Shown in pieces: positions 1 to 64,000 of a stretch of 64,000 nt of DNA (the first letter of the stretch is position 1; every line of letters starts with the position of its first letter). This stretch comes from Nocardioides xinjiangensis (GTDB lineage Bacteria > Actinomycetota > Actinomycetes > Propionibacteriales > Nocardioidaceae). A model generated the notes under the pieces. That model saw nothing but the letters and a program-made list of their open reading frames with translations, had not been told where the DNA came from and did no database searches. A program made the position numbers and the translations under genes. The stretch is from contig NZ_JAFMSY010000001.1 of NCBI RefSeq assembly GCF_017916455.1, positions 2,153,977 to 2,217,976 on the forward strand. Reading direction: 5' to 3'.

Positions 1-287
1 TGAGCGGTTCGCCGCGGGACCAGCACGTACGAGCCGGGCGTCGCCTCGATGCGCTCGTCTCCGACGCTGAACGTGAAGAGGCCGTCGAGGACGTAGAAGG
101 ACTCCTCGAAGCCGCGGTGCAGGTGCGGCACCGTCCACGGTCCCGCGGCGGTGCCGGACATCTCGGCCACGGTGAACGCGGAGCCGGTGGTCTCGCCGCT
201 CGCGATGAAACGCATGGACGCGACGCCGAGGTCGATCGTCCTTCCCTGCCCCGGCCGAACCGCGTAGGCCTCGCTCGGGATCGTCAT
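1..287 (-). CDS. Cupin-domain protein (partial, cut by window start)
   Basis: Reading the minus strand from the ATG at 287 gives 95 codons without a stop before the window edge. The protein begins MTIPSEAYAV and contains HLHRGFEESFYVLDG and then GSYVLVPRRTA, the two halves of a small cupin beta-barrel with the usual H-x-H and E metal ligands. The C-terminus lies outside the window. It is divergent from an HxlR regulator, so that regulator may control it (inference). Substrate unknown. A purine-rich GGTGGAG lies just upstream of the ATG as a possible ribosome site. Confidence 0.75.
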   Translation of the reverse strand, partial: MTIPSEAYAVRPGQGRTIDLGVASMRFIASGETTGSAFTVAEMSGTAAGPWTVPHLHRGFEESFYVLDGLFTFSVGDERIEATPGSYVLVPRRTA

Positions 288-409
288 CTCCACCACCACT
301 TCCGTCGTCGTGTGTCTGGCCCGCCGCCCCAGCGTCGTCCCGTGCGGTGACAGCAGCAAGATCAGAATGTGAAGTTGCCGCGCGCGACCCGCGGGGGCAC
401 TCTGGACGG

Positions 410-1126
410 GTGGGTGACTACGGTCAGTTCTGCCCCATAGCGAGGAGCTCTGAGCTGCTGGCTGAGCGATGGACGCCCATCATCATCCGCAACCTGCTCA
501 ACGGCTGCCGGACGTTCAGCGAGATCCGTCAGGGAGCTCCCGCCATCTCGACGGCGCTGCTCACGCAGCGCCTCCACACGCTCGAACGCCACGGCGTCCT
601 GGTGCGCACGACGAACGGGTCCGGCCGAGGCGCTACGTACGAGCTCACCGAGATGGGCCGCGACCTTGAGACGGTCTGCGACGCCATGGGCCGCTGGGGT
701 GCGAGATGGCTCGAGCTGGAACCGCGGCACCTCGACCCGGCCTACGTCCTGTGGGCGACCACCAAGCTGGTCGACGTGGAGCAGATCCCCCCGGGCACGA
801 CGGCCGTCCGGTTCTCCCTGCGCGACCAGCCCTCCGACAACTACTGGATCCTCCTGCGGCGCCCGCAACCCGAGCTGTGCACCCGCGGCGCCGGGTACGA
901 CGAGGACCTGGTGGTGCGGACCGACTCTATGACCTTTGTGGACCTGCACCTCAGGCACACGTCCTACCGGGAGGCGCTCAGGACGGGCCGGCTCGAGCTG
1001 GAGGGGCCCGTGGCGCTCACGCGTCGGTTCTCCTCATGGTTCCGGGCCAGCCCCTTCGCCGCGGCGGAGCCGGCGGAGCGGGCCGGTGCCCACGTCATGG
1101 GCGTGCTGGCCAGCGACCCGCGCTGA
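410..1126 (+). CDS. HxlR-family transcriptional regulator with C-terminal SCP2-like domain
   Basis: The N-terminus reads VGDYGQFCPIARSSELLAERW, the signature start of HxlR winged-helix repressors, followed by the wing (GRGATYELTEMG). The DNA-binding part covers about residues 1-95. The rest, with DLVVRTDSMTFVDLHL and a final ELEGP/FSSWF stretch, resembles the SCP2 sterol-carrier-like domain often fused to this regulator type. I chose the GTG at 410 because family members start just before YGQFCP; a GTG at 347 in the same frame would add 21 residues. It is divergent from the cupin gene and 15 bases upstream of the amidohydrolase, so either could be its target. The effector cannot be read from sequence. 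Confidence 0.85.
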   Translation: MGDYGQFCPIARSSELLAERWTPIIIRNLLNGCRTFSEIRQGAPAISTALLTQRLHTLERHGVLVRTTNGSGRGATYELTEMGRDLETVCDAMGRWGARWLELEPRHLDPAYVLWATTKLVDVEQIPPGTTAVRFSLRDQPSDNYWILLRRPQPELCTRGAGYDEDLVVRTDSMTFVDLHLRHTSYREALRTGRLELEGPVALTRRFSSWFRASPFAAAEPAERAGAHVMGVLASDPR

Positions 1127-1141
1127 CGCCACGATGAGCGC

Positions 1142-2752
1142 ATGGCCGACCTCCTCCTCACCCATGCCCGCGTCTTCGACGGTCACCGCTACCTCGGCGG
1201 TGTAGGCGACGTGCTGGTGCGCGACGGCCGGGTCGTCTCGGTCGGCGGCGCCGAGCGCACGCCCGGCGCCGAGGTGGTCGACTGCGGCGGGGCGCTCCTC
1301 CTGCCGGGCTTCGTCGACGCGCACGTGCACCCGGTCCAGGGCGGGCTCGAGCGGCTGACGTGCGACCTCAGCGAGGTCGCCGCCGAGCCGGCGGCGTACC
1401 TCGGCCACGTCGCGGCGTACGCCGCCTCCCGCCCGGACCTCGACTGGGTCCAGGGCGGCGGCTGGGCGATGGCCGCCTTCCCGGGCGGGCTGCCGACCGC
1501 CGCCGCCCTCGACACGGTGCTGCCCGACCGGCCCGCCGCGCTGGTCAACCGCGACCACCACGGGATGTGGCTCAACAGCCGGGCGCTGCGGGTCGCCGGC
1601 ATCACCCGCGACACCCCCGACCCGGCCGACGGCCGCATCGAGCGCGACGCAGCGGGGGAGCCGACCGGCGTGCTGCACGAGGGCGCGATGGGACTGGTGC
1701 TGGCGGTGCTGCCCGTCGCGGACGCCGACGCACTGCACGCGGGCCTGCTCGAGGGCCAGCGCCACCTGCACTCGCTCGGCGTCACCGGCTGGCAGGACGC
1801 GATCGTCGGGGCCTACGCCGGCATGCAGGACACCGGTCCGGCGTACCTCCGCGCCGCGCGGTCGGGGGAGCTGACCGGCTCCGTCGTCGGGGCGCTGTGG
1901 TGGGAGCGGGAGCGCGGGCTCGAGCAGGTGGCGGAGCTGGTGGAGAGGCGGGAGGCGTGCTCCCACGGGCGCTTCGCCGCGACGTCGGTCAAGATCATGC
2001 AGGACGGGGTCGCCGAGAACGGGACGGCGGCGCTCGTCGAGCCGTACCTCGACCGCTGCGGGCACCCCACCGCCAACGCGGGCATGTCGTTCGTCGACCC
2101 GGCGTCGTTGCGCAGCATCGTGTCGGCCCTCGACGAGGTGGGCTTCCAGGTCCACGTCCACGGTCTCGGCGACCGGGCGGTGCGCGAGGCGCTCGACGCG
2201 CTGGAGGGCACCGAGCCGCTGCACCGGCACCACGTCGCCCACCTGCAGCTGGTGCACCCCGACGACGTGCCGCGCTTCGCCGAGCACCGGGTCGCCGCGA
2301 ACATCCAGGCGCTCTGGGCCTGCTACGACGAGCAGATGGTCGACCTAACGATCCCGTTCCTCGGCCCCTCCCGGGCGGCGCGGCAGTACCCGTTCGGCGA
2401 CCTCCACCGCGCCGGCGCCCGCCTCGTCGCCGGCAGCGACTGGCCGGTCAGCACGCCGAACCCGCTCGAGGCGATCCACGTCGCCGTGCACCGCACGGCG
2501 TACGGCGATCCCGGCCGCGCGGGCACCGAGCCGTTCCTGCCCGACCAGGCGCTCCCCCTCGAGGTCGCGCTCGCCGCCTACACCTCCGGGTCGGCGTGGG
2601 TGTGCCACCGCGACGACGCCGGCCTGGTGCAGCCCGGTGCCGTCGCCGACCTGGTGCTGCTCGACCGCGACCCGTTCGACGCGCCGGACGAGGTCGGCGC
2701 GGCGCGGGTGGAGCGGGTGTGGATCGGCGGCGAGGCGGTCGTGGGCGGCTGA
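1142..2752 (+). CDS. YtcJ-like metal-dependent amidohydrolase
   Basis: This is a 536-residue amidohydrolase family 3 protein. A short N-terminal beta-sandwich is followed by GFVDAHVHP (HxH metal ligands, near residue 60), VKIMQDGVAENG, HVHGLGDRAV, HHVAHLQLVHP and AGSDWPVSTPNP, all hallmarks of YtcJ/NfdA-type hydrolases in the urease superfamily. Such enzymes cleave C-N bonds in N-acyl or cyclic amide compounds; the substrate is not predictable here. No signal peptide is visible, so it should be cytosolic. A CACGAT hexamer 6 bases before the ATG fits a leaderless start. It follows the HxlR gene by 15 bases on the same strand. Confidence 0.85.
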   Translation: MADLLLTHARVFDGHRYLGGVGDVLVRDGRVVSVGGAERTPGAEVVDCGGALLLPGFVDAHVHPVQGGLERLTCDLSEVAAEPAAYLGHVAAYAASRPDLDWVQGGGWAMAAFPGGLPTAAALDTVLPDRPAALVNRDHHGMWLNSRALRVAGITRDTPDPADGRIERDAAGEPTGVLHEGAMGLVLAVLPVADADALHAGLLEGQRHLHSLGVTGWQDAIVGAYAGMQDTGPAYLRAARSGELTGSVVGALWWERERGLEQVAELVERREACSHGRFAATSVKIMQDGVAENGTAALVEPYLDRCGHPTANAGMSFVDPASLRSIVSALDEVGFQVHVHGLGDRAVREALDALEGTEPLHRHHVAHLQLVHPDDVPRFAEHRVAANIQALWACYDEQMVDLTIPFLGPSRAARQYPFGDLHRAGARLVAGSDWPVSTPNPLEAIHVAVHRTAYGDPGRAGTEPFLPDQALPLEVALAAYTSGSAWVCHRDDAGLVQPGAVADLVLLDRDPFDAPDEVGAARVERVWIGGEAVVGG

Positions 2753-2875
2753 ACCCGAGTCCGCTGCGCGCGTGCCAGGGCGCTCGGCGCGCGTCGTCCG
2801 GTGGGTGGAGACGGCCGGGACCCGGGGCGGGCGGGTCGGCACCTGGGAGGGAGGCCCCGGACCTCCCCTGCTCCC

Positions 2876-2881
2876 TAGCGT
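2876..2881 (+). promoter_or_regulatory. Candidate -10 box, leaderless start of the M15 peptidase
   Basis: TAGCGT lies 7 bases before the ATG at 2889, and no Shine-Dalgarno sequence separates them. This TANNNT-then-start layout recurs at many single genes in the window and fits leaderless actinobacterial transcripts. Confidence 0.4.
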
Positions 2882-2888
2882 CGCCGGC

Positions 2889-3443
2889 ATGTACGAGATC
2901 GGGACGCGCCTCCTCATCGGCGTCATGCTGGCCTCCTTAGGCCTCGCCGTCTTCGCCTGCGACGTCCCGGGCGGCGGTGACGGCATCCTTCGTCCGGCCG
3001 CCCAGCGGACCGTCGCGGAGGTGGCCGCGCGCGAGCTCGGCGAGGGGCTGCACGACAGCGCCGCACTGGACCGCCTCGACCCCGACCTGGTCGCGGCCGT
3101 GCTCGCAGCGGCAGAGGACGCCGCTGCCGACGGCCTCGACCTCCGGGTGACCAGCGGCTGGCGCAGCCGGGCGCACCAGGAGCGATTGTTCGAAGAGGCG
3201 CTGGCGACGTACGGCAGCGCGGAGGAGGCCCGCCGCTGGGTGGCCTCGCCCGACTCCTCGGCCCACGTCACGGGCGACGCCGTGGACATCGGTCCGACCG
3301 ACGGTGCGCTGTGGCTGGGCGAGCACGGCTCGGCGTACGGCCTGTGCCAGACCTTCGCCAACGAGATCTGGCACTTCGAGCTGCTCACCACGCCGGGCGG
3401 GGTGTGCCCCGAGATGCTCGCCGACGGCAGCGCCGAGCGCTAG
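2889..3443 (+). CDS. M15/VanY-type D-alanyl-D-alanine carboxypeptidase, exported
   Basis: This 184-residue protein has a hydrophobic N-terminal segment (about residues 5-24) ending VFAC, so it is secreted or possibly a lipoprotein with an imperfect lipobox. The catalytic zinc-peptidase motifs are SGWRSRAHQ, SSAHVTGDAVDIG (HxxxxxxxD ligand block) and EIWHFE (final His ligand and Glu). These place it in the VanY/M15 family that trims D-Ala from peptidoglycan stems. The ATG at 2889 starts exactly at the signal peptide; the open frame runs further upstream without other support. It stands alone, followed by a repeat-rich intergenic region. Confidence 0.85.
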   Translation: MYEIGTRLLIGVMLASLGLAVFACDVPGGGDGILRPAAQRTVAEVAARELGEGLHDSAALDRLDPDLVAAVLAAAEDAAADGLDLRVTSGWRSRAHQERLFEEALATYGSAEEARRWVASPDSSAHVTGDAVDIGPTDGALWLGEHGSAYGLCQTFANEIWHFELLTTPGGVCPEMLADGSAER

Positions 3444-3813
3444 GGGGGTGGGGGGGTCCCCAGAGCGCGGGCGTCTGCGCGGGCTGGGGCGCCTGCGTCA
3501 TACGAACCGGCACGTATAGGTGCGGTTCGGGATGACGTACGCCGGCTTCTCCGGGGGCCGGGACGCCTGCGTCATGCGAACCGGCACCTATACGTGCGGC
3601 TTCGTATGACGTACGCCGGCGCCGCCGCCGGGCTGGGCGGTTGCGTCATGCGAACCGGCACCTACACGTGCGGCTCCGTATGACGTACGCCGGTGCCGCC
3701 GTCGGGCTGGGCGGTTGCGTCATGCGAACCGGCACCTATAGGTGCGGCTCCGTATGACGTACGCCCGCGCCGACGCCCCGACATCGGCACGCCGTTTCAC
3801 GACGGCTGTCACC
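3444..3813. other. Intergenic region filled by a palindromic repeat array
   Basis: This 370-base gap between the M15 peptidase and the rhomboid gene has no convincing gene. Most of it is the four-unit array described separately. Short open frames here are by-products of the repeats. Confidence 0.8.
3495..3764. repeat. Four tandem 74-bp units, each with a 48-bp imperfect palindrome
   Basis: Units begin at 3495, 3569, 3643 and 3717, an exact 74-base period. Each has a conserved 48-base core starting GCGTCATGCGAACCGGCACC and ending CCGTATGACGTACGC, centred on CACCTATAGGTG (perfect in the last unit). The two 22-base arms match at 18 positions in that unit, with some mismatches allowing G-U pairing. 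Spacers of 26 bases are GC-rich and also conserved, which excludes CRISPR. The core is related to the array at 49270-49691. Function unknown: REP-like element, protein-binding site or structured RNA are all open. Confidence 0.85.
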
Positions 3814-4413
3814 ATGAGCGACATGCCGACGACCGCGAGGGAGCCCGCCTGGAAGGGCGCCGCGCTGCTCACCGGCGGCTTCGTCGTCGTGCTCTGGGTG
3901 CTGGAGATCTTCGACGCCGCGACAGGCCACCCGCTCGACGCGTACGGCGTGCAGCCCCGCAGCGAGGACGGCCTGGTCGGCATCGCGCTCGCGCCGACCC
4001 TGCACTTCGGGTTCGACCACCTGGTGAGCAACACCGTCCCGGTGCTCGTGCTCGGCTTCCTGGCGCTCGCCACCGGCGTCGCCCGCGGGCTCGCCGCCAC
4101 CGCGATCATCTGGGTCGTGGGCGGGCTCGGCGTCTGGGTGTTCGCGCAGCCCGGCAGCAACCACGCCGGTGCGTCGGTGCTGATCTTCGGGTGGATCGTC
4201 TACCTGGTCGTGCGAGGCTTCCTCAACCGCCACCCCAGCGAGATCCTCATCGGGGTCGCGGTGTTCCTGCTCTACAGCGGTGCGCTGCTCGGCGTGCTGC
4301 CCGGCCAGCCGGGCGTCTCGTGGCAGGGGCACCTCTTCGGCGCGATCGGCGGCTTCCTCGCCGCGCGGCTGCTGACCACGCGGCGCGGCCGTGAGGCGAG
4401 CCTCTCGTACTGA
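3814..4413 (+). CDS. Rhomboid-family intramembrane serine protease
   Basis: This 199-residue membrane protein has about six hydrophobic segments. Rhomboid signatures are HFGFDHLVSNTVPVLVLG (conserved His/Asn), NHAGASVLIFGW (nucleophile Ser in GAS) and SWQGHLFGAIGGFLAA (catalytic His). The Ser is followed by Val rather than the usual Gly, but the Ser-His dyad is intact. Rhomboids cut transmembrane segments within the lipid bilayer; the substrate is unknown. The ATG at 3814 opens MSDMPTT; another ATG lies 9 bases downstream. The repeat array ends 49 bases upstream and so sits in its promoter zone. Confidence 0.85.
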   Translation: MSDMPTTAREPAWKGAALLTGGFVVVLWVLEIFDAATGHPLDAYGVQPRSEDGLVGIALAPTLHFGFDHLVSNTVPVLVLGFLALATGVARGLAATAIIWVVGGLGVWVFAQPGSNHAGASVLIFGWIVYLVVRGFLNRHPSEILIGVAVFLLYSGALLGVLPGQPGVSWQGHLFGAIGGFLAARLLTTRRGREASLSY

Positions 4414-4483
4414 CCGGTGACGAGCGCCGGACGCCGCCGGACGCCGCCGGGACTCGGCGCGGGCGCAACCCGGACGCCGACCG

Positions 4484-5497
4484 CTAGCGCGCGCCCTCCG
4501 CGCGGGGGTCCGGGATGGTGTCCGGCAGGTCGCGCACCGGCATCACGACGACGTCGTGCAGCTTCCAGTCGAGGTCGCGCAGCAGGTCGACGGCCTCCTC
4601 GAGCTGGTCGAGCGTCGGCGCCTGCCCCTCGGCCGGCCGCACGAAGGCCTCGACGTGGAACACGTGCCCCTGGTCGCGGACCCGGCTCCGGCTGTCGACG
4701 ACCCACGGCAGGCGCCGCAGCGCCTCGTCGACGTCCTGCGTGAGCGGGTGCGGGTGCTCGTCGTCGTACGTCCGCGCGCGCTCGTCCATCAGCGCGGTGG
4801 ACGCGTGGCGGAGGTTCGACCAGCCGTCCCGGACGATCGACAGCGAGATGAGCAGGGCCGCCGTCGAGTCCGCCCACCACCAGCCGACGCCGATGCCGAG
4901 CACGCCGGCGATGGTGCCGGCCGCGGTCATCCAGTCCGCCTTCTGCATGTCGGCGTCGGCGTAGAGCACCTTGTCGTGCAGCTCCTCGGCGAGCGGCAGC
5001 TTCAACTGGGCCAGGACGAACGGCCCGATGCCCGTGTAGACCATCGCCGCGACCATCAGCCACCCCGACCAGAACGTCTGGCCGAGCAGGTGCACGGTGC
5101 CGATCGGCGGGTGCTCGGCGCGCAGCAGGCCCATCGCGGAGTCCTCGATGAGCAGCAGCCCGACGGCGAGGAGCGCGACGGCTGCGGTGAGGTGACCGAT
5201 GCCGGTGGCCCGGTGGTAGCCGTAGGGGTGGTCGGCGGACGGACGCCGGCGACCCACGCGCACGGCGACGAGGAAGGCGAGCGGCGGGATCAGCGCGAGC
5301 GAGTCCTCGATCCAGGCCGTCTTCATCGCCTGGGAGCCGCCCGCCGTCGCGAACACCACCGCGACGCACGTGGTCATGTAGAGGAACGTCACCACCTCGA
5401 GCCGCTCGGCACGCCTGAGGGCCGCGGCCTGTCGCGGCGGGAGCTCGGTGTGGCCGAAGCGGTGCCGCGATCCGGTCTGCTCGCCGGGGCCGCTCAC
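4484..5497 (-). CDS. Cation diffusion facilitator (CDF) family transporter
   Basis: This 337-residue protein has a membrane domain with HPYGYHRATGIGHLTAA in TM2 and ADSTAALLISLSI in TM5-6, typical CDF metal-site regions, then a cytoplasmic C-terminal domain. CDF proteins export divalent metals such as Zn, Mn or Fe in exchange for protons. The start is the GTG at 5497, which overlaps the stop of the upstream lipoprotein gene as GTGA. This leaves VSGPGEQTGS as the N-terminus; the longer open frame upstream is the lipoprotein gene in another frame. It is the last gene of a three-gene operon. The metal cannot be assigned. Confidence 0.85.
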   Translation of the reverse strand: MSGPGEQTGSRHRFGHTELPPRQAAALRRAERLEVVTFLYMTTCVAVVFATAGGSQAMKTAWIEDSLALIPPLAFLVAVRVGRRRPSADHPYGYHRATGIGHLTAAVALLAVGLLLIEDSAMGLLRAEHPPIGTVHLLGQTFWSGWLMVAAMVYTGIGPFVLAQLKLPLAEELHDKVLYADADMQKADWMTAAGTIAGVLGIGVGWWWADSTAALLISLSIVRDGWSNLRHASTALMDERARTYDDEHPHPLTQDVDEALRRLPWVVDSRSRVRDQGHVFHVEAFVRPAEGQAPTLDQLEEAVDLLRDLDWKLHDVVVMPVRDLPDTIPDPRAEGAR

Positions 5498-5970
5498 GCG
5501 CCACCGCCGTGGACGTCGAGCCAGCGCTCGAGCTGCGACTGCAGGGCGTTCTCCCCCATCGGCACCATCATCACGTGGGCCTCCGTCGTCCCCGAGACGA
5601 CGACCTCGGTGTAGGCGCGGGTGAGGCCGACCTTGTCGACCCAGGCGTTGTCCTCGGTGAAGCCGCCGACCGCCAGGTCGAGCTTCCCGTCCTCGAAGAG
5701 GCGCACGAGCTCCTCCTCGCCCGCCACCGTCCACTCCACCTCGGCGCCGAGATCGTCGGCGAACGCCGCCACGAGGCGGGGCTCGCGTCCCCCGGGCTGG
5801 CCGTCACCCGTCTCGACCCACCCCGGTCGCGGTGACGCGCCGACCCGCAGCACGCCCTCGGCGCGGATCCGGTCGAGCGTGCCGTCGGGATCGGTCGGGA
5901 TGGACAGCCCGCACCCCGCGAGCAGGAGCGCCGCTCCCGTGAGCAGCGCGGCCCGCCGCGTCGCGGGCAT
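5494..5970 (-). CDS. Short periplasmic-binding-protein-like lipoprotein
   Basis: The N-terminus has a lipoprotein signal with lipobox LLAGC (Cys near residue 20). The rest (LDRIRAEGVLRVGASPRPGW, then GKLDLAVGGFTEDNAW) matches the first lobe of family 3 solute-binding proteins. At 158 residues it is well below the usual 250 or more, so it lacks most of the second lobe and may bind ligand differently or be a relic. The start ATG at 5970 shares a base with the upstream stop (TGATG), and its own stop overlaps the CDF start (GTGA), so all three genes are translationally coupled. Confidence 0.7.
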   Translation of the reverse strand: MPATRRAALLTGAALLLAGCGLSIPTDPDGTLDRIRAEGVLRVGASPRPGWVETGDGQPGGREPRLVAAFADDLGAEVEWTVAGEEELVRLFEDGKLDLAVGGFTEDNAWVDKVGLTRAYTEVVVSGTTEAHVMMVPMGENALQSQLERWLDVHGGGA

Positions 5971-6164
5971 CACTCCGCCTGCTCGTCCGTCCGGTCGTCG
6001 GCGTCGGACGTGGCGTCGCCGGTCGGCGTGCCGGTGCCCGAGTCGCCGCCCGCATCGGTGTCGGCGGCGTCGTCGGGCTGCGGGGCGGCGTTGACCGGGT
6101 CGGTGTCCACGTGCGTCTGCGGGTCGCTCCAGGGCGTCTGCGACTGGTCGTCGGAGGTGGTCAT
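5970..6164 (-). CDS. Small acidic hypothetical protein
   Basis: This 64-residue peptide starts MTTSDDQSQTPW and is rich in Asp, Thr, Gly and Pro, strongly acidic and probably disordered. I recognise no domain. A good ribosome site (GAGGAG, 5 bases before the ATG at 6164) and the TGATG junction with the lipoprotein gene support it as the real first gene of the operon. Function unknown; an acidic metal-handling peptide beside a CDF transporter is speculation only. Confidence 0.6.
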   Translation of the reverse strand: MTTSDDQSQTPWSDPQTHVDTDPVNAAPQPDDAADTDAGGDSGTGTPTGDATSDADDRTDEQAE

Positions 6165-6705
6165 CGGCTCTCCTCGTGAGGCGGGACGGCAGGACGCACC
6201 GTACTCCGGTGGGCTCCGGCGCGGGCGGAGCGCGAAGGCGGTCGGCGGGGCGGTGCATGCATCCACCGTCGCGGGGTACAGGTGCTTCACCGCGGTCGTC
6301 CGCCACGACCACGGCGCTTCGGCCGCGAGACCCGCCGGACCTCACCTCCCGTACGCCGTGCGAGGTGCTTCCGGCGGGTTTCGTCCGTCCAGGCGCTGCC
6401 AGCCGTTCGCCCGCCCGAGCGGTGCGTGGGGCAGGTTCTGGGGGCCGGAAAGGTGTCTCACACACCGCCGCCCGCCGCCCGCCCGAGCGGTGCGTGGGGC
6501 AGGTTCTGCGGGCCGGAAAGGTGTCTCACGCACCGCCGCCCGCCCGCCGCCCGCGCGGGCGGTGCGTGGGGCAGGTTCTGGGGGCCGGAAAGGTGTCTCA
6601 CACACCGCCGCCCGCCCGCCGCCCGCCCGAGCCCCAAGTCGCTGCCCGAACCCCGCACGCCGGCCGCGCTCGTATGGACACCCCGCCACCGGGTACCAGC
6701 ACGGC
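6165..6705. other. 541-bp intergenic region with a hairpin repeat array
   Basis: No gene is supported here. Open frames exist on both strands only because the tandem repeats lack stops. The region holds the upstream end of the acidic-peptide operon, the repeat array at 6421-6606, and the leader of the flavodoxin-like gene. Confidence 0.7.
6421..6606. repeat. Three 46-bp hairpin-forming repeats
   Basis: Near-identical 46-base units lie at 6421-6466, 6489-6534 and 6561-6606 (periods 68 and 72). Each starts GGTGCGTGGGGCAGGTTCT and ends AAAGGTGTCTCACACACC (the middle copy has CACGCACC). The two ends form an imperfect inverted repeat with several G-U pairs. Spacers are CCGCCC-rich runs of varying length. 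The sequence is unlike the arrays at 3.5 and 49.3 kb. No coding role is evident. Confidence 0.85.
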
Positions 6706-7326
6706 ATGACAGCACCCGCGCCGGACCTCACCTGCCTCGTGCTCACCTGCACCCTCAAGCCGGCGCCGACGGCGTCCAGCTCGGAGCTGCTGGGCCAGCA
6801 GGTCCTCGACGCCTTCGCCGCGCTCGGCGTCAGCGGCTCGATGGAGCGCGTCATCGACCACCGGGTCGCCTACGGCGTCAGCACCGACGAGGGCAACGGC
6901 GACGGCTGGCCCGCGCTGCGGCGCAAGGTCCTCGAAGCCGACGTCCTGGTGCTGGTCACGCCGATCTGGATGGGCCAGCCCGCCTCGGTGTGCAAGGTGG
7001 TGCTCGAGCGCCTCGACGCGGAGCTGGGTGAGACCGACGACGAGGGGCGGCCGCTGATGTTCGGCAAGGTCGCCGGTGTCGGCGTCGTGGGCAACGAGGA
7101 CGGCGCGCACCACGTCTCGGCGGAGCTCTACCAGGCGCTCGACGACGTGGGCTTCACCATCCCCGCCCAGGCCGTGACCTACTGGGTGGGGGAGGCCATG
7201 CAGGCGGTCGACTACCAGGACCTCGACGCCACGCCCGAGAAGACGGCCAGCACGACGCAGGTGCTGGCGCGCAACGCGACCCACCTGGCGCGGCTGCTCA
7301 AGGCCTCGCCCTACCCCGCCGACTGA
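6706..7326 (+). CDS. Flavodoxin-fold NAD(P)H-dependent FMN reductase-like protein
   Basis: This 206-residue protein fits the NADPH-dependent FMN reductase/flavodoxin fold. LTCTLKPAPTASSSELLGQQ is the phosphate-binding loop, ADVLVLVTPIWMGQPASVCKVVLERLD is the second FMN loop, and GVGVVGNEDGAHHVSAELY is the third. It probably transfers electrons from NAD(P)H to flavin or quinone in the cytosol. The ATG at 6706 gives the standard compact N-terminus. It is a single gene facing the HAD phosphatase tail to tail. Substrate undetermined. Confidence 0.8.
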   Translation: MTAPAPDLTCLVLTCTLKPAPTASSSELLGQQVLDAFAALGVSGSMERVIDHRVAYGVSTDEGNGDGWPALRRKVLEADVLVLVTPIWMGQPASVCKVVLERLDAELGETDDEGRPLMFGKVAGVGVVGNEDGAHHVSAELYQALDDVGFTIPAQAVTYWVGEAMQAVDYQDLDATPEKTASTTQVLARNATHLARLLKASPYPAD

Positions 7327-7365
7327 CGCACACCGGCGGCCGCCGGCCAGGGCGGCCGTCGTCGC

Positions 7366-8040
7366 TCAGGGCAGGCGCAGCAGCCCGCCCCCGAGCTGGT
7401 CGAGCAGGTCGCGCGGACCGTCGTAGACGGCGTACGCGCCCGCCGACCTGAGCCGGTCGGCGTTGATCCCGCCGCTGCGGAACCCGATGCTCGCCGCCCC
7501 GGCGGCCTGCGCCGACACGGCGTCCCAGGTGGCGTCACCGATGACGACCGCGTCGCCTCCGCCCGCCTTCTCGACCGCCGCCAGCACCATGTCGGGCGCG
7601 GGCTTCGTGGCGGCGTCGTCGGAGCCCGTCACGACCGCGGTGAGGTGGCGGCGTACGTCGAGCAGGTCGAGCATCTCCTCCACGAGGCCGGTCTCCGACG
7701 AGCTGGCGAGCACCAGCCGGTGCCCGTGACCGGCGAGCGCCTCCACCAGCTCGGACGCGCCGTCGAGGGCGCAGACCGTGCGGAGGGCGGCCCGGAAGTA
7801 CTTGTCGTGCAGCTCCCGCACGTCGTCGCCGACCGCCGACTCCGCGGCGTCACCGGCGACGTGCGCGACGAGCCGGTCACCGCCCATGCCGATGGCCTCG
7901 TGGATGCGCACCGTGGGGACGTGCAGCCCGACGTCGTGCAGCGCGGTGTGCCAGGCCACGACGTGCTCGTAGACCGAGTCGACCAGGGTGCCGTCGAGGT
8001 CGAGCACGACGACGGGGGGACTGGGCTGGTCCGCTGCCAT
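7366..8040 (-). CDS. HAD-superfamily hydrolase (phosphoglycolate phosphatase-like)
   Basis: This 224-residue HAD subfamily IA enzyme shows motif I VVLDLDGTLVDS (nucleophile Asp), motif II VLASSSET, motif III with KPAPDMVLAA and motif IV VIGDATWDAV. Such enzymes dephosphorylate small phosphometabolites; the exact substrate is not evident, and the usual DTxxD of phosphoglycolate phosphatases is DATWD here. The ATG at 8040 gives MAADQPSPP directly before motif I; the longer upstream frame is antisense to the next gene. Confidence 0.85.
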   Translation of the reverse strand: MAADQPSPPVVVLDLDGTLVDSVYEHVVAWHTALHDVGLHVPTVRIHEAIGMGGDRLVAHVAGDAAESAVGDDVRELHDKYFRAALRTVCALDGASELVEALAGHGHRLVLASSSETGLVEEMLDLLDVRRHLTAVVTGSDDAATKPAPDMVLAAVEKAGGGDAVVIGDATWDAVSAQAAGAASIGFRSGGINADRLRSAGAYAVYDGPRDLLDQLGGGLLRLP

Positions 8041-8167
8041 CCGCGGACGTACCCCGGAGCGCTGCGCGGCATGCGCCGTCGGCGGTCGCCCGGGCGGGTG
8101 TGGTGTGGTCCGGCGGGCTGGAGCACGATCGACGAGCAGGTACCCGCCGGATGCCGAGGAGGAGGTC

Positions 8168-8827
8168 GTGGAGCTGCTGCCGCAGAGTCGGGAAGCCCTG
8201 GACGAGTACGTCACGCCGTCTGTCGACGACGTCGAAGGGCTGCTGCGGGTCATCGAGGGCTGGGCGGTGCGCGCGGTGCCGGACTGCGTCGCGCTGAGCG
8301 TCACGCTGCTCGACGAGGACATCACCTTCACGCTCGTGGACCGGGCGGCGACCGCCCCCGCGGACGCCGCCGGCGACGCGCCCGCCTCCGACGAGCAGCA
8401 CGAGGAGGAGTACGCCCTCGACGAGCATGGCTGGGCCGAGATGGCCCGCGAGCGCGCCTTCTCCGGCATCGCCAGCACGGTGTCACTGCCGGTGGTGGAG
8501 CACGGCCGCGCCGTGCTGAACATCGACCTCTACGCCTCCACCGCGTACGCCTTCCACGACCGGATCGACGGGCTGGTCGAGGCGCTCGGTGCGTGGCAGG
8601 CCGGCGCCGTGACCAACGCCGACCTCGGCTTCGACACGCTCCGTCGCGCCGAGATGGCCCCGGAGCGCCTGCGCGAGCAGCGTCTCGTCGACGTCGCGGT
8701 CGGGCTGCTCGCCGCGCGGATGGCGCTGACCACCGAGGACGCCGCGGTCCGGCTGCGCGAGGCGGCGGAGCGCGCCGGCGTGGCCGAGAGCCAGGCGGCG
8801 TGCGTCGCGAGGGTGCTGCTGGCCTGA
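8168..8827 (+). CDS. GAF-type sensory protein with ANTAR-like C-terminus
   Basis: This 219-residue protein has a GAF-like middle (VALSVTLLDEDITFTLVD, then VSLPVVEHGRAVLNIDLYAS) and a helical C-terminus (LREQRLVDVAVGLLAARMALTTEDA) resembling an ANTAR RNA-binding domain in helical pattern, though divergent. ANTAR proteins act as transcription antiterminators. The GTG at 8168 is chosen because AGGAGG lies 5 bases upstream and no better start exists in frame. It precedes a LuxR-type regulator, separated by a short gap. Confidence 0.65.
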   Translation: MELLPQSREALDEYVTPSVDDVEGLLRVIEGWAVRAVPDCVALSVTLLDEDITFTLVDRAATAPADAAGDAPASDEQHEEEYALDEHGWAEMARERAFSGIASTVSLPVVEHGRAVLNIDLYASTAYAFHDRIDGLVEALGAWQAGAVTNADLGFDTLRRAEMAPERLREQRLVDVAVGLLAARMALTTEDAAVRLREAAERAGVAESQAACVARVLLA

Positions 8828-8913
8828 CGCGCGCCGCGCCCGCCCCGACCGCCGGCTGGTCCATCGCACGGATCGGGCCTGTATGCAACCCGCCCTTCGG
8901 GGTACATCAGGCC

Positions 8914-9690
8914 ATGGACCGACCTACTGCCCCCGGCACCCGTCGCCACGTCAAGGTGGCGTTGATGGAGGAGAGCGAGCTCGTCGTGCACGGCCTCCGC
9001 GCCATGCTCGAGCCGCACTCCGCGTTGATCTCCGTGGTGCCGCACCGGCCCGACGGTCCCGCGCCGCTGTGCGACCTCACGCTCTACGACCCCCAGCGGC
9101 GCGCAGCGGGCACCCGACCGGCTCCGCAGCGGTTCCCCACGCGCATGGTCGCGTTCGGCTGGGACTGCAGCCCGCAGGCGGTCTCGACCGAGATGTCGCG
9201 CGGCGCCGCCGGCTTCGTCAGCAAGTGGCTTCCCGGCCGCCGCCTGGTGTGGGACCTGCTCCAGATCGCCGACGGCCGCGTCATCGTCGACGACTGGACC
9301 GGCCAGGCCGAGGCGCAGCGCGCGCCGGCCGAGAAGTGGCCCCTCACGCAGCGCGAGACCGAGGTCCTGTCGATGATCGCGGCGGGCAAGGCCAACCGCG
9401 AGATCGCGGAGGAGACCAACCTCAGCATCAACTCGGTGAAGTCCTACATCCGCGGCGCCTACTCGAAGATCGAGGTGTCCTCGCGCTCGCAGGCGGTGCT
9501 GTGGGCCATCCAGCACGGACTGCTGCTGTCGGGCGAGGCCGAGACCGCCTCCCCGCGTGCCGCCGCCCCGCGCATCGCCGCGCCCAGGGCCGCGGGTCCG
9601 CGCGTCGCCGCCCAGCGGGTCGCGACTCCTCCGGTCGCCGCCCCGCGCGTGGCTGCCCAGCGGGTGGCCGCGCAGACCGCCCGCTCGTGA
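8914..9690 (+). CDS. LuxR/FixJ-type response regulator with Ala/Pro/Arg-repeat tail
   Basis: The first 110 residues look like a receiver domain: KVALMEESELVVHGLRAML with an acidic pair, LTLYDP as possible phospho-acceptor and GFVSKWLP as conserved Lys. Spacing is reduced, so it may not be phosphorylated normally. A LuxR helix-turn-helix follows (LTQRETEVLSMIAAGKANREIA, then SVKSYIRGAYSKI). The last 45 residues are low-complexity repeats of the type APRxAAxRVA, unusual for this family. The ATG at 8914 gives MDRPTAPG. The stop overlaps the next gene's GTG (GTGA), so it is coupled to an F420-type oxidoreductase. Confidence 0.8.
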   Translation: MDRPTAPGTRRHVKVALMEESELVVHGLRAMLEPHSALISVVPHRPDGPAPLCDLTLYDPQRRAAGTRPAPQRFPTRMVAFGWDCSPQAVSTEMSRGAAGFVSKWLPGRRLVWDLLQIADGRVIVDDWTGQAEAQRAPAEKWPLTQRETEVLSMIAAGKANREIAEETNLSINSVKSYIRGAYSKIEVSSRSQAVLWAIQHGLLLSGEAETASPRAAAPRIAAPRAAGPRVAAQRVATPPVAAPRVAAQRVAAQTARS

Positions 9691-10649
9691 CCCGCTTCGG
9701 TTACTTCCTCTCCTGCGAGGAGTACGCGCCGGAGCAGCTGCTCGAGCAGGCACGCCTCGCCGAGCGGGCCGGCTTCGACAGCCTGTGGATCAGTGACCAC
9801 TACCACCCGTGGAACAACGCGCAGGGGCAGTCGCCGTTCGTCTGGTCGATGATCGGGGCGGTCGCGCAGGTGTGCGACCTGCCCGTCACGACGGCGGTGA
9901 CGTGCCCGACCGTGCGCGTCCACCCGGCCGTCGTCGCGCAGGCGGCGGCGACGTCGGCGGTGCTCCTCGGCGAGGGCCGCTTCACCCTCGGCGTGGGCAC
10001 CGGCGAGGCGCTGAACGAGCACGTGCTGGGCGATGCCTGGCCCCGCACCGAGAAGCGGCTGGAGATGCTGGAGGAGGCGGTCGAGGTCATCCGCCGGCTC
10101 TGGACCGGCGAGGTGGTCTCGCACGAGGGCCGGCACTACACCGTCGACACGGCGCGGATCTACACGCTGCCCGACGTGCCGCCGCCGATCTACATGAGCG
10201 CGTTCGGCCCCAAGGCGCTCGACGTGGCCTGCCGCATCGCCGACGGCTTCATCACCACCCAGCCCGACGCCGAGTCGGTGCGGACGTTCCGGGCGGCGAA
10301 GGGTGCCGACGCCCCGGCCCATGCCGGCTTCAAGGTCGCGTGGGGGCCCACCCGCGACGAGGCGATCGACGCGGCGTACGAGCTGTGGCCGAACTCCGGC
10401 GTGCCCGGTGAGCTCAGCCAGGTGCTGCCGAGCCCGCAGCACTTCGAGCAGGCCAGCGAGCTGGTGACCCGCGAGGCGTTCGCCGAGCAGGGCGCGTTCG
10501 GCCCCGACGCCGCCGAGCACGTCGAGGCCTTCGCGCCGTTCGTCGAGGCCGGCTTCGACGAGGTGTACGTCGCCAACATGGGCCCCCACTACGCCGACAT
10601 GCTCGCGGCCTACGGCTCCGACGTGCTGCCGGAGCTCCGCGGCCGCTAG
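9687..10649 (+). CDS. LLM-class F420-dependent oxidoreductase (G6PDH-like family)
   Basis: This 320-residue TIM-barrel enzyme starts TRFGYFLSCEEYAPEQLLEQA and contains AGFDSLWISDHYHPW, RFTLGVGTGEALNEHVLG and PPIYMSAFGPKALDVA, characteristic of luciferase-like monooxygenases and especially the F420-dependent glucose-6-phosphate dehydrogenase-like group. It uses coenzyme F420 for hydride transfer; the substrate may not be glucose-6-phosphate. The GTG at 9687 overlaps the regulator's stop, indicating translational coupling. It ends 13 bases from a convergent gene. Confidence 0.85.
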   Translation: MTRFGYFLSCEEYAPEQLLEQARLAERAGFDSLWISDHYHPWNNAQGQSPFVWSMIGAVAQVCDLPVTTAVTCPTVRVHPAVVAQAAATSAVLLGEGRFTLGVGTGEALNEHVLGDAWPRTEKRLEMLEEAVEVIRRLWTGEVVSHEGRHYTVDTARIYTLPDVPPPIYMSAFGPKALDVACRIADGFITTQPDAESVRTFRAAKGADAPAHAGFKVAWGPTRDEAIDAAYELWPNSGVPGELSQVLPSPQHFEQASELVTREAFAEQGAFGPDAAEHVEAFAPFVEAGFDEVYVANMGPHYADMLAAYGSDVLPELRGR

Positions 10650-10662
10650 CCGCCCGCCCTCG

Positions 10663-11145
10663 TCACTCGAACTCGGGGTCGCCCTCGACGTCTCCCGGCC
10701 GGGCCTCGTGCCCCTCGCGCCCGCGGGTGCGGCGCAGCTCCTTCATCTCCGCCTCGAACACGTGGCGCTGGCCGTTCATCAGCTCGTCGAGCGCACGCTG
10801 GTGCAGGCCTTTGGTGCGGGCGTAGAAGCCGTCGTCGAAGGCGTCGACCATCTGGAAGGACCACATGCCGGGCAGCGGGTTCTGGCCCAGCACGTCGCGG
10901 TCCATCGCGTCGGCGATGTCGACGTGCCCCGCCTCGCGGACCAGCGCCTCGGCCTCCTCCAGCGTGCTCTCGGCGCTGCCCATCAGGCGGTGGAAGGCGT
11001 AGAGGTGGCCACGCGCGTCCTCGACGTGGTCGAGGGCGGCGGACAGCTTGCCCACCGCCTCGACGGTGGCGTCGGTGACGCCCTCGGGTCGGCGGCGCTC
11101 GGGCGCGGGGTGGTCGGGGATCGCGTCGGACGTGTGGTCGGGCAT
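10663..11145 (-). CDS. Conserved hypothetical actinobacterial protein
   Basis: This soluble 160-residue protein is rich in charged residues and probably largely helical, with MWSFQMVDAFDDGFYARTKGL in the centre and basic/acidic tails. I recognise no enzyme motif or signal peptide. The ATG at 11145 is the natural start (MPDHTSDAIP). It lies downstream of the DUF6766 operon on the same strand, with a 61-base gap, so it may be transcribed separately. Function unknown. Confidence 0.6.
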   Translation of the reverse strand: MPDHTSDAIPDHPAPERRRPEGVTDATVEAVGKLSAALDHVEDARGHLYAFHRLMGSAESTLEEAEALVREAGHVDIADAMDRDVLGQNPLPGMWSFQMVDAFDDGFYARTKGLHQRALDELMNGQRHVFEAEMKELRRTRGREGHEARPGDVEGDPEFE

Positions 11146-11206
11146 GGTGCGAGGCTCACAGGTGCCGGTCGGGTGCCGCCACCCACCAAGGGGTCAGTTG
11201 TCGCGC

Positions 11207-11881
11207 TCAGCCCTCGACGCCGGTGGACCCGTGCGGCTGGCCGACCGGCTTGCTCTGCGAGGACCCGCGCTGGCGCAGGTAGATCGTGAGCACGGCCATC
11301 GCGCCGACCGCGAGGAACTCGCTCTGCCAGTTCTGCAGGGTGCGCGCCCAGAAGTCGGCGTTGCGCAGGTAGGACGTCCACGACAGCGGGTCCTGGAGCT
11401 GCTGGAGGCGCTGCTCGTTGAAGGCGGCCCACCCCGCCACGGACTGGACGAGCCAGGACGCGAGGAAGATCGCGCCCATCACCATGGCCAGCGAGGAGGA
11501 GTAGACCCGGGTCCGCCAGCCTCCGGTCCTCGCCCACGCGGGGGAGTCGGCGACGGCGTGGGCGCCGATCTTCTGGTCCTCGTCGGACTCCCGGCCGGCC
11601 TTGTCGAGCTCCTTGGACTCCGGGGAGCCCTTCTGCAGCAGCCAGACGGTGGCCATCAGGTAGAGCCAGAACTGGAGGAACTCGCTCTGCCAGTTCTCCG
11701 CGACGTCGACGGCGAAGTCGGAGGAGGTCACGTAGCCGGTCCAGGTGAGCGGGTCGAGGTGCTCGGCCACCTGGAGGGCGTTGAGCTGGTGCCACCCGGC
11801 GACGGACTGCCCGGCCAGGCTCAGCACGAAGAGCGCCCCGAAGAACAGGCTCAGCGAGTTGTGGCGCAGGAACGTGCGCAT
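11207..11881 (-). CDS. DUF6766-like membrane protein with internal duplication
   Basis: This 224-residue protein has four hydrophobic segments arranged as two repeats. The first half has AGWHQLN, DPLTWTGYVTSSDF and NWQSEFLQF; the second has AGWAAFN, DPLSWTSYLRNADF and NWQSEFLAV. The halves evidently arose by duplication and fusion of a two-helix unit. The pattern matches the DUF6766 family as I recall it; function is unknown. The start ATG at 11881 shares one base with the stop of a 27-residue peptide (TGATG), so the genes are coupled. Confidence 0.75.
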   Translation of the reverse strand: MRTFLRHNSLSLFFGALFVLSLAGQSVAGWHQLNALQVAEHLDPLTWTGYVTSSDFAVDVAENWQSEFLQFWLYLMATVWLLQKGSPESKELDKAGRESDEDQKIGAHAVADSPAWARTGGWRTRVYSSSLAMVMGAIFLASWLVQSVAGWAAFNEQRLQQLQDPLSWTSYLRNADFWARTLQNWQSEFLAVGAMAVLTIYLRQRGSSQSKPVGQPHGSTGVEG

Positions 11882-11964
11882 CAGGCGTGCCTCAGGGCGA
11901 GGAGGAGCAGTAGGGCCAGGCCGACGCAGATCACGGCCAGGTAGGCGACGAAGACCACCCGCAT
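11881..11964 (-). CDS. 27-residue single-span membrane microprotein
   Basis: The frame starts MRVVFVAYLAVICVGL and ends LLALRHA, a single hydrophobic helix with a basic residue at each end. Both junctions are TGATG: its ATG shares a base with the upstream lipoprotein stop, and its stop shares a base with the DUF6766 start. Two such junctions and the hydrophobic composition argue that it is translated. It is too short for most gene finders. A role as a small subunit or modulator of the DUF6766 protein is inference. Confidence 0.55.
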   Translation of the reverse strand: MRVVFVAYLAVICVGLALLLLLALRHA

Positions 11965-12371
11965 CACGGCACCGCCACGCTGCAGTCGTACGGCCGCCCG
12001 GCGACGGGGGTGCAGGCGGCCCCGACCACCAGCCAGCGCCCGTCGAAGCGGGACAGGAACACCGTGTCGGCCCCGAGGCGCACCTGCGCCATCGAGTCGT
12101 ACACCTCCACGTGCGCCGCGCCCGAGCCGCTGCCGAGGTCCTCCTGCAGCACCGCCCGCTCGCAGGGCCGGCCCGACTGCTGCTCGAGCTCGTCGCGTGC
12201 CGCCGGGGCGAGCAGGGCGCACGCCGCCGACCCGTCGCCGGTGTCGACGGCCCGGAGCAGCTGCTGCGCGGCGGACCGTGCCGGGGCGTCCTGCGACCCG
12301 GCGCAGGCGGCGAGCAGCAGCGCGCCGGCGCCTGTGAGCGCCAGCCGGGCGCCGACGGTCGTCCGGGTCAT
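11964..12371 (-). CDS. Putative lipoprotein of unknown function
   Basis: This 135-residue protein has a clear lipoprotein signal (RLALTGAGALLLAAC, Cys near residue 23) followed by a small alpha+beta domain. It contains four Cys after the lipobox (SAACALL, RPCERAV, GAACTPV, PYDCSV), possibly two disulfides outside the membrane. The pattern AAQQLLRAVDTGDGSAACALL resembles NTF2-like/DUF4878-type exported domains. First gene of the three-gene operon with the microprotein and the DUF6766 protein. Function unknown. Confidence 0.7.
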   Translation of the reverse strand: MTRTTVGARLALTGAGALLLAACAGSQDAPARSAAQQLLRAVDTGDGSAACALLAPAARDELEQQSGRPCERAVLQEDLGSGSGAAHVEVYDSMAQVRLGADTVFLSRFDGRWLVVGAACTPVAGRPYDCSVAVP

Positions 12372-12434
12372 GCACGAGGAGTACCACCCCGCCGCCGCCG
12401 TCCGGCGGTGCGACGCGCGGCGGGGCGCATCGGC

Positions 12435-12968
12435 TCACCCGGCCGGGCGGTCCTCCGTCGCCGACCCAGCGCCGTCCTGGGTCACGGCCGCCAGCTCGCT
12501 CGCCAGCTCGTCCAGCGCGCGCCGGGTGGCGGCCACGACGACCTCGGACGGGTCCCCCTCCAGCCGCACGTGCAGCGACCGCGTGCCGTCCGGGCCGGCC
12601 AGCGCCAGGTGCACGGTCCCGGGCGGGCGGTCCTCCTGGGGCCCGGGACCGCCGACGCCGGTGATCCCCAGCCCCACGTCGGCCATCAGCAGCCGGCGCA
12701 CCCCCTCGGCCATCTCCCGGGCGCAGCTGTCGGTCACCACCGGCCCGCGCGTCACGCCCAGCACGTCGAACTTCACCTCCTCGTCGTAGGCGACGACGGC
12801 ACCTCGGTACCACTCCGAGGCGGCCTCGCCCCGACCGAGGAAGGCGGAGATCCGGCCGGCGGTCAGCGACTCCGCGGCGGCGACCCTCAGGCCACGCGAC
12901 TGGGCGAGCTCTGCCACCCGCTCGGCGCGCTCCTCGTCGGTGCTCGGTGCCGGGTGCTCGTCTGGCAT
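12435..12968 (-). CDS. CinA-type nicotinamide-nucleotide amidohydrolase domain protein
   Basis: This 177-residue stand-alone CinA C-terminal domain has VAAAESLTAGRISAFLG (catalytic Ser in ESxTxG), YRGAVVAYDEEVKFDVLGV, and MADVGLGITGVGGPGPQEDRPPGTVHLAL. Family enzymes deamidate nicotinamide mononucleotide for pyridine nucleotide salvage. The ATG at 12968 has GGAAGG upstream as a ribosome site. It is divergent from the alcohol dehydrogenase operon across 176 bases. The longer N-terminal CinA domain is absent, as is common in actinobacteria. Confidence 0.88.
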   Translation of the reverse strand: MPDEHPAPSTDEERAERVAELAQSRGLRVAAAESLTAGRISAFLGRGEAASEWYRGAVVAYDEEVKFDVLGVTRGPVVTDSCAREMAEGVRRLLMADVGLGITGVGGPGPQEDRPPGTVHLALAGPDGTRSLHVRLEGDPSEVVVAATRRALDELASELAAVTQDGAGSATEDRPAG

Positions 12969-13144
12969 GTGGGGGTCCTTCCGCTCGGCGACCGGCTGTG
13001 CTCGGCCGTGGGTGCGCAGTCGTTCCCACCGGTGCGTGCGCCCATGCGCCGACGTATGCCCCGCAGGTGCCGGGGGCACTGGTCGTCGTTGACGCCCGCG
13101 GCTCCCGGCCGCACCCACGTCCAGACCGAGGAGGTCTCCGGTTC

Positions 13145-14326
13145 ATGAAGGCAGTCACCTGGCAGGGCAAGCAGGACATGCAGGTGGTGGAGGTGCCCGA
13201 CGCGAAGATCGAGGAGCGCACCGACGTCGTGGTCCAGGTGACCTCGACCGGTCTGTGCGGCTCCGACCTCCACCTCTACGACCCGCTGACCCCCTTCATG
13301 ACGGCGGGCGACGTCGTGGGCCACGAGCCGATGGGCGTCGTGCGCGACGTCGGGTCGGCGGTGACCACCCTCAAGCCCGGTGACCGGGTCGTCGTCCCCT
13401 TCAACATCAGCTGCGGCACCTGCTGGATGTGCAGCCGCGGCCTGCACAGCCAGTGCGAGACCACCCAGAACCGCGACACCGGCACCGGTGCGAGCCTGTT
13501 CGGCTACAGCAAGCTCTACGGCCGGGTGCCCGGCGGGCAGGCCGAGCTCCTGCGCGTGCCGTTCGCCGACACGCTGCCGATCAAGGTGCCGGACGGCCCG
13601 CCGGACGACCGCTTCCTGTTCCTCTCCGACGTGCTGCCCACCGCGTGGCAGGCGGTCGAGTACGCCGACGTCGAGGACGGCGGCACGCTGCTCGTGGTGG
13701 GCGCCGGCCCGATCGGCGACATGGCGGCACGCATCGGGATGCACCGCGGGCTGCGGGTCATCGTGGTCGACTCGGTGCGCGAGCGGCTGGCCCGCGTGCA
13801 CGGCCGCGGGGCCGAGACGATCGACCACACCCAGGTCGACGGGGTCGGCGACGCCGTCCGGGAGCTGACCGACGGCCGCGGCGCGGACGCCGTCATCGAC
13901 GCGGTCGGCATGGAGGCGCACGGCTCCCCGGTCGCGGAGACCGCGCAGAAGGCGCTCGGGCTGCTGCCCAAGAAGGTGCAGGAGAAGGTGATGCTCAACG
14001 TCGGCTCCGACCGGCTCGCCGCGCTCCTCAGCGCCATCGACGCCGTGCGCCGGGGCGGCACGATCAGCATCTCGGGCGTGTACGGCGCGCCCACCGACCC
14101 GCTGCCGATGTTCGAGCTGTTCGACAAGCAGGTGCAGCTGCGGATGGGGCAGGCCAACGTGCGTCGCTGGAGCGACGACATCCTCGACCTGCTGCAGCAG
14201 GACGAGGACGTCCTGGGCGTGGAGTCGTTCGCCACGCACCACCTCCCGCTCGACGACGCGCCCGAGGCCTACCGCAAGTTCCGCGACAAGGAGGACGGCA
14301 TGGTCAAGGTGGTGTTCAACCCGTGA
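13145..14326 (+). CDS. Zinc-dependent alcohol dehydrogenase (MDR family)
   Basis: This 393-residue medium-chain dehydrogenase has catalytic zinc ligands in GLCGSDLHLYD and GHEPMG, structural-zinc cysteines in NISCGTCWMCSRGLHSQCE, and a Rossmann motif VVGAGPIGDMAARIG. It resembles the glutathione-independent formaldehyde dehydrogenase-like subgroup with an insert before the C-terminus. It oxidises an alcohol or aldehyde with NAD(P). The ATG at 13145 follows GAGGAGG. Its stop overlaps the GTG of the diiron enzyme gene, the first junction of a coupled three-gene operon. Confidence 0.88.
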   Translation: MKAVTWQGKQDMQVVEVPDAKIEERTDVVVQVTSTGLCGSDLHLYDPLTPFMTAGDVVGHEPMGVVRDVGSAVTTLKPGDRVVVPFNISCGTCWMCSRGLHSQCETTQNRDTGTGASLFGYSKLYGRVPGGQAELLRVPFADTLPIKVPDGPPDDRFLFLSDVLPTAWQAVEYADVEDGGTLLVVGAGPIGDMAARIGMHRGLRVIVVDSVRERLARVHGRGAETIDHTQVDGVGDAVRELTDGRGADAVIDAVGMEAHGSPVAETAQKALGLLPKKVQEKVMLNVGSDRLAALLSAIDAVRRGGTISISGVYGAPTDPLPMFELFDKQVQLRMGQANVRRWSDDILDLLQQDEDVLGVESFATHHLPLDDAPEAYRKFRDKEDGMVKVVFNP

Positions 14327-15279
14327 GGCTGCCCAAGCCCCGCGGCGGCCTGAGCGAGTGGGTCGTCGCCCGGCTCGCCGACGCGGGTGCCGCCGGCGCC
14401 GCGCCCGCCGCCGACTCCCTCGAGGACGAGGCGCTCGCGCTGTGGACGCTCCACGAGCTGTCCTACCGCGGATTCGAGGACGCCGACGACCACGCCGAGT
14501 GGGACCCCGAGGTCCTGCACGTGCGCCACGGGCTGGAGGTGGCCCTGGAGGACCGGCTGCGGTCGCGCTGGGAGGCGGCACGGCCGGTTGCGGGCGACCT
14601 GCCCGACGACGTGCCCGCGGCGCTCGAGGCGCTCGTGGCCGCCGACGACGGGCCCTCGCTCGCCGACCACGTGCGGCGTCGCGCCGACCTCGACCAGGTG
14701 CTGGAGCTGCTGCGCCAGCGGTCGATCTACCACCTCAAGGAGTCGGACCCGTCGGCCTTCGTGGTGCCGCGGCTCCCGGTCCGCGCCAAGGCGGCGCTGA
14801 TGGAGCTGCAGTACGACGAGTACGGCGACGGCGACCCCAACCGGCTCCACGCCCACCTGTTCGCCCGCGGCCTCGAGGCCGCCGGGCTGCGTCCCGAGTA
14901 CGGCGCGTACATCGACGACGCCATCGCCGAGAACCTCGAGATGAACAACGCCGGCTCCCTGTTCGGGCTGCACCGCCGGCTGCGCGGCGCGGCGATGGGC
15001 CACCTGGCCGCGTTCGAGATGACCAGCTCGATCCCCTCGCGGAAGATGGCCCAGGGCCTCGACCGGCTGGGTCTCGACGGACCGATGGCCGCCTACTACG
15101 ACGAGCACGTCGAGGCCGACGCCATCCACGAGCAGCTCGCCGCGCGCGACATCTGCGGCACCCTCGCCGAGGACGAGCCGGACCAGGCGATGGAGATCCT
15201 CTTCGGGGCGTGGACGTGCCTCGACGTCGAGGCCCGCTTCGCGACCGCGATGCTCGCCTCGTGGGGCGCGGACCGATGA
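14323..15279 (+). CDS. Iron-containing redox enzyme, haem-oxygenase-like diiron fold
   Basis: This 318-residue protein starts with GTG overlapping the dehydrogenase stop. The N-terminal third has LWTLHELSYRGFED; the C-terminal domain has GLHRRLRGAAMGHLAAFEM and YYDEHVEADAIHEQL. The spaced E, H, E, H residues match the metal ligands of haem-oxygenase-like diiron oxidases (HDO superfamily; known members oxidise amines or cleave fatty acids). It is probably a cytosolic oxygen-activating enzyme; the substrate is unknown. Its stop overlaps the CDGSH gene start as ATGA. Confidence 0.8.
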   Translation: MRLPKPRGGLSEWVVARLADAGAAGAAPAADSLEDEALALWTLHELSYRGFEDADDHAEWDPEVLHVRHGLEVALEDRLRSRWEAARPVAGDLPDDVPAALEALVAADDGPSLADHVRRRADLDQVLELLRQRSIYHLKESDPSAFVVPRLPVRAKAALMELQYDEYGDGDPNRLHAHLFARGLEAAGLRPEYGAYIDDAIAENLEMNNAGSLFGLHRRLRGAAMGHLAAFEMTSSIPSRKMAQGLDRLGLDGPMAAYYDEHVEADAIHEQLAARDICGTLAEDEPDQAMEILFGAWTCLDVEARFATAMLASWGADR

Positions 15280-15476
15280 GGGAGCGCGACTTCGACCACC
15301 CCGAGGTGGTGCTGTGCCCCGACGGGCCAATGCTGCTGCGCGGGGCGCGGTCGGTGCAGGACGCCGACGGCACCGTCCACCCGGTCCGGCGACCCGTCGT
15401 GGCGCTGTGCCGCTGCGAGAAGTCCAGCCGCCTGCCGTGGTGCGACGGGACGCACAAGGTCATCCCGAAGGGCTGA
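15276..15476 (+). CDS. CDGSH iron-sulfur domain protein
   Basis: This 66-residue protein consists of one CDGSH domain: CRCEKSSRLPWCDGTH supplies the three Cys and one His that hold a labile 2Fe-2S cluster (mitoNEET type). Such proteins transfer electrons or clusters. The ATG at 15276 overlaps the diiron gene stop (ATGA), so a dedicated electron supply to the diiron enzyme is a reasonable inference. It ends at a short convergent junction with a hairpin. Confidence 0.88.
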   Translation: MRERDFDHPEVVLCPDGPMLLRGARSVQDADGTVHPVRRPVVALCRCEKSSRLPWCDGTHKVIPKG

Positions 15477-15482
15477 GACCGG

Positions 15483-15501
15483 CCGGGCCGCTCAGGCCCG
15501 G
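15483..15501. terminator. Hairpin between convergent operons
   Basis: CCGGGCC-GCTCA-GGCCCGG forms a 7-bp GC stem with a 5-base loop, starting 7 bases after the CDGSH stop and including the stop codon of the converging methyltransferase gene. No T-run follows. It could serve as a shared terminator for both operons. Confidence 0.45.
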
Positions 15502-16109
15502 TCGATCCGCGCCAGCACGCCACGCACCTGCTGTCGTACCTCGACCACGGCGAGCCGGCCCTCGGTGAAGCACGGCTCGGACCGCAGCGCGTCGGTCTGC
15601 GCCCGGGTGCCGACCTGGAGGATCGCCGAGCCTCCGGGAGCCAGGTGGTCGTCGACCACGGCCAGGCAGGCGCGGGCCACGTCGAGGCCGTCGTCGCCGC
15701 CGTCGATGGCGGTGAGCGGGTCCGCGGGGTAGCGCCCGGTCTGCTCCCGCGGCACCCACGGCGGGTCGGCGATGACGACGGGGAACATCTCGCCGTCGGT
15801 CAGCGCCTCCTGCAGACGTGACTCCCGGACCTCGACCCGGTCGGCCAGGCCGTTGGCCACGGCGTTGGCCCGGGCGTAGTCGCAGGCGACGCCGTTGGCG
15901 TCGACGCACACCAGTCGGCGCCCGGTCGTCGCGACGGCGAGCAGGCCGATGTGGCCGGCGCCGGCGCACAGCTCGAGCACGGGACCGCCCGGTGCGGTGG
16001 CCATGAGGTCCGCGGCCCACTCCGACTGGGCCGCCGTCCACGCGCGCGGGCGCAGCACGCGGTCGTCGAAGGCGATGGTCAGCGAGCCGAACGCCATGTG
16101 CTCGGTCAC
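15492..16109 (-). CDS. SAM-dependent methyltransferase (DPPW type)
   Basis: This 205-residue class I methyltransferase has motif I VLELCAGAGHIGLLA, acidic motif II VCVDANGVACDYA and the catalytic motif IADPPWVPRE. The (N/D)PP(Y/W) motif is typical of enzymes methylating amino groups on nucleobases or glutamine side chains, though small-molecule members exist. The GTG at 16109 overlaps the upstream stop (GTGA); a possible ATG lies 12 bases inside. It is the last gene of the seven-gene glycosyltransferase operon, so a tailoring role there is possible. Confidence 0.78.
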   Translation of the reverse strand: MTEHMAFGSLTIAFDDRVLRPRAWTAAQSEWAADLMATAPGGPVLELCAGAGHIGLLAVATTGRRLVCVDANGVACDYARANAVANGLADRVEVRESRLQEALTDGEMFPVVIADPPWVPREQTGRYPADPLTAIDGGDDGLDVARACLAVVDDHLAPGGSAILQVGTRAQTDALRSEPCFTEGRLAVVEVRQQVRGVLARIDRA

Positions 16110-17767
16110 GGGGTCTCCTGCGTCGTCGGGCCGGTCGTGGATCCGGAGGCTCGGCCCTTGGCGGCGCTGCGGCCCGGGCGCAGCCGGTCGGTGCGCTGCT
16201 GCCAGATCGCGGCGCGGGCGGCATTGGCCCCCGCGGCCCCGTGCACGCCGCCGCCGGGATGGGCCGACGCCGAGGCCAGGAACAGGCCCGGGAGGCCGGT
16301 CGCCGCGCGGCCGCGCATGGCCGGGACGGGCCGGAACACCAGCTCCTGGTGCAGCTGCGAGGTGCCGCCGTTGACGGCGCCGCCGATGAGGTTGGCGTCG
16401 CGCGCCTCGAGCTCGTGCGGGCCGAGGACCCGCCGGGCCAGCACGCGGTCGCCGAAGCCCGGAGCCACCGCCTCGATGCGGGCCTGCATCCGGTCGGCGA
16501 AGCGCTCGGCGTCGTCGTGGCCCCAGTCGCCGGTGACCTCGTCGCCGGCGTCGCGGCGGGTCATGCCGGGCTGCGGCACGTGCGTGTAGGCCCAGAACGA
16601 CTCGGTGCCGGCCGGCGACCGGGTGGGGTCGCTGGCGGTCATCTGCCCGGTGAGCAGGAACGGCCGGTCCGGCACCACGCCGGAGGAGACCTGGGCGAGC
16701 GTCTGCGTCATCTCCTCCACCGAGTCCGCGACGTGCACCGTGCCGGGCGCGAGCTCGGGGCCGTTGGTCCACGGCACGGGTCCCGACAGCGCCCAGTCGA
16801 CCTTCACCGTCCCCGGGTCCAGCTCGAAGTCGCGCATCCCGCGCACCAGGCGGGGAGGCAGGTGCTCCTCGGCGACGAGCCCGCCGAAGAGGTGCGCGGC
16901 GGAGACGTCGGCCAGCACCGCACGCGCGGCGTACGACCGCCCGTCGCGGGTGCGTACGCCAGCCGCGCGGCCGTCGCGCACGTCGACGTGCGTGACCTCC
17001 GCGTCGGTCACCAGCTCGCCGCCGAGCGAGGTGTAGCGCGCCACGAGCGCGTCCGTCAGGGACTGCGCGCCGCCGCGGGGCACGGGGAACCCGACCGTCT
17101 GGCCGAGCATCGTCATGAGCACGCCGAAGACGCCGGACCCCGGGGACGCGAGCGGGAAGTCGGCGTGGCCGGCGTTGCCCGCGAGCAGCAGCGCCGCGGC
17201 GGGCCCGGAGAAGAGCTCGCGACCCAGCGACGCGACGGGGGTCGCCAGGCGGCGGACGGTGTCCAAGCCGCCGGCGCGGGCGAGCGCGGGCAGCAGCCGC
17301 GCCCCGGCGCGCACCGGCGGGAACGGTGAGGTCAGGGCGTCGACCATCGAGGGCCCGATGCGGTCCCACGTGCGGCACAGGTCCAGCCACGCGTCACCGT
17401 CGCCGGGGCACAGCGCGTCGAGCCCGGCCGCCGTCGCCGCCCGGTCGCGGTGCAGCACCGCCCACTGCCCCTCGCCGAAGGGGTTGCCCAGCACGGCGGG
17501 GGCGTGGTCCCACACCAGGCCGTGGTCCTCCAGCCGCAGCGACGTGATCGCCCGCGAGGCCAGCGCCAGCGGGTAGAACGCGCTGAACGTGTCGTGCACG
17601 AAGTCCGGGTGCACCTCCCGGTCGCTGCGGACCGCGCCGCCGGGGGTCGGCTGGGCCTCCAGGACGACCACGTCCCACCCGGCGTCGGCGAGCAGGTTGG
17701 CGGCCACCAGTCCGTTGGGCCCGGCGCCGACCACGACGGCGTCGTACGACGCGGTCCCGGCGGTCAC
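16106..17767 (-). CDS. FAD-dependent oxidoreductase, phytoene-desaturase/PYROXD2-like
   Basis: This 553-residue flavoprotein opens with the dinucleotide-binding motif VVVGAGPNGLVAANLLADAG followed by LEAQPTPGGAVRS, and ends with LFLASASAHPGGGVHGAAG, the C-terminal FAD signature of carotenoid desaturase-like enzymes. Relatives desaturate or isomerise isoprenoid chains, but the PYROXD2-like group has poorly known substrates. It starts with GTG at 17767 overlapping the SRPBCC stop and ends overlapping the methyltransferase start. The last 25 residues are a basic, probably disordered tail. Confidence 0.85.
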   Translation of the reverse strand: MTAGTASYDAVVVGAGPNGLVAANLLADAGWDVVVLEAQPTPGGAVRSDREVHPDFVHDTFSAFYPLALASRAITSLRLEDHGLVWDHAPAVLGNPFGEGQWAVLHRDRAATAAGLDALCPGDGDAWLDLCRTWDRIGPSMVDALTSPFPPVRAGARLLPALARAGGLDTVRRLATPVASLGRELFSGPAAALLLAGNAGHADFPLASPGSGVFGVLMTMLGQTVGFPVPRGGAQSLTDALVARYTSLGGELVTDAEVTHVDVRDGRAAGVRTRDGRSYAARAVLADVSAAHLFGGLVAEEHLPPRLVRGMRDFELDPGTVKVDWALSGPVPWTNGPELAPGTVHVADSVEEMTQTLAQVSSGVVPDRPFLLTGQMTASDPTRSPAGTESFWAYTHVPQPGMTRRDAGDEVTGDWGHDDAERFADRMQARIEAVAPGFGDRVLARRVLGPHELEARDANLIGGAVNGGTSQLHQELVFRPVPAMRGRAATGLPGLFLASASAHPGGGVHGAAGANAARAAIWQQRTDRLRPGRSAAKGRASGSTTGPTTQETP

Positions 17768-18201
17768 TTGACGCGGCCCTCCACCACGAAGGCCAGGCGC
17801 CGCAGCGTCTCGATGTTGCGCCAGTGCAGCTGCGCGTCGCGCAGCGGCTTGGGCACCAGCAGGCCCGGCCCGGCCGTCGCGTCCTCGGTGATCGTCACGA
17901 CGGTGGTGTCGCCGTCGGGCTCGAGCGAGATGTCGACGTGCGCCTGACCGGCGGGCCAGCCGCGGGCGAGCAGCAGGATGCGCCTGCCCGGCTCGCTCTC
18001 GAGCACCTCGGTGTTGTCGTCGATCAGCAGCGGCCACGTGCCCACGCTGTGGTGCAGCTTCGCGCCCACGGCGGGCCAGGCCTCGTCGACGTCGCGCATC
18101 CGCGAGGCGCCGACGACGAACAGCGGGTAGAGCCAGCCGTCGGCGAGGACCTCCCACACCTGCTCCGGGGTGGCCTTCAGGGGTCGACTCGTCGTGCTCA
18201 T
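17764..18201 (-). CDS. SRPBCC (START/Bet v1-like) family protein
   Basis: This 145-residue protein begins STTSRPLKATPEQVWEVLADG, the usual opening of polyketide cyclase/SRPBCC domains, and continues with LESEPGRRILLLARGWPAGQAHVDISLEP. The fold makes a hydrophobic pocket for lipids or aromatic ligands. It lies between a glycosyltransferase gene and the FAD enzyme gene, overlapping both by 4 bases, so it probably binds the pathway's hydrophobic intermediate (inference). The ATG at 18201 forms ATGA with the upstream stop. Confidence 0.8.
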   Translation of the reverse strand: MSTTSRPLKATPEQVWEVLADGWLYPLFVVGASRMRDVDEAWPAVGAKLHHSVGTWPLLIDDNTEVLESEPGRRILLLARGWPAGQAHVDISLEPDGDTTVVTITEDATAGPGLLVPKPLRDAQLHWRNIETLRRLAFVVEGRVK

Positions 18202-19055
18202 GCAGTCCTCTCCTTCGCGTCCGGTGCCGGTCGTGCCCTCTCCCAGTGCCCACCTCGGCGGCGGACCAGTCCTCGACGCTCGAACTCCTCCAGCCACCCC
18301 CGCATCGGCCACTCCCCCCACCGGTCGTGGAAGAGCCTGCCGTTGCGGAGGATGTCGTCGAGGTGCTCGACGGGCGGGCTGCTCACCGGGTGGTGCTGGT
18401 GGTAGGCGCGGGCGGCGCCGACACAGCCGAGGGCGACGCCCCGCGACAGCGCCGCGCGGGCGAAGTCGGTGTCCTCACCGCCGTAGCCGGCGTAGTCCTC
18501 GCAGAAGCCGCCCGTCCGCGTCCAGGCCTCCCGGCCGACGGCGAAGGACAGCGACCAGAAGAGGTCGGGGTCCAGCGGCTCCACGAGCTGGCCGGGGACC
18601 GGTCGCGGCCGCGCCGGGTGCGGGTCGTCCCAGGCGTCGAGGGCCTCCGGGTCGTCGGGGTAGCCGTCGGCGGGAGGCGGGGGCAGGTAGGTCACCGGCC
18701 CCGACCAGATCGTCCGCGGCCGCGCGGTGACGACGTCGGCGTACGACGCCACCAGCCGCGAACCGGCGAGGCAGTCGACGTCGAGCAGGACGACGACGTC
18801 GGCGCCGCCGTCGAGCGCCGAGGCGACGCCGAGGTTCCGGGCGGCGGCGAGCGGGAGGGCGCCCTCACGCGTGCGCTCGATCCGCACCACGCGACGGGGC
18901 AGGGTCCCCTCCAGGTGGTCGGTGATGCCCGGGTCGTCCATGGCGACGGCGACGTAGTCGTCGGGCAGGGCGGTCCCCCGGGCCAGTGAGCGGTGCTGGG
19001 CCGCGAGGTGATGGTGCCGACCGTGGGCGATCGTGACGACGGCGACGCGGGTCAC
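18198..19055 (-). CDS. Family 2-type glycosyltransferase (galactosyltransferase-like C-terminus)
   Basis: This 285-residue GT-A fold protein begins VTRVAVVTIAHGRHHHLAAQ, has VVVLLDVDCLAGSRLV (the DxD metal/nucleotide site) near residue 95, and GGFCEDYAGYGGEDTDFARAA, the ED motif of the Glyco_transf_7C/galactosyltransferase-type acceptor region. It should transfer a sugar from a nucleotide donor in the cytosol. The GTG start at 19055 overlaps the upstream glycosyltransferase stop. Donor and acceptor are unknown. Confidence 0.85.
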   Translation of the reverse strand: MTRVAVVTIAHGRHHHLAAQHRSLARGTALPDDYVAVAMDDPGITDHLEGTLPRRVVRIERTREGALPLAAARNLGVASALDGGADVVVLLDVDCLAGSRLVASYADVVTARPRTIWSGPVTYLPPPPADGYPDDPEALDAWDDPHPARPRPVPGQLVEPLDPDLFWSLSFAVGREAWTRTGGFCEDYAGYGGEDTDFARAALSRGVALGCVGAARAYHQHHPVSSPPVEHLDDILRNGRLFHDRWGEWPMRGWLEEFERRGLVRRRGGHWERARPAPDAKERTA

Positions 19056-20083
19056 GACGCCGCCCCCGTCCCGGAGCGGCGGCGAGCCTCGAGCACCACC
19101 CGCGCGAACCGGTCGGCGGCCGCGCCGTCGCACCACTCGGCCCAGCGCGCCGGGTCGAGGGACGCCGCCCGGTCGAGGACCGGCGCCCAGTCGTCGGGCG
19201 CGGGCCAGGTGCCGCACACCACCGCGGGCCAGCCCCTCGCCAGGACGGCAGCGGTGGTCCGCTGCTCGTCGTGCGGGCGATGCTGCGGCACGACGACCGC
19301 GGGGCGGCGGGCCGCGGCCGTCTCGGCCAGGGCGTTCTGCCCGGCGTGGGTGACGACGACGTCGGACTCCGCGAGCACCGAGGCGGTGTCCGCCACCCAG
19401 GTCGACCGGTCCGCACCCAGCACGCGCCAGGTCCACCCCGGCGTGGCGGCGCAGGCGGCCTCCACGTCGGCGCGGTCGATGTCGTGCCCGCCGGTGCCGA
19501 GCAGCAGCGCGACCGTGCGGATCCCGGGACGGCGGTCGGTGCGGTCCCGGCGTACGGGATGGCGCGAGAGCGCCCCCACCGGCACGAGCTTCGCGCGCAG
19601 GTGGTCGGGCAGTCCGGGCGCCATGCCGTCGGCCGACTCGGGCCAGAAGCCCACGAGGACGTCGGCGACGCCCAGGCCGAGCAGGTGCGGCGGGTCGTCG
19701 CGGCGCCCGGGCAGCACCACGGCGACGACGGGGATGCCGTGCAGCCGCGCCAGCAGCGCCACCTCGACCGACACGTCGACCACGACGAGGTCCGGCCGGG
19801 CGGCCTCGATCCAGGCCGACACCGCGGCCGTCCGCGAGCGCAGCCCGTCGTGCTGCCGGGGCACCCAGTGCAGGTGGCCGCCCGCCGAGACGTCGGCCGC
19901 GGTGCCGCCGTCGTCGCGGGCGAGTCGCACCCAGTCGCCGGCCCAGCCGTCGGGCCGGGGAAGCGAGGAGAGACCGGTGACGCGGATCCCCTCGCGCTCC
20001 AGGCGCGCGGCCAGCACCTGTGCCCGGTGCCGGTGCCCGCTGCCGACGTGGTGGACGTAGTAGCCGACCACCGGCGCGGTCAC
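19052..20083 (-). CDS. MurG-like (GT28-type) glycosyltransferase
   Basis: This 343-residue GT-B protein has an N-terminal YYVHHVGSGHRHRAQVLAARL (glycine-rich acceptor loop) and a C-terminal nucleotide-sugar domain with VALLLGTGGHDI and VVVTHAGQNALAETAAARRPA, then PQHRPHDEQ. This is the pattern of the MurG/UDP-glucuronosyltransferase-like C-terminal domain. It is not murG itself: the context is not the division cluster. GTG at 20083 overlaps the GT4 gene's stop. Substrate unknown. Confidence 0.82.
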   Translation of the reverse strand: MTAPVVGYYVHHVGSGHRHRAQVLAARLEREGIRVTGLSSLPRPDGWAGDWVRLARDDGGTAADVSAGGHLHWVPRQHDGLRSRTAAVSAWIEAARPDLVVVDVSVEVALLARLHGIPVVAVVLPGRRDDPPHLLGLGVADVLVGFWPESADGMAPGLPDHLRAKLVPVGALSRHPVRRDRTDRRPGIRTVALLLGTGGHDIDRADVEAACAATPGWTWRVLGADRSTWVADTASVLAESDVVVTHAGQNALAETAAARRPAVVVPQHRPHDEQRTTAAVLARGWPAVVCGTWPAPDDWAPVLDRAASLDPARWAEWCDGAAADRFARVVLEARRRSGTGAAS

Positions 20084-21147
20084 GCCGCGTCCGCCTGCCC
20101 GGCGAGCTCGGTGTAGAGGTCGAGGTAGCGCTCCACCATCACGTCGGCGCTGCACGTGGCCTCGGCGTGCGCGCGCACCTCCCGGCGGTCGAGCAGGGCG
20201 GCGGAGCGCACCGCCTCGGCGAGCGCGTCCACGTCGCCGGGAGGCGCCAGCACGCCGGCCTGCGGCGCCACGACCTGGCTGAGCCCGCCACGGGCGAACG
20301 TGGCGACCGGGGTGCCGCTCGCCATCGCCTCGGCGGCCACCAGCCCGTAGGGCTCGTCCCACATGGGGGTCACGACGGCGACCGACGCCGCCCGGAGCAG
20401 GTCGGAGAGGTCGCGGCCCGTCAGGTGCCCGACCCACCGGGCGTCCGGCCCGAGCCGCGGCACGACCTCGCGCTCGAAGTAGCGCCGGTCCTGCACCGGC
20501 CCGGCGAGGAGCAGCGGCACGCCGGCGCGACGGCAGGCGTCGATGGCGAGGTGCGGCGCCTTCTCCGGGACCAGCCGTCCCGACCAGACCGCCGGCCCGC
20601 CCCCGTTGCCCGGGGGCCAGGCCGTGAGGTCGAGGCCGTTGAGCACGACCGCGCTGTCCACCGCGTGGCGCCACGAGGTCGCGGTCCAGTCGCTCACGGC
20701 GGCGAAGCGGGGCGGGCGGGGGCACAGGGCGAGCGCGGACTCGAGCATGGGCAGCGGCGGCGTGTGCAGCGTGGTGAGCATCGGCACGTCGAGGGCCGGG
20801 GACATCGCGATGGGGAGGTGGTGGAGGCTGTTGTTGTGCACGACGTCGTAGTCGTCGGCGCCGGTGCGCGCGAGGTCGAGCATCAGGGCGAGGTACGCGT
20901 GGTGCTCGGCCAGCCAGTCCGCGCCCGGGGCGAACTTGTCCGCCATCGCCGTGTCGCTGACCTCCACCTCCGAGAGCGGCAGGAACCGCACCGGGAGCGC
21001 GCTGTCGGAGCCGGCACCGGCGAAGAGGGTGACCTCGTGGCCCCGCTCCGCCAGCCCGCGCGCGATGGTGTGCGTCATCGACTCCAGCCCGCCCGCGAAG
21101 GGCTCTTTGATGGGGAATCGGCTGGAGGCGATGAGGCAGATCCTCAC
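20080..21147 (-). CDS. Family 4 glycosyltransferase
   Basis: This 355-residue GT-B enzyme has an N-terminal acceptor loop FAGGLESMTHTIARGLAERGH, a central VWSGRLVPEKAPHLAID and the C-terminal EPYGLVAAE (EX7E catalytic/donor motif) followed by ASGTPVATFARGGLSQVV. It is a retaining glycosyltransferase of the cell-surface or small-molecule glycoside type. It begins with ATG at 21147 overlapping the preceding stop (ATGA) and ends in a GTGA overlap with the MurG-like gene. Confidence 0.87.
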   Translation of the reverse strand: MRICLIASSRFPIKEPFAGGLESMTHTIARGLAERGHEVTLFAGAGSDSALPVRFLPLSEVEVSDTAMADKFAPGADWLAEHHAYLALMLDLARTGADDYDVVHNNSLHHLPIAMSPALDVPMLTTLHTPPLPMLESALALCPRPPRFAAVSDWTATSWRHAVDSAVVLNGLDLTAWPPGNGGGPAVWSGRLVPEKAPHLAIDACRRAGVPLLLAGPVQDRRYFEREVVPRLGPDARWVGHLTGRDLSDLLRAASVAVVTPMWDEPYGLVAAEAMASGTPVATFARGGLSQVVAPQAGVLAPPGDVDALAEAVRSAALLDRREVRAHAEATCSADVMVERYLDLYTELAGQADAA

Positions 21148-22223
21148 CGCGCGCCCTCCACCAGCGCCTCGTACAGGCGGGCGTGGGCGGCTGCGACGGC
21201 TGCGCGTTCTCGGCGCCGCTCGTCGACGGTGGGGGTGGGGGCGACCCGTCCGTCGTAGGCGGCGCGGACGGCCGCGGCCAGCCCGGCGGCGTCGAAGTGC
21301 TGCTCGTCGTGGCCGTAGGTCAGCACCGGAGCCTGGTCGGCGAAGTAGCCGCAGGTCGGGGCCACGACGGCGGTGCCGAGGTCGCGGCAGGCCTCGAGCC
21401 AGCCGCTGTGCGTGCCGAACCGGTAGGGCAGGACCGACACGTCGAGCGAGGCCAGGTAGTCCCAGAGGGCGTCGTCGTCGAAGTAGTCGTGGACCCGGAG
21501 GTCGACCTCGCCCCGGGCGGCGTGCGCGCGGAGGGCCTCCGCGAGCGCGGCGTCGTACCTCGCGCCACCGGGCTCGAGCACGTCGCGATGGCCGTTGACC
21601 TGGAGCACCGCGCCCGGCAGCTCGCGCACCGTCTCCACGAGCACGGGGACGACGACGTGCGGGTGCATGCCCGCGCGCAGGCTCTTGACGTGCACGCCGA
21701 GGCGGAACTCGCGCGAGCGGGGCCCCCGGCGGCGGACGTCACGCATGGCCGCCGCCCGGCGCATGACGTCCAGCGGGACGACATGGGGGTGCGGGAGCAC
21801 GAGCGCCTCGCGGCCCCACCGGTCGCGGATCTCGTCGGCAGCACCGCGGGTGAGGGTGACCAGCGCGTCCGCGGCCGGGACGAGGACGTCGAGCTGCCGG
21901 TCGTGGGTCTCGCGCTCGACGTGGTGCGGGTTGCGCAGGTCGTGCACCGTGAGCACCAGCGGCTTGCGCCGCCGGCGCAGCACGGCGACGAGGTCCTCGA
22001 GGTCCGCGACGCTGCGGGAGTCGAAGCCGAAGTGCACGTGGAAGACGTCGAAGTCGTGGGCGTCGGCCCAGGCGGCGTCCAGCATCACCGGCGGCCACCA
22101 CCGCTGCGTCTCCGCCGCCCCCTCCGGGACGGGGTCCGGCAGTCGCACCGGCCCGGAACCGTCCTCGGGCGCGATGTGGCGCACGTAGACGTGGTTGGCA
22201 GGCACCGAGGCGATGACCAGCAT
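21144..22223 (-). CDS. Glycosyltransferase, first gene of the seven-gene operon
   Basis: This 359-residue GT-B type protein contains DVFHVHFGFDS, LVLTVHDLRNP, VTLTRGAADEIRDRWG and a C-terminal LDVSVLPYRFGTHSGWLEACRDLGTAVVAP, all consistent with glycogen-synthase-fold transferases. I use the ATG at 22223, giving MLVIASVPANHVYVRHI, the family's usual N-terminus; a GTG at 22289 in frame would add 22 residues. No strong ribosome site supports either. Expression of the downstream genes depends on this promoter region, shared with the divergent GAF-ANTAR gene. Confidence 0.78.
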   Translation of the reverse strand: MLVIASVPANHVYVRHIAPEDGSGPVRLPDPVPEGAAETQRWWPPVMLDAAWADAHDFDVFHVHFGFDSRSVADLEDLVAVLRRRRKPLVLTVHDLRNPHHVERETHDRQLDVLVPAADALVTLTRGAADEIRDRWGREALVLPHPHVVPLDVMRRAAAMRDVRRRGPRSREFRLGVHVKSLRAGMHPHVVVPVLVETVRELPGAVLQVNGHRDVLEPGGARYDAALAEALRAHAARGEVDLRVHDYFDDDALWDYLASLDVSVLPYRFGTHSGWLEACRDLGTAVVAPTCGYFADQAPVLTYGHDEQHFDAAGLAAAVRAAYDGRVAPTPTVDERRRERAAVAAAHARLYEALVEGAR

Positions 22224-22450
22224 CGAGGCCCGCGAGCGGGGCAGCGGCAACACCGGCGGTGCACTCGCGGTCAGGTCAGAGATGGGCACGGTGCGAAGTA
22301 CCCCGGAGCAACGATTCGCATGCGTCCACGGCGCAGGTGCTTCCGCAGGGTGGTTCGCGGGGTGGTCCGTGTCGGGGCGGGCGGGCGGCACGGTAACGTG
22401 TGCGCGACTCAAGAACACGGGTCGGAGATTGCTGTCCTCGAGGATCTGCA

Positions 22451-23161
22451 TTGTCGTCCCACGACTCCTTGGCCGTGTTCGCGGCACTCGCTGCCGAGCT
22501 GCAGCAGGAGCCCGACGAGGTCCTGACCTCGCGCGCCATCGTCACGCGCATGCGTGAGTTCGTTCCCGAGGCCGACGAGGTCAGCCTCACCATCCGGACC
22601 GCCCGCGGCCACACCACGCTGGCGAGCAGCGGCTCCCTGGCGGAGGAGGCCGACTCCTTCCAGTACGAGCTGGGGGAGGGCCCGTGCGTCGAGATCTCCG
22701 ACTCGGGCGGTTGGTTGCGCAGCGGTGACGTCGGCACCGACGCGCGCTACCCGCGGTGGGGCCCGAAGGCGGCGGAGCTCGGCGTCGGCTCGCTGCTCGC
22801 CGTGGCGGTGGCGGACGCCGACGTCCCCCTCGGCTCACTCAACGTCTACAGCAGCCACGCCGGCGCGTTCGCCGACCGCGACGTGGTCGACCTCGCGCTC
22901 GTCTACGCCGTGCACGCCACCACGGCGCTGTCCTCGGCGCGCCGGACGACCACGCTGCAGACCGCCATCAGCTCGCGCCACGTGATCGGCATGGCGCAGG
23001 GCATCGCGATGGAGCGCTACGGCATCGACCAGCACCAGAGCTTCGAGCTGCTGCGGCGGCTGTCGTCGACCACCAACGTCAAGCTCCGCGACGTCGCCGC
23101 GCAGATCGTCGAGACCCGGGCCATCCCCCAGAACCGCACCGACGAGCAGGCCGACGACTGA
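22451..23161 (+). CDS. GAF and ANTAR domain transcription antiterminator
   Basis: This protein of about 236 residues has a GAF domain (SLTIRTARGHTTLASSG, YELGEGPCVEISDSG, GSLLAVAVADADVPLGSLNVYSS) and a C-terminal ANTAR domain (SSRHVIGMAQGIAMERYGI, then SFELLRRLSSTTNVKLRDVAAQIV). It should sense a ligand or redox state and bind paired RNA hairpins to prevent termination. The TTG at 22451 is preferred because GAGGA lies 6 bases upstream; GTG at 22400 or 22487 are alternatives. It is divergent from the glycosyltransferase operon. Confidence 0.82.
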   Translation: MSSHDSLAVFAALAAELQQEPDEVLTSRAIVTRMREFVPEADEVSLTIRTARGHTTLASSGSLAEEADSFQYELGEGPCVEISDSGGWLRSGDVGTDARYPRWGPKAAELGVGSLLAVAVADADVPLGSLNVYSSHAGAFADRDVVDLALVYAVHATTALSSARRTTTLQTAISSRHVIGMAQGIAMERYGIDQHQSFELLRRLSSTTNVKLRDVAAQIVETRAIPQNRTDEQADD

Positions 23162-23290
23162 ACCCCCGCCGACGCAACGACCTCGCCGCACGCCCCAGCA
23201 CCTCCTCAGGGGTGGGATCGGCCGGGGTGGGCTACTGTGGACACGGCTCCAAACACAGGGCCGTCCCTGCGACACCACGAGGTGTGTCCT

Positions 23291-24271
23291 GTGCAGCAGC
23301 TCGGTGCTCGGCGCGCTCCGCCGGACGACGGCTTCGACTTCGAAGGCGCCGGCGAGGAGGCACGCCACTGGCTGGACCAGGCCTACGGCACGTCGTTGAA
23401 CCTCGGCGGCCGGATGGGCACGGTGAGCCACCGGCGGATCGACCGCCACGGTGTCGCCTTCGACCACCTCAGGATCGGCTCGTCGGTCACCTTCGACGCC
23501 GACGCGATGCCGGTCCTCGTGGTGGTCGACGTCCTCCGCGGGGAGATCGAGTACACCCACGGCGCGACGACCGACCGCGGCCGAGCCGGCGACACCGTCC
23601 TGGCCGCGGGGTGGGACCAGCCCTTCGCGGGTAGCGGCAACGGCTACGACGTCCGCAACACCAGCATCACCGCCGACGTCCTGACCGCGGCGATCCATGA
23701 CGTGGACCCCGAGATGTCGCGACACGACCTCACCTTCGAGCGCTTCGTCCCGCGCTCGCAGGTCGCCGCTGCCCAGTGGCGCGCGACCGTGGACGAGCTC
23801 AGCGCCTGGTTCCCCGACAGCGCCGACCCGGTCGCCTACGGCGAGGCGTCGCGGCTGCTCGGCCACACCCTCCTGCACACCTTCGACAACAACGTCGTGG
23901 GCGACGCGGCGGCGCGCGAGAGCGCCCGCGACAGGCGCGACGCGACGCAGTCCACCGTGCGCCGGGCCCAGGAGGTGATCGCGGCGCGCGCCCACGAGGA
24001 CCTCTCCCTCGCCGACATCGCGCGGGAGTGCCGCGTCACCCCGCGCGCCCTGCAGTACGCCTTCCGCCGCCACCTCGGCTGCACGCCGCTGGCCTACGTC
24101 AAGCAGGTCCGCCTCGACCTGGTCCACCAGGCGCTGTGCGACGGGACCGCGCTCACGGTGAGCGATGCCGCGAGCCGCTACGGCTTCTTCAACCCGGGCC
24201 GTTTCGCCTCCGACTACCGGCGCGTCTTCGGGGAGAACCCTCGACAGACGCTCGCAAGACTCCTATCCTGA
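23291..24271 (+). CDS. AraC-family transcriptional regulator
   Basis: The C-terminal 100 residues hold two helix-turn-helix units: LSLADIARECRVTPRALQYAFRRHLG and LTVSDAASRYGFFNPGRFASDYRRVFGENP. The N-terminal 200 residues form a probable ligand domain of the AraC/cupin-like kind (DHLRIGSSVTFDADAMPVLVVV). I selected GTG at 23291 since GAGGTG lies 6 bases upstream; earlier GTG codons at 23282 and 23237 are in frame. The sigma-factor gene follows. Effector and targets are unknown. Confidence 0.82.
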   Translation: MQQLGARRAPPDDGFDFEGAGEEARHWLDQAYGTSLNLGGRMGTVSHRRIDRHGVAFDHLRIGSSVTFDADAMPVLVVVDVLRGEIEYTHGATTDRGRAGDTVLAAGWDQPFAGSGNGYDVRNTSITADVLTAAIHDVDPEMSRHDLTFERFVPRSQVAAAQWRATVDELSAWFPDSADPVAYGEASRLLGHTLLHTFDNNVVGDAAARESARDRRDATQSTVRRAQEVIAARAHEDLSLADIARECRVTPRALQYAFRRHLGCTPLAYVKQVRLDLVHQALCDGTALTVSDAASRYGFFNPGRFASDYRRVFGENPRQTLARLLS

Positions 24272-24379
24272 CAGGTGTTTTCGCTTTCCGGCTGTTGTGC
24301 AGTCGGTGAGCATGGCACCTTGGACGTACGTTCTGGCTGGAGACCACGGCACAGAGCCACCGACTAAGGAAGCGAGCAC

Positions 24380-25213
24380 GTGGTCCCCATGTCGATCGCA
24401 CCTGAGTTCCCCCGCACCACCCTGTCCACCGCGCCCGTCCCGCCCCTGGAGGGCAAGGAACGAGCACGTCGCACCGACGACATCGTGTGCGACCTCCGCG
24501 AGGCCCGCCGGGAGGTCGACTCCCAGGAGCTGGTCCGCCGGCTGATCGAGACCAACGCGGCAGTGGCTCGGACGATGGCCTCCCGCTACCGCAACCGAGG
24601 CATCGACCTCGACGACCTCGAGCAGGTCGCGCTGCTCGGGCTCACCAAGGCCGCTCAGAGGTTCGACCCCGAGGCCGGCCACGACTTCCTGTCCTTCGCC
24701 GTGCCGACCGTGCGCGGCGAGCTCCGCCGCCACTTCCGCGACTCCGGCTGGATGATCCGCCCGCCTCGCCGCGTGCAGGACATGCAGGCCCGGATCGCGG
24801 CGGCGCAGGAGGAGCTCGAGCCCCGGCTCGGTCGCTCGGCGCGGCCCTCCGAGGTCGCCGAGCATCTCGGCGAGGACCTCGCCGACGTCGTCGAGGCGCT
24901 CGCCGCGGACGGCTGCTTCACCCCCACCTCGCTCGACGCGACGGTCGCCGACGGCACCTCCACGCTGGGCGACCTGCTCGGCCAGGAGGACCGCGCCCAG
25001 GCGCGCGTCGAGGCCAGGGTCATGATCGAGCCGCTGCTGCGGCACCTGTCCCCGCGCGACCGCACGATCGTGCGGCTCCGCTTCTACGAGGAGCGGACGC
25101 AGCAGGAGATCGCCGAGGCCGTCGGCCTCACCCAGGCCCAGGTGTCGCGGGTGCTGACGCGCATCCTCGCCTCGCTCCGCGCCGACCTGTCCGAGCCGAA
25201 CCCGGCTGCCTGA
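24380..25213 (+). CDS. SigB/SigF-family RNA polymerase sigma factor
   Basis: This 277-residue sigma-70 protein has region 2 (ETNAAVARTMASRYRNRGIDLDDLEQVALLGLTKAAQRFD, -10 recognition and core binding), region 3 (RPSEVAEHLGEDLADVVEAL) and region 4 (LSPRDRTIVRLRFYEERTQQEIAEAVGLTQAQVSRVL, -35 recognition). This is the stress and sporulation-type SigB/F/G group. AAGGAAG 7 bases before the GTG at 24380 decides the start over the ATG at 24389. No anti-sigma gene is adjacent, which is unusual for the group. Confidence 0.9.
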   Translation: MVPMSIAPEFPRTTLSTAPVPPLEGKERARRTDDIVCDLREARREVDSQELVRRLIETNAAVARTMASRYRNRGIDLDDLEQVALLGLTKAAQRFDPEAGHDFLSFAVPTVRGELRRHFRDSGWMIRPPRRVQDMQARIAAAQEELEPRLGRSARPSEVAEHLGEDLADVVEALAADGCFTPTSLDATVADGTSTLGDLLGQEDRAQARVEARVMIEPLLRHLSPRDRTIVRLRFYEERTQQEIAEAVGLTQAQVSRVLTRILASLRADLSEPNPAA

Positions 25214-25225
25214 CCACCGGCCCGT

Positions 25226-25257
25226 CGGGTGCGCGACGCGACGCCGTCGCGCACCCG
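25226..25257. terminator. Strong bidirectional hairpin terminator
   Basis: A perfect 13-bp stem (CGGGTGCGCGACG pairing with CGTCGCGCACCCG) with a 6-base loop lies between the sigma-factor stop and the convergent oxidoreductase stop. No T-tract follows, as is common in actinobacteria. Its symmetry allows it to stop transcription from both sides. Confidence 0.75.
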
Positions 25258-25263
25258 GGCGGG

Positions 25264-26700
25264 TCAGGAGTCGAAGCCGAGCCCGGCCCGGTCCAGGGCG
25301 CGCAGGAACGCATTGCGCCGCCCCTCCCGGTGGTCGGCGCGGTCGAGCGACCACCGCGTCAGGTTGATGCCCGCCGACGCCAGCGGCTCCGGCGGGAAGG
25401 GCAGCGGCCGGTCGTCGACCATCCGCAGCTGGGTGCGCCGCGTGGGCTCGCCGGCCAGCAGGTCGAGCAGCACCTCGGCGGCGAAACGAGTGGCTCCCAC
25501 GCCGAGGCCCGTGAAGCCCGCCGCGTGCGCGACCCGGCCGCCGTGCGTGAGGCCGTAGAACGCGGCGAACTGCGTGGAGGTGTCGATCGCGCCTGCCCAC
25601 CGGTGGGTGAACCGGACGCCCTCGAGCTGCGGGAAGGTCGCCAGGAAGTGTGCGGCCAGGCGGGCGTGGCTCTGCGGACGGTCCTCGTGACGCACGTGCA
25701 GCCGCCCCCCGGCCGGGTAGACGGCGTCGTAGCCGCCCCACAGGATCCGGTCGTCCCTGGTCAGGCGCGAGTAGTGGAACTGGTTGGCGAGGTCACCGAG
25801 TCCCTGGCGGCCGGCCCAGCCCACCGAGGCCAGCTGCTCCGCCGACAGCGGCTCGGTCATCAGCACGTAGTCGTAGACAGGGACCGTCATCAGCCGGTTG
25901 CGTCGCACCAGCGACGAGAACACGCTCGTCGCGAGCACGACGTGGTCGGTGGTCACCCTCGCGCGGTCGGTGGACACCTCCACGACCGTGCCTGACCGCC
26001 GGATGCCGGTGACGGCGGAGTGCTCGTGGACCTCCACGCCGAGCTCGCTGGCGGCCCGCGCCAGCTCGAGGGCCAGCCGGGCGGGGTGCACGAGCGCGGT
26101 CGTGTCCGGCTCGAGGGCACCGCCGAGGAAGAGCGGGCTGTCGACCTCCGCCCGCACCTGCGCGGCGTCCAGCACGGACGTCGAGCCCTCGAGCCAGGCC
26201 AGCTGGTGCTCCTCCACCGCCACCGACAGCGCTCCGGTGCGCTCCCACTCGCACGCGAGGCCGAGGTCGCGCACGTCGGCCTCGAAGGCATCGAGGTTCT
26301 CGGCGCCGAGCCGCTCGAGGACGTCGTGCTCCTCGGGCCAGCGCGCGCGCCCGTTGTCCGCGCCGTGGGTCAGCGAGGCCTCGCAGAACCCGCCGTTGCG
26401 CCCCGAGGCGGCCCAGCCGACCGTCTGGGCCTCCAGCAGCACGACGCGCCGGCCGGGGTCGCGCCGCTTCGCGTGCACCGCCGACCAGAGGCCGAGGTAG
26501 CCGCCGCCGACGACGGTGAGGTCGGCGTGCGTCGGCGCGGTGAGCGCGGGGTACGCCGGCCCGGGGCCGGCGTCCTGGAGCCAGAAGACGCCGAGCTCGC
26601 TGTCCACCAGCGCCTCGGCGACGAGCCGCGGGTCGGGCGCGTGCCGTTCGTACGCCGTCAGGTGGCGACGCGTGCCGGCGGACGGTGCCCGGGACCTCAC
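25264..26700 (-). CDS. FAD-dependent amine oxidoreductase (PuuB/DAO-like)
   Basis: This 478-residue DAO-family flavoenzyme has the FAD motif LTVVGGGYLGLWSAVHAKRRD, then WAASGRNGGFCEASLTHG, the signature of gamma-glutamylputrescine oxidase-like proteins, and a C-terminal HAAGFTGLGVGATRFAAEVLLDL. It probably oxidises a (glutamyl)polyamine or N-methyl amine, releasing an aldehyde. GTG at 26700 overlaps the aminotransferase stop (GTGA). Last gene of the minus-strand half of a polyamine/GABA-type locus. Confidence 0.83.
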   Translation of the reverse strand: MRSRAPSAGTRRHLTAYERHAPDPRLVAEALVDSELGVFWLQDAGPGPAYPALTAPTHADLTVVGGGYLGLWSAVHAKRRDPGRRVVLLEAQTVGWAASGRNGGFCEASLTHGADNGRARWPEEHDVLERLGAENLDAFEADVRDLGLACEWERTGALSVAVEEHQLAWLEGSTSVLDAAQVRAEVDSPLFLGGALEPDTTALVHPARLALELARAASELGVEVHEHSAVTGIRRSGTVVEVSTDRARVTTDHVVLATSVFSSLVRRNRLMTVPVYDYVLMTEPLSAEQLASVGWAGRQGLGDLANQFHYSRLTRDDRILWGGYDAVYPAGGRLHVRHEDRPQSHARLAAHFLATFPQLEGVRFTHRWAGAIDTSTQFAAFYGLTHGGRVAHAAGFTGLGVGATRFAAEVLLDLLAGEPTRRTQLRMVDDRPLPFPPEPLASAGINLTRWSLDRADHREGRRNAFLRALDRAGLGFDS

Positions 26701-28067
26701 CCGGCCGCCGCGCCGAGCGCCGCGTCGAGGATCGCCAGTCCGTCGCGGGCCTCCTCGTCGGTGATGGTCAGCGGCGGCACGACGTGGATGCGGTTGTGGT
26801 TGCTGAAGGGCAGCATCCCGCGCTCGCGGCAGCCCGTCACCACGGCGCTCATCTCCGGGCTGGCGCCCCCGTAGGGCGCGAGCGGCGTCCGGCTCTCGCG
26901 GTCGGCCACCAGCTCCACGGCCCAGAAGGCGCCGGTGCCGCGCACCTCGCCGACCCACGCGTGCTTCTCCGCCAGCGTCCGCAGCCCCGGGCCGAGCACG
27001 TGCTCGCCGAGCCGCTCGGCGCGCGCCACGAGGTCGTCGTCCTCCATCGTCCGGATGGTCGCGACGGCGGCCGCGCAGGCCAGCGGGTGGCCGGAGTAGG
27101 TGAGGCCCCCCGGATAGGCGCGGTGGGCGAAGGTGGCGTGGACCGCGTCGCTGATGGCCACGCCGCCCAGCGGCACGTAGCCGGAGTTGACCCCCTTGGC
27201 GAACGTCAGCAGGTCGGGGACGACGGCCCCGGCGTGCTCGACGGCGAACCACCGACCGGACCGGCCGAAGCCCGACATGACCTCGTCGGCGATGAGCACG
27301 ATGCCGTGACGGTCGCAGATCTCCCGGACCCCCGCGAGGTAGCCCGGCGGGGGCACCATGATGCCGGCGGTGCCGGGTATCGCCTCGAGGACGATCGCGG
27401 CGATGGTGGAGGGTCCCTCCAGGCCGACGACCTGCTCGAGGTGCTCGAGCGCCCGCTCGCACTCCTCGGCCTCGGTGGTCGCGTGGAAGGCGCTGCGGTA
27501 GAGGAACGGCCCGAAGAAGTGGACGGTGCCGGCCGAGGCGTGGTCGCTGGCCCAGCGGCGAGGGTCGCCGGTCATGTTGACCGCGAGGTGGGTGCCACCG
27601 TGGTAGCTGCGGTAGGTGGTGAGCACCTTGTGCCGGCCGGTGTGCAGGCGCGCCATGCGGACGGCGTGCTCGTTGGCGTCGGCGCCACCGTTGGTGAAGA
27701 AGACGTGGTCGAGGTCGCCCGGCGTGTGCGAGGCGATCAGCCGGGCCGCCTCGGAGCGGGCGCCGTTGGCGAAGGCGGGCGCGATGGTGCACAGGGTCTC
27801 GGCCTGCTCCTTGATGGCGGCGACGACGCGCGGGTGCTGGTGGCCGAGGTTGGTGAAGACGAGCTGGGAGCTGAAGTCGAGGTAGCGGTGGCCGGTGCCG
27901 TCCCAGACGTGGCTGCCCTCGGCGCGCGTGATCACCATCGGGCTGATCTCCGCCTGCGCCGACCAGGAGTGGAAGACGTGGGCCCGGTCGAGCTCGTGGG
28001 TCCGGGCGGCGTCGTACGTCGGCGCGAGGTCCGCGGTGCGGGTGGCCGGCTCCAGGACGTCAGTCAT
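26697..28067 (-). CDS. Class III (omega) aminotransferase
   Basis: This 456-residue PLP enzyme has a small N-terminal domain, DHVFFTNGGADANEHAVRMAR (cofactor phosphate region), GIVLIADEVMSGFGRSG (Asp contacting the pyridine N) and TFAKGVNSGYVPLGGVAIS (Lys forming the Schiff base). It moves an amino group from a terminal amine such as putrescine, GABA or beta-alanine to a keto acid. The start ATG at 28067 overlaps the mmsA-type gene's stop by 8 bases. Its partners suggest amine catabolism; the exact donor is not predictable. Confidence 0.87.
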   Translation of the reverse strand: MTDVLEPATRTADLAPTYDAARTHELDRAHVFHSWSAQAEISPMVITRAEGSHVWDGTGHRYLDFSSQLVFTNLGHQHPRVVAAIKEQAETLCTIAPAFANGARSEAARLIASHTPGDLDHVFFTNGGADANEHAVRMARLHTGRHKVLTTYRSYHGGTHLAVNMTGDPRRWASDHASAGTVHFFGPFLYRSAFHATTEAEECERALEHLEQVVGLEGPSTIAAIVLEAIPGTAGIMVPPPGYLAGVREICDRHGIVLIADEVMSGFGRSGRWFAVEHAGAVVPDLLTFAKGVNSGYVPLGGVAISDAVHATFAHRAYPGGLTYSGHPLACAAAVATIRTMEDDDLVARAERLGEHVLGPGLRTLAEKHAWVGEVRGTGAFWAVELVADRESRTPLAPYGGASPEMSAVVTGCRERGMLPFSNHNRIHVVPPLTITDEEARDGLAILDAALGAAAG

Positions 28068-29619
28068 TGCGCGGGAACCCCAGCTCGAGGCCGCCCTCGG
28101 GGCGGTTGGCCGGGTCGATCCACCGGGTGGTGACGACCTTGCCGCGGGTGAAGAAGTGGACGCCCTCCGTGCCGTGGGCGTGGGTGTCGCCGAGGAGCGA
28201 GCGCTTCCACCCGCCGAACGAGTAGTAGGCGACCGGCACCGGGACCGGCACGTTGACGCCGATCATCCCGACGGTGACGTCGGCCTCGAAGCGACGGGCC
28301 GCCCCGCCGTCGTTGGTGAACACCGCCGTGCCGTTGCCGTACTCGTTGGCGTTGACCAGCGCCACGGCCTCGTCGTAGGAGCCGACCCGGACGACGGACA
28401 GGACGGGTCCGAAGATCTCCTCCCGGTAGACGTCCATGTCCGGGGTGACCTCGTCGAACAGGGTGGGGCCCAGCCAGAACCCGTCCCGGCCGCCGCGCGC
28501 GGCCACGTCGCGGCCGTCGACGACCACCTTGGCGCCGGCCGCCTCGCCGGAGTCGATGAACGAGCTGACCCGGTCGCGGTGCGCCCTGGTGACCAGCGGG
28601 CCCATGTCGGCCTCGCGGGCGCCGTCGCCGGCCGCTCGGGTGGCGTCGGCGCCACCGTCGCCCACGAGCAGCGTCCGGGTCCTGTCGGCGACCCGCGCGA
28701 CGAGCTCGTCCCCGATCGGGTCGACCGCCACGAGCACGCTGATCGCCATGCAGCGCTCGCCGGCGCTGCCGTAGCCGGCGTTGACGGCAGCGTCCGCGGC
28801 GAGGTCGAGGTCGGCGTCGGGGAGCACGACCATGTGGTTCTTCGCCCCGCCGAGGGCCTGCACGCGCTTGCCGTGCCGGCTCGCGGTCTCGTAGACGTAC
28901 TCGGCGACGGGAGTCGACCCGACGAAGCTGATCGCCTGCACGTCGGGGCTGGTGAGCAGCGCGTCGACGGCGCTCTTGTCGCCGTGCAGGACGTTGAAGA
29001 CCCCGTCGGGCAGGCCCGCCTCCTGCCAGAGGGCGGCGAGCCAGGTGGCGGCGCTCGGGTCCTTCTCGCTGGGCTTGAGCACGACGGTGTTGCCGGCCGC
29101 GATCGCGATGGGGAAGAACCACATCGGGACCATCGCCGGGAAGTTGAACGGGCTGATGATGCCGACCACGCCGAGCGGCACCCGCTTGCTGTGCACGTCG
29201 ACCCCGGTCGAGGCCTCCTCGCTGTGCCCGCCCTTGAGCAGGTGGGAGATGCCGCAGGCGAACTCCACGACCTCCAGCCCGCGGGCGATCTCGCCCAGCG
29301 CATCGGAGTGCACCTTGCCGTGCTCCGCGCTGATGATGGCGGCGAGCTCCTCCTTGCGGCGGTTGAGCAGCTCGCGGAAGGCGAACAGCACCTGGGTGCG
29401 CCGGGCGAGCGACGTGGTGCCCCACGCCCGCGCGGCGCGGGAGGCGGCGGCGATGACCTCGGCCGCGTCGGCCTCGCTGGCGAGGGCGACGCGGCGGGTC
29501 ACCCGGCCGGTGGCGGGGTTGGTCACGTCCGCCCAGCCGGCGGGGCTGCCGGTCAGCGCCGCTCCGTCGGCCCAGTGGACGATCTCGGTGGGGGTGTCGT
29601 TCGGCGCGCCGTCGGTCAT
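28060..29619 (-). CDS. mmsA: CoA-acylating (methyl)malonate-semialdehyde dehydrogenase
   Basis: This 519-residue aldehyde dehydrogenase superfamily member has GIISPFNFPAMVPMWFFPIA, QALGGAKNHMVVLPDADLD and GSAGERCMAISV (catalytic Cys, near residue 295). The usual ELGG general-base Glu is absent, as is typical for the CoA-dependent MmsA family, so the product is an acyl-CoA rather than a free acid. It would turn malonate- or methylmalonate-semialdehyde into acetyl- or propionyl-CoA. First gene of the minus-strand operon; CAGGAT lies 6 bases before the ATG as a possible -10. Confidence 0.88.
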   Translation of the reverse strand: MTDGAPNDTPTEIVHWADGAALTGSPAGWADVTNPATGRVTRRVALASEADAAEVIAAASRAARAWGTTSLARRTQVLFAFRELLNRRKEELAAIISAEHGKVHSDALGEIARGLEVVEFACGISHLLKGGHSEEASTGVDVHSKRVPLGVVGIISPFNFPAMVPMWFFPIAIAAGNTVVLKPSEKDPSAATWLAALWQEAGLPDGVFNVLHGDKSAVDALLTSPDVQAISFVGSTPVAEYVYETASRHGKRVQALGGAKNHMVVLPDADLDLAADAAVNAGYGSAGERCMAISVLVAVDPIGDELVARVADRTRTLLVGDGGADATRAAGDGAREADMGPLVTRAHRDRVSSFIDSGEAAGAKVVVDGRDVAARGGRDGFWLGPTLFDEVTPDMDVYREEIFGPVLSVVRVGSYDEAVALVNANEYGNGTAVFTNDGGAARRFEADVTVGMIGVNVPVPVPVAYYSFGGWKRSLLGDTHAHGTEGVHFFTRGKVVTTRWIDPANRPEGGLELGFPRND

Positions 29620-29757
29620 GCGCACATCCTGCGCCGCCGCCGGCACCCCCGACGGGTGTCGGATCGTAGGCTTTGGGCGTCCCGCGTGGACATTCCGTCG
29701 GCATCGCCGGGCGTAGGCTGCTCGCGTGCTCCCGGGTGTGGGCGAGGTGAGGTCGAC

Positions 29758-31365
29758 ATGATGGCCGGCGTGACGCTGCGCGAGGCGCTGACCCTGCCCG
29801 AGCTCCGCCGGGCGGCGCCCGAGCTGGTCGCCGGGGCGGCCGGCGCCGACCGTCCGATCCGGTGGGTGCACGCGACCGAGCGGCTCGACGTCGGCCGGCT
29901 GCTGCGAGCCGGCGACCTGCTGCTCACGATGGGCACCGGCCTCCCGCCCGACGACGACGTGGCGGGCCTGTCGGCGTTCGTCGACGAGCTCGCCGACGTC
30001 GGGAGCGCCGGGATGGTCGTCGAGCTCGGCCGCAGGTGGGACTCGGCCCTCCCCGACGCACTCGTCGACGCCTGCGAGCGGCACCGGCTGCCCCTGGTCG
30101 CGCTGCACCGCGAGACCCGGTTCGCCGCGCTGGCGCAGGAGATCGGCGAGCGGGTGGTCGACCAACAGCTCACCGAGCTCCGCGAGGCCCAGCGGGTGCA
30201 CGAGACGTTCACCGAGCTGAGCTTCGCGCAGGCGGGCCCGGTCGAGATCCTGCAGGCGGTGCAGCAGCTGGCCGACGGCCCGGTGGTCGTCGAGAACGCC
30301 CACCACCGGCCGCTGGACTACTTCGCCGGCCCCGGCGACGCCGGAGGGTTCCTCGACGGATGGCCGGCGCGCTCGCGCCGGGTGGCGGTGGCGGGCCGCA
30401 CCGGCTGGGACGCCGCCAACGGGTGGCTGGTCACCCGGCTCGGCAGCGCCGACCAGGCCTGGGGCCGCCTCGTGATCGGCTCGCCGGACGGCCCCTCGCA
30501 GCGCCTGGCCGCCGTCGCCGAGCGCGCCGCCGCAGCCCTGGCGCTGCACCGCCTGCACGACCGCGACCGCGGCACGCTGATGCGGCGCACGCACCTGGAG
30601 CTGCTCACCGCGCTGACCGACGACCCGGACTCCGAGGACGTGCAGCGCCGCTGCGAGCTCGCAGGCTTCGCGGTACGACGGCGGGGCTTCGTCGGCGTCG
30701 TCGTCCGTCCGCGCATCGGCGGCTCCGCGCCCGCCGACCTCGACGACGTGGCGGCCACGGTGGTGCGCGCCGCCCACGGGCTCCGCGTGCCGGCGCTGGT
30801 CTGCGAGGTCGAGCGCGACCTGCGGGTGCTGCTCTCGGTGCCGGCGACGAGCGGGGCCGATGACCTCGTCGACCGCCTGGCGGCTCGCGTGGTGCCGCAC
30901 CACGACGTCCTCGTCGCCGCGGGGCGTCCCGTGCCCCGGCGTGCGGGCGTCGGGCTCACGCTCGCCGAGGCGGGCCAGGTCGCCGACGCCGCTCCCCAGT
31001 CGCCCCGCGACGAGGGCGCCGGTGTGCACCGCCTGGCCGACCTCCACCTGCGCGGCCTGCTGGCGCTCCTCGGCGAGGACGAGCGGGTGCGCCTGTTCGT
31101 CGAGCGCGAGCTCGGGGCGCTGCAGCAGCACGACCGGGCCGACCGGGCGCGCACCGAGCTCGTCGCGGCGCTGCGGGCGCTGCTGCTGCACCCCACCAGC
31201 AAGACCGAGGCCGCCGCGAGCCTGCACCTGTCGCGGGCCGCCTTCTACGACCGGCTGGCCCGCATCGAGTCGGTCCTGGGCGTCGACCTCGACGACCCCG
31301 ACGTCCGGGTCTCGCTCCACGTCGCGCTCGTGGCGGACGAGCTGTTCGCCGGGCCGCCGAAGTGA
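29758..31365 (+). CDS. PucR-family transcriptional regulator
   Basis: This 535-residue protein has an N-terminal purine-catabolism (PucR) domain (VTLREALTLPELRRAAPELVAG, AGDLLLTMGTGLPPDD), a GGDEF-like middle and a C-terminal PucR helix-turn-helix (LLLHPTSKTEAAASLHLSRAAFYDRLARIESVLG). It usually activates catabolic operons in response to a pathway compound. The ATG at 29758 follows GGTGAGG; a second ATG is adjacent. It is divergent from mmsA across 138 bases and so probably controls both halves of the locus. TAGGCT at 29714-29719 may be its -10 box. Confidence 0.87.
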   Translation: MMAGVTLREALTLPELRRAAPELVAGAAGADRPIRWVHATERLDVGRLLRAGDLLLTMGTGLPPDDDVAGLSAFVDELADVGSAGMVVELGRRWDSALPDALVDACERHRLPLVALHRETRFAALAQEIGERVVDQQLTELREAQRVHETFTELSFAQAGPVEILQAVQQLADGPVVVENAHHRPLDYFAGPGDAGGFLDGWPARSRRVAVAGRTGWDAANGWLVTRLGSADQAWGRLVIGSPDGPSQRLAAVAERAAAALALHRLHDRDRGTLMRRTHLELLTALTDDPDSEDVQRRCELAGFAVRRRGFVGVVVRPRIGGSAPADLDDVAATVVRAAHGLRVPALVCEVERDLRVLLSVPATSGADDLVDRLAARVVPHHDVLVAAGRPVPRRAGVGLTLAEAGQVADAAPQSPRDEGAGVHRLADLHLRGLLALLGEDERVRLFVERELGALQQHDRADRARTELVAALRALLLHPTSKTEAAASLHLSRAAFYDRLARIESVLGVDLDDPDVRVSLHVALVADELFAGPPK

Positions 31366-31414
31366 CGACACATCGTCGGGGCACGGGACGCGCTGCGCTG
31401 GGACGATGCTGCGC

Positions 31415-31750
31415 ATGAACCGTGTGCCCACCCGCGTGCTGGACGTCGCCGCCACCGTGCCGACCGCCCCCCTGGACGCCGCGACAGTCGTCACGGGCGC
31501 TCCGGAGGCCGGGTCACGCGCCCTCGCCGCGGTCGCCGGCGTCGAGGTGGGCGTGTGGGAGATGACGCCCGGCACCGCGACGGACGTCGAGGTCGACGAG
31601 GTGTTCGTCGTGCTGTCCGGCTCGGCGACGCTCACCTTCGGCGACGGGGAGCAGGTCGTCCTCGGCCCCGGCAGCGTCGTCCGGCTGCGAGCGGGCGAGC
31701 ACACCACGTGGGCCGTCCGCGAGACCATCCGCAAGATCTACGTCGCCTGA
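31415..31750 (+). CDS. Small cupin-domain protein (cupin_3/DUF861-like)
   Basis: This 111-residue single cupin contains GVWEMTPGTATDVEVDEVFVVLSGSATLTFGDG and VLGPGSVVRLRAGEHTTWAV, matching the (S)-ureidoglycine-aminohydrolase/EutQ-type cupin_3 pattern. Catalytic assignment is not possible; many such proteins sit in amine or nitrogen catabolic loci. The ATG at 31415 is chosen since GACGAT lies 7 bases upstream as a leaderless -10; ATG at 31406 is an alternative. It precedes the aldehyde dehydrogenase by 18 bases. Confidence 0.72.
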   Translation: MNRVPTRVLDVAATVPTAPLDAATVVTGAPEAGSRALAAVAGVEVGVWEMTPGTATDVEVDEVFVVLSGSATLTFGDGEQVVLGPGSVVRLRAGEHTTWAVRETIRKIYVA

Positions 31751-31768
31751 GCGCCCGGGAGGACTGCC

Positions 31769-33196
31769 ATGACCGAGACGATCCGCAACTTCATCGACGG
31801 CGAGCTCGTCGCCTCGGACACCACCGAGCACATCGAGCTGGTCGACCCGGTCACGGGGAAGCCCGACGGCCGATCGCCGGTCTCGACCCACGAGGAGGTC
31901 GACCGGGCGTACGCCGCCGCCGAGCGCGCGTCGGTGCAGTGGAAGCGCCTCACCCCGGGCCGTCGCCAGGCCCACCTCCTCGACGTCGCCGCGGCCGTTG
32001 CTGCACGGCGCGACGAGATCAGCGCGGTCCAGGCCCGCGACACCGGCCAGCCCGTGCGCCACGTCGCCAGCGAGGAGGTCGACCAGGGCGTCGACCAGCT
32101 GCGCTTCTTCGCCGGTGCGGCGCGGCTGCTGGAGGGCAAGTCGTCCGGGGAGTACCTCGAGGGCCACACCTCGGCGATCCGCCGCGAGCCGATCGGCGTG
32201 GTCGGACAGGTGACCCCGTGGAACTACCCCTTCGCGATGGCGATCTGGAAGATCGCCCCCGCCCTCGCGGCCGGCAACACGGTCGTGCTGAAGCCGAGCG
32301 ACACCACGCCACGCTCGACCGTGCTCCTGGCCGAGATCGCCGGTGCCGTGCTCCCGCCCGGCGTGCTCAACGTGGTCAACGGTGACGCCACTACCGGCCG
32401 CTACCTCGTCGAGCACCCCACCCCGGGGCTGGTCGCCATCACCGGCTCGGTGCGGGCCGGCATCGAGGTCGCCACCTCGGCCGCCAAGAGCCTCAAGCGC
32501 GTCCACCTCGAGCTCGGCGGCAAGGCGCCGGTCGTGGTGCTGCCGGACGCCGACCTGTCGCGCGCCGCGGAGCTGGTCGCCGCCGCCGCCTACTTCAACG
32601 CCGGCCAGGACTGCACCGCCGCGACCCGCGTGATCGTGCACAGGAGCGTCCACGACGAGCTGGTCGAGCTGCTGGTGAAGGAGGCCGAGGGCACCCGGCC
32701 CGGCCCGCCGTCGGACGAGGGAGCCGACTACGGCCCGCTCAACAACGCCGCCCACCTCGCGAAGGTCGAGGCGTTCCTCACCGGGCTCCCCGACCACGCC
32801 GACGTGCGCACCGGCGGCACCCGCGTCGGCGGCACCGGGTACTTCTTCGCGCCCACCGTGGTCACCGGCGTGCGCCAGGACGACCGCATCGTGCAGGAGG
32901 AGGTCTTCGGGCCGGTGCTGACGGTGCAGTCCTTCGACGAGGAGGCCGAGGCCGTGGCCATGGCCAACGGGGTGCCGTACGGTCTCGCGGCCAGCGTCTG
33001 GACCCGGGACGTCGGGAGCGCCGACCGGCTGACGCGCGAGCTCGACTTCGGCTGCGTGTGGGTGAACACGCACATCCCGTTCGTCTCCGAGATGCCTCAC
33101 GGCGGCTTCGGCCACTCCGGCTACGGCAAGGACCTCTCCGGCTACGGCTTCGACGACTACACGCGCGTCAAGCACGTGATGACCGCTCACTACTGA
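31769..33196 (+). CDS. Gamma-aminobutyraldehyde dehydrogenase-like aldehyde dehydrogenase
   Basis: This 475-residue NAD(P)-dependent aldehyde dehydrogenase is complete, with VTPWNYPFAMAIWKIAPALAAG, HLELGGKAPVVV (general-base Glu near residue 250) and FNAGQDCTAATRV (catalytic Cys). The GQDCTA sequence and FVSEMPHGGFGHSGYGKDLS at the C-terminus resemble aminobutyraldehyde dehydrogenases that make GABA from putrescine. GGGAGGA lies 5 bases before the ATG. With the amine oxidase, aminotransferase and mmsA nearby it completes a plausible polyamine breakdown set. Confidence 0.85.
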   Translation: MTETIRNFIDGELVASDTTEHIELVDPVTGKPDGRSPVSTHEEVDRAYAAAERASVQWKRLTPGRRQAHLLDVAAAVAARRDEISAVQARDTGQPVRHVASEEVDQGVDQLRFFAGAARLLEGKSSGEYLEGHTSAIRREPIGVVGQVTPWNYPFAMAIWKIAPALAAGNTVVLKPSDTTPRSTVLLAEIAGAVLPPGVLNVVNGDATTGRYLVEHPTPGLVAITGSVRAGIEVATSAAKSLKRVHLELGGKAPVVVLPDADLSRAAELVAAAAYFNAGQDCTAATRVIVHRSVHDELVELLVKEAEGTRPGPPSDEGADYGPLNNAAHLAKVEAFLTGLPDHADVRTGGTRVGGTGYFFAPTVVTGVRQDDRIVQEEVFGPVLTVQSFDEEAEAVAMANGVPYGLAASVWTRDVGSADRLTRELDFGCVWVNTHIPFVSEMPHGGFGHSGYGKDLSGYGFDDYTRVKHVMTAHY

Positions 33197-33278
33197 GTCC
33201 TCGCGGGCACCGGCGCCGCCACTCACCGGGGAGGACCACGCACGCCACCGCGATCCGCCCGTCGGGCATGCTGGTGGC

Positions 33279-33668
33279 ATGCGCTTCACCGAGCACGAGC
33301 TGACCGTCGCCGTCACAGCCGCGGCGAAGATCGTCGCCGGCGGCAAGGCGGGGCGTCGTCCCCGGGGGGAGGCCGCGTGGGAGGCGATGAGCAAGATCGA
33401 GCGCTACCACCTGCTCGAGGCCGTCGGCAGCCAGGTGCTGCCGGTGCTGCTCGCGCTGCCCGACGTCGAGGTGCCCGCCGGCACCCGACCGACGTTCACC
33501 GACGCCCAGATCACGAGGGCCGTCGAGGAGACGCTCGGCGAGAGCGGCGTCGGCAGGCTGCGGCAGAAGGTCGCCGTGGCGGCGCGGCTCACGCTCGTGC
33601 GAGCGGCCCTCGCCCAGCTCCCGGTGCGGCAGGACCCCGACGCGCTGGTCGTGCCCGACCACCCCTGA
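33279..33668 (+). CDS. Hypothetical helical protein
   Basis: This 129-residue soluble protein starts MRFTEHELTVAVTAAAKIV and is mostly predicted helix (LRQKVAVAARLTLVRAAL). I recognise no domain. Actinobacterial codon use throughout and the clear ATG support a real gene. Its stop codon is the first three bases of a short tandem repeat that fills the gap to the next gene. Function unknown. Confidence 0.6.
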   Translation: MRFTEHELTVAVTAAAKIVAGGKAGRRPRGEAAWEAMSKIERYHLLEAVGSQVLPVLLALPDVEVPAGTRPTFTDAQITRAVEETLGESGVGRLRQKVAVAARLTLVRAALAQLPVRQDPDALVVPDHP

Positions 33669-33722
33669 TCCGGTTCTGATCCGGCTCTCATCCGGCTCTC
33701 ATCCGGCCCCTGACCCGGCCCC
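33666..33722. repeat. Five degenerate 11-12-bp tandem repeats
   Basis: Consecutive units TGATCCGGTTC, TGATCCGGCTC, TCATCCGGCTC, TCATCCGGCCCC and TGACCCGGCCCC begin at the stop codon of the hypothetical gene. A short hairpin follows directly. It may be a slippage-derived spacer; regulatory meaning is unproven. Confidence 0.7.
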
Positions 33723-33739
33723 TGAGAGCGGCCCTCAGG
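33721..33739 (+). terminator. Short hairpin after the tandem repeat
   Basis: CCTGAG and CTCAGG pair as a 6-bp stem around a 7-base loop, 24 bases before the next start. It could end transcription of the hypothetical gene, but the stem is weak. Confidence 0.3.
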
Positions 33740-33762
33740 TCGGGCGCGTACCGTCGGGGGCG

Positions 33763-34527
33763 ATGACTCCTCGCACCCGCACCGCCCTCGGCGCCCTCGC
33801 CGCCGCCCTCCTGACGCTCTCCGCCTGCGGCGGCTCGGGCTCCGGCTCGAGCTCCGACGCCGAGCCCTCGACCAGCGCCTCGGACGCGCCCTCGGACGCC
33901 GCTCCGGACGCCGCCTCCCCCGACCTCGACGCCATCCCGGACGTGGTGGCCGAGGTCAACGGCGAGGAGGTCACCAAGGAGGAGTTCGTCCCGATCTACG
34001 AGGCGGCCTACCAGCGGGCGACCGCCGAGGCGCAGGCGGGCGGCGCGGAGCCCGACGAGGCGCAGCTGCGCCGCCAGACCGCCAGGGACCTCGTCGACAC
34101 CGAGCTGCTCGCCCAGGAGGCCGAGGCCCGCGGCATCACCGTCGACCAGCAGGCCGTCGAGGCCGAGCTCGACGCCGTGGCCGGGCAGAACGGGATGGAG
34201 TCCGGCGAGGAGCTGCTCGCCGCCGTCGTCGCGCAGGGCGGGGTCACCGAGGAGGAGGCGCTCGCCCAGGTGCGGACCCAGGTGATGGTCGAGCTGCTCG
34301 TGGCCGACGAGGACGGCTCCGCCGAGCCGACCGAGAAGGACCTGCGCCGGCTCTACGCCCGGGTGAAGAAGCAGGCCGCGACCGGGCAGGGCGCCCAGCA
34401 GATCCCGCCGTACGCGCAGGTGCGCGACCAGCTCGCGGAGCAGGCGCAGGCCGAGCGCGTCGGCACCGTGGCAGGCGCCCTCGTCGAGGACCTGCGCAAG
34501 GACGCGGACATCACCGTCAACCTCTGA
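33763..34527 (+). CDS. SurA N-terminal domain lipoprotein
   Basis: This 254-residue protein has lipobox TLSAC (Cys near residue 22), a Ser/Asp/Ala-rich linker, then VVAEVNGEEVTKEEFVPIYEAAYQ and DLVDTELLAQEAEARGITVDQQAVEAEL, the SurA_N chaperone fold. The parvulin PPIase domain of full SurA/PrsA proteins is missing, so it may act as an exported chaperone or peptide binder without isomerase activity. TACCGT 8 bases before the ATG fits a leaderless start. It converges on the response regulator. Confidence 0.8.
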   Translation: MTPRTRTALGALAAALLTLSACGGSGSGSSSDAEPSTSASDAPSDAAPDAASPDLDAIPDVVAEVNGEEVTKEEFVPIYEAAYQRATAEAQAGGAEPDEAQLRRQTARDLVDTELLAQEAEARGITVDQQAVEAELDAVAGQNGMESGEELLAAVVAQGGVTEEEALAQVRTQVMVELLVADEDGSAEPTEKDLRRLYARVKKQAATGQGAQQIPPYAQVRDQLAEQAQAERVGTVAGALVEDLRKDADITVNL

Positions 34528-34549
34528 GGCGGCCCCCGCGCTGGCCGGC

Positions 34550-34894
34550 CTAGGCGTCCTCGAGGAGCCGGGTCACGGCTGCCGTGAGCTCCTTCCGGTC
34601 GAACGGCTTCGGCAGGAAGTACGGGCACTGCTCGCCGACGTCGAGGTCCCCCGACATCAGCAGGACCCGCGCGGCCGGCCGCAGCACGCGCAGCTGCGCG
34701 GCGACCTCGAGCCCCGTCATCCGGGGCATGTGGTGGTCGAGCACGACCAGGTCGAACTCCTCGCCGGCGGCGCGGGCCAGCGCCTCGGCGCCGTCGCCGG
34801 TGACGGCGACCTCGTGCCCGGCGCGCTCGAGGACGTAGGAGATGAAGAAGCGGATGTCCTCGTCGTCGTCGGCGACCAGGAAGCCGGTGGGCAT
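34550..34894 (-). CDS. Single-domain response regulator
   Basis: This 114-residue receiver domain has the acidic cluster LVADDDEDI, phospho-acceptor Asp in LVVLDHHMP, Thr/Ser in LLMSGD and Lys in FLPKPFD. No output domain follows, so it acts by protein contact or as a phosphate sink. The ATG at 34894 gives MPTGFLVADD; a GTG at 34912 would add 6 residues. It is divergent from a histidine kinase gene 121 bases away, its probable partner. Confidence 0.85.
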   Translation of the reverse strand: MPTGFLVADDDEDIRFFISYVLERAGHEVAVTGDGAEALARAAGEEFDLVVLDHHMPRMTGLEVAAQLRVLRPAARVLLMSGDLDVGEQCPYFLPKPFDRKELTAAVTRLLEDA

Positions 34895-35003
34895 GGCCTG
34901 AGTCTGCTGCACGAGGCGAACGGTGGGGCAGTCCGCGTGCCGAGCTGTTCACCGCTTCGTGAAGTACGTCGCAGGACCACCTGCGAGCGAGCCGTCCGCT
35001 CCG

Positions 35004-35009
35004 TAGGGT
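35004..35009 (+). promoter_or_regulatory. Candidate -10 box of the histidine kinase gene
   Basis: TAGGGT lies 6 bases before the ATG at 35016, leaving no room for a ribosome site, so the transcript is probably leaderless. Confidence 0.4.
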
Positions 35010-35015
35010 TCGGCC

Positions 35016-36971
35016 ATGCCCCCGCTCACGGCCCTGGCCTTCGGGCTCGCCTACGCGCTCCTCACGTGGGTGGGCCGGCTGACCGTGGTGGACGGCCAGG
35101 TGGTCAGCCTCGTCTGGCCGGCGGCCGGCGTGGCCATCCTGTGGTTCCTCGCCGAGTCGCCCCGCCGCCCCGAGTGGGTCCTCGTCCCCCTGATGGCCGT
35201 GCACGCGGGCGTCGTCATGGCCACCGGCGTGTCCCCGGTGCTCGCGTTCTTCGGCTCCCTGTCGGTCACCGTCCAGACCGCCGTGGTGGGACTGCTCGTG
35301 CGCCGGTGGTGCCCCTCCCTCCTCGGCGCCGGGGGGCACGCCAGCATCCGCTCGCCCCGCGACCTCGCGGCGACGGGTGCCGCCGCGGCGATCGGCTGCG
35401 TCCTGGGTGCGCTCATCGGCACGACGGGCCTGTGGCTCGACGGGGCGGACGTCACGCCGCTGTCCACGCTGGCCTGGTTCGCCCGGCACATGGCGGGCGT
35501 CCTCACGGTCGGCGCGGTCGGACACCTCGCGTGGGAGTGGCGCACCCAGGCCGTCCCCCAGCGGACGCACAGCGGCAGCCGCACGGAGCTCGTCGTGCTG
35601 TGGGTGGTCTCCCTCGCGGCGACCGCGGGACTGTTCCTGCAGCCGTACCCGCTGGAGTTCCTCGTCATCGGGCTTGCGGTGTGGTCGGCAGCCCGGTTCC
35701 GCACCTTCCCCGCGGCCGTGCACTGCCTCGCGCTCGGTGCCGTCGCGGTGGTCCTGAGCCTCACCGGGCACGGTCCGATCGCGGAGCTCGACGGCCGGGT
35801 CGTCGAGGTGCTGGTGTCCCAGCTCTTCATGGTCACGCTGCTGGTCACCGGCCTCGCGGTCGGGGCGCTCGGCGACCGCATCGACGAGCTCTACGCCAGC
35901 GCGACGCGGGCCAGCCGCGACGCGGCCGAGCAGGCCCAGCTGCTCGCGGAGATGACCGAGAGCATGGGCGAGGGCCTCGTGGTCCTCGACCGCTCGGGAC
36001 GCATCGACCGCAGCAACGGCGCCAGCCGGCGACTGGCCCACCGGGTCAGCCTGGGCGCGGGGGACGACGAGGCGCTGGCGCGGCTCGTCGACCTCGTCCT
36101 GCGCCCGGCCGCCCAGAACACCGGGTCGGCACGGGCCGAGCTGGGCGTCGGGGACGTGGTCATCCCCCTGGAGAGCGGCGAGGAGGTCGTCCTGGCCGTC
36201 ACGCGCACGCCCCTGGCCGGTGCGGCCGGCGGCGGGCCCACGGGAGTCCTGCTCGTGCTGCGCGAGGTGACCGACCACCGCTCCGGGCTCCGCCCGCTGG
36301 CGAACTTCGCCTCGACGGCGGCGCACGACCTCCGCGGACCGCTCACCGCGATCCGGTCCTGGCTCTCGATCGCCGTGGAGGACCTCGAGGACGGGTCGGA
36401 CGCGCTGGCCCCCCTGCGCCGCGCGGAGCGCGCAGCCGAGCACATGGGCGAGCTCATCGGCGACCTGCTCGCCCACGCCCTCGCCGAGTCGGGCGAGCTG
36501 GCCGCGCAGGACGTCCCCCTCTGCGGGGAGGACGGCGTCCTCACCCAGGCCGCCGACCTGCTCGGCCCCGACGACGTGCTCGACGTCCCCGACGACCTGC
36601 CGGCCGTGCACGCCGACCCGGTGGCCGTGCGCCAGCTCTTCGGCAACCTCGTCGACAACGCCGTCAAGTACGCCGTGCCGGGGCAGCCGGCCCGGATCCG
36701 GGTCCGGGCGCACCGGCAGGGGTCGCGCGTGGTCGTCGAGGTGCAGGACGACGGCGTGGGGGTGGAGGACGAGGAGCGCGCGCTGGTCTTCCAGCGCTTC
36801 CACCGCAGCGGAGCGGTGCGCGCCCACTTCCGCGGCACCGGGATGGGGCTGTCGATCTGCCAGACCATCGTGCAGCGCCACGGCGGCACGATCGAGTGCC
36901 TCGCCGTGCCCCCCGGCACCGGGTCGGTGTTCCGCTTCGACCTGCCCGCGGCGGCCGAGGGTCCTCCGTAG
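35016..36971 (+). CDS. Membrane sensor histidine kinase (MASE1-like, PAS, HisKA, HATPase)
   Basis: The first 290 residues form about eight transmembrane helices of the MASE1 type (VVSLVWPAAGVAILWFLAE). A PAS-like region follows (LLAEMTESMGEGLVVLDRSGRI), then the dimerisation/H-box STAAHDLRGPLTAIRSWLS (phosphorylated His near residue 440) and an ATPase domain with LFGNLVDNAVKYA, DDGVGVEDEE and FRGTGMGLSICQTI. All catalytic boxes are intact. It probably phosphorylates the divergent single-domain regulator. The stimulus is unknown. Confidence 0.9.
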   Translation: MPPLTALAFGLAYALLTWVGRLTVVDGQVVSLVWPAAGVAILWFLAESPRRPEWVLVPLMAVHAGVVMATGVSPVLAFFGSLSVTVQTAVVGLLVRRWCPSLLGAGGHASIRSPRDLAATGAAAAIGCVLGALIGTTGLWLDGADVTPLSTLAWFARHMAGVLTVGAVGHLAWEWRTQAVPQRTHSGSRTELVVLWVVSLAATAGLFLQPYPLEFLVIGLAVWSAARFRTFPAAVHCLALGAVAVVLSLTGHGPIAELDGRVVEVLVSQLFMVTLLVTGLAVGALGDRIDELYASATRASRDAAEQAQLLAEMTESMGEGLVVLDRSGRIDRSNGASRRLAHRVSLGAGDDEALARLVDLVLRPAAQNTGSARAELGVGDVVIPLESGEEVVLAVTRTPLAGAAGGGPTGVLLVLREVTDHRSGLRPLANFASTAAHDLRGPLTAIRSWLSIAVEDLEDGSDALAPLRRAERAAEHMGELIGDLLAHALAESGELAAQDVPLCGEDGVLTQAADLLGPDDVLDVPDDLPAVHADPVAVRQLFGNLVDNAVKYAVPGQPARIRVRAHRQGSRVVVEVQDDGVGVEDEERALVFQRFHRSGAVRAHFRGTGMGLSICQTIVQRHGGTIECLAVPPGTGSVFRFDLPAAAEGPP

Positions 36972-36990
36972 GTCGTCGCCGCCGGCCGGC

Positions 36991-39900
36991 TCAGACGTTG
37001 CGCCGGTACTGTCCGCCCACCTCGAAGAACGCCTCGGTGACCTGCTGGAGCGAGCAGACACGGGCGGCGTCCATCAGGACAGCGAAGACGTTCTCACCCG
37101 ACACCGCCGCGTCCTTCAGCCGCGCGAGCGCCTCCTGCGCCTCGGCCCCGTGCTCGGCCTGGAAGGCCCGCACGCGGGCGAGCTGGGACTCCTTCTCCGC
37201 CTCGGTGGCGCGGGCCAGCTCGATCTCCTGGGGACCCGACGACCCGGCGTCGCCGCCGTTGCCACGCAGGAACGTGTTGACCCCGATGATCGGCAGGGTG
37301 CCGTCGTGCTTGCGGTGCTCGTAGAGCATGGACTCGTCCTGGATCCGCCCACGCTGATAGCCGGTCTCCATCGCGCCGAGCACGCCGCCGCGCTCGTTGA
37401 TCCGGTCGAACTCCTCCAGCACCGCCGCCTCCACGAGGTCGGTGAGGTCGTCGATGACGTACGAGCCCTGGAGCGGGTTCTCGTTCATCGCCAGGCCCCA
37501 CTCCCGGTTGATGATGAGCTGGATCGCCAGCGCCCGGCGCACGGACTCCTCGGTCGGGGTCGTCACGGCCTCGTCGTAGGCGTTGGTGTGCAGGCTGTTG
37601 GCGTTGTCGTAGATCGCGATGAGCGCCTGCAGCGTGGTGCGGATGTCGTTGAAGTCCATCTCCTGCGCGTGCAGCGACCGGCCGCTGGTCTGGACGTGGT
37701 ACTTGAGCTTCTGCGACCGCTCGGACGCGCCGTACTTCTCCTTCATCGTGACCGCCCAGATCCGGCGGGCCACGCGGCCGAGCACGGAGTACTCCGGGTC
37801 CATGCCGTTGGAGAAGAAGAACGACAGGTTGGGGGCGAAGTCGTCGATCGCCATGCCCCGCGCGAGGTAGGCCTCGACGTAGGTGAAGCCGTTGGCGAGG
37901 GTGAAGGCGAGCTGGCTGATCGGGTTCGCCCCGGCCTCCGCGATGTGGTAGCCGGAGATCGACACGGAGTAGAAGTTGCGCACCTGGTGCTCGATGAACC
38001 ACTCCTGGATGTCGGCCATCATCCGCAGCGAGAACTCCGTCGAGAACAGGCAGGTGTTCTGGCCCTGGTCCTCCTTGAGGATGTCGGCCTGCACCGTGCC
38101 GCGGACGTTGGCCAGGGCGTACGCCGCGAGGCTGGCGCGCTCCTCCTCGCTCGGCTCGCGTCCCTCGCGCTCCCGGAAGGCGTCGACCTGCTGGTCGATC
38201 GCGGTGTTGAGGAAGAACGCCAGCACCGTGGGGGCGGGGCCGTTGATCGTCATGCTGACCGACGTGGTCGGCGCGACCAGGTCGAAGCCGTCGTAGAGCG
38301 CCTTCATGTCGTCGAGGGTCGCGACCGAGACGCCGGACGTGCCGACCTTGCCGTAGACGTCGGGGCGCGGGTCGGGGTCGCGGCCGTAGAGCGTCACCGA
38401 GTCGAACGCGGTCGACAGGCGGGTCGCGGGCTGGCCCTCGGACAGGATCTTGAAGCGGCGGTTGGTGCGCGCCGGGTCGCCCTCGCCGGCGAACATCCGG
38501 GCGGGGTCCTCGTTGTCGCGCTTGAACGGGAAGACGCCCGCGGTGAAGGGGAAGTAGCCGGGCAGGTTCTCGTTGCGCCAGAAGCGGACCAGCTCGCCGT
38601 GGTCGGTGAAGCGCGGCAGCGCCACCCGCGGGATCTTGTTGCCGCTGAGCGACTCGCGGGTGAGCCTGGTGGTGATCTCCCGGTCCCGCACGCGCACCAC
38701 CTGCTCGTCGCCGGAGTAGGCCTCGACCACCGCGGGCCAGCCGGCGATCTGGTCGGCGAGCTCGTGCGGCACCGCCTTGCGGGCCTGCTCGAGCAGCGCG
38801 GGCACGCCGCCCGGGTCGCCTTCGCCGAGCTGGTCGGCGACGTGCTGGACGCGCTGCAGGTGGCGGGCCGCCTCGGCGAGCTCCGCGGTCCGCGCGTGGT
38901 AGCCGCGGACGGTCTCGGTGATCTCGCTGAGGTAGCGGACGCGGTCGGCCGGCACCACCTGGCGGATGCCGGAGGAGTGGCGCACGTCGACGCGCGGCAG
39001 CGTGCCGTCGGCCACCTCCAGGCCCGCGGCGGCGAGCTCGTCGCGCAGGTGCTGGTAGAGCGCGGTCACCCCGTCGTCGTTGAACGTCGCCGCGCTGGTG
39101 CCGAAGACGGGCATGTCGTGCGGCTGCTTGCCGAAGGCCTCGCGGTTGCGCACCAGCTGGCGGCCGACGTCGCGCAGCGCGTCCTTGGCGCCGCGGCGCT
39201 CGAACTTGTTGATCGCCACGGTGTCGGCGAAGTCGAGCATGTCGATCTTCTCCAGCTGCGAGGCGGCGCCGAACTCCGGCGTCATCACGTAGAGCGAGTG
39301 GTCGACGAGGGGCACGATGCCGGCGTCGCCCTGGCCGATGCCGGGCGTCTCGACGATGACCAGGTCGTGGCCGGCCGCCTTCAGCACGTCGATGACGTCG
39401 GCGAGGTGCCCGGGCACCTCGTGGGCGCCGCGCGTCGCGAGGGAGCGGAAGAAGACGCGGTCCCCGTCGAGCGCGTTGGCGCGGATCCGGTCGCCGAGCA
39501 GCGCACCGCCGCCCTTGCGGCGGGTGGGGTCGACGGCCACCACGGCGATGCGCAGCTTGTCCTGCTGGTCGGTGCGGAAGCGACGGACGACCTCGTCGGT
39601 CAGCGACGACTTGCCCGAGCCGCCGGTGCCGGTGATGCCCAGCACGGGCACGACCCGGCGCTGCGCCGCCGCCCGCAGGTCGGCGAGCATCGCCTCGTCG
39701 AGGCGGCCCTCCTCGGCGCCGGTGATCGCCCGGGCGACCGCGAACCGGTCGCCGGACAGCACCTGGTCGACCGTCACCGGCTTGTCCGACCACAGGTCGA
39801 TGTCGCAGTCGGCGACGACCGAGTTGATCATCCCGACGAGCCCCATCCGCTGACCGTCCTCCGGCGAGAAGATGGTGACGCCGGACTCGCGCAGCCGCGC

Positions 39901-40239
39901 GATCTCCGAGGCGACGATGACGCCCCCGCCGCCGCCGACGACCCGCACGTGGCCGGCGCCCGCGGCGCGCAGCGACTCCACGAGGTACTCGAAGTACTCG
40001 ACGTGGCCGCCCTGGTAGGACGACACGGCGACGCCCTGGACGTCCTCCTCGAGGGCCGCGTCGACCACCTCCTGCACCGAGCGGTTGTGCCCGAGGTGGA
40101 TGACCTCGCAGCCCTGGCTCATCAGGATGCGCCGCATGATGTTGATCGACGCGTCGTGGCCGTCGAAGAGGCTCGACGCCGTGACGAGGCGGATCGGGTT
40201 CTGCGGGCGGTGCAGGGCGGGGCGGGCGAGGTCGGCCAT
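36991..40239 (-). CDS. icmF: Fused isobutyryl-CoA mutase IcmF
   Basis: This 1082-residue fusion has three parts: a B12-binding domain (SLFDGHDASINIMRRILMSQ, residues 15-140), a MeaB-type G-protein chaperone (Walker A ITGTGGSGKSS near residue 205, VAVDPTRRKGGGALLGDRIR, ETPGIGQGD) and the substrate-binding mutase barrel (about 560-1082; FSLRMMADIQEWFIEHQVRN). It interconverts isobutyryl-CoA and butyryl-CoA using adenosylcobalamin, and the GTPase part protects the cofactor. ATG at 40239 is 6 bases from a TACTAT -10 that overlaps a palindrome. marR lies directly upstream on the same strand. Confidence 0.95.
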   Translation of the reverse strand: MADLARPALHRPQNPIRLVTASSLFDGHDASINIMRRILMSQGCEVIHLGHNRSVQEVVDAALEEDVQGVAVSSYQGGHVEYFEYLVESLRAAGAGHVRVVGGGGGVIVASEIARLRESGVTIFSPEDGQRMGLVGMINSVVADCDIDLWSDKPVTVDQVLSGDRFAVARAITGAEEGRLDEAMLADLRAAAQRRVVPVLGITGTGGSGKSSLTDEVVRRFRTDQQDKLRIAVVAVDPTRRKGGGALLGDRIRANALDGDRVFFRSLATRGAHEVPGHLADVIDVLKAAGHDLVIVETPGIGQGDAGIVPLVDHSLYVMTPEFGAASQLEKIDMLDFADTVAINKFERRGAKDALRDVGRQLVRNREAFGKQPHDMPVFGTSAATFNDDGVTALYQHLRDELAAAGLEVADGTLPRVDVRHSSGIRQVVPADRVRYLSEITETVRGYHARTAELAEAARHLQRVQHVADQLGEGDPGGVPALLEQARKAVPHELADQIAGWPAVVEAYSGDEQVVRVRDREITTRLTRESLSGNKIPRVALPRFTDHGELVRFWRNENLPGYFPFTAGVFPFKRDNEDPARMFAGEGDPARTNRRFKILSEGQPATRLSTAFDSVTLYGRDPDPRPDVYGKVGTSGVSVATLDDMKALYDGFDLVAPTTSVSMTINGPAPTVLAFFLNTAIDQQVDAFREREGREPSEEERASLAAYALANVRGTVQADILKEDQGQNTCLFSTEFSLRMMADIQEWFIEHQVRNFYSVSISGYHIAEAGANPISQLAFTLANGFTYVEAYLARGMAIDDFAPNLSFFFSNGMDPEYSVLGRVARRIWAVTMKEKYGASERSQKLKYHVQTSGRSLHAQEMDFNDIRTTLQALIAIYDNANSLHTNAYDEAVTTPTEESVRRALAIQLIINREWGLAMNENPLQGSYVIDDLTDLVEAAVLEEFDRINERGGVLGAMETGYQRGRIQDESMLYEHRKHDGTLPIIGVNTFLRGNGGDAGSSGPQEIELARATEAEKESQLARVRAFQAEHGAEAQEALARLKDAAVSGENVFAVLMDAARVCSLQQVTEAFFEVGGQYRRNV

Positions 40240-40245
40240 GGGCCG

Positions 40246-40265
40246 ATAGTAGGACTTCCTACTAT
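40246..40265. promoter_or_regulatory. Palindromic operator candidate upstream of icmF
   Basis: ATAGTAGGACTTCCTACTAT is a perfect inverted repeat with 9-base arms and a 2-base centre. Its left arm contains, on the minus strand, the TACTAT hexamer that serves as the likely icmF -10 box, 6 bases before the ATG. AT-rich sequence here is striking in such GC-rich DNA. The size suits a MarR dimer, and a marR gene ends 14 bases away. Confidence 0.75.
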
Positions 40266-40278
40266 TACTCGCGAGTTC

Positions 40279-40767
40279 TCACCCGTCGCCCAGCCCGGCG
40301 CGCAGCGACGTGAGCCGCTCGGTGAGGTCACGCACCGCGGTGCCGGGCAGCCCGGGCGCCTCGAAGACCTGGCGGTTGAGGGCCGCGGTCGCCTCCTCCA
40401 CGGCCTCGCGGCCGGCCTCGGTGAGCACCGCGCGCACGACCCGCTTGTCCTCGTCGCTGCGCACCCGCTCGACGTAGCCCTGCGCGACCAGCCGGTCGAC
40501 GGCGCTCGTGACGCTGGTCGGGTGCACCTGCAACAGCGAGCCGAGCCGTGACATCGGCATCGCGGCGTCGCGGGTGAAGGACAGCAGCCGCAGCACCTCG
40601 TAGCGCGCGAACGTGAGGGCTCGCGGGCGCAGCACGGCGTCGATGCGCTCCATCAGCAGCTGCTGGGCGCGGACCACCGAGGTCACCATCGCCATGCCGT
40701 CGGCGGCGTCGTGCCAGCCGTGGGCGACCCACTGCCGGTGGGCCTCGCTGATCGGGTCACGCGCCAT
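40279..40767 (-). CDS. MarR-family transcriptional regulator
   Basis: This 162-residue protein has the MarR winged helix: LTFARYEVLRLLSFTRDAAMPMSRLGSLLQVHPTSVTSAVDRLVAQGYVERVRSDEDKRVVRAVLTEAG in order. It lies between a BtuF-like gene (11 bases upstream) and icmF (39 bases downstream), all on the minus strand. The palindrome before icmF is its most likely operator, and an acyl-CoA or branched-chain acid ligand is plausible (inference). ATG at 40767 has a TAGGGT 8 bases upstream, overlapping the previous stop. Confidence 0.88.
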   Translation of the reverse strand: MARDPISEAHRQWVAHGWHDAADGMAMVTSVVRAQQLLMERIDAVLRPRALTFARYEVLRLLSFTRDAAMPMSRLGSLLQVHPTSVTSAVDRLVAQGYVERVRSDEDKRVVRAVLTEAGREAVEEATAALNRQVFEAPGLPGTAVRDLTERLTSLRAGLGDG

Positions 40768-40778
40768 GGGGCACGACC

Positions 40779-41525
40779 CTAGCCAGCCAGTGCGGTGAGC
40801 ACCTCGTGCGCCTCGACCATGGCGGGTCCGTACCACGTGAGCAGTCGTCCCGAGACCAGGCGCGTGGGCGTGCGCAGCGCCTCGGGGCCGTCGTCGGCGG
40901 TGAACACGTACGGCTCGTCGGGCAGCAGCACGACGTCGGCGCCGGCCGCGTCGATCTTCTCCGGCGTGACGCTCGGGTAGCGCCCCTCGCGGTCGGCGAG
41001 CACGTTGGTCAGGCCGGCGCGGCCCAGGAGGTCGTCGGTGTAGGTCGGCGACCCGACGACCATCCACGGGTCGCGCCAGATCGGCACGGCGACCGAGAGC
41101 CGGCGCGGCGCGGGCGTCGACCACATCGCGCGCGCCGCGACGAGCCACGCCGGGTCGGGCAGGGCGAGGGCCGTCGAGAAGAGCCGCGTCATCGAGTCGA
41201 GCGCCTCCTCGACCGTCTCGATGCGGGTCACCCACACCGCGACGCCGGCGTCGCGCAGCCGGCGCACGTCGAGCTCGCGGTTCTCCTCCATGTTCGCCAC
41301 GACGAGGTCGGGGGCGAGGGCGCGCACGGCCACGAGATCGGGGTTCTTCGTGCCCCGCACGCGCGGGACGTCGAGGCCGGCGGGGTGGGTGCACCAGTCG
41401 GTCGCGCCGACCAGACGGTCGGGTGCAGTGGCGGCCAGCGCCTCGGTGAGCGACGGCACCAGCGAGACGACGCGGGCGGGAGGAGCGGCGAGGCCGACGT
41501 CGGCCCCCAGGTCGTCGAAGGGCAT
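40779..41525 (-). CDS. BtuF/helical-backbone metal receptor-like protein without signal peptide
   Basis: This 248-residue protein has two Rossmann-like lobes (VVSLVPSLTEALAATAPDRLVGATDWC and PDLVVANMEENRELDVRRLRDAGVAVWV), typical of cobalamin- and iron-chelate-binding receptors. Unlike transport receptors it has no signal peptide or lipobox: MPFDDLGADVG opens directly, so it should be cytosolic. TAGGGT 6 bases before the ATG supports this start. With marR and icmF downstream, a role in intracellular B12 handling is suggested but unproven. Confidence 0.8.
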   Translation of the reverse strand: MPFDDLGADVGLAAPPARVVSLVPSLTEALAATAPDRLVGATDWCTHPAGLDVPRVRGTKNPDLVAVRALAPDLVVANMEENRELDVRRLRDAGVAVWVTRIETVEEALDSMTRLFSTALALPDPAWLVAARAMWSTPAPRRLSVAVPIWRDPWMVVGSPTYTDDLLGRAGLTNVLADREGRYPSVTPEKIDAAGADVVLLPDEPYVFTADDGPEALRTPTRLVSGRLLTWYGPAMVEAHEVLTALAG

Positions 41526-41608
41526 GGCGCGACCCTAGGGGCTGGACCGGCCGCCCTTCGGGTGAGGGGGCGTTGGTGCCGCCCGGTGCTCGTGGTGGAG
41601 TTCTCCGC

Positions 41609-42757
41609 ATGACCCAGCACGCCGGACCCACCGCCGGGCTGCCGATCGACGGCGCCGAGCGGCCGACGGCGGACGGCTGGACCTTCCCGGTGCGCAACCC
41701 CGCCACGGGCGAGCGGCTGTGGGACGTGCCCGACGCCGGGCTCCCCGACGCCGAGGCCGCCGTGGAGGCGGCCTGGCGGGCGGTGCACGCGACCGGGTGG
41801 AGCACCGACACCGCCATGCGACTCGGCGCCGTGCGCCGCTTCCAGCAGGAGCTGGCCGCCCGGGCCGACGACCTCGCCGCCCTGCTCGCCGTCGAGACCG
41901 GCGTCCCGGTGGCGCTGCGCCGGACGTACGTCGACGCGCCGGTCGAGGGCCTGCGGAACGTGATCGGGCGCGGCCGGCCGGCCGTGACGGTCGTCCTCAC
42001 GCCGGCGACCGCGCCGCTGTCGGTGGCGCTCGCCGAGATCGGTCGCGTGCTGGGCGCCGGCGGCTCCGTCGTGCTCAAGCCCGCACCCGAGGCCGCGAGC
42101 GCCGCGCTCGAGGTGGGCCGCATGGGGCTGGACTTCCTGCCGCGGGGCGTGCTCAACGTGGTCGCGACCCGTGACGTCGACGTCGCGATCGCGCTGACCC
42201 TCGACCGCCGGGTCGACGAGGTGAGCTTCACCGGCTCGCCGGTCGCCGGGGAACGGGTCCGCGGCGCGGCAGGCGGAGCGGGCAAGGGCGTGCGCCTCGA
42301 CCTGGGCGGCCCCGCTCCGGCACGGCCGGCCGACGACGACCGCCTCGAGGCCGTCGTCGCGCAGGCGGCGATGGACGTGGCGGCCAACGCCGGCCAGGGG
42401 TGCCGGCTGCCGGCCAGCGTCATCGTCCCGGTCCGCCGCTACGCCGACGCGCTGCGCGCCGCGATGGCCGCCATGGAGGCCGTGGCGGTCGGCGACCCGC
42501 TCGACCCGCGGACGCTGTGCGGGCCGCTGCGCTCGCCCGTCGCGCTCGACCGGGTGCTGCGCTACGTCTCGCTCGCGCGTGCGGAGGGCGGCGACGTGGT
42601 GCTGGGCGGCCGGCGCCTCGACCGCGACGGCGGGTGGTGGATGGCGCCGACGGTCATCGGCGGGCTGGACGTCGAGTCGCGGCTGGTGCGCGAGGAGCTG
42701 CTCGGCCCCGTGCTCATGGTCGTGCCGGAGCCACCCGGGTCATCGGCACGTGCCTGA
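41609..42757 (+). CDS. Short, divergent aldehyde dehydrogenase-family protein (possibly decaying)
   Basis: This 382-residue protein aligns with the aldehyde dehydrogenase superfamily: NPATGERLWDVPDA, VVLKPAPEAASAALEVG, EVSFTGSPVAGERVRG and NAGQGCRLPAS with the catalytic Cys. The general-base motif reads LDLGGPAP rather than ELGG (Glu to Asp). The frame stops shortly after EELLGPVLMVV, roughly 90 residues before the normal end, so part of the bridging and oligomerisation region is missing. Activity is doubtful. The last 44 bases overlap the convergent acetyltransferase gene. Confidence 0.7.
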   Translation: MTQHAGPTAGLPIDGAERPTADGWTFPVRNPATGERLWDVPDAGLPDAEAAVEAAWRAVHATGWSTDTAMRLGAVRRFQQELAARADDLAALLAVETGVPVALRRTYVDAPVEGLRNVIGRGRPAVTVVLTPATAPLSVALAEIGRVLGAGGSVVLKPAPEAASAALEVGRMGLDFLPRGVLNVVATRDVDVAIALTLDRRVDEVSFTGSPVAGERVRGAAGGAGKGVRLDLGGPAPARPADDDRLEAVVAQAAMDVAANAGQGCRLPASVIVPVRRYADALRAAMAAMEAVAVGDPLDPRTLCGPLRSPVALDRVLRYVSLARAEGGDVVLGGRRLDRDGGWWMAPTVIGGLDVESRLVREELLGPVLMVVPEPPGSSARA

Positions 42758-43154
42758 TGCCGTCCTCGTCGAACTCGGGACCCGCGACCGCGAAGCCGAA
42801 GTCCTCGTAGAACCGGGTCAGCCCGACCTGGGCGTCGAGGCGCACCTCGCGGTCGCCGCACAGGGCCACGGCCTCGGCCATCATCCGGGCGGCGAGGCCC
42901 CGGCCGCGGGCGGCGGGTGCGACGACCACGCGGCCGATCCGCATCCAGTCGCCGTCGTCGAGCACCCGCAGGGTGCCGACGACCGACCCGTCCTCGAGCA
43001 GCACCACGTGACGGGTGCGCTCCTCGAGGTCCCGGCCGTCGAGGTCGGGGTAGGGACACTCCTGCTCCACGACGAACACCTGCTGTCGCAGCCGCCACAC
43101 GTCGTATGCCAGGCGCGCGTCGAGCCCGTCGAACGGGACGGTCAGCACCCTCAC
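42714..43154 (-). CDS. ElaA-like GNAT N-acetyltransferase
   Basis: This 146-residue protein has LRQQVFVVEQECPYPDLDGRD (ElaA signature), VVGTLRVLDDG, the acetyl-CoA loop VVVAPAARGRGLAARMM and FYEDFGFAVAGPEFDEDGI. It transfers acetyl from acetyl-CoA to an unknown amine. The GTG at 43154 overlaps the upstream hydrolase stop (GTGA), so the two are coupled. Its 3' end overlaps the short aldehyde dehydrogenase on the other strand. Confidence 0.85.
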   Translation of the reverse strand: MRVLTVPFDGLDARLAYDVWRLRQQVFVVEQECPYPDLDGRDLEERTRHVVLLEDGSVVGTLRVLDDGDWMRIGRVVVAPAARGRGLAARMMAEAVALCGDREVRLDAQVGLTRFYEDFGFAVAGPEFDEDGIRHVPMTRVAPARP

Positions 43155-44050
43155 CGCACGAACTCCACGACCTGGCGGAACGCGCGGGCGCCCTCGGGCA
43201 CCAGGGGCAGCAGGCCGTAGACGTGGATCAGGCCCGGCTCCTCCACCGCCGTCAGGTCCCAGCCGGCCTCCGCCGCACGTCGCACGAGCAGGCGGCAGCC
43301 CGGGTGCAGCAGGTCCCGGGTGCCGTAGAGCACCAGGCCGCGCGGCAGGCCGGCGAGGTCGGCCAGCGCGGGCGACACCTCCGGACGATCGAGGTCGTCC
43401 GCCGTCCCCGCCCACCAGGCTGCGTACGCCTCGAGCTTGCCGAGGAACAGCCACGGGTCACTGGCCGCCGCGTCGCGGGTCTCGGGTGTCGAGGTGGTCA
43501 GGTCGACCCACGGCGCGTGCAGCACCAGGTGCGTCGCCGCGGCGAGGCCGCGCTCGCGTGCCGCGATGGCCAGCGCGAGGGCGAGCCCGCCGCCCGCCGA
43601 GTCGCCGGCCAGGACGGCTCCGCCCGGCTGCTCCGCCCAGTGGGCGAGGTCGTCGACCAGCGCGTCGTGGGAGTCCTTCCACGTGTGCTCGGGGGCGAGC
43701 GGGTAGTCGGGCATGACGACCCGCGCGCCGACGGCGTCGGCGAGCCGGGTGGCGTACCTGACGTGGAAGGCGTCGATCGGCGCCATGAACGCACCGCCGT
43801 GGACGTAGTAGAGCGTGCGCGTGGCCGGCCGCCCCCTCGGCGTGAGCACCCAGGACGGGAAGCCGACGTCGCGCGCCGAGACCTCCCAGCGCCTCGCCAG
43901 TCCGGGCACCGCACGCGTCGGCAGGGCCCGGTCGAGGGTGCGGTGCCACGCCTCGACGCGGGCCCGCTCGGCCGGCTCGCTGTCGAGCTCGCGCGCCCGG
44001 CGCAGCCGCGGAAGGGCCAGCGCGAGCAGGTCGTGTCGGCGGCTCGGCAT
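43151..44050 (-). CDS. Alpha/beta hydrolase (esterase/lipase, HSL-like)
   Basis: This 299-residue enzyme has the oxyanion-hole motif YYVHGGAFMAP, nucleophile elbow LAGDSAGGGLALALA and ends with LYGTRDLLHPGC (acidic residue) and EEPGLIHVYGLLP (His). The HGG motif and GDSAGG elbow place it in the hormone-sensitive-lipase-like esterases acting on short esters. No signal peptide. The ATG at 44050 is 7 bases from TACGCT, a leaderless -10. It is divergent from the thiamine transport operon. Confidence 0.87.
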   Translation of the reverse strand: MPSRRHDLLALALPRLRRARELDSEPAERARVEAWHRTLDRALPTRAVPGLARRWEVSARDVGFPSWVLTPRGRPATRTLYYVHGGAFMAPIDAFHVRYATRLADAVGARVVMPDYPLAPEHTWKDSHDALVDDLAHWAEQPGGAVLAGDSAGGGLALALAIAARERGLAAATHLVLHAPWVDLTTSTPETRDAAASDPWLFLGKLEAYAAWWAGTADDLDRPEVSPALADLAGLPRGLVLYGTRDLLHPGCRLLVRRAAEAGWDLTAVEEPGLIHVYGLLPLVPEGARAFRQVVEFVR

Positions 44051-44083
44051 GGGACGCAGCGTAGGTGCTGCGCGGCACGGCGC

Positions 44084-44089
44084 TAGGGT
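44084..44089 (+). promoter_or_regulatory. Candidate -10 box of the thiamine transport operon
   Basis: TAGGGT lies about 15 bases before the conserved start of the TPP riboswitch, which places transcription initiation just ahead of the aptamer. No good -35 hexamer is visible. Confidence 0.45.
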
Positions 44090-44102
44090 GGGGACCACAC
44101 GA

Positions 44103-44190
44103 CAGGGGAGCACGTGCAGGCGTGCTGAGAGTGCGGACCAGCCGCAGACCCTCCGAACCTGATCCGGTTAGCACCGGCGCAAGGGAGTCC
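44103..44190 (+). promoter_or_regulatory. TPP riboswitch (THI element)
   Basis: The stretch has the conserved aptamer blocks in order: AGGGGAGC at the start, CTGAGAGTGCGG near 44125, GACCCTCCGAACCTGATCCGG and GTTAGCACCGGCGCAAGGGAG at the end. These bind thiamine pyrophosphate. The final AGGGAG is also the ribosome site, 5 bases before the thiB ATG, so ligand binding probably blocks translation initiation directly. Confidence 0.95.
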
Positions 44191-44192
44191 AC

Positions 44193-45296
44193 ATGGTGCA
44201 CGTACACGTCCGCGCTGCCCTCGCCAGCCCCGTCACCGCGCTGGTGGCGGCACTGGCCCTCACCGGCTGCAGCCTCACGGGTGGTGGCGACGGCCCGACG
44301 GCCACCGAGCCGCCGGCGTCCTCCGAGACGTCGTCGGGCGCGTCGCAGGAGGGCGGGACCGTCGTCCTGGCGACCCACGAGTCCTTCCACCTCCCCAAGC
44401 GGCTCGTGCGGTCGTTCGAGGCCGAGACCGGCTACACCCTCGAGGTGCGCGCCGCCGGCGACGCCGGCACGCTCGCGACCAAGCTCAGCCTCACCGCCGA
44501 CAACCCGATCGCCGACGCGGCGTTCGGCATCGACAACACCTTCGCCTCCCGCCCGCTCGGCGAGGGCGCCTTCGCCGAGGTGGAGACCACCGCGACGCCG
44601 CCGGAGGAGTACCTGCTCCCCGAGGGCAGTGACCGGCTGGTGCCGGTCGACTCCGCCAGCGTCTGCGTCAACGTCGACACCGCATGGTTCGAGGCGGAGG
44701 GCCTCGAGCCGCCGCAGACGCTCGACGACCTCGTCGACCCGGCGTACGCCGACCTCATGGTGACGCCGGGCGCCTCGACCAGCAGCCCGGGCATGGCGTT
44801 CTTCCTCGCCACGGTCGCGGCCTACGGCGAGGACTGGCAGGACTACTGGAGCGACCTGCTCGCCAACGGCGTGAAGGTCGTCGACGGCTGGGAGGACGCC
44901 TACTACGGCGACTTCACCGCCGGGGCCGACAACGGCACCCGCCCGATCGTGGTGTCCTACGACTCGTCCCCGGCGTTCACCGTCAGCGGCGGCAGGTCCA
45001 CCACCGCTGCGCTGCTCGACACCTGCTTCCGCCAGGTCGAGTACGCCGGCGTCCTCGAGGGCGCCGACAACCCGGCAGGCGCGGAGGCCCTCGTCGACTG
45101 GATGCTCTCGGACGAGGTGCAGAGCGCGCTCCCGGAGTCGATGTACGTCTTCCCGGTCATGCCCGACGCCGAGATCCCCGCCGACTGGGCCGAGTTCGCG
45201 CCGCAGCCAACCGATCCCTACGAGGTCTCGCCGGAGGAGATCGCCGCGAACCGCGAGCAGTGGCTGACCGAGTGGACCGACGTCGTGTCGCGATGA
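44193..45296 (+). CDS. thiB: Thiamine ABC transporter substrate-binding lipoprotein
   Basis: This 367-residue lipoprotein has lipobox LTGC, then VVLATHESFHLPKRLVRSFEAETGY, SLTADNPIADAAFGIDNTF and TPGASTSSPGMAFFLATVA, the pattern of ThiB-type iron/thiamine binding proteins. It captures thiamine (or its phosphates) outside the membrane for ThiPQ. It lies directly behind the TPP riboswitch, which fixes its role. The stop overlaps the permease ATG (ATGA). Confidence 0.93.
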   Translation: MVHVHVRAALASPVTALVAALALTGCSLTGGGDGPTATEPPASSETSSGASQEGGTVVLATHESFHLPKRLVRSFEAETGYTLEVRAAGDAGTLATKLSLTADNPIADAAFGIDNTFASRPLGEGAFAEVETTATPPEEYLLPEGSDRLVPVDSASVCVNVDTAWFEAEGLEPPQTLDDLVDPAYADLMVTPGASTSSPGMAFFLATVAAYGEDWQDYWSDLLANGVKVVDGWEDAYYGDFTAGADNGTRPIVVSYDSSPAFTVSGGRSTTAALLDTCFRQVEYAGVLEGADNPAGAEALVDWMLSDEVQSALPESMYVFPVMPDAEIPADWAEFAPQPTDPYEVSPEEIAANREQWLTEWTDVVSR

Positions 45297-46999
45297 GCCC
45301 CGGGGCGCGCGGGCGCGTCCACCGCCCACCCGGTCGGCACGGCAGGGCTCGGCACGGCAGGGCTGGGCGCCGCGTCGCCGGACTCCTGCTGCTGGCCGCC
45401 GGGCCCGTCCTGGTGCTCGGCGTGCTCTTCGTGCTGCCGGTGACCGGCATGATCGCGGAGGGCTTCTGGGTCGACGGCCGGTTCGCGCCGGGTGCCGTGC
45501 TCGAGGTCCTGTCCCGCCCGCGCGTCCACCGGGTTGCGTGGTTCACCGTCTGGACGTCGGGTGTCGCGACGCTGCTCGCGGTCGTGCTCGGCCTGCCCGC
45601 GGCGTACGCCCTTCACCGGCTCGCGCTGCCGGGCCGGTCGGCGGTGCGGGCCGCGCTGCTGGTGCCGTTCGTGCTGCCGACCGTCGTCGTCGGCGTGGCA
45701 TTCCGCCAGCTGCTGGGGGAGGGCGGCCCGCTGGGGTTCCTCGGGCTCGACGGCACGCCGGTCGCCATCCTCTGCGGCCTGGTGTTCTTCAACGTCGCCG
45801 TCGTGGTGCGCACGGTCGGGGTGGCGTGGGAGTCCCTCGACTCCCGGCCGGGCCAGGCCGCCGCAGCCCTCGGCGCCTCGCCGTGGCAGGTCCTGCGGAC
45901 GGTGACCCTGCCGGCGCTGCGCCCGGCGATCGTGGGCGCGGCGAGCATCGTCTTCCTGTTCTGCGCGACCGCCTTCGGCATCGTGCTCACCCTCGGCGGG
46001 GTGCGCTACGCGACGGTCGAGACCGAGATCTACCTCCTCACCACGACGATCTTCGACCTCCAGGCGGCCGCTGCGCTGTCGGTCCTGCAGATCGTCGTCG
46101 TGCTGGTCCTGCTCGCCGTCGCGGCGCGCCTGCGGGCGACGCCCGACCCCACCGCGCAGCGCGTGGTGGCGCCCGCCCGGGTCGTACGCCGCTCCGACGC
46201 GCCCGTCGTCCTCGCGACCGTGCTGGTGCTCGCCGCGATGCTGCTGCCGATCCTCACGCTGGTGCTCGGCTCCCTCTCCGTCGGCGACGGCTGGGGCCTG
46301 GACAACTACCGGGCGTTGACCACCGCCGGTGACGACCAGGCGCTGCTCGTGCCCGTGACGACGGCGCTCGCGACCAGCCTTCGCACCGCGGTCGACGCGA
46401 CCTGGATGGCCCTGCTCGTCGGCGTGACGGTGTCGGTGCTCGTCACCCGGCGCTCGCACTCGGCGGCCGAGCGGCGGCTGCGCTCGGGCCTCGACGGCTT
46501 CTTCATGCTGCCGCTGGGGGTGAGCGCGGTGACACTGGGCTTCGGCTTCCTCATCACCCTCGACGAGCCGCCGCTGGACCTGCGTGACTCGCCGCTGCTG
46601 GTGCCGATGGCGCAGGCGCTCGTGGCGCTGCCGCTCGTCGTCCGGACCCTCACCCCCGTGCTCGGCGGCGTGGACGACCGGCAGCGACAGGCCGCCGCCT
46701 CCCTCGGCGCCTCGGCCTGGCGGACCTTCGTCACGGTGGACCTGCCGGTGGCGTGGAAGCCGATGCTCGCCGCCGGCGGCTTCGCGTTCGCCGCGTCGCT
46801 GGGCGAGTTCGGTGCGACGTCCTTCCTGGCGCGCGACACCAGCCCGACGCTGCCGGTCGTGATCTTCCGCCTGATCGGCCATCCCGGCGAGATGAACTAC
46901 GGGATGGCGCTGGCGGCCTCGGTCGTCCTGGCCACCGTCACCGCGCTCGTCATGCTCGCGGTGGAGCGGCTGCGCGTGCCCGGTGTGGGAGCGTTCTGA
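45293..46999 (+). CDS. thiP: Thiamine ABC transporter permease
   Basis: This 568-residue double-length permease has two homologous halves. Each contains an EAA-type coupling loop: QAAAALGASPWQVLRTVTLP in the first and QAAASLGASAWRTFVTVDLP in the second, contacting the ATPase. About twelve transmembrane segments are visible. The N-terminal 35 residues are Arg/Gly-rich and contain repeated GRHGRARHGRAGR, longer than in most ThiP proteins. ATG at 45293 overlaps the thiB stop. Confidence 0.92.
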   Translation: MSPGARGRVHRPPGRHGRARHGRAGRRVAGLLLLAAGPVLVLGVLFVLPVTGMIAEGFWVDGRFAPGAVLEVLSRPRVHRVAWFTVWTSGVATLLAVVLGLPAAYALHRLALPGRSAVRAALLVPFVLPTVVVGVAFRQLLGEGGPLGFLGLDGTPVAILCGLVFFNVAVVVRTVGVAWESLDSRPGQAAAALGASPWQVLRTVTLPALRPAIVGAASIVFLFCATAFGIVLTLGGVRYATVETEIYLLTTTIFDLQAAAALSVLQIVVVLVLLAVAARLRATPDPTAQRVVAPARVVRRSDAPVVLATVLVLAAMLLPILTLVLGSLSVGDGWGLDNYRALTTAGDDQALLVPVTTALATSLRTAVDATWMALLVGVTVSVLVTRRSHSAAERRLRSGLDGFFMLPLGVSAVTLGFGFLITLDEPPLDLRDSPLLVPMAQALVALPLVVRTLTPVLGGVDDRQRQAAASLGASAWRTFVTVDLPVAWKPMLAAGGFAFAASLGEFGATSFLARDTSPTLPVVIFRLIGHPGEMNYGMALAASVVLATVTALVMLAVERLRVPGVGAF

Positions 47000-47003
47000 G
47001 GCC

Positions 47004-48005
47004 ATGCTGCAGCTCACCGACGTCACCGTCCGCTACGGCGGCACCGCCGCCGTCGACGACGTGTCGCTCGACCTCGACCCCGGGCACGTGCTCGCGGTCC
47101 TCGGGCCGTCCGGCTGCGGGAAGTCCACGCTCCTGCGCGCCGTCGCCGGGCTCGAGCCGCTCGACGCGGGCGCCGTCGCGTGGGACGGCGCGGACCTGGC
47201 GGGCGTGCCGACCCACAAGCGCGGCTTCGCGCTGATGTTCCAGGACGGCCAGCTCTTCGGGCACCTCACCGTGGCGCGCAACGTCGCCTACGCCCTCCGC
47301 CTCCGACGTATGCCGTCCGCGCGGGTCGCCGCCCGCGTCGCCGAGCTGCTGGAGCTGGTCGGCCTCGCCGGCTACGGCGACCGCCTCCCCGGCACCCTGT
47401 CCGGCGGCGAGCGGCAGCGCGTCGCCCTCGCCCGGGCGCTCGCCGTCGAGCCCCGGTTGATCCTCCTCGACGAGCCGCTGTCCGCGCTGGACGCGACGCT
47501 GCGCGAGCGGCTCGCCGGCGACCTCCGCTCGATCCTGCGCGCGGCGGGCACGACCGCGCTGCTGGTGACGCACGACCACGAGGAGGCGTTCGCCCTCGCC
47601 GACCGGCTCGCGGTGATGCGCCACGGCCGGGTGGTGCAGTCGGGCGAGATCGACGAGGTCTGGCGCGCGCCCGTCGACGAGGAGACCGCCCTGTTCCTGG
47701 GCTACGCGCGGGTGCTGCGCGGCGACGCCGCGGCGCGGGTGCTGTCGGAGGCCGCCCTGCCCGTGGCACATGCCGTCGCGCTGCGCCGGTCGGCGCTGGT
47801 CGTCGACCCGGCCGGAGGCCTCCGCGCGCGGGTCGAGTCCGCGCGGGTCACGCCGGAGCAGGTCCGGCTGGTGGTCGTCGCCGACGGCGTCGGACCGGTG
47901 GACGCCGTCGCGCCGCTGGGCAGCCGGGTCTCGCCCGGTGACGCGGTCGGCCTGCGCGTGGACGTCACCCGCCTCGCCGTCCTGCCGATCACGGCGGGAG
48001 GTTGA
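47004..48005 (+). CDS. thiQ: Thiamine ABC transporter ATPase
   Basis: This 333-residue ABC ATPase has Walker A GPSGCGKST, Q-loop FQDGQLFGHLTV, signature LSGGERQRVALARAL, Walker B LILLDEPLSALD and switch His VTHDHEEAF. The last 110 residues form a TOBE-like extension that may regulate activity. The ATG at 47004 follows the permease stop by 4 bases; an in-frame GTG at 46983 would overlap thiP. It powers thiamine uptake. Confidence 0.92.
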   Translation: MLQLTDVTVRYGGTAAVDDVSLDLDPGHVLAVLGPSGCGKSTLLRAVAGLEPLDAGAVAWDGADLAGVPTHKRGFALMFQDGQLFGHLTVARNVAYALRLRRMPSARVAARVAELLELVGLAGYGDRLPGTLSGGERQRVALARALAVEPRLILLDEPLSALDATLRERLAGDLRSILRAAGTTALLVTHDHEEAFALADRLAVMRHGRVVQSGEIDEVWRAPVDEETALFLGYARVLRGDAAARVLSEAALPVAHAVALRRSALVVDPAGGLRARVESARVTPEQVRLVVVADGVGPVDAVAPLGSRVSPGDAVGLRVDVTRLAVLPITAGG

Positions 48006-48013
48006 CCCGTCCC

Positions 48014-48019
48014 TACACT
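48014..48019 (+). promoter_or_regulatory. Candidate -10 box, leaderless start of the PAP2-family gene
   Basis: TACACT lies 7 bases before the GTG at 48027, just after the thiQ stop. It suggests separate transcription from the thiamine operon. Confidence 0.4.
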
Positions 48020-48026
48020 GACGTCC

Positions 48027-49073
48027 GTGTACAGACCGGCCTATGCCCTCCTCGTGGGAGTCGCCGCCACCATGGGCGCGCTCGCAGTGACGGCCGCGAT
48101 CTCGCTCGACCGACCGCTCGTGGACCCCGAGGGCTTCCTGGGTCCCTCGTGGCTGCGCCTGCCCCTCCTGGTCGCCGGCGCCTTCCTGCTCGACCTGCTG
48201 CCGCGGACGCTGTGGCTCTCGCGGATGAAGCCGGCGCTCATGCCGGCGATCGTCAAGGAGCGGATCCGCACCCACTGGGACCGTGAGCGCATCATCCTCA
48301 CGGTGCTGGGCCTGGTGTCCTTCTACATCACCTACGTCTGCTACCGGAACCTCAAGTCGTTCCTGCCCTTCATCATGGGCGAGGACAAGTACGACCGCGA
48401 GCTGCACCTCATCGACCGGGCGCTGATGTTCGGCCACGAGCCTGCGACGATCCTGCACACGATCTTCGGCACCGGCTTCTCCGCGCACATCCTCTCCACC
48501 ATCTACCTGTGGTTCCTGCCGCTGGTCCCGCTCGCCCTGGCCGCCTGGCTGGTGTGGTCGCGCAACATCACCTTCGGCTACTGGTTCGCCACCTCGCAGT
48601 GCCTGGCCTGGAGCCTGGGCACCGCCTCCTACTACGCCCTGCCGACCCTGGGCCCGGGCTTCCAGTACAGCTACCTCTACACCGACCTGCCGGACACCGG
48701 CTCGAGCGCGCTGATGGAGGCGCTGTCCTACGGGCGCAAGGGCGTGCTGCGCGACGGGGCCGAGGGAGCGGTGCAGTCGGTCGCCGGCTTCGCCTCGCTC
48801 CACGTGGCGATCACCCTGCTCGTGGCGCTGATGGTGCAGTACACCCTGCGCAACAAGGTGCTGCGCGTGGTCTTCTGGGCGAACTTCGCGATCACCGTGA
48901 TCGCGACTCTCTACTTCGGCTGGCACTACATCGCCGACGACCTCGCGGGCGTCGTCATCGCCCTCTTCGCCTTCTGGCTCGGCGGGCTCGCGAGCGGCCA
49001 GAAGTTCGACCGGCGGGGCTTGGCGTCCCACCCCACCTCGACGACCCGCCAGGTCCCCGTCGACGCCGAGTGA
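48027..49073 (+). CDS. PAP2-superfamily membrane protein (inositol-phosphotransferase-like)
   Basis: This 348-residue protein has six or more hydrophobic segments. The C-terminal PAP2_3-type catalytic parts are SYYALPTLGPGFQYS, GFASLHVAITLLVALM (His) and FGWHYIADDLAGVVIAL (His and Asp). Relatives include lipid phosphatases and AUR1-like transferases that move phosphoalcohol headgroups, so a role in inositol-lipid synthesis is possible. GTG at 48027 is the only reasonable start near the promoter hexamer. Confidence 0.8.
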   Translation: MYRPAYALLVGVAATMGALAVTAAISLDRPLVDPEGFLGPSWLRLPLLVAGAFLLDLLPRTLWLSRMKPALMPAIVKERIRTHWDRERIILTVLGLVSFYITYVCYRNLKSFLPFIMGEDKYDRELHLIDRALMFGHEPATILHTIFGTGFSAHILSTIYLWFLPLVPLALAAWLVWSRNITFGYWFATSQCLAWSLGTASYYALPTLGPGFQYSYLYTDLPDTGSSALMEALSYGRKGVLRDGAEGAVQSVAGFASLHVAITLLVALMVQYTLRNKVLRVVFWANFAITVIATLYFGWHYIADDLAGVVIALFAFWLGGLASGQKFDRRGLASHPTSTTRQVPVDAE

Positions 49074-49136
49074 CGCCGGGTCGGCGCCCCCGCGCGGCTC
49101 CCGGCTCCGCCCGGCTCTCGCACGCGGCCCCGCGCA

Positions 49137-49160
49137 AATCCCCCGCTTAAGCGGGGGATT
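49137..49160. terminator. 24-bp perfect palindrome, likely terminator
   Basis: Two 12-base arms starting AATCCCCCGC meet at a central CTTAAG without spacer, 63 bases after the PAP2 gene stop. It could fold as a GC-rich hairpin that stops transcription. A protein-binding or repeat-element role is also possible because no T-run follows. Confidence 0.6.
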
Positions 49161-49269
49161 GCGAACTTCTAGGGGCGTGCAGACCACTGGAAGTTCGGAG
49201 AACCCTCGATGAGTCGGCCGTTCGCGGCGCTCCGCCCGGAGCCAGGGTGCGCGCTCTCCGGCCGGCGCT

Positions 49270-49691
49270 GCGTCATGCGGAGACGTACGCATGGGTGCGG
49301 GTTGGTATGACGCTGCCCGGCGGGGGGCCGTTGCGTCATGCGGAGGCGTACGTATGGGTGCGGGTTGGTATGACGCTGCCCGGCGGGGGGCCGTTGCGTC
49401 ATGCGGAGGCGTACGTATGGGTGCGGGTTGGTATGACGCTGCCCGGCGGGGGGCCGTTGCGTCATGCGGAGGCGTACGTATGGGTGCGGGTTGGTATGAC
49501 GCTGCCCGGCGGGGGGCCGTTGCGTCATGCGGAGGCGTACGTATGGGTGCGGGTTGGTATGACGCTGCCCGGCGGGAGGCCGTTGCGTCATGCGGAGGCG
49601 TACGTATGGGTGCGGGTTGGTATGACGCTGCCCGGCGGGGGGCCGTTGCGTCATGCGGAGGCGTACGCATAGGCGCCGGTTCGTATGACGC
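49270..49691. repeat. Seven tandem 63-bp units with a 44-bp imperfect palindrome
   Basis: Units start at 49270, 49333, 49396, 49459, 49522, 49585 and 49648. The 44-base core starts GCGTCATGCGGAGGCGTACG and ends GGTTGGTATGACGC; the 19-base spacer is nearly constant. Inner copies are almost identical while the last core differs (GCATAGGCGCCGGTTCG). The reverse complement of that last core matches the 3.5-kb repeat core at most positions, so both are one family. Constant spacers exclude CRISPR. Confidence 0.9.
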
Positions 49692-49717
49692 AGCCGCCGC
49701 CGGCGGGGCGGCTCATA

Positions 49718-49737
49718 GAACTACAAGCGTGTAGTTC
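49718..49737. repeat. Perfect 8-4-8 inverted repeat
   Basis: GAACTACAAGCGTGTAGTTC folds into an 8-bp stem with an AGCG loop, 45 bases before the -35 box of the NlpC/P60 gene. It may be a regulator site or the border of the repeat region. Confidence 0.55.
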
Positions 49738-49781
49738 GCAAGCCGACACGCCGTCAATGCGTGAGAAAGTTGGGAAAACTG

Positions 49782-49810
49782 TTCACAGTGTGACGAAAGT
49801 TCACTAACGT
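49782..49810 (+). promoter_or_regulatory. Promoter of the NlpC/P60 gene
   Basis: TTCACA (49782-49787) and TAACGT (49805-49810) are separated by exactly 17 bases, close to the sigma-70 consensus. The transcript would carry a leader of about 55 bases ending in the AGGGGAG ribosome site. Confidence 0.65.
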
Positions 49811-49872
49811 GCCTCGCGTTGCCCGTGCGATGGGGAAGTCGCGCGGTCCCGAGTTCACGTAGGGGAGCCACC

Positions 49873-51336
49873 GTGCCCGTCACCCGTCCGCACCACCCGT
49901 CACCGACCCGTCGGCGTACGACGTCGCGCTGGGTGGGTGCCGTCGTCCTGGTCGCCGGACTCGGGGCCGGGGGTGGCCACGGGGTGGCGTTCGCGGACGA
50001 GACCGTCCCCAGCGAGGCCGACGTCTCCGCCGCGCGCGAGAGCGTCGAGCAGAAGGGCCGCGACGTCGCCGCCGTCCAGGCCGACCTGATCCGGGCCGGC
50101 CTGGAGCTCGAGTCCGCCGGGGACCGCGCCGCGCGGGCCGCCGAGGCCTGGAACGGGGCTCGCTGGCGCGCTGCCGAGGCTCGCCGCGACGCCAGGGAGG
50201 CCGAGGCCGCTGCGGCCGCAGCACGTGAGGACGTGCAGCGCCAGCGCGACCTCTACGCCGCAACGGTCGTGCAGTCCTACGAGGACGGGAGCCAGGTGCA
50301 GGGCCTCTCGGCCATCGTCGAGGCCGACGGCGTCGAGGCGCTCATCGACCGCACTGTGACGATGGGCAACACCTCCGACGCGCTCGACCACCAGTACGAC
50401 TCTCTCATCGCCGCGTCGGCCGTCGCCGAGGTCACCGCCAGCACGGCTGAGCAGGCGTCCGAGCGTGCCGCCGCCGCGGCTGCGGAGGCCGAGGAGGCCC
50501 GGGACGCGGCCGCCGCCGCCGAGGCCGCCGCCGGCGTCCGGGCGGAGTCGATCGCGACGACGAGGGCCGACCTCATCGCCGAGCTCGCCGAGCTCGAGGG
50601 CATCAGCGTCCGGCTCGCGGAGCGCCGCCAGCGCGCGCTCGAGCAGGCCGCCGCCGAGGCCGCCGCTGCCGCGGCCCAGGCCGAGGCGGAGGCGCAGGCG
50701 CAGGCCGAGCTCGAGCAGCAGGCGTCCACGTCCACCCCGACTCCCACGCCGACTCCCACGCCGACCCAGACGCCCACGCCGACCCAGACGCCCACGCCCA
50801 CGCCGACTCCGAGCCCGACCGCCACGCCCACCCCCACCCAGACGCCCACCCCCACGCCCACCCCGACCCCGACAACGCCGCCCACCCCGACCCCGACAAC
50901 GCCGCCCACCACGACCCCGACAACGCCGCCCACCCCGCCGCCCACGCCCACCCCCACCCCGCCGGCCCCGGCGACCGGCGCGACCGCCGCGATCGCCTTC
51001 GCGACCTGGCAGCTGGGCAAGCCCTACAGGTGGGGCGCCGCCGGCCCGGACGCCTGGGACTGCTCGGGGCTCACGTCGGCCGCCTGGGCGAAGGGCGGCC
51101 GGTCGCTGCCGCACTACTCGGTGGCGCAGTACACCCAGTCCACCAAGCTCACCGCCGGCCAGCTGGCTCCGGGCGACCTGGTCTTCTGGGGGTCCTCCAG
51201 CAGCCCGAGCTCGATCTACCACGTCGCGCTCTACGTCGGCGACGGCCAGATCATCCACGCCCCCCGCACCGGCCGGCCGGTGACGCGGGAGTCGATGTAC
51301 TCCTGGCGCGCGCCGAACTTCTTCGCCCGGCCCTGA
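49873..51336 (+). CDS. Secreted NlpC/P60 (C40) peptidoglycan endopeptidase
   Basis: This 487-residue protein has a signal peptide (WVGAVVLVAGLGAGGGHGVAFA), a long Ala/Glu-rich coiled coil (about residues 35-280), a Thr-Pro repeat linker (about 285-365) and a C-terminal NlpC/P60 domain with WDCSGLTSAAW (catalytic Cys), YHVALYVGDG (His) and IIHAPRTG. It resembles RipA/Rpf-associated wall hydrolases that cut stem peptides at division, with the coiled coil as an autoinhibitory or docking part. GTG at 49873 lies 5 bases after AGGGGAG. Confidence 0.9.
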   Translation: MPVTRPHHPSPTRRRTTSRWVGAVVLVAGLGAGGGHGVAFADETVPSEADVSAARESVEQKGRDVAAVQADLIRAGLELESAGDRAARAAEAWNGARWRAAEARRDAREAEAAAAAAREDVQRQRDLYAATVVQSYEDGSQVQGLSAIVEADGVEALIDRTVTMGNTSDALDHQYDSLIAASAVAEVTASTAEQASERAAAAAAEAEEARDAAAAAEAAAGVRAESIATTRADLIAELAELEGISVRLAERRQRALEQAAAEAAAAAAQAEAEAQAQAELEQQASTSTPTPTPTPTPTQTPTPTQTPTPTPTPSPTATPTPTQTPTPTPTPTPTTPPTPTPTTPPTTTPTTPPTPPPTPTPTPPAPATGATAAIAFATWQLGKPYRWGAAGPDAWDCSGLTSAAWAKGGRSLPHYSVAQYTQSTKLTAGQLAPGDLVFWGSSSSPSSIYHVALYVGDGQIIHAPRTGRPVTRESMYSWRAPNFFARP

Positions 51337-51351
51337 CGACCAGGGCGCGGT

Positions 51352-52227
51352 CTACCGCACCTTGCGCGCGAACCGGTCGGCGAGCTCGCCGGGGTCCAGG
51401 TCCCCGTCGAGCACGAGCCGGGTCGGCCACGCCGAGGTGTCGATCCCCGAGAGCTCCTCGAAGAGGGCCAGGTCCTTGGCGTAGACCTCCGCGACGCGGG
51501 ACAGGTCGTCGGCGGTCGGTGCCGTGCCCGGCACCTGCTCAGCGCCGGCGTGCCAGTTCCGCAGCGGCGGCACCTGCTCGAAGCGCGGCAGGCCCAGGAA
51601 GTCGGTCGTGCGGTGCACGGTCCCCTCGAAGTCGCCCAGCATCGCGCGCAGCTCGAGCAGCAGCCACTGCTGCCGGTCGAAGAGCTCGAAACCCCGCTGG
51701 AGCTGCTCGCCGTAGAACCCGCGTGCGAGTCCCGTCATGTGCCGCCACCGCATGGTGCGTACGTCGTCGGGCACCGCGTCGGGCAGCGACGTGTGCGGCC
51801 ACTCGGTCAGGAAGTCGGGCCAGTCCGGCCACGCGAGGTTGCGCGAGCGCAGCATCACCCAGTGGGAGAACAGGCGCTCCAGCGGGTCGCGGAAGACCGC
51901 GATCAGCGGCATGTCGGGCTTGTAGGCCCGCATCCGCTCCAGCGCGCGCGGCCAGTACAGGTAGGTGGGCGACGCGTCGCCGAGCAGCCTGTGGACGGCC
52001 GCGCGCCGCGGCGCGGTGTAGTCGCGCTCGTAGTCCGGGGCCGACCAGTCGACGGTCTCGTCGTCGAAGTAGTGCCGCTCCTTGTCGGGCGCCTGGCACA
52101 CCAGCCGGTGCTGGTTCAGCGTCACCGCCAGCGTCGACGTGCCGCCCTTCTGCACGCCGACGACGGCGAAGTTGTAGGGCATGGTCCCCAGCGGACCGCC
52201 CGAGGAGGTGGCATCCGACACGTTCAT
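51352..52227 (-). CDS. PAPS-dependent sulfotransferase
   Basis: This 291-residue protein has the 5'-phosphosulfate loop FAVVGVQKGGTSTLAVTL near residue 20 and the 3'-phosphate motif IAVFRDPLERLFSHWVM. The remaining helices match bacterial sulfotransferases related to heparan-sulfate enzymes. It would transfer sulfate from PAPS to a hydroxyl or amino group, perhaps on a cell-surface glycan or lipid; the acceptor is unknown. TAGGTT 7 bases before its ATG suggests a leaderless mRNA. Confidence 0.87.
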   Translation of the reverse strand: MNVSDATSSGGPLGTMPYNFAVVGVQKGGTSTLAVTLNQHRLVCQAPDKERHYFDDETVDWSAPDYERDYTAPRRAAVHRLLGDASPTYLYWPRALERMRAYKPDMPLIAVFRDPLERLFSHWVMLRSRNLAWPDWPDFLTEWPHTSLPDAVPDDVRTMRWRHMTGLARGFYGEQLQRGFELFDRQQWLLLELRAMLGDFEGTVHRTTDFLGLPRFEQVPPLRNWHAGAEQVPGTAPTADDLSRVAEVYAKDLALFEELSGIDTSAWPTRLVLDGDLDPGELADRFARKVR

Positions 52228-52234
52228 CGCGGTG

Positions 52235-52256
52235 AACCTACCCCCACGGCTACGTT
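52235..52256. promoter_or_regulatory. Divergent pair of leaderless -10 boxes
   Basis: On the minus strand TAGGTT (52235-52240) precedes the sulfotransferase ATG by 7 bases. On the plus strand TACGTT (52251-52256) precedes the acyl-CoA oxidase-like ATG by 6. The two starts are only 35 bases apart, so the promoters overlap head to head and cannot be used freely at the same time. Confidence 0.45.
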
Positions 52257-52262
52257 GTCGGC

Positions 52263-54335
52263 ATGGCCACCGACCAGGTCCCGCCCATCGCGGACGAGAT
52301 CCCCACCGTGCAGCCCGAGTCGCCCGCCGTCGAGCGGGTCGAGGACGACGGCGTGCACGCCGACGACAGCGGCTACCGCCAGCCGTCCGTCGACGTCCCG
52401 GCCCTCCGGGCGCTGCTCGACGGCCGCCACCGCGAGGTGCGCGACCTCGTCCGCGCCAACCTCGCCGAGCACGCGCAGGTCCTCCTCGACCAGGAGCAGA
52501 TGACCACCGCCGACTTCCGCGAGCGGGTCAAGGACGTCGTGGTGCTCATGGCCCGGACCGGGCAGACCGGCATGGGGTTCCCCGAGGAGTACGGCGGCGG
52601 GGGCGACATCGGGGCCTCCATCGCCGCCTTCGAGACCCTCGCCTTCGGCGACCTGTCGGTGCTGGTCAAGGTGGGCGTCCAGTTCGGGTTGTTCGGTGGC
52701 GCGATCCTCCAGCTCGGCACGAGGTCGCACCACGACGCCTACCTCGCCGACCTCGTCAACGGCCGCACCATGGGCTGCTTCGCGATGACGGAGAGCGGCC
52801 ACGGCTCCAACGTGCAGGCCCTCGGCACGGTCGCCACGTACGACGTGGAGACGCAGGAGTTCGTCATCACGACCCCCGACGAGGCGAGCCGGAAGGACTA
52901 CATCGGCAACGCGGCGGCCCACGCCGAGCTCGCAGTGGTGTTCGCGCAGCTCGAGGTCGGCGGCGAGCGCCACGGGGTGCACGCCTTCGTCGTCCCGGTC
53001 CGCGACGGCGGGCGGGTCGTCGACGGCGTGCGGATCGAGGACTGCGGCCCCAAGATGGGCCTCAACGGCGTCGACAACGGCCGGATCTGGTTCGACGCGG
53101 TCCGGGTGCCGCGCACCGCGCTGCTCAACCAGTTCGCCGAGGTGACGCCGCAGGGCCGCTACCTCTCGCCGATCGACAACCCACACAAGCGCTTCTTCAC
53201 CATGCTCGGCACGCTCGTGCAGGGCCGCGTCTGCGTCGGCGGCGCCGGCATCAACGCCGCCAAGGTCGCGTTGACGATCGCGACGCGCTACGCCGAGCGG
53301 CGCCGGCAGTTCGAGGCGACCTCGCCCGACGAGGAGCAGGTGCTCCTCGACTACGGCATGCACCAGCGACGGCTGCTGCCGCTGCTCGCCCGGACGTACG
53401 CCCTCCACTTCGCGCAGGACGTGGTGTCCGGGCAGCTGCACGAGGTGTTCTCCGGACCCGGACCGACCGAGCCCGGCAGCGACGAGCACGCCCGGCGGGT
53501 GCTGGAGTCCCGCGCCGCCGGCACCAAGGCGCTGGGGACGTGGCACGCCACCCGCACCATCCAGGAGTGCCGCGAGGCCTGCGGCGGTGCGGGCTACCTG
53601 AGCGAGAACCGGTTCGCGGCCCTGAAGGCCGACACCGACGTCTTCACCACCTTCGAGGGTGACAACCACGTCCTGCTCCAGCTCGTCGCCAAGGGGCTGC
53701 TGACCGACTACGCGGGCGAGTTCGAGGACATGGACCAGCTCGGCATGGCCCGCTTCGTCGCGGGCCTCGCGGTCGAGACCGTCGTCGAGCGCACCGCGGT
53801 GCACAAGCTCGTCCAGTCGGTCCGCGACCTCCTCCCCAGCGGCGACACCTGGGACCAGGAGGCGGGGCTGCTCGACCCCAACTACCAGCTCGCGATGCTG
53901 CGCTTCCGCGAGGAGCACATGATCGGCAGCGTCGCCCGGCGGCTCAAGCGCGGCATCGACCAGGGGATGAACCCCGGTGCGGTCTTCTCGCGCGTGCAGG
54001 ACCACGTCATCGCCGCCGCCCGCGCCCACACCGAGCGGCTCGTGCTGGAGGCGTTCGTGGCCAAGGTCGCCGAGCTGCCCGACGGAGACCTCAAGGTCAC
54101 GCTCAACCTCCTCTGCGACCTCCACGCCCTCACCACCATCGAGGCCGACCGCGCCTGGTTCATGGAGCACGGCCGCCTCTCCAGCGCGCGCTCGAAGGCC
54201 ATCAGCCGCGAGGTCAACGCGCTGTGCCGCAAGATCCGTCCCCTGGCGGTCGACCTCGTGGACGCGTTCGGCGTGCCGGAGGAGATGCTGCGCAGCCCGG
54301 AGCTCCTGTCGTGGCCGGTCGGGTCGGACGGCTGA
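52263..54335 (+). CDS. Acyl-CoA dehydrogenase/oxidase-like flavoenzyme
   Basis: This 690-residue enzyme is far longer than standard acyl-CoA dehydrogenases (about 380) and matches the acyl-CoA oxidase architecture. FAD contacts appear in CFAMTESGHGSNVQALGTVATYD, the C-terminal helical domain holds CREACGGAGYLSENRFAALKADTDVFTTFEGDN (Glu as catalytic base), and a second helical bundle follows. It introduces the 2,3-double bond in acyl-CoA, passing electrons to oxygen or another acceptor. TACGTT precedes the ATG. Confidence 0.87.
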   Translation: MATDQVPPIADEIPTVQPESPAVERVEDDGVHADDSGYRQPSVDVPALRALLDGRHREVRDLVRANLAEHAQVLLDQEQMTTADFRERVKDVVVLMARTGQTGMGFPEEYGGGGDIGASIAAFETLAFGDLSVLVKVGVQFGLFGGAILQLGTRSHHDAYLADLVNGRTMGCFAMTESGHGSNVQALGTVATYDVETQEFVITTPDEASRKDYIGNAAAHAELAVVFAQLEVGGERHGVHAFVVPVRDGGRVVDGVRIEDCGPKMGLNGVDNGRIWFDAVRVPRTALLNQFAEVTPQGRYLSPIDNPHKRFFTMLGTLVQGRVCVGGAGINAAKVALTIATRYAERRRQFEATSPDEEQVLLDYGMHQRRLLPLLARTYALHFAQDVVSGQLHEVFSGPGPTEPGSDEHARRVLESRAAGTKALGTWHATRTIQECREACGGAGYLSENRFAALKADTDVFTTFEGDNHVLLQLVAKGLLTDYAGEFEDMDQLGMARFVAGLAVETVVERTAVHKLVQSVRDLLPSGDTWDQEAGLLDPNYQLAMLRFREEHMIGSVARRLKRGIDQGMNPGAVFSRVQDHVIAAARAHTERLVLEAFVAKVAELPDGDLKVTLNLLCDLHALTTIEADRAWFMEHGRLSSARSKAISREVNALCRKIRPLAVDLVDAFGVPEEMLRSPELLSWPVGSDG

Positions 54336-54419
54336 GATGGGCGTCCCCGGCCGCGGCGACGGCCTGTCGCCGCTGCACGGAGCGCTGAGCTGCTGCCGAG
54401 GCACGAAGCGGGCCCGGCC

Positions 54420-54995
54420 ATGACCTTCGGCGGCCTGCCGACCCGTTGGGAGCCGCCCGGCGCGAGCCGTGGCGTGGCGCTCGTCGCCCCCGGCCGGGCG
54501 TACTCACCGAGCGCGCCCCTGCTCGAGTTCGCGCGCCGCGCGCTGCTGCAGCACGGGTTCATCGTCCAGCAGCTGTGGTGGGACTCCACCACCCGCGGCG
54601 AGGAGGACCCCGGAACGTGGGTACGCCGGCACGTGGCCGCCGCGCACGCCGCCGAGGGCGCCGACCGCGTGCTCGTCGTCGCCAAGTCGCTCGGCACCCG
54701 CGCCGCGGCGTACGCCGCCGAGCACGGGCTCGACGGCGTCTGGCTCACCCCGCTGCTCGTCGAGCCGGTCGTCGCCGACGCGATCGGCGCCCATCCGGGC
54801 CGGCAGCTCCTCGTCGGCGGGCTGGCCGACGAGCTGTGGGACCCCGGCGTGGCCCGAGCGCTGGCCCGCGGCGGCTGCGAGGTCCTCGAGGTGCCCGATG
54901 CCGACCACTCGATGGGCACGTCGGACGCGGTCCGCACCGTCGAGATCCACGTGGAGGTCGCCCGGGCCGTGGACGCCTTCCTGGCACGGGCCTGA
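54420..54995 (+). CDS. Small alpha/beta-hydrolase-fold protein
   Basis: This 191-residue protein contains VALVAPGRAYSPSAPLLEFARRALLQ, VLVVAKSLGTRAAAYAAEHG (nucleophile-elbow-like KSLG) and EVPDADHSMGTSDA (Asp/His). The pattern is that of short dienelactone-hydrolase/KANL3-like hydrolases. The catalytic Ser is plausible within AKSLG; substrate unknown. It follows the acyl-CoA enzyme after 84 bases on the same strand and converges on ppa. Confidence 0.72.
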   Translation: MTFGGLPTRWEPPGASRGVALVAPGRAYSPSAPLLEFARRALLQHGFIVQQLWWDSTTRGEEDPGTWVRRHVAAAHAAEGADRVLVVAKSLGTRAAAYAAEHGLDGVWLTPLLVEPVVADAIGAHPGRQLLVGGLADELWDPGVARALARGGCEVLEVPDADHSMGTSDAVRTVEIHVEVARAVDAFLARA

Positions 54996-55085
54996 CCCCT
55001 CGGCGCCCAGGGGGGCCGGGGCCGGGTCGGGGGGGTGGGGGTCAGGCCGCGAGCACGAGCCTGCCCACCGGGCCGGCCTGGGGGC

Positions 55086-55625
55086 TCAGGCGTCCTCGCC
55101 GAGGCTGTCGTCGGCCATGTTGTCGAGGTCGTTGCCGTGGCCCTCGGTCTCGAACCGCTCGAACGAGGCTCGGACCTCCGCCTCGGCCTCCGTGCGGCCG
55201 ACCCAGTCGGCGCCCTCGACGGACTTGCCCGGCTCGAGGTCCTTGTAGACCTCGAAGAAGTGCTGGATCTCCAAGCGGTCGTACTTGGAGACGTGGTTGA
55301 TGTCGCGCAGGTGCTCCAGGCGCGGGTCGTGGCTCGGGACGCAGAGCACCTTGTCGTCGCCGCCGGCCTCGTCGGTCATCCGGAACATGCCGATCGCGCG
55401 GCACTCGATGATGCACCCGGGGAAGGTCGGCTGCTGGAGGATCACGAGGGCGTCGAGCGGGTCGCCGTCCTGGCCGAGGGTGTTCTCGATGAAGCCGTAG
55501 TCGGCGGGATAGGCCGTCGAGGTGAAGAGCATGCGGTCCAGCCGGATGCGTCCGGTCTCGTGGTCGACCTCGTACTTGTTGCGCTCACCCTTGGGGATCT
55601 CCACCACCACGTCGAACGTCAGCAC
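55086..55625 (-). CDS. ppa: Inorganic pyrophosphatase
   Basis: This 179-residue family I pyrophosphatase shows [40 protein letters not shown] (metal-binding Asp residues) and [16 protein letters not shown]. It hydrolyses pyrophosphate from biosynthetic reactions in the cytosol. The GTG at 55625 with GGAGG 5 bases upstream fixes the start. A last acidic stretch ([12 protein letters not shown]) extends slightly beyond the usual end. Divergent from dacB, as is common in actinobacteria. Confidence 0.95.
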
Positions 55626-55724
55626 GTCTTCCTCCACTCTCCGGCACGTCGTCGGGCCGCTCGCCGCGACCGGGCGGCAGCCCGACGCGTTGTCCTCGGG
55701 GCAGTCTCGCGCACAATGGCCCCG

Positions 55725-57206
55725 ATGCGCGAAGCGAAGAGGCCCGAACGGCGGCGACGTGACGTACGCCACCCCGTGACGGTGTGGCTGCCGACGGTGC
55801 TGGTCCTGGCGCTGTTGGCCACGGGGGTCGGCGCCCACCGGTTCGAGTGGGGACAGCGCTACCTGCCGTGGCTCGCCGCGGACCCGGTGACCGAGCCGGA
55901 GCAGGTGCTCCCGCCGGCGGGCCTCGAGCTGCCCGCGTGGTCCCCGCCCGTCGCCACCGCGCACCCGATCGACGCGTCGGCCCCGATCGTGCCGGCGCGG
56001 GTGGCGGCCGCGGTCTCCGACGAGCTCGCGGACCCCGACCTCGGCCGCCACGTCGTCGGCGCCGTCTCCTCGCTGGCGCCGGGACCACCGGTGTGGACCT
56101 CCGGCGACGGGCGCTACCTGCCGGCCTCGACGACCAAGCTGCTCACCCTCGGCGCGGCGCTCGAGGTCCTGGGCCCCGACCACACCTTCACCACGAGGGT
56201 CGTGCGCGGCGCCTCGCCGCGCGAGGTCGTCCTCGTCGGCGGGGGCGACCCGCTCCTGGCGAGCGAGCCGGTGACCCTCGCGGAGGCGGGCTCGGCGTAC
56301 CCGCCGCGCGCGGACGTGACGACGCTGGCGCTGGCCGTGGCCGACGCCCTCGGCGGTCGCGGCCGGGTGGAGGTCCGCTTCGACGACAGCCTCTTCAGCG
56401 GCCCGACCGACAACCCGGCCTGGCGTCGTGACTACGTCCCCGACGACATCGTCAGCCCGATCACCTCGCTCATGGTCGACGGCGGGCGCGAGGCCGACGG
56501 GCAGTCCCGCTCGGACGACCCGTCACTGGCCGCGGCCCGGGTCCTCGCCGACGGCCTGCGGTCCGCGGGACTCCGGGTCGTCGGCGCGCCCCGGCGCGTC
56601 GCGGCCCCTCCCGGGGCCGAGCAGCTCGCCGCCGTCGAGAGCGCCCCGCTCTCGCAGGTCGCCGAACGCATCATCGACGTCAGCGACAACGAGGGCGCGG
56701 AGGTCGTCGCCCACCACGTCGGCATCGCCACGTCGGGCACAGGGTCCTTCGAGGCGGGCGCCGCGGGCGTGACCGGGACGCTCCGGGCGATGGGCATCGA
56801 CGTCGCTCGCGACCGGGTCCGCGACGGCTCCGGGCTCTCGCGGCGCAACCGGGTCTCGACCGCGACCCTCCTCGGACTCGTCCAGCGTGCGGCCGGCCCG
56901 GACGGCGAGCGGCTGCGCAGCCTGGTCACCGGGCTCCCCGTCGCCGGCTTCACGGGGTCGCTGACCTACCGGTTCGCCGAGGCGCCTGCCGTGGCACGCG
57001 GCCTGGTCCGGGCCAAGACCGGCACGCTCACCGGGGTGCACGCGCTGGCCGGGATCGCGGTCGGCCGCGACGGAGCGCCGATGGCGTTCGTGCTCGCCGC
57101 CGACCGGGTCGCCCCCGAGGACGGCCTCGACGCCCAGGAGGCGCTGGACCGCGCCGCCTCCGCCCTGGCTGCCTGCCGCTGCTCGACGACTGCGCCGGCC
57201 GGCTAG
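55725..57206 (+). CDS. dacB: D-alanyl-D-alanine carboxypeptidase/endopeptidase (PBP4)
   Basis: This 493-residue S13 peptidase has an N-terminal membrane anchor ([18 protein letters not shown]), SxxK motif [10 protein letters not shown] near residue 135, SDN motif VSDNEGAEV and KTG motif [14 protein letters not shown] near residue 435. It trims or cuts peptidoglycan peptides outside the membrane. I chose ATG 55725 because CACAAT lies 7 bases upstream as a leaderless -10; an ATG at 55716 lies within that hexamer. First gene of the housekeeping block. Confidence 0.9.
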
Positions 57207-57286
57207 GGCCTGCATCCCGCCGCGCAGCCGCGCGCTCGCGCGACGTCCCCCTGCCGCGGCCAGGAAGGCGATTCCTCGCCCCCGGC

Positions 57287-57292
57287 TAGGGT
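57287..57292 (+). promoter_or_regulatory. Candidate -10 box of the DUF2342-tilS unit
   Basis: TAGGGT lies 6 bases before the ATG at 57299, another leaderless layout. Confidence 0.4.
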
Positions 57293-57298
57293 CGGGAC

Positions 57299-58315
57299 AT
57301 GGACCTCGTCGACTGGGACTTCGCCGTCACCGTGGGATCCCGCATCGCCGGGCCGGGACCCGACGTGTCGGCCGACGAGGCGGCCGCCGCCGTGCTCGAG
57401 CTGCGCGAGGGTGCGGCCCGCTCCACCCCGCTCGTGCGGGACTTCACCGGGCTGCAGGCGGAGGCCGGGACCGCGCCGGTGCTCGTCGTCGACCGCCGGG
57501 GCTGGCTGCGCGCGAACGCCGACGGCTTCGCCAGGATCCTCACCCCGGTCGTCGACCGGCTCGTCGAGAAGAGGGGGGCGCCCTCGGCCCTCGCCGGTGT
57601 CGTCGGCACCAGGGTGACGGGCGCCGAGGTGGGCCTGCTGCTCGGCTTCCTCAGCAGCAAGGTGCTCGGCCAGTTCGACCCGTTCCACGAGCCGCACGGC
57701 CGGCTCCTGCTCGTGGCGCCCAACATCGTCCACGTCGAGCGCGAGATCGGAGCCGACCCGACGGACTTCCGGCTGTGGGTGTGCCTCCACGAGGAGACCC
57801 ACCGCGTCCAGTTCACCGCCAACCCGTGGCTCGGGCAGCACCTGATGAGCCAGATGCACGCGGTCGCCGACACCATCGAGCCCAGCGCCCTCCTCGACGG
57901 GCTGCGGCGCGGTGCCGAGGCGATCCGCGGCGGCGACGGCAGCATCATCGACCTCGTCTCCTCTCCGGAGCAGAAGGAGATCCTCGACCGGGTCACCGGC
58001 GTGATGTCGCTGCTGGAGGGACACGCCGACGTGGTGATGGACGGCGTCGGACCCACCGTCATCCCGTCGGTCGCGGAGATCCGCCAGAAGTTCAACCAGC
58101 GACGCAAGGGCGCGGGTTCGATCGACAGGCTCCTGCGCCGGCTGCTCGGCCTCGACGCCAAGATGGCGCAGTACCGTGACGGCGCGGTGTTCGTGCGCCA
58201 CGTGGTCGACAAGGTCGGCATGGCCGACTTCAACGCCGTGTGGACGGGGCCGGAGACCCTGCCGTCGAAGGCCGAGATCGCCGACCCCGACGCCTGGGTC
58301 GCCCGCGTGCTGTGA
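57299..58315 (+). CDS. Zinc-dependent metalloprotease-like protein (DUF2342)
   Basis: This 338-residue protein has LWVCLHEETHRVQFTANPWL, with HEETH as the zinc-binding HExxH motif near residue 165, and VMSLLEGHADVVMDGVG as the likely third ligand region. It belongs to the actinobacterial DUF2342 family, often annotated as coenzyme F420 biosynthesis-associated; activity is unproven. Its stop overlaps the tilS GTG (GTGA), an arrangement often seen in this phylum. Confidence 0.88.
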   Translation: MDLVDWDFAVTVGSRIAGPGPDVSADEAAAAVLELREGAARSTPLVRDFTGLQAEAGTAPVLVVDRRGWLRANADGFARILTPVVDRLVEKRGAPSALAGVVGTRVTGAEVGLLLGFLSSKVLGQFDPFHEPHGRLLLVAPNIVHVEREIGADPTDFRLWVCLHEETHRVQFTANPWLGQHLMSQMHAVADTIEPSALLDGLRRGAEAIRGGDGSIIDLVSSPEQKEILDRVTGVMSLLEGHADVVMDGVGPTVIPSVAEIRQKFNQRRKGAGSIDRLLRRLLGLDAKMAQYRDGAVFVRHVVDKVGMADFNAVWTGPETLPSKAEIADPDAWVARVL

Positions 58316-59286
58316 CCCTGCACCCCTCGGTCGCCGCCGTCCGCGTGCCGGTCCGGGCGGCGCTGTCCGAGGTGTCGCCCGGCGACACCGTCGCGGTCGC
58401 CTGCAGCGGGGGCGCCGACTCCCTGGCCCTCGCGTCGGCCGCGGTCTTCGAGGGACACAAGCTCGGTCTGCACGTCGTCGGCGTGACCGTCGACCACGGC
58501 CTGCAGCCCGGCTCCGCCGCGCAGGCCGACCGCGTCGTCTCCCAGCTCGCAGCGATGGGGGTGGACGAGACCCTCACCGCGCGCGTCGACGTGGGGACGG
58601 CGGCGGGGCTCGGTCCGGAGGCCGCCGCCCGCGAGGCGAGGTACGCCGTCCTGGAGCAGGTCGCCGCACACCTCTCGGCGCGGGCGGTGCTGCTGGGGCA
58701 CACCCTCGACGACCAGGCCGAGACGGTGCTGCTCGGCCTCACCCGCGGGTCGGGAGGCCGGTCGCTGCAGGGCATGCGACCCGCGTTCGACGTCTTCGTG
58801 CGCCCGCTGCTGGGGGTGCGCCGCGTCGACACCGTGACGGCCTGCCAGGTCGAGGGCCTCGCGACCTGGGACGACCCGCACAACCACGATCCCGGCTTCA
58901 CGCGCGTCCGCGTCCGCGACCACGTGCTGCCCGTCCTCGAGGCGGAGCTCGGCCCCGGGATCGCGGAGGCGCTGGCCCGCACGGCCGACCAGCTGCGCGA
59001 GGACACCGTCCTGCTCGACGAGCTCGCCGCGGCGGCGTACGACCGCGCCGCCCGGGACGGAGGGCTCGACGTCGCCGCACTGGCCGCCGAGGCGCCGGCG
59101 CTGCGGCACCGCGTCGTGCACCGCGCGGCGCTCGCGGCGGGTGTGCCGCCGTCGGAGCTCACCCGCGACCACGTGCTCGCGGTCGACGCGCTGCTGACGG
59201 ACTGGCGCGGCCAGAAGTGGATCGACCTCCCCGGCCACCGGCGCGCCCTGCGGCGCAGCGGCCTGCTGGTGCTCGAGGCTCGGTGA
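58312..59286 (+). CDS. tilS: tRNA(Ile)-lysidine synthetase
   Basis: This 324-residue enzyme has the ATP-pyrophosphatase P-loop VACSGGADSLALAS, GVTVDHGLQPGS, LLGHTLDDQAETVLLGLTRGSG and a C-terminal helical tRNA-recognition region. It attaches lysine to C34 of the CAU-anticodon isoleucine tRNA, an essential step that changes AUG to AUA decoding. It lacks the long C-terminal domain of E. coli TilS, as usual in actinobacteria. GTG at 58312 is coupled to the upstream stop. Confidence 0.93.
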   Translation: MTLHPSVAAVRVPVRAALSEVSPGDTVAVACSGGADSLALASAAVFEGHKLGLHVVGVTVDHGLQPGSAAQADRVVSQLAAMGVDETLTARVDVGTAAGLGPEAAAREARYAVLEQVAAHLSARAVLLGHTLDDQAETVLLGLTRGSGGRSLQGMRPAFDVFVRPLLGVRRVDTVTACQVEGLATWDDPHNHDPGFTRVRVRDHVLPVLEAELGPGIAEALARTADQLREDTVLLDELAAAAYDRAARDGGLDVAALAAEAPALRHRVVHRAALAAGVPPSELTRDHVLAVDALLTDWRGQKWIDLPGHRRALRRSGLLVLEAR

Positions 59287-59385
59287 CGCGCTCGTTGGGG
59301 CACGCCCCCGTCCCGTAGGGTGCGCAGGGCCACGTACGTCGGGTCGTCGCACCCGGCCTCGGGTGCTCCAGAGCGGAGGAACGTC

Positions 59386-59751
59386 ATGGACCGCGTCCTG
59401 GTCGTGGAGGACGACGACGACATCCGCGACCTCATCGTCCTCGCGCTGACCGGACGCGGGCTGCAGGTGCACGACTTCGCGGACCCGGTGGCGGCGCTGG
59501 AGTTCGCCTCCACGGCCACCTGCGACGCCGCGGTGCTCGACTGGAGCATGCCCCGCATGCACGGCGGCGAGCTCTGCGCCCGGCTGCGCGAGCTGCCGCA
59601 CCTGCGCGACGCACCCGTCGTCATCGTCACCGCGCACGCCGACGCCGAGACGCGCGACCGGGCCACCGCCGCGGGCGCGACCCGCTTCGTCACCAAGCCG
59701 TTCTCGTTGAAGCAGCTCGCCGAGGTGGTCGTCGACCTGCTGGCGGGGTGA
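59386..59751 (+). CDS. Single-domain response regulator
   Basis: This 121-residue CheY-like receiver has [15 protein letters not shown], phospho-acceptor Asp in [22 protein letters not shown] and [11 protein letters not shown] with the conserved Lys. There is no output domain and no kinase nearby. It lies between tilS and hpt, which are normally adjacent. GGAGGA 5 bases before the ATG at 59386 supports the start. It may act on another regulator or as a phosphorelay intermediate. Confidence 0.87.
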
Positions 59752-59772
59752 GGACCGCGCCGGCGCACGCCC

Positions 59773-59778
59773 TAGGCT
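59773..59778 (+). promoter_or_regulatory. Candidate -10 box of hpt
   Basis: TAGGCT lies 7 bases before the hpt ATG at 59786, suggesting an own leaderless promoter. Confidence 0.4.
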
Positions 59779-59785
59779 GCAGCCC

Positions 59786-60337
59786 ATGGACTCGTCCCAC
59801 GTGGAGCACGACCTGGTCAACGTCCTCTTCACCGAGGAGCAGATCCAGCAGCGGCTCGCCGAGATGGCGTTGCAGATCTCCGAGGACTACGCGGGACGCG
59901 ACCTGCTCGTGGTCGGCGTGCTCCGCGGCGCCGTGATGGTGATGGCCGACCTCGCGCGCGCGATGCCCGGCCACCTGGAGATGGACTGGATGGCCGTCAC
60001 CTCCTACGGCTCGGGCACCAAGTCGTCCGGCGTCGTGCGGATCCTCAAGGACCTCGACACCGACATCAGCGGCCGTGACGTGCTCATCGTCGACGAGATC
60101 ATCGACACCGGGCTCACCCTCAGCTGGCTGGTCAACAACCTCTCGAGCCGCAACCCGGCGAGCGTCGAGATCGCCACGCTGCTGCGCAAGCCCGAGGCCC
60201 TGTCGATGCCCGTCGAGCCGAAGTACGTCGGGTGGGACATCCCCAACGAGTTCGTCGTGGGGTACGGCCTCGACTACCGCGAGCGCTACCGCAACCTGCG
60301 CGACATCGGCACGCTCGCCCCCCACGTCTACAGCTGA
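59786..60337 (+). CDS. hpt: Hypoxanthine phosphoribosyltransferase
   Basis: This 183-residue type I phosphoribosyltransferase has [19 protein letters not shown], the PRPP-binding motif [19 protein letters not shown] and a C-terminal [14 protein letters not shown]. It salvages hypoxanthine and guanine to IMP and GMP using PRPP. The length and order before ftsH match the conserved actinobacterial arrangement. Confidence 0.94.
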
Positions 60338-60451
60338 CCCCGCAGCGGCCGCCGCTCGCGGGGGTCGCCCCGCTACACCCCGCCTGAAAGAATGAGCCTC
60401 CCGGTGACGTCCGGCGTCGCCACCTCAATCCCCAACCGGTGAAAGTTGCCT

Positions 60452-62509
60452 GTGAAGCGCATATTCAAGGGTCCCTGGCTGTGGATCGTCCTGTCCGCCT
60501 TCGCGGTGCTCCTGGCGATCCAGTTCCTCGCGCCCAGTGACGGCTACGACGAGGTCAAGACCTCGACCCTCGCCTCCTACATCGACGACGGCTCGGTCGA
60601 CGAGATCCAGTTCATCGACGGTGACCAGGTCATCGAGGCCACCCTCGACGAGGGCACCCGCGACGACGGCGACAAGGTGACCGCCCACTACATCCAGGGT
60701 GAGCAGGAGGCGCTGCTGGAGGCGGTCAAGGAGCAGTTCGCCGAGGGCACGATCTCCGACTACGACTCCGACAACCCGCAGCCCAGCTTCCTCGGCTCGC
60801 TGCTGGCGACGCTGCTGCCCTTCGCGCTGATCATCCTGCTGTTCGTCTTCTTGATGAACCAGGCCCAAGGCGGCGGCGGCCGCGGGGTGATGCAGTTCGC
60901 CAAGTCCAAGGCCAAGCTCATCACCAAGGACATGCCCAAGACGACGTTCAGCGACGTCGCCGGCTGCGAGGAGGCGATCGAGGAGCTCGGCGAGATCAAG
61001 GAGTTCCTCACCGACCCGGCCAAGTTCCAGGCCGTCGGCGCCAAGATCCCCAAGGGCGTGCTGCTCTACGGCCCGCCCGGCACCGGCAAGACCCTCCTCG
61101 CGCGCGCCGTCGCCGGCGAGGCCGGGGTGCCCTTCTACTCCATCTCCGGCTCCGACTTCGTCGAGATGTTCGTCGGCGTCGGTGCCAGCCGCGTCCGCGA
61201 CCTCTTCGAGCAGGCCAAGGAGAACCCGCCGGCCATCGTCTTCATCGACGAGATCGACGCCGTGGGCCGCCACCGCGGTGCGGGCATGGGCGGTGGCCAC
61301 GACGAGCGCGAGCAGACGCTCAACCAGCTGCTCGTCGAGATGGACGGCTTCGACGTGCGCGGCGGCGTGATCCTCATCGCCGCCACGAACCGCCCCGACG
61401 TCCTCGACCCCGCGCTGCTGCGCCCGGGCCGCTTCGACCGGCAGGTGCAGGTCGACGCCCCCGACCTCAACGGCCGCTACCAGATCCTCAAGGTCCACTC
61501 CCGCGGCAAGCCGATCGCGCAGGACATCGACCTGATGAGCATCGCCCGTCGCACCCCCGGCTTCACCGGCGCCGACCTGGCCAACGTGCTCAACGAGGCC
61601 GCGCTGCTGACCGCCCGCAGCAACGCCAAGCTCATCACCGACGCCTCGCTCGACGAGGCGATCGACCGCGTCATCGCCGGCCCGCAGCGTCGTACGCGCC
61701 TGATGAGCGAGCGCGAGAAGCTCATCACCGCCTACCACGAGGGCGGCCACGCCCTGGTCGCAGCGGCGCTGCCCGGCACCGACCCGGTGCACAAGGTGAC
61801 GATCCTGCCGCGCGGTCGCGCCCTCGGATACACGATGGTGCTGCCCGACCGCGACAAGTACTCCCAGACCCGCAGCGAGATGCTCGACTCGCTCGCCTAC
61901 ATGCTGGGCGGGATGGCGGCGGAGGCGCTGATCTTCCACGACGTGACCTCCGGAGCGGGCAACGACATCGAGAAGGCGACCAACCTGGCGCGCGCCATGG
62001 TCACCCAGTACGGCATGACCGAGCGCCTCGGCGCGGTCAAGCTCGGCGACAGCAATTCCGAGCCCTTCCTGGGTCGCGACATGGGCCACACGCGCAACTA
62101 CTCCGAGAAGACGGCCGCGGCGGTCGACGAGGAGGTGAAGGCGCTGCTCAACCACGCGCACCAGGAGGCCTTCGAGATCCTCGAGACCAACCGCGACGTG
62201 CTCGACGCGCTCGTGCTGGCGCTGCTGGACAAGGAGACGCTCGACAAGGCGGAGATCGCCGAGATCTTCGAGCCGCTCACCCGGCGCCCGACGCGCCCGG
62301 CATGGACGGGCTCGCCCGAGCGGGTGCCCTCCTCGATCCCGCCTGTCGACATCCCGCAGGAGATCCGCGACCGTGCCCTGGCCGGCGCGGCCGCCGAGGA
62401 GCCGGAGGCCGGCGCGATCCTGACGCCCCCGGGAGCCGGCGGCGACCTCCACGGCACGCCGGAGGTCGGTCCGGAGGCGCCCGTCCCGCCACGCCCGGAC
62501 GCCCCGTGA
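60452..62509 (+). CDS. ftsH: ATP-dependent zinc metalloprotease FtsH
   Basis: This 685-residue membrane AAA protease has TM1 ([20 protein letters not shown]), a periplasmic-side domain, TM2 ([17 protein letters not shown]), Walker [14 protein letters not shown], Walker [13 protein letters not shown], second region [18 protein letters not shown], and the zinc site YHEGGHALV near residue 430. It degrades misfolded membrane proteins and regulators. GTG at 60452 is set 6 bases after GGTGAAAG; a TTG at 60446 adds two residues. The final 70 residues are a Pro/Ala-rich tail. Confidence 0.95.
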
Positions 62510-63126
62510 CCGACCCGATCTCCGCCCCGGACCGGGCGCCCGAGGACGTGCCGCCGTTCGACCACGCCCGCGCCGAGGCCGCGGTGCGCGAGCTGCTCGC
62601 CGCCCTGGGCGAGGACCCCTCTCGCGAGGGCCTGCGCGAGACACCGGCCCGGGTTGCGCGGGCCTACGCCGAGCTGACGCAGGGCCTTCGGCAGACGGCC
62701 GAGGAGGTGCTGACGACCACCTTCGACATCGGTCACGAGGAGATGGTGCTGGTCCGCGACATCGAGCTCTGGTCGATGTGCGAGCACCACCTGGTGCCCT
62801 TCACCGGGGTGGCCCACGTGGGCTACATCCCGGCGGAGAGCGGCAAGATCACCGGGCTGTCCAAGCTCGCCCGCCTCGTCGACGTCTACGCCAAGCGCCC
62901 GCAGGTGCAGGAGCGGCTGACCACCCAGGTCGCCGACTCGCTGATGGAGATCCTCGAGGCGCGCGGCGTGATCGTGGTCATCGAGGCCGAGCACCTCTGC
63001 ATGACCATGCGCGGGGTCCGCAAGGCGGGCGCGCGCACCATCACGTCGGCGGTCCGCGGCGCCATGCTCACCAACCAGGCCACGCGTGCCGAGGCGATGG
63101 CGCTGATCCGTTCGGGCACCAGGTGA
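62506..63126 (+). CDS. folE: GTP cyclohydrolase I
   Basis: This 206-residue enzyme has [20 protein letters not shown], with zinc ligands Cys and His, and [20 protein letters not shown] with the second Cys and catalytic residues. It converts GTP to 7,8-dihydroneopterin triphosphate, the first step of folate synthesis. GTG at 62506 overlaps the ftsH stop (GTGA), and its own stop overlaps the folP GTG, so protease and folate genes are translationally linked. Confidence 0.95.
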
Positions 63127-64000
63127 GCGAGGCCGGCCTCCGGCACGAGCCCGGGGTCCCCCGGGTGATGGGCATCGTCAACGTCACGCCCGACTCCTTC
63201 TCCGACGGGGGCCGCTGGGACACCACCGAGACGGCGGTCGCGCACGGGCGGCGGCTGCTGGAGGAGGGCGCCGACCTCCTCGACATCGGCGGCGAGTCGA
63301 CCCGGCCCGGGGCCACCCGCCCGCTCGTGGCCGAGGAGCTCGACCGGGTGGTCCCTGTCATCGAGGAGCTCGCCGGCGACGGAGCCCTGGTCTCGGTGGA
63401 CACCATGCGCGCGGAGGTCGCCCAGGCGGCCCTCGCGGCGGGGGCCCGGATCGTCAACGACGTCTCCGGCGGGCTCGCCGACCCGCGCATCCTCGACGTC
63501 GTCGCCGCCGGTGACGCGACCTACGTGGCGATGCACTGGCGTGCCCACGCCGACCGGATGCGCAACTTCGCCGACTACTCACCCGACGGCGTCGTGGCGA
63601 CCGTGCGCCGTGAGCTGGCCGAGCGCCTGGACTCCGCCGTGGCCGCCGGCGTCGCGCTCGAGCGCATCGTCGTCGACCCGGGGCTCGGGTTCGCCAAGCA
63701 GCCGCACCACAACTGGGAGCTCCTGGCCGGGCTCGACGTGCTGCGCGGGCTCGGCCGGCCGCTGCTGGTGGGGGCGAGCCGCAAGTCGTTCCTGGGCTCG
63801 CTGCTGGCCGAGGACGGCGCCCCGCGCCCGGTCGACGGGCGCGAGCACGCGCACGCCGCCCTGGTCGCGCTGCTCGCCGGCCGCGGGGTCGACGTCCTGC
63901 GCGTGCACGACGTACGCGCCACGCGGGACGCCCTCGCGGTGGTGCGCGCGCTCGGTCCGGGAGGGCTGGGCGAGCCGGCCCCCCACGGGAAGGACGAGGG
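63123..64000 (+). CDS. folP: Dihydropteroate synthase (partial, cut by window end)
   Basis: Translation from GTG 63123 gives about 292 residues with no stop before the edge. [18 protein letters not shown] is the pterin-binding loop, [11 protein letters not shown] the pABA/diphosphate loop, and [19 protein letters not shown] plus [11 protein letters not shown] are the C-terminal TIM-barrel signatures. It joins pABA to dihydropterin pyrophosphate and is the target of sulfonamides. Most of the family length is present; the last residues lie outside. Coupled to folE by GTGA. Confidence 0.95.

Follow-up and report, generated by a model that had tools for sequence, protein, structure and literature searches.

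The seven-gene operon described here is probably a composite, in which an apparently mobile and putatively stress-induced cassette of four glycosyltransferase (GT) genes has been fused, in one Nocardioides clade, to a separate stress-regulon unit lying downstream; we give this reading a probability of roughly two in three. It builds on the composition of the operon, the linkage of its genes in relatives, protein distances that are uncorrelated between the two parts and the enrichment of a promoter pattern ahead of the cassette. If the downstream genes are such a separate unit, co-expression of the seven genes would reflect shared regulation and not one pathway.

Operon layout and encoded enzymes

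In the window, the whole stretch of 64 000 nucleotides of Nocardioides xinjiangensis DNA that was analysed, sequence inspection finds seven open frames on the minus strand (15492–22223) that are chained by six overlaps of 4 bases (21147/21144, 20083/20080, 19055/19052, 18201/18198, 17767/17764 and 16109/16106). The overlap reads GTGA at five junctions and ATGA at one, so that an earlier sequence-only reading of seven overlapping genes, joined throughout by 4-base ATGA/GTGA overlaps, stands at all six junctions in the frame analysis. It was also correct in finding no synthase or transporter among the seven genes. Its 5′ end, an ATG at 22223, is probably wrong; the operon probably begins at the GTG at 22289, since a SigB-like promoter site at 22298–22323 places its −10 box 8 bases ahead of this codon. 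The operon and the genes around it are as follows.

24380–25213, plus strand: SigB/F/G-type sigma factor (231.4 bits, just below the curated 234.35)
22475–23161, plus strand: GAF-ANTAR regulator, divergent from the operon
22298–22323, minus strand: SigB/SigF-type promoter-like site, GCAT-N16-GGGTAC; leaderless start predicted
21144–22289, minus strand: GTa, GT4-like glycosyltransferase; HSGWLE conserved
20080–21147, minus strand: GTb, GT4 glycosyltransferase with intact EX7E (profile and domain matches)
19052–20083, minus strand: GTc, MurG/GT28-like GT-B glycosyltransferase (domain, profile and model)
18198–19055, minus strand: GTd, GT2/galactosyltransferase (GT7C)-like; DxD and ED motifs invariant
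17764–18201, minus strand: SRPBCC (polyketide_cyc2-like) protein, elsewhere a partner of the flavoenzyme
16106–17767, minus strand: FAD oxidoreductase (flavoenzyme) of the CrtI/CrtO-like superfamily
15492–16109, minus strand: HemK/PrmC-like methyltransferase with a DPPW motif seen in its sequence
15276–15476, plus strand: CDGSH iron-sulfur protein, convergent with the methyltransferase and part of the neighbourhood
14323–15279, plus strand: haem-oxygenase-like iron-containing redox enzyme (domain match to Haem_oxygenas_2)
13145–14326, plus strand: zinc-type alcohol dehydrogenase, a recurrent neighbour of these modules

Among 131 cassette-bearing loci, 4-base overlaps join 108 of 119 GTb–GTc pairs, 85 of 116 GTc–GTd pairs and 69 of 97 GTa–GTb pairs, compared with 21% (188 of 879) of the remaining pairs of adjacent genes on one strand; such overlaps are thus a mark of an operon, yet they are not rare.

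The four GTs had been described as four different folds, which domains, profiles and the models of GTa and GTc correct to three types and two folds. GTa and GTb are GT4-like GT-B enzymes, GTc is a MurG/GT28-like GT-B enzyme and GTd is GT2/GT7C-like and GT-A by family, with folds assigned from models for GTa and GTc and from sequence family for GTb and GTd. GTa resembles GT4 enzymes (Pfam Glyco_transf_4, 29.5 bits against a cut-off of 28.5), and its predicted structure (pLDDT 88.1) has the GT-B fold, with sucrose-phosphate synthase (Z 23.2), GlgM (22.6) and MshA (22.5) as the best structural matches. EX7E is a GT4 motif; in GTa it is incomplete, as E277 is invariant in 23 sequences and the position eight residues earlier, where the first glutamate is expected, is an invariant F269. 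GTa could accordingly have another activity or be inactive. In GTb, both E265 and E273 are invariant among 22 sequences, and both Pfam domains are present (Glycos_transf_1, 75.8 bits, cut-off 26.4; Glyco_transf_4, 60.8 bits, cut-off 28.5). Profile matches over the full length, with the EX7E residues kept, relate GTb to the alpha-1,2-glucosyltransferase Tll1591 (E 3.5e-54) and to the GT4 enzyme UDP-glucose:tetrahydrobiopterin glucosyltransferase (E 3.5e-50), although by single sequence both are distant (102.8 and 107.7 bits, respectively) and do not allow the acceptor to be inferred. A pterin glycoside, which these solved relatives of GTb might suggest, is a lead only: Tll1591 scores about equally, and the acceptors of GT4 enzymes are not readable from sequence.

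GTc carries the Glyco_tran_28_C domain (31.8 bits against a Pfam cut-off of 22) and falls far below the MurG equivalog cut-off (24.6 against 250.25 bits). Its model resembles E. coli MurG of family GT28 (Z 26.6, r.m.s.d. 3.2 Å over 310 residues, 21% identity), and macrolide and plant-type GTs come to within some 3 Z units of this score. GTd matches Glyco_transf_7C (27.1 bits against a Pfam cut-off of 23), and the DxD residues D92 and D94 are invariant across 35 sequences. Residues 5–131 resemble chondroitin synthase (E 1.6e-15) and a 40-residue region resembles beta-1,4-galactosyltransferase (beta4GalT; E 5.2e-5); however, at 285 residues GTd has under half the length of chondroitin synthase, and no polymerase partner is seen.

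The cassette in relatives, its promoter pattern and its company

Across Actinomycetota the four GT genes are conserved as a set: of 120 non-identical loci, 90 were called with the order a-b-c-d and a further 18 with b-c-d. Where the complete order does not appear (30 of the 120), some cases are gene-caller misses and others lack GTa or have it elsewhere, so that the four steps may not always be needed. One GTd orthologue each was found in 44 of 120 family genomes; in a phylum sample of 346 genomes, GTd occurs in 13 and GTa in 12, all 12 among the 13. The flanks of the cassette vary between relatives, and in several distant relatives the same four genes are still adjacent after rearrangement. 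GTa is present on seven Rhodococcus plasmid records, and the one plasmid region examined holds all four genes of the cassette, and a SigB/SigF-family gene lies about 6 kb from them.

The site ahead of GTG 22289 contains a GNNT box and a GGGTA box that are suitably spaced. In this it resembles promoters of the Streptomyces SigB regulon, for which the literature gives GNNT and GGGTA(C/T) boxes at SigB/SigL/SigM promoters (PMC8346170) and a −10 box of GGGTAC/G (PMC3184153); the part of the published Table 1 of that regulon covered here contains no GT operon of such a kind. The pattern GNNT-N14-16-GGGTAY, picked after the window's own upstream region had been viewed and with the SigB-type consensus in mind, lies ahead of 42 of 120 cassettes (35%) and 93 of 1007 control genes (p = 1.2e-12). 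These 120 cassettes are non-identical but not independent; clustering at 70% identity leaves 86, of which 32 carry the pattern (p = 4e-11). The leaderless geometry is found at 27 of the 120 cassettes and 29 of the 1007 controls (15 of 86 after the same clustering). A −35 box in its classical GTTT version is uncommon (7/120 cassettes, 22/1007 controls), the G-N-TT form precedes 19/120 and 52/1007, and TTGAC-TANNNT precedes no cassette and four controls. Reversing the orientation of the pattern gave no enrichment over the 120 cassettes (p = 0.57), and among five letter-permuted patterns GGTGAY reached p = 0.015 and the other four did not. The pattern is also enriched ahead of ADH, HO, catalase and FAD2 genes and weakly ahead of SRPBCC genes; it is not enriched ahead of SIG, M2, M3 or MT genes. 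Of 41 family regions, 13 contain a SigB-type gene, where about 1.1 genes would be expected, an excess of about 12 times that mixes detectors (protein clustering for neighbours, HMM at E 1e-20 for background), and by eye the 13 regions collapse to eight independent ones. Judged from the promoter pattern, SigB seems to control the cassette, and regulation probably unites the parts of the operon.

Two further modules accompany the cassette. M2, a GT4–GT2 module that includes the polysaccharide-biosynthesis family WcbI in some loci, was counted by its GT4; this GT4 is found in 14 of the 120 family genomes, and all 14 have the cassette, compared with 8.9 expected within genera (p = 1.7e-4). In the window genome the GT4–GT2 pair lies on another contig than the core cassette. 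M3 (acyl-CoA-dehydrogenase-like, PIG-L, NodS-like methyltransferase and GT2 genes) co-occurs with the cassette more weakly than the M2 GT4 does (21/34 against 15.3 expected within genera, p = 0.004), and the M3 gene is missing from the window genome. This co-occurrence hints at a full pathway larger than four enzymes. A tentative extension would be an undescribed, modular, stress-induced glycosylation system throughout Actinomycetota, in which a mobile four-GT core acts with M2 and M3, in trans or in cis, to make decorated oligosaccharides or glycosides for general stress survival; we hold this to be possible, somewhat short of an even chance.

Such company also bears on another explanation, that the cassette is part of a surface-polysaccharide or capsule pathway with its initiating transferase, flippase and polymerase encoded elsewhere. 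The presence of the cassette in every genome that has the M2 GT4, the WcbI member of M2, a MurG-like GTc that could take a lipid-linked acceptor and the resemblance of GTd to chondroitin synthase all point this way. However, the stress-type promoter pattern ahead of the cassettes argues against it, as do the flanking genes, which were compared on codon-model gene calls, raw open reading frames being dominated by overlapping shadow frames. The clusters common to at least 5 of 56 regions, recognised by eye, are mainly stress-type, regulatory and general metabolic genes; no initiating transferase, flippase, polymerase or surface-polysaccharide transporter was noticed among them, and no conserved scaffold gene was recognised. 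We consider a surface-polysaccharide role unlikely.

Linkage of the three downstream genes

The sequence-only reading suggested that all seven enzymes build one hydrophobic compound, an isoprenoid, polyketide or lipid bearing methyl groups and sugars. The tight junctions of the window operon favour this, as does the match of the SRPBCC protein to a lipid/polyketide-type family, and the claim of an operon holds in this Nocardioides clade: apart from the window, the same seven genes stand in line as a single operon in only seven of the 80 named loci, each of them Nocardioides (L126 and L128, whose contigs match those of L040 and L039 in length, were taken as the same genomes). Five of the seven loci have 4-base overlaps at all six junctions, while L125 has a gap of 10 bases after GTd, and in L130 GTc and GTd overlap by 13 bases as called. 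The named loci were taken as the best 80 from 561 relatives, so that near relatives are over-represented among them and the seven-gene form is rarer than 7/80 suggests. The cassette and the flavoenzyme also co-occur within genera (36 observed against 29.6 expected, p ~0.001), which leans towards a single pathway, although a shared stress regulon would explain it too.

Outside the clade, however, the last three genes are scattered, as the synteny check across relatives revealed. An orthologue of the flavoenzyme is encoded in 83 of the 120 family genomes (E at most 3.1e-128, excluding a partial match in G026 that is 61% identical along 166 residues), and it lies within 10 kb of GTd in 7 of the 36 genomes carrying both, a count that takes in drafts with the two genes on different contigs. 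The neighbour counts draw on 164 loci picked for a GTd, FAD, M2 or M3 gene, with 11 loci of the seven-gene clade dropped. Of 30 distinct flavoenzyme copies, 18 have an SRPBCC gene within 1.5 kb and two have a GT gene nearby; of 15 distinct methyltransferase copies, 10 stand next to CDGSH/haem-oxygenase-like genes and four next to a GT gene (31 flavoenzyme and 17 methyltransferase copies before repeats were removed). In one genome (G108), a block of SRPBCC, flavoenzyme and methyltransferase genes with convergent CDGSH and haem-oxygenase-like genes is separated from the GT cassette by 1.5 Mb. In relatives, then, SRPBCC and flavoenzyme are a pair of their own, and the methyltransferase is found mostly with CDGSH/haem-oxygenase-like genes. 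Protein distances agree with the loose linkage, being correlated between GTs (rho 0.52–0.77) and nearly uncorrelated between GTs and the flavoenzyme (0.07–0.27).

Curated family cut-offs also speak against a single pathway. The flavoenzyme misses the curated cut-offs for CrtO (188.2 against 1000 bits), the CrtI family (108.6 against 238.1) and CrtD (71.2 against 580), and the earlier idea of a hydrophobic or isoprenoid scaffold finds no specific support; the methyltransferase misses those for PrmC (85.6 against 199.1) and the HemK family (66.1 against 115.5), and a true PrmC is encoded elsewhere in the window genome (236.5 bits). The proposal that all seven genes serve one pathway was mostly not borne out, and we regard it as very unlikely. 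A carotenoid or isoprenoid glycoside was likewise rejected as a specific claim, given a flavoenzyme that lies under the desaturase cut-offs and is seldom near GTs outside one clade.

That the four GTs are themselves separate stress enzymes, held together by shared regulation and transfer and not acting on one molecule, would extend to them the explanation that the appended genes already need and would suit the loci with GTa missing or displaced, but a gene order and 4-base overlaps that persist across the phylum, the correlated GT distances and the persistence of the same four neighbours after rearrangement make it highly improbable.

A probable composite stress operon and its meaning

In the composite reading, GTa-GTb-GTc-GTd form a self-contained, apparently mobile cassette that may have passed between species of Actinomycetota. 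A general-stress (SigB/SigF-type) sigma factor would transcribe it, as a leaderless message in part of the relatives. The four GTs would jointly put several sugars on an acceptor already present in most cells, such as a small molecule or else a lipid accessible at the cytosolic face, and the outcome would be a stress-protective glycoside or oligosaccharide. Alpha (retaining) linkages would be expected from GTb and perhaps from GTa, with UDP-glucose perhaps the donor for GTb, and beta (inverting) linkages from GTc and from GTd. The SRPBCC–flavoenzyme pair and the HemK-like methyltransferase would be a separate stress-regulon unit that was joined downstream in one Nocardioides clade.

No published account of such a cassette or cluster was recognised in the literature searched, which lay mostly outside subscription papers. 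For the interpretation of bacterial gene order, the case cautions against equating a tight operon, joined by 4-base overlaps, with a single pathway, as co-regulation in a stress neighbourhood can look alike. For the phylum, a GT cassette that stays together across it, is carried on some megaplasmids and is apparently tied to the general stress response suggests that a protective glycan or glycoside is shared, and the place to look for it would be extracts made under stress from ordinary strains of Nocardioides or Streptomyces, some with the cassette and some lacking it.

The overlapping operon and its enzymes

The seven minus-strand genes stand in tandem and share exactly 4 bases at each junction (6/6), so the overlapping operon described in the sequence-only reading is real.

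Genes of the operon and of its convergent neighbour
21144 to 22223 or 22289, minus strand: GTa, glycosyltransferase (GT), GT4-like by family search
20080-21147, minus strand: GTb, GT4 by family search
19052-20083, minus strand: GTc, GT28/MurG-like by family search
18198-19055, minus strand: GTd, GT2/GT7C-like by family search
17764-18201, minus strand: SRPBCC protein, by family search
16106-17767, minus strand: FAD oxidoreductase (flavoenzyme) of the CrtI/CrtO superfamily, scoring under the desaturase cut-offs
15492-16109, minus strand: HemK/PrmC-like methyltransferase, scoring under the PrmC cut-off
13145-15476, plus strand: zinc-type alcohol dehydrogenase (ADH), haem-oxygenase-like (HO) enzyme and CDGSH protein, a convergent operon of its own with 4-base overlaps

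The plus-strand operon stops 15 bases from the seven-gene operon, and upstream, divergent from the latter, lie a GAF-ANTAR regulator, an AraC-type regulator and a SigB/F/G-type sigma factor. Elsewhere in the window, a 1082-aa frame (36991-40239, minus strand) has a start that by eye resembles a B12-binding acyl-CoA mutase fusion.

The operon is composed of known enzyme families. GTb gives full-length profile matches to the alpha-1,2-glucosyltransferase Tll1591 (E 3.5e-54) and to cyanobacterial tetrahydrobiopterin glucosyltransferases (E 3.5e-50), its single-sequence score against these relatives being 107.7 bits at best. The GTa sequence found no PDB match at E 0.01; its model (pLDDT 88.1) has a GT4-type GT-B fold, nearest to sucrose-phosphate synthase, GlgM and MshA (Z 22.5-23.2). 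The EX7E motif is complete in GTb, and GTa is without its first glutamate. The predicted structure of GTc (pLDDT 92.5) is nearest to MurG (Z 26.6), and GTd is like chondroitin synthase and beta-1,4-galactosyltransferases, with the DxD and ED residues kept. By family, the GT4 enzymes are presumably retaining and the GT28 and GT2 enzymes presumably inverting.

The glycosyltransferase cassette as a unit

The glycosyltransferase half of the operon is a unit, and with 561 relatives in a scan of genome contigs the four-gene cassette is common. The best 80 of these 561, taken as named loci, include Nocardioides, Aeromicrobium, Janibacter, Streptomyces, Mycolicibacterium, Rhodococcus, Gordonia, Nocardia, Brevibacterium, Klenkia and others; the window belongs to an actinobacterial genome, and among the matches listed, the nearest named ones to its GTd are Nocardioides. 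The called gene order is a-b-c-d in 90 of 120 non-identical cassettes and b-c-d in 18 more. Among the deepest relatives, several have a rearranged gene order or a duplicated GTa, with most of the genes still adjoining. A GTd orthologue occurs once each in 44/120 sampled family genomes. A phylum-wide sample of 346 genomes has 13 with GTd; GTa occurs in 12, each of them among these 13.

The cassette is apparently mobile. GTa lies on seven Rhodococcus plasmid records (449 to 1356 kb), and the one plasmid region inspected shows a complete cassette with a SigB/SigF-family gene ~6 kb off. The cassette is carried by the Rhodococcus erythropolis linear megaplasmid pRhX5 (L244), where a HemK2/MTQ2-type methyltransferase, a GAF protein, an FAD-dependent oxidoreductase and a SigB/SigF/SigG-family sigma factor lie within ~10 kb.

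Two further modules adjoin the cassette in some loci: M2 (GT4-GT2, often with WcbI) and M3 (acyl-CoA-dehydrogenase-like protein, PIG-L, NodS-like methyltransferase and GT2). The M2 GT4 occurs in 14/120 family genomes, 14/14 of which have the cassette versus 8.9 expected within genera (p=1.7e-4); the M3 acyl-CoA-dehydrogenase-like gene occurs in 34/120, 21 of them with the cassette versus 15.3 expected (p=0.004). Both genes are present in 11 of the 14 M2 genomes. Of M2, the window genome has the GT4 (9824-10834) and the GT2 (10912-12108) together on a different contig (L204), unlinked to the cassette and with no WcbI beside them; the M3 acyl-CoA-dehydrogenase-like gene is absent from it. An M3 operon stands directly beside GTb-c-d in L203 (10880-13841), L160 (4676-7913) and L165 (4715-7868), and the PIG-L protein is long in the last two (484 and 452 aa).

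The other three genes in relatives

All seven genes had been taken as one pathway to a methylated, glycosylated hydrophobic molecule. This is largely replaced by a reading of the operon as separate units of stress type that became joined in a single Nocardioides clade, since relatives separate the cassette from the SRPBCC, flavoenzyme and methyltransferase genes, three genes that do not belong to it. The seven-gene layout is confined, among the window and the best 80 of 561 loci, to the window and seven loci (L124-L130), all Nocardioides; in L145 and L148 all seven genes also fall inside 20 kb but are arranged differently. The flavoenzyme has an orthologue (E at most 3.1e-128) in 83/120 family genomes, and in the 36 having both it lies within 10 kb of GTd in seven (G000, G082, G067, G061, G072, G005 and G105) and ~20 kb away in two more (G044 and G096). 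Neighbours were counted over distinct copies outside the seven-gene clade, those of the flavoenzyme within 1.5 kb. The flavoenzyme adjoins SRPBCC in 18/30 copies, ADH in 8/30 and a GT in 2/30; SRPBCC adjoins the flavoenzyme in 19/26 and a GT in 2/26; the methyltransferase adjoins CDGSH or HO in 10/15, a GT in 4/15, SRPBCC in 3/15 and the flavoenzyme in 2/15. The CDGSH/HO pair adjoins the operon's methyltransferase more often than a GT does. One genome (G108, L231) carries an SRPBCC-flavoenzyme-methyltransferase block with convergent CDGSH-HO and without GTs, its cassette being 1.5 Mb distant. Protein distances correlate between GTs (Spearman 0.52-0.77, pairwise, up to 20 genomes), but any GT set against the flavoenzyme gives almost no correlation (0.07-0.27), whether the seven-gene clade is included or left out. 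Counter-evidence to separateness is the co-occurrence of cassette and flavoenzyme within genera, 36 observed versus 29.6 expected (p ~0.001).

Stress-type neighbours and promoter-like patterns

The cassette is conserved and apparently stress-linked. Regions of 20 kb were cut around 40 of the 44 family GTd orthologues, window apart, and neighbours were clustered over 56 regions (the window, these 40 and a further 15 phylum-sample regions, of which four have only a GTa-like gene). The commonest clusters were SigB/F-type (general-stress) sigma factors (18), zinc ADH (17), GAF proteins (12), another FAD oxidoreductase (12), catalase (11) and HO (10). At ~5 SigBFG genes per family genome, ~1.1 are expected in the 41 family regions; at least one was found in 13/41 (p=1.7e-10), or 8 regions once near relatives were collapsed by eye (p=1.8e-5).

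The pattern GNNT-N14-16-GGGTAY stands upstream of 42/120 cassettes versus 93/1007 other genes at those loci (p=1.2e-12); restricted to the family set, the counts are 20/41 versus 47/338. Reversed, the pattern shows no excess upstream of cassettes, and permuted boxes show little. In PMC8346170 the consensus for S. coelicolor SigB/SigL/SigM promoters is GGG..A at -10 with a weak -35 box, GNNT; PMC3184153 states the SigB -10 as GGGTAC/G. An in-frame start codon follows the -10 box at a distance of 6-10 bases in 27/120 cassettes versus 29/1007 controls, and in 24 of the 27 the distance is 8 or 9. Enrichment extends to ADH (9/25), HO (7/13), catalase (4/10), the second FAD enzyme (4/7) and SRPBCC genes (4/13, p=0.02), and is not seen before sigma (2/33), GAF (2/18), M2 (2/24), M3 (1/10) or methyltransferase genes (1/9); totals in the same comparison were 42/131 for M1 and 115/1382 for all other genes. 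The position of a promoter-like site in the window (22298-22323) predicts that GTa would start, leaderless, at the GTG at 22289.

It is the four-glycosyltransferase cassette, conserved, apparently mobile and stress-linked, that is the part worth attention.
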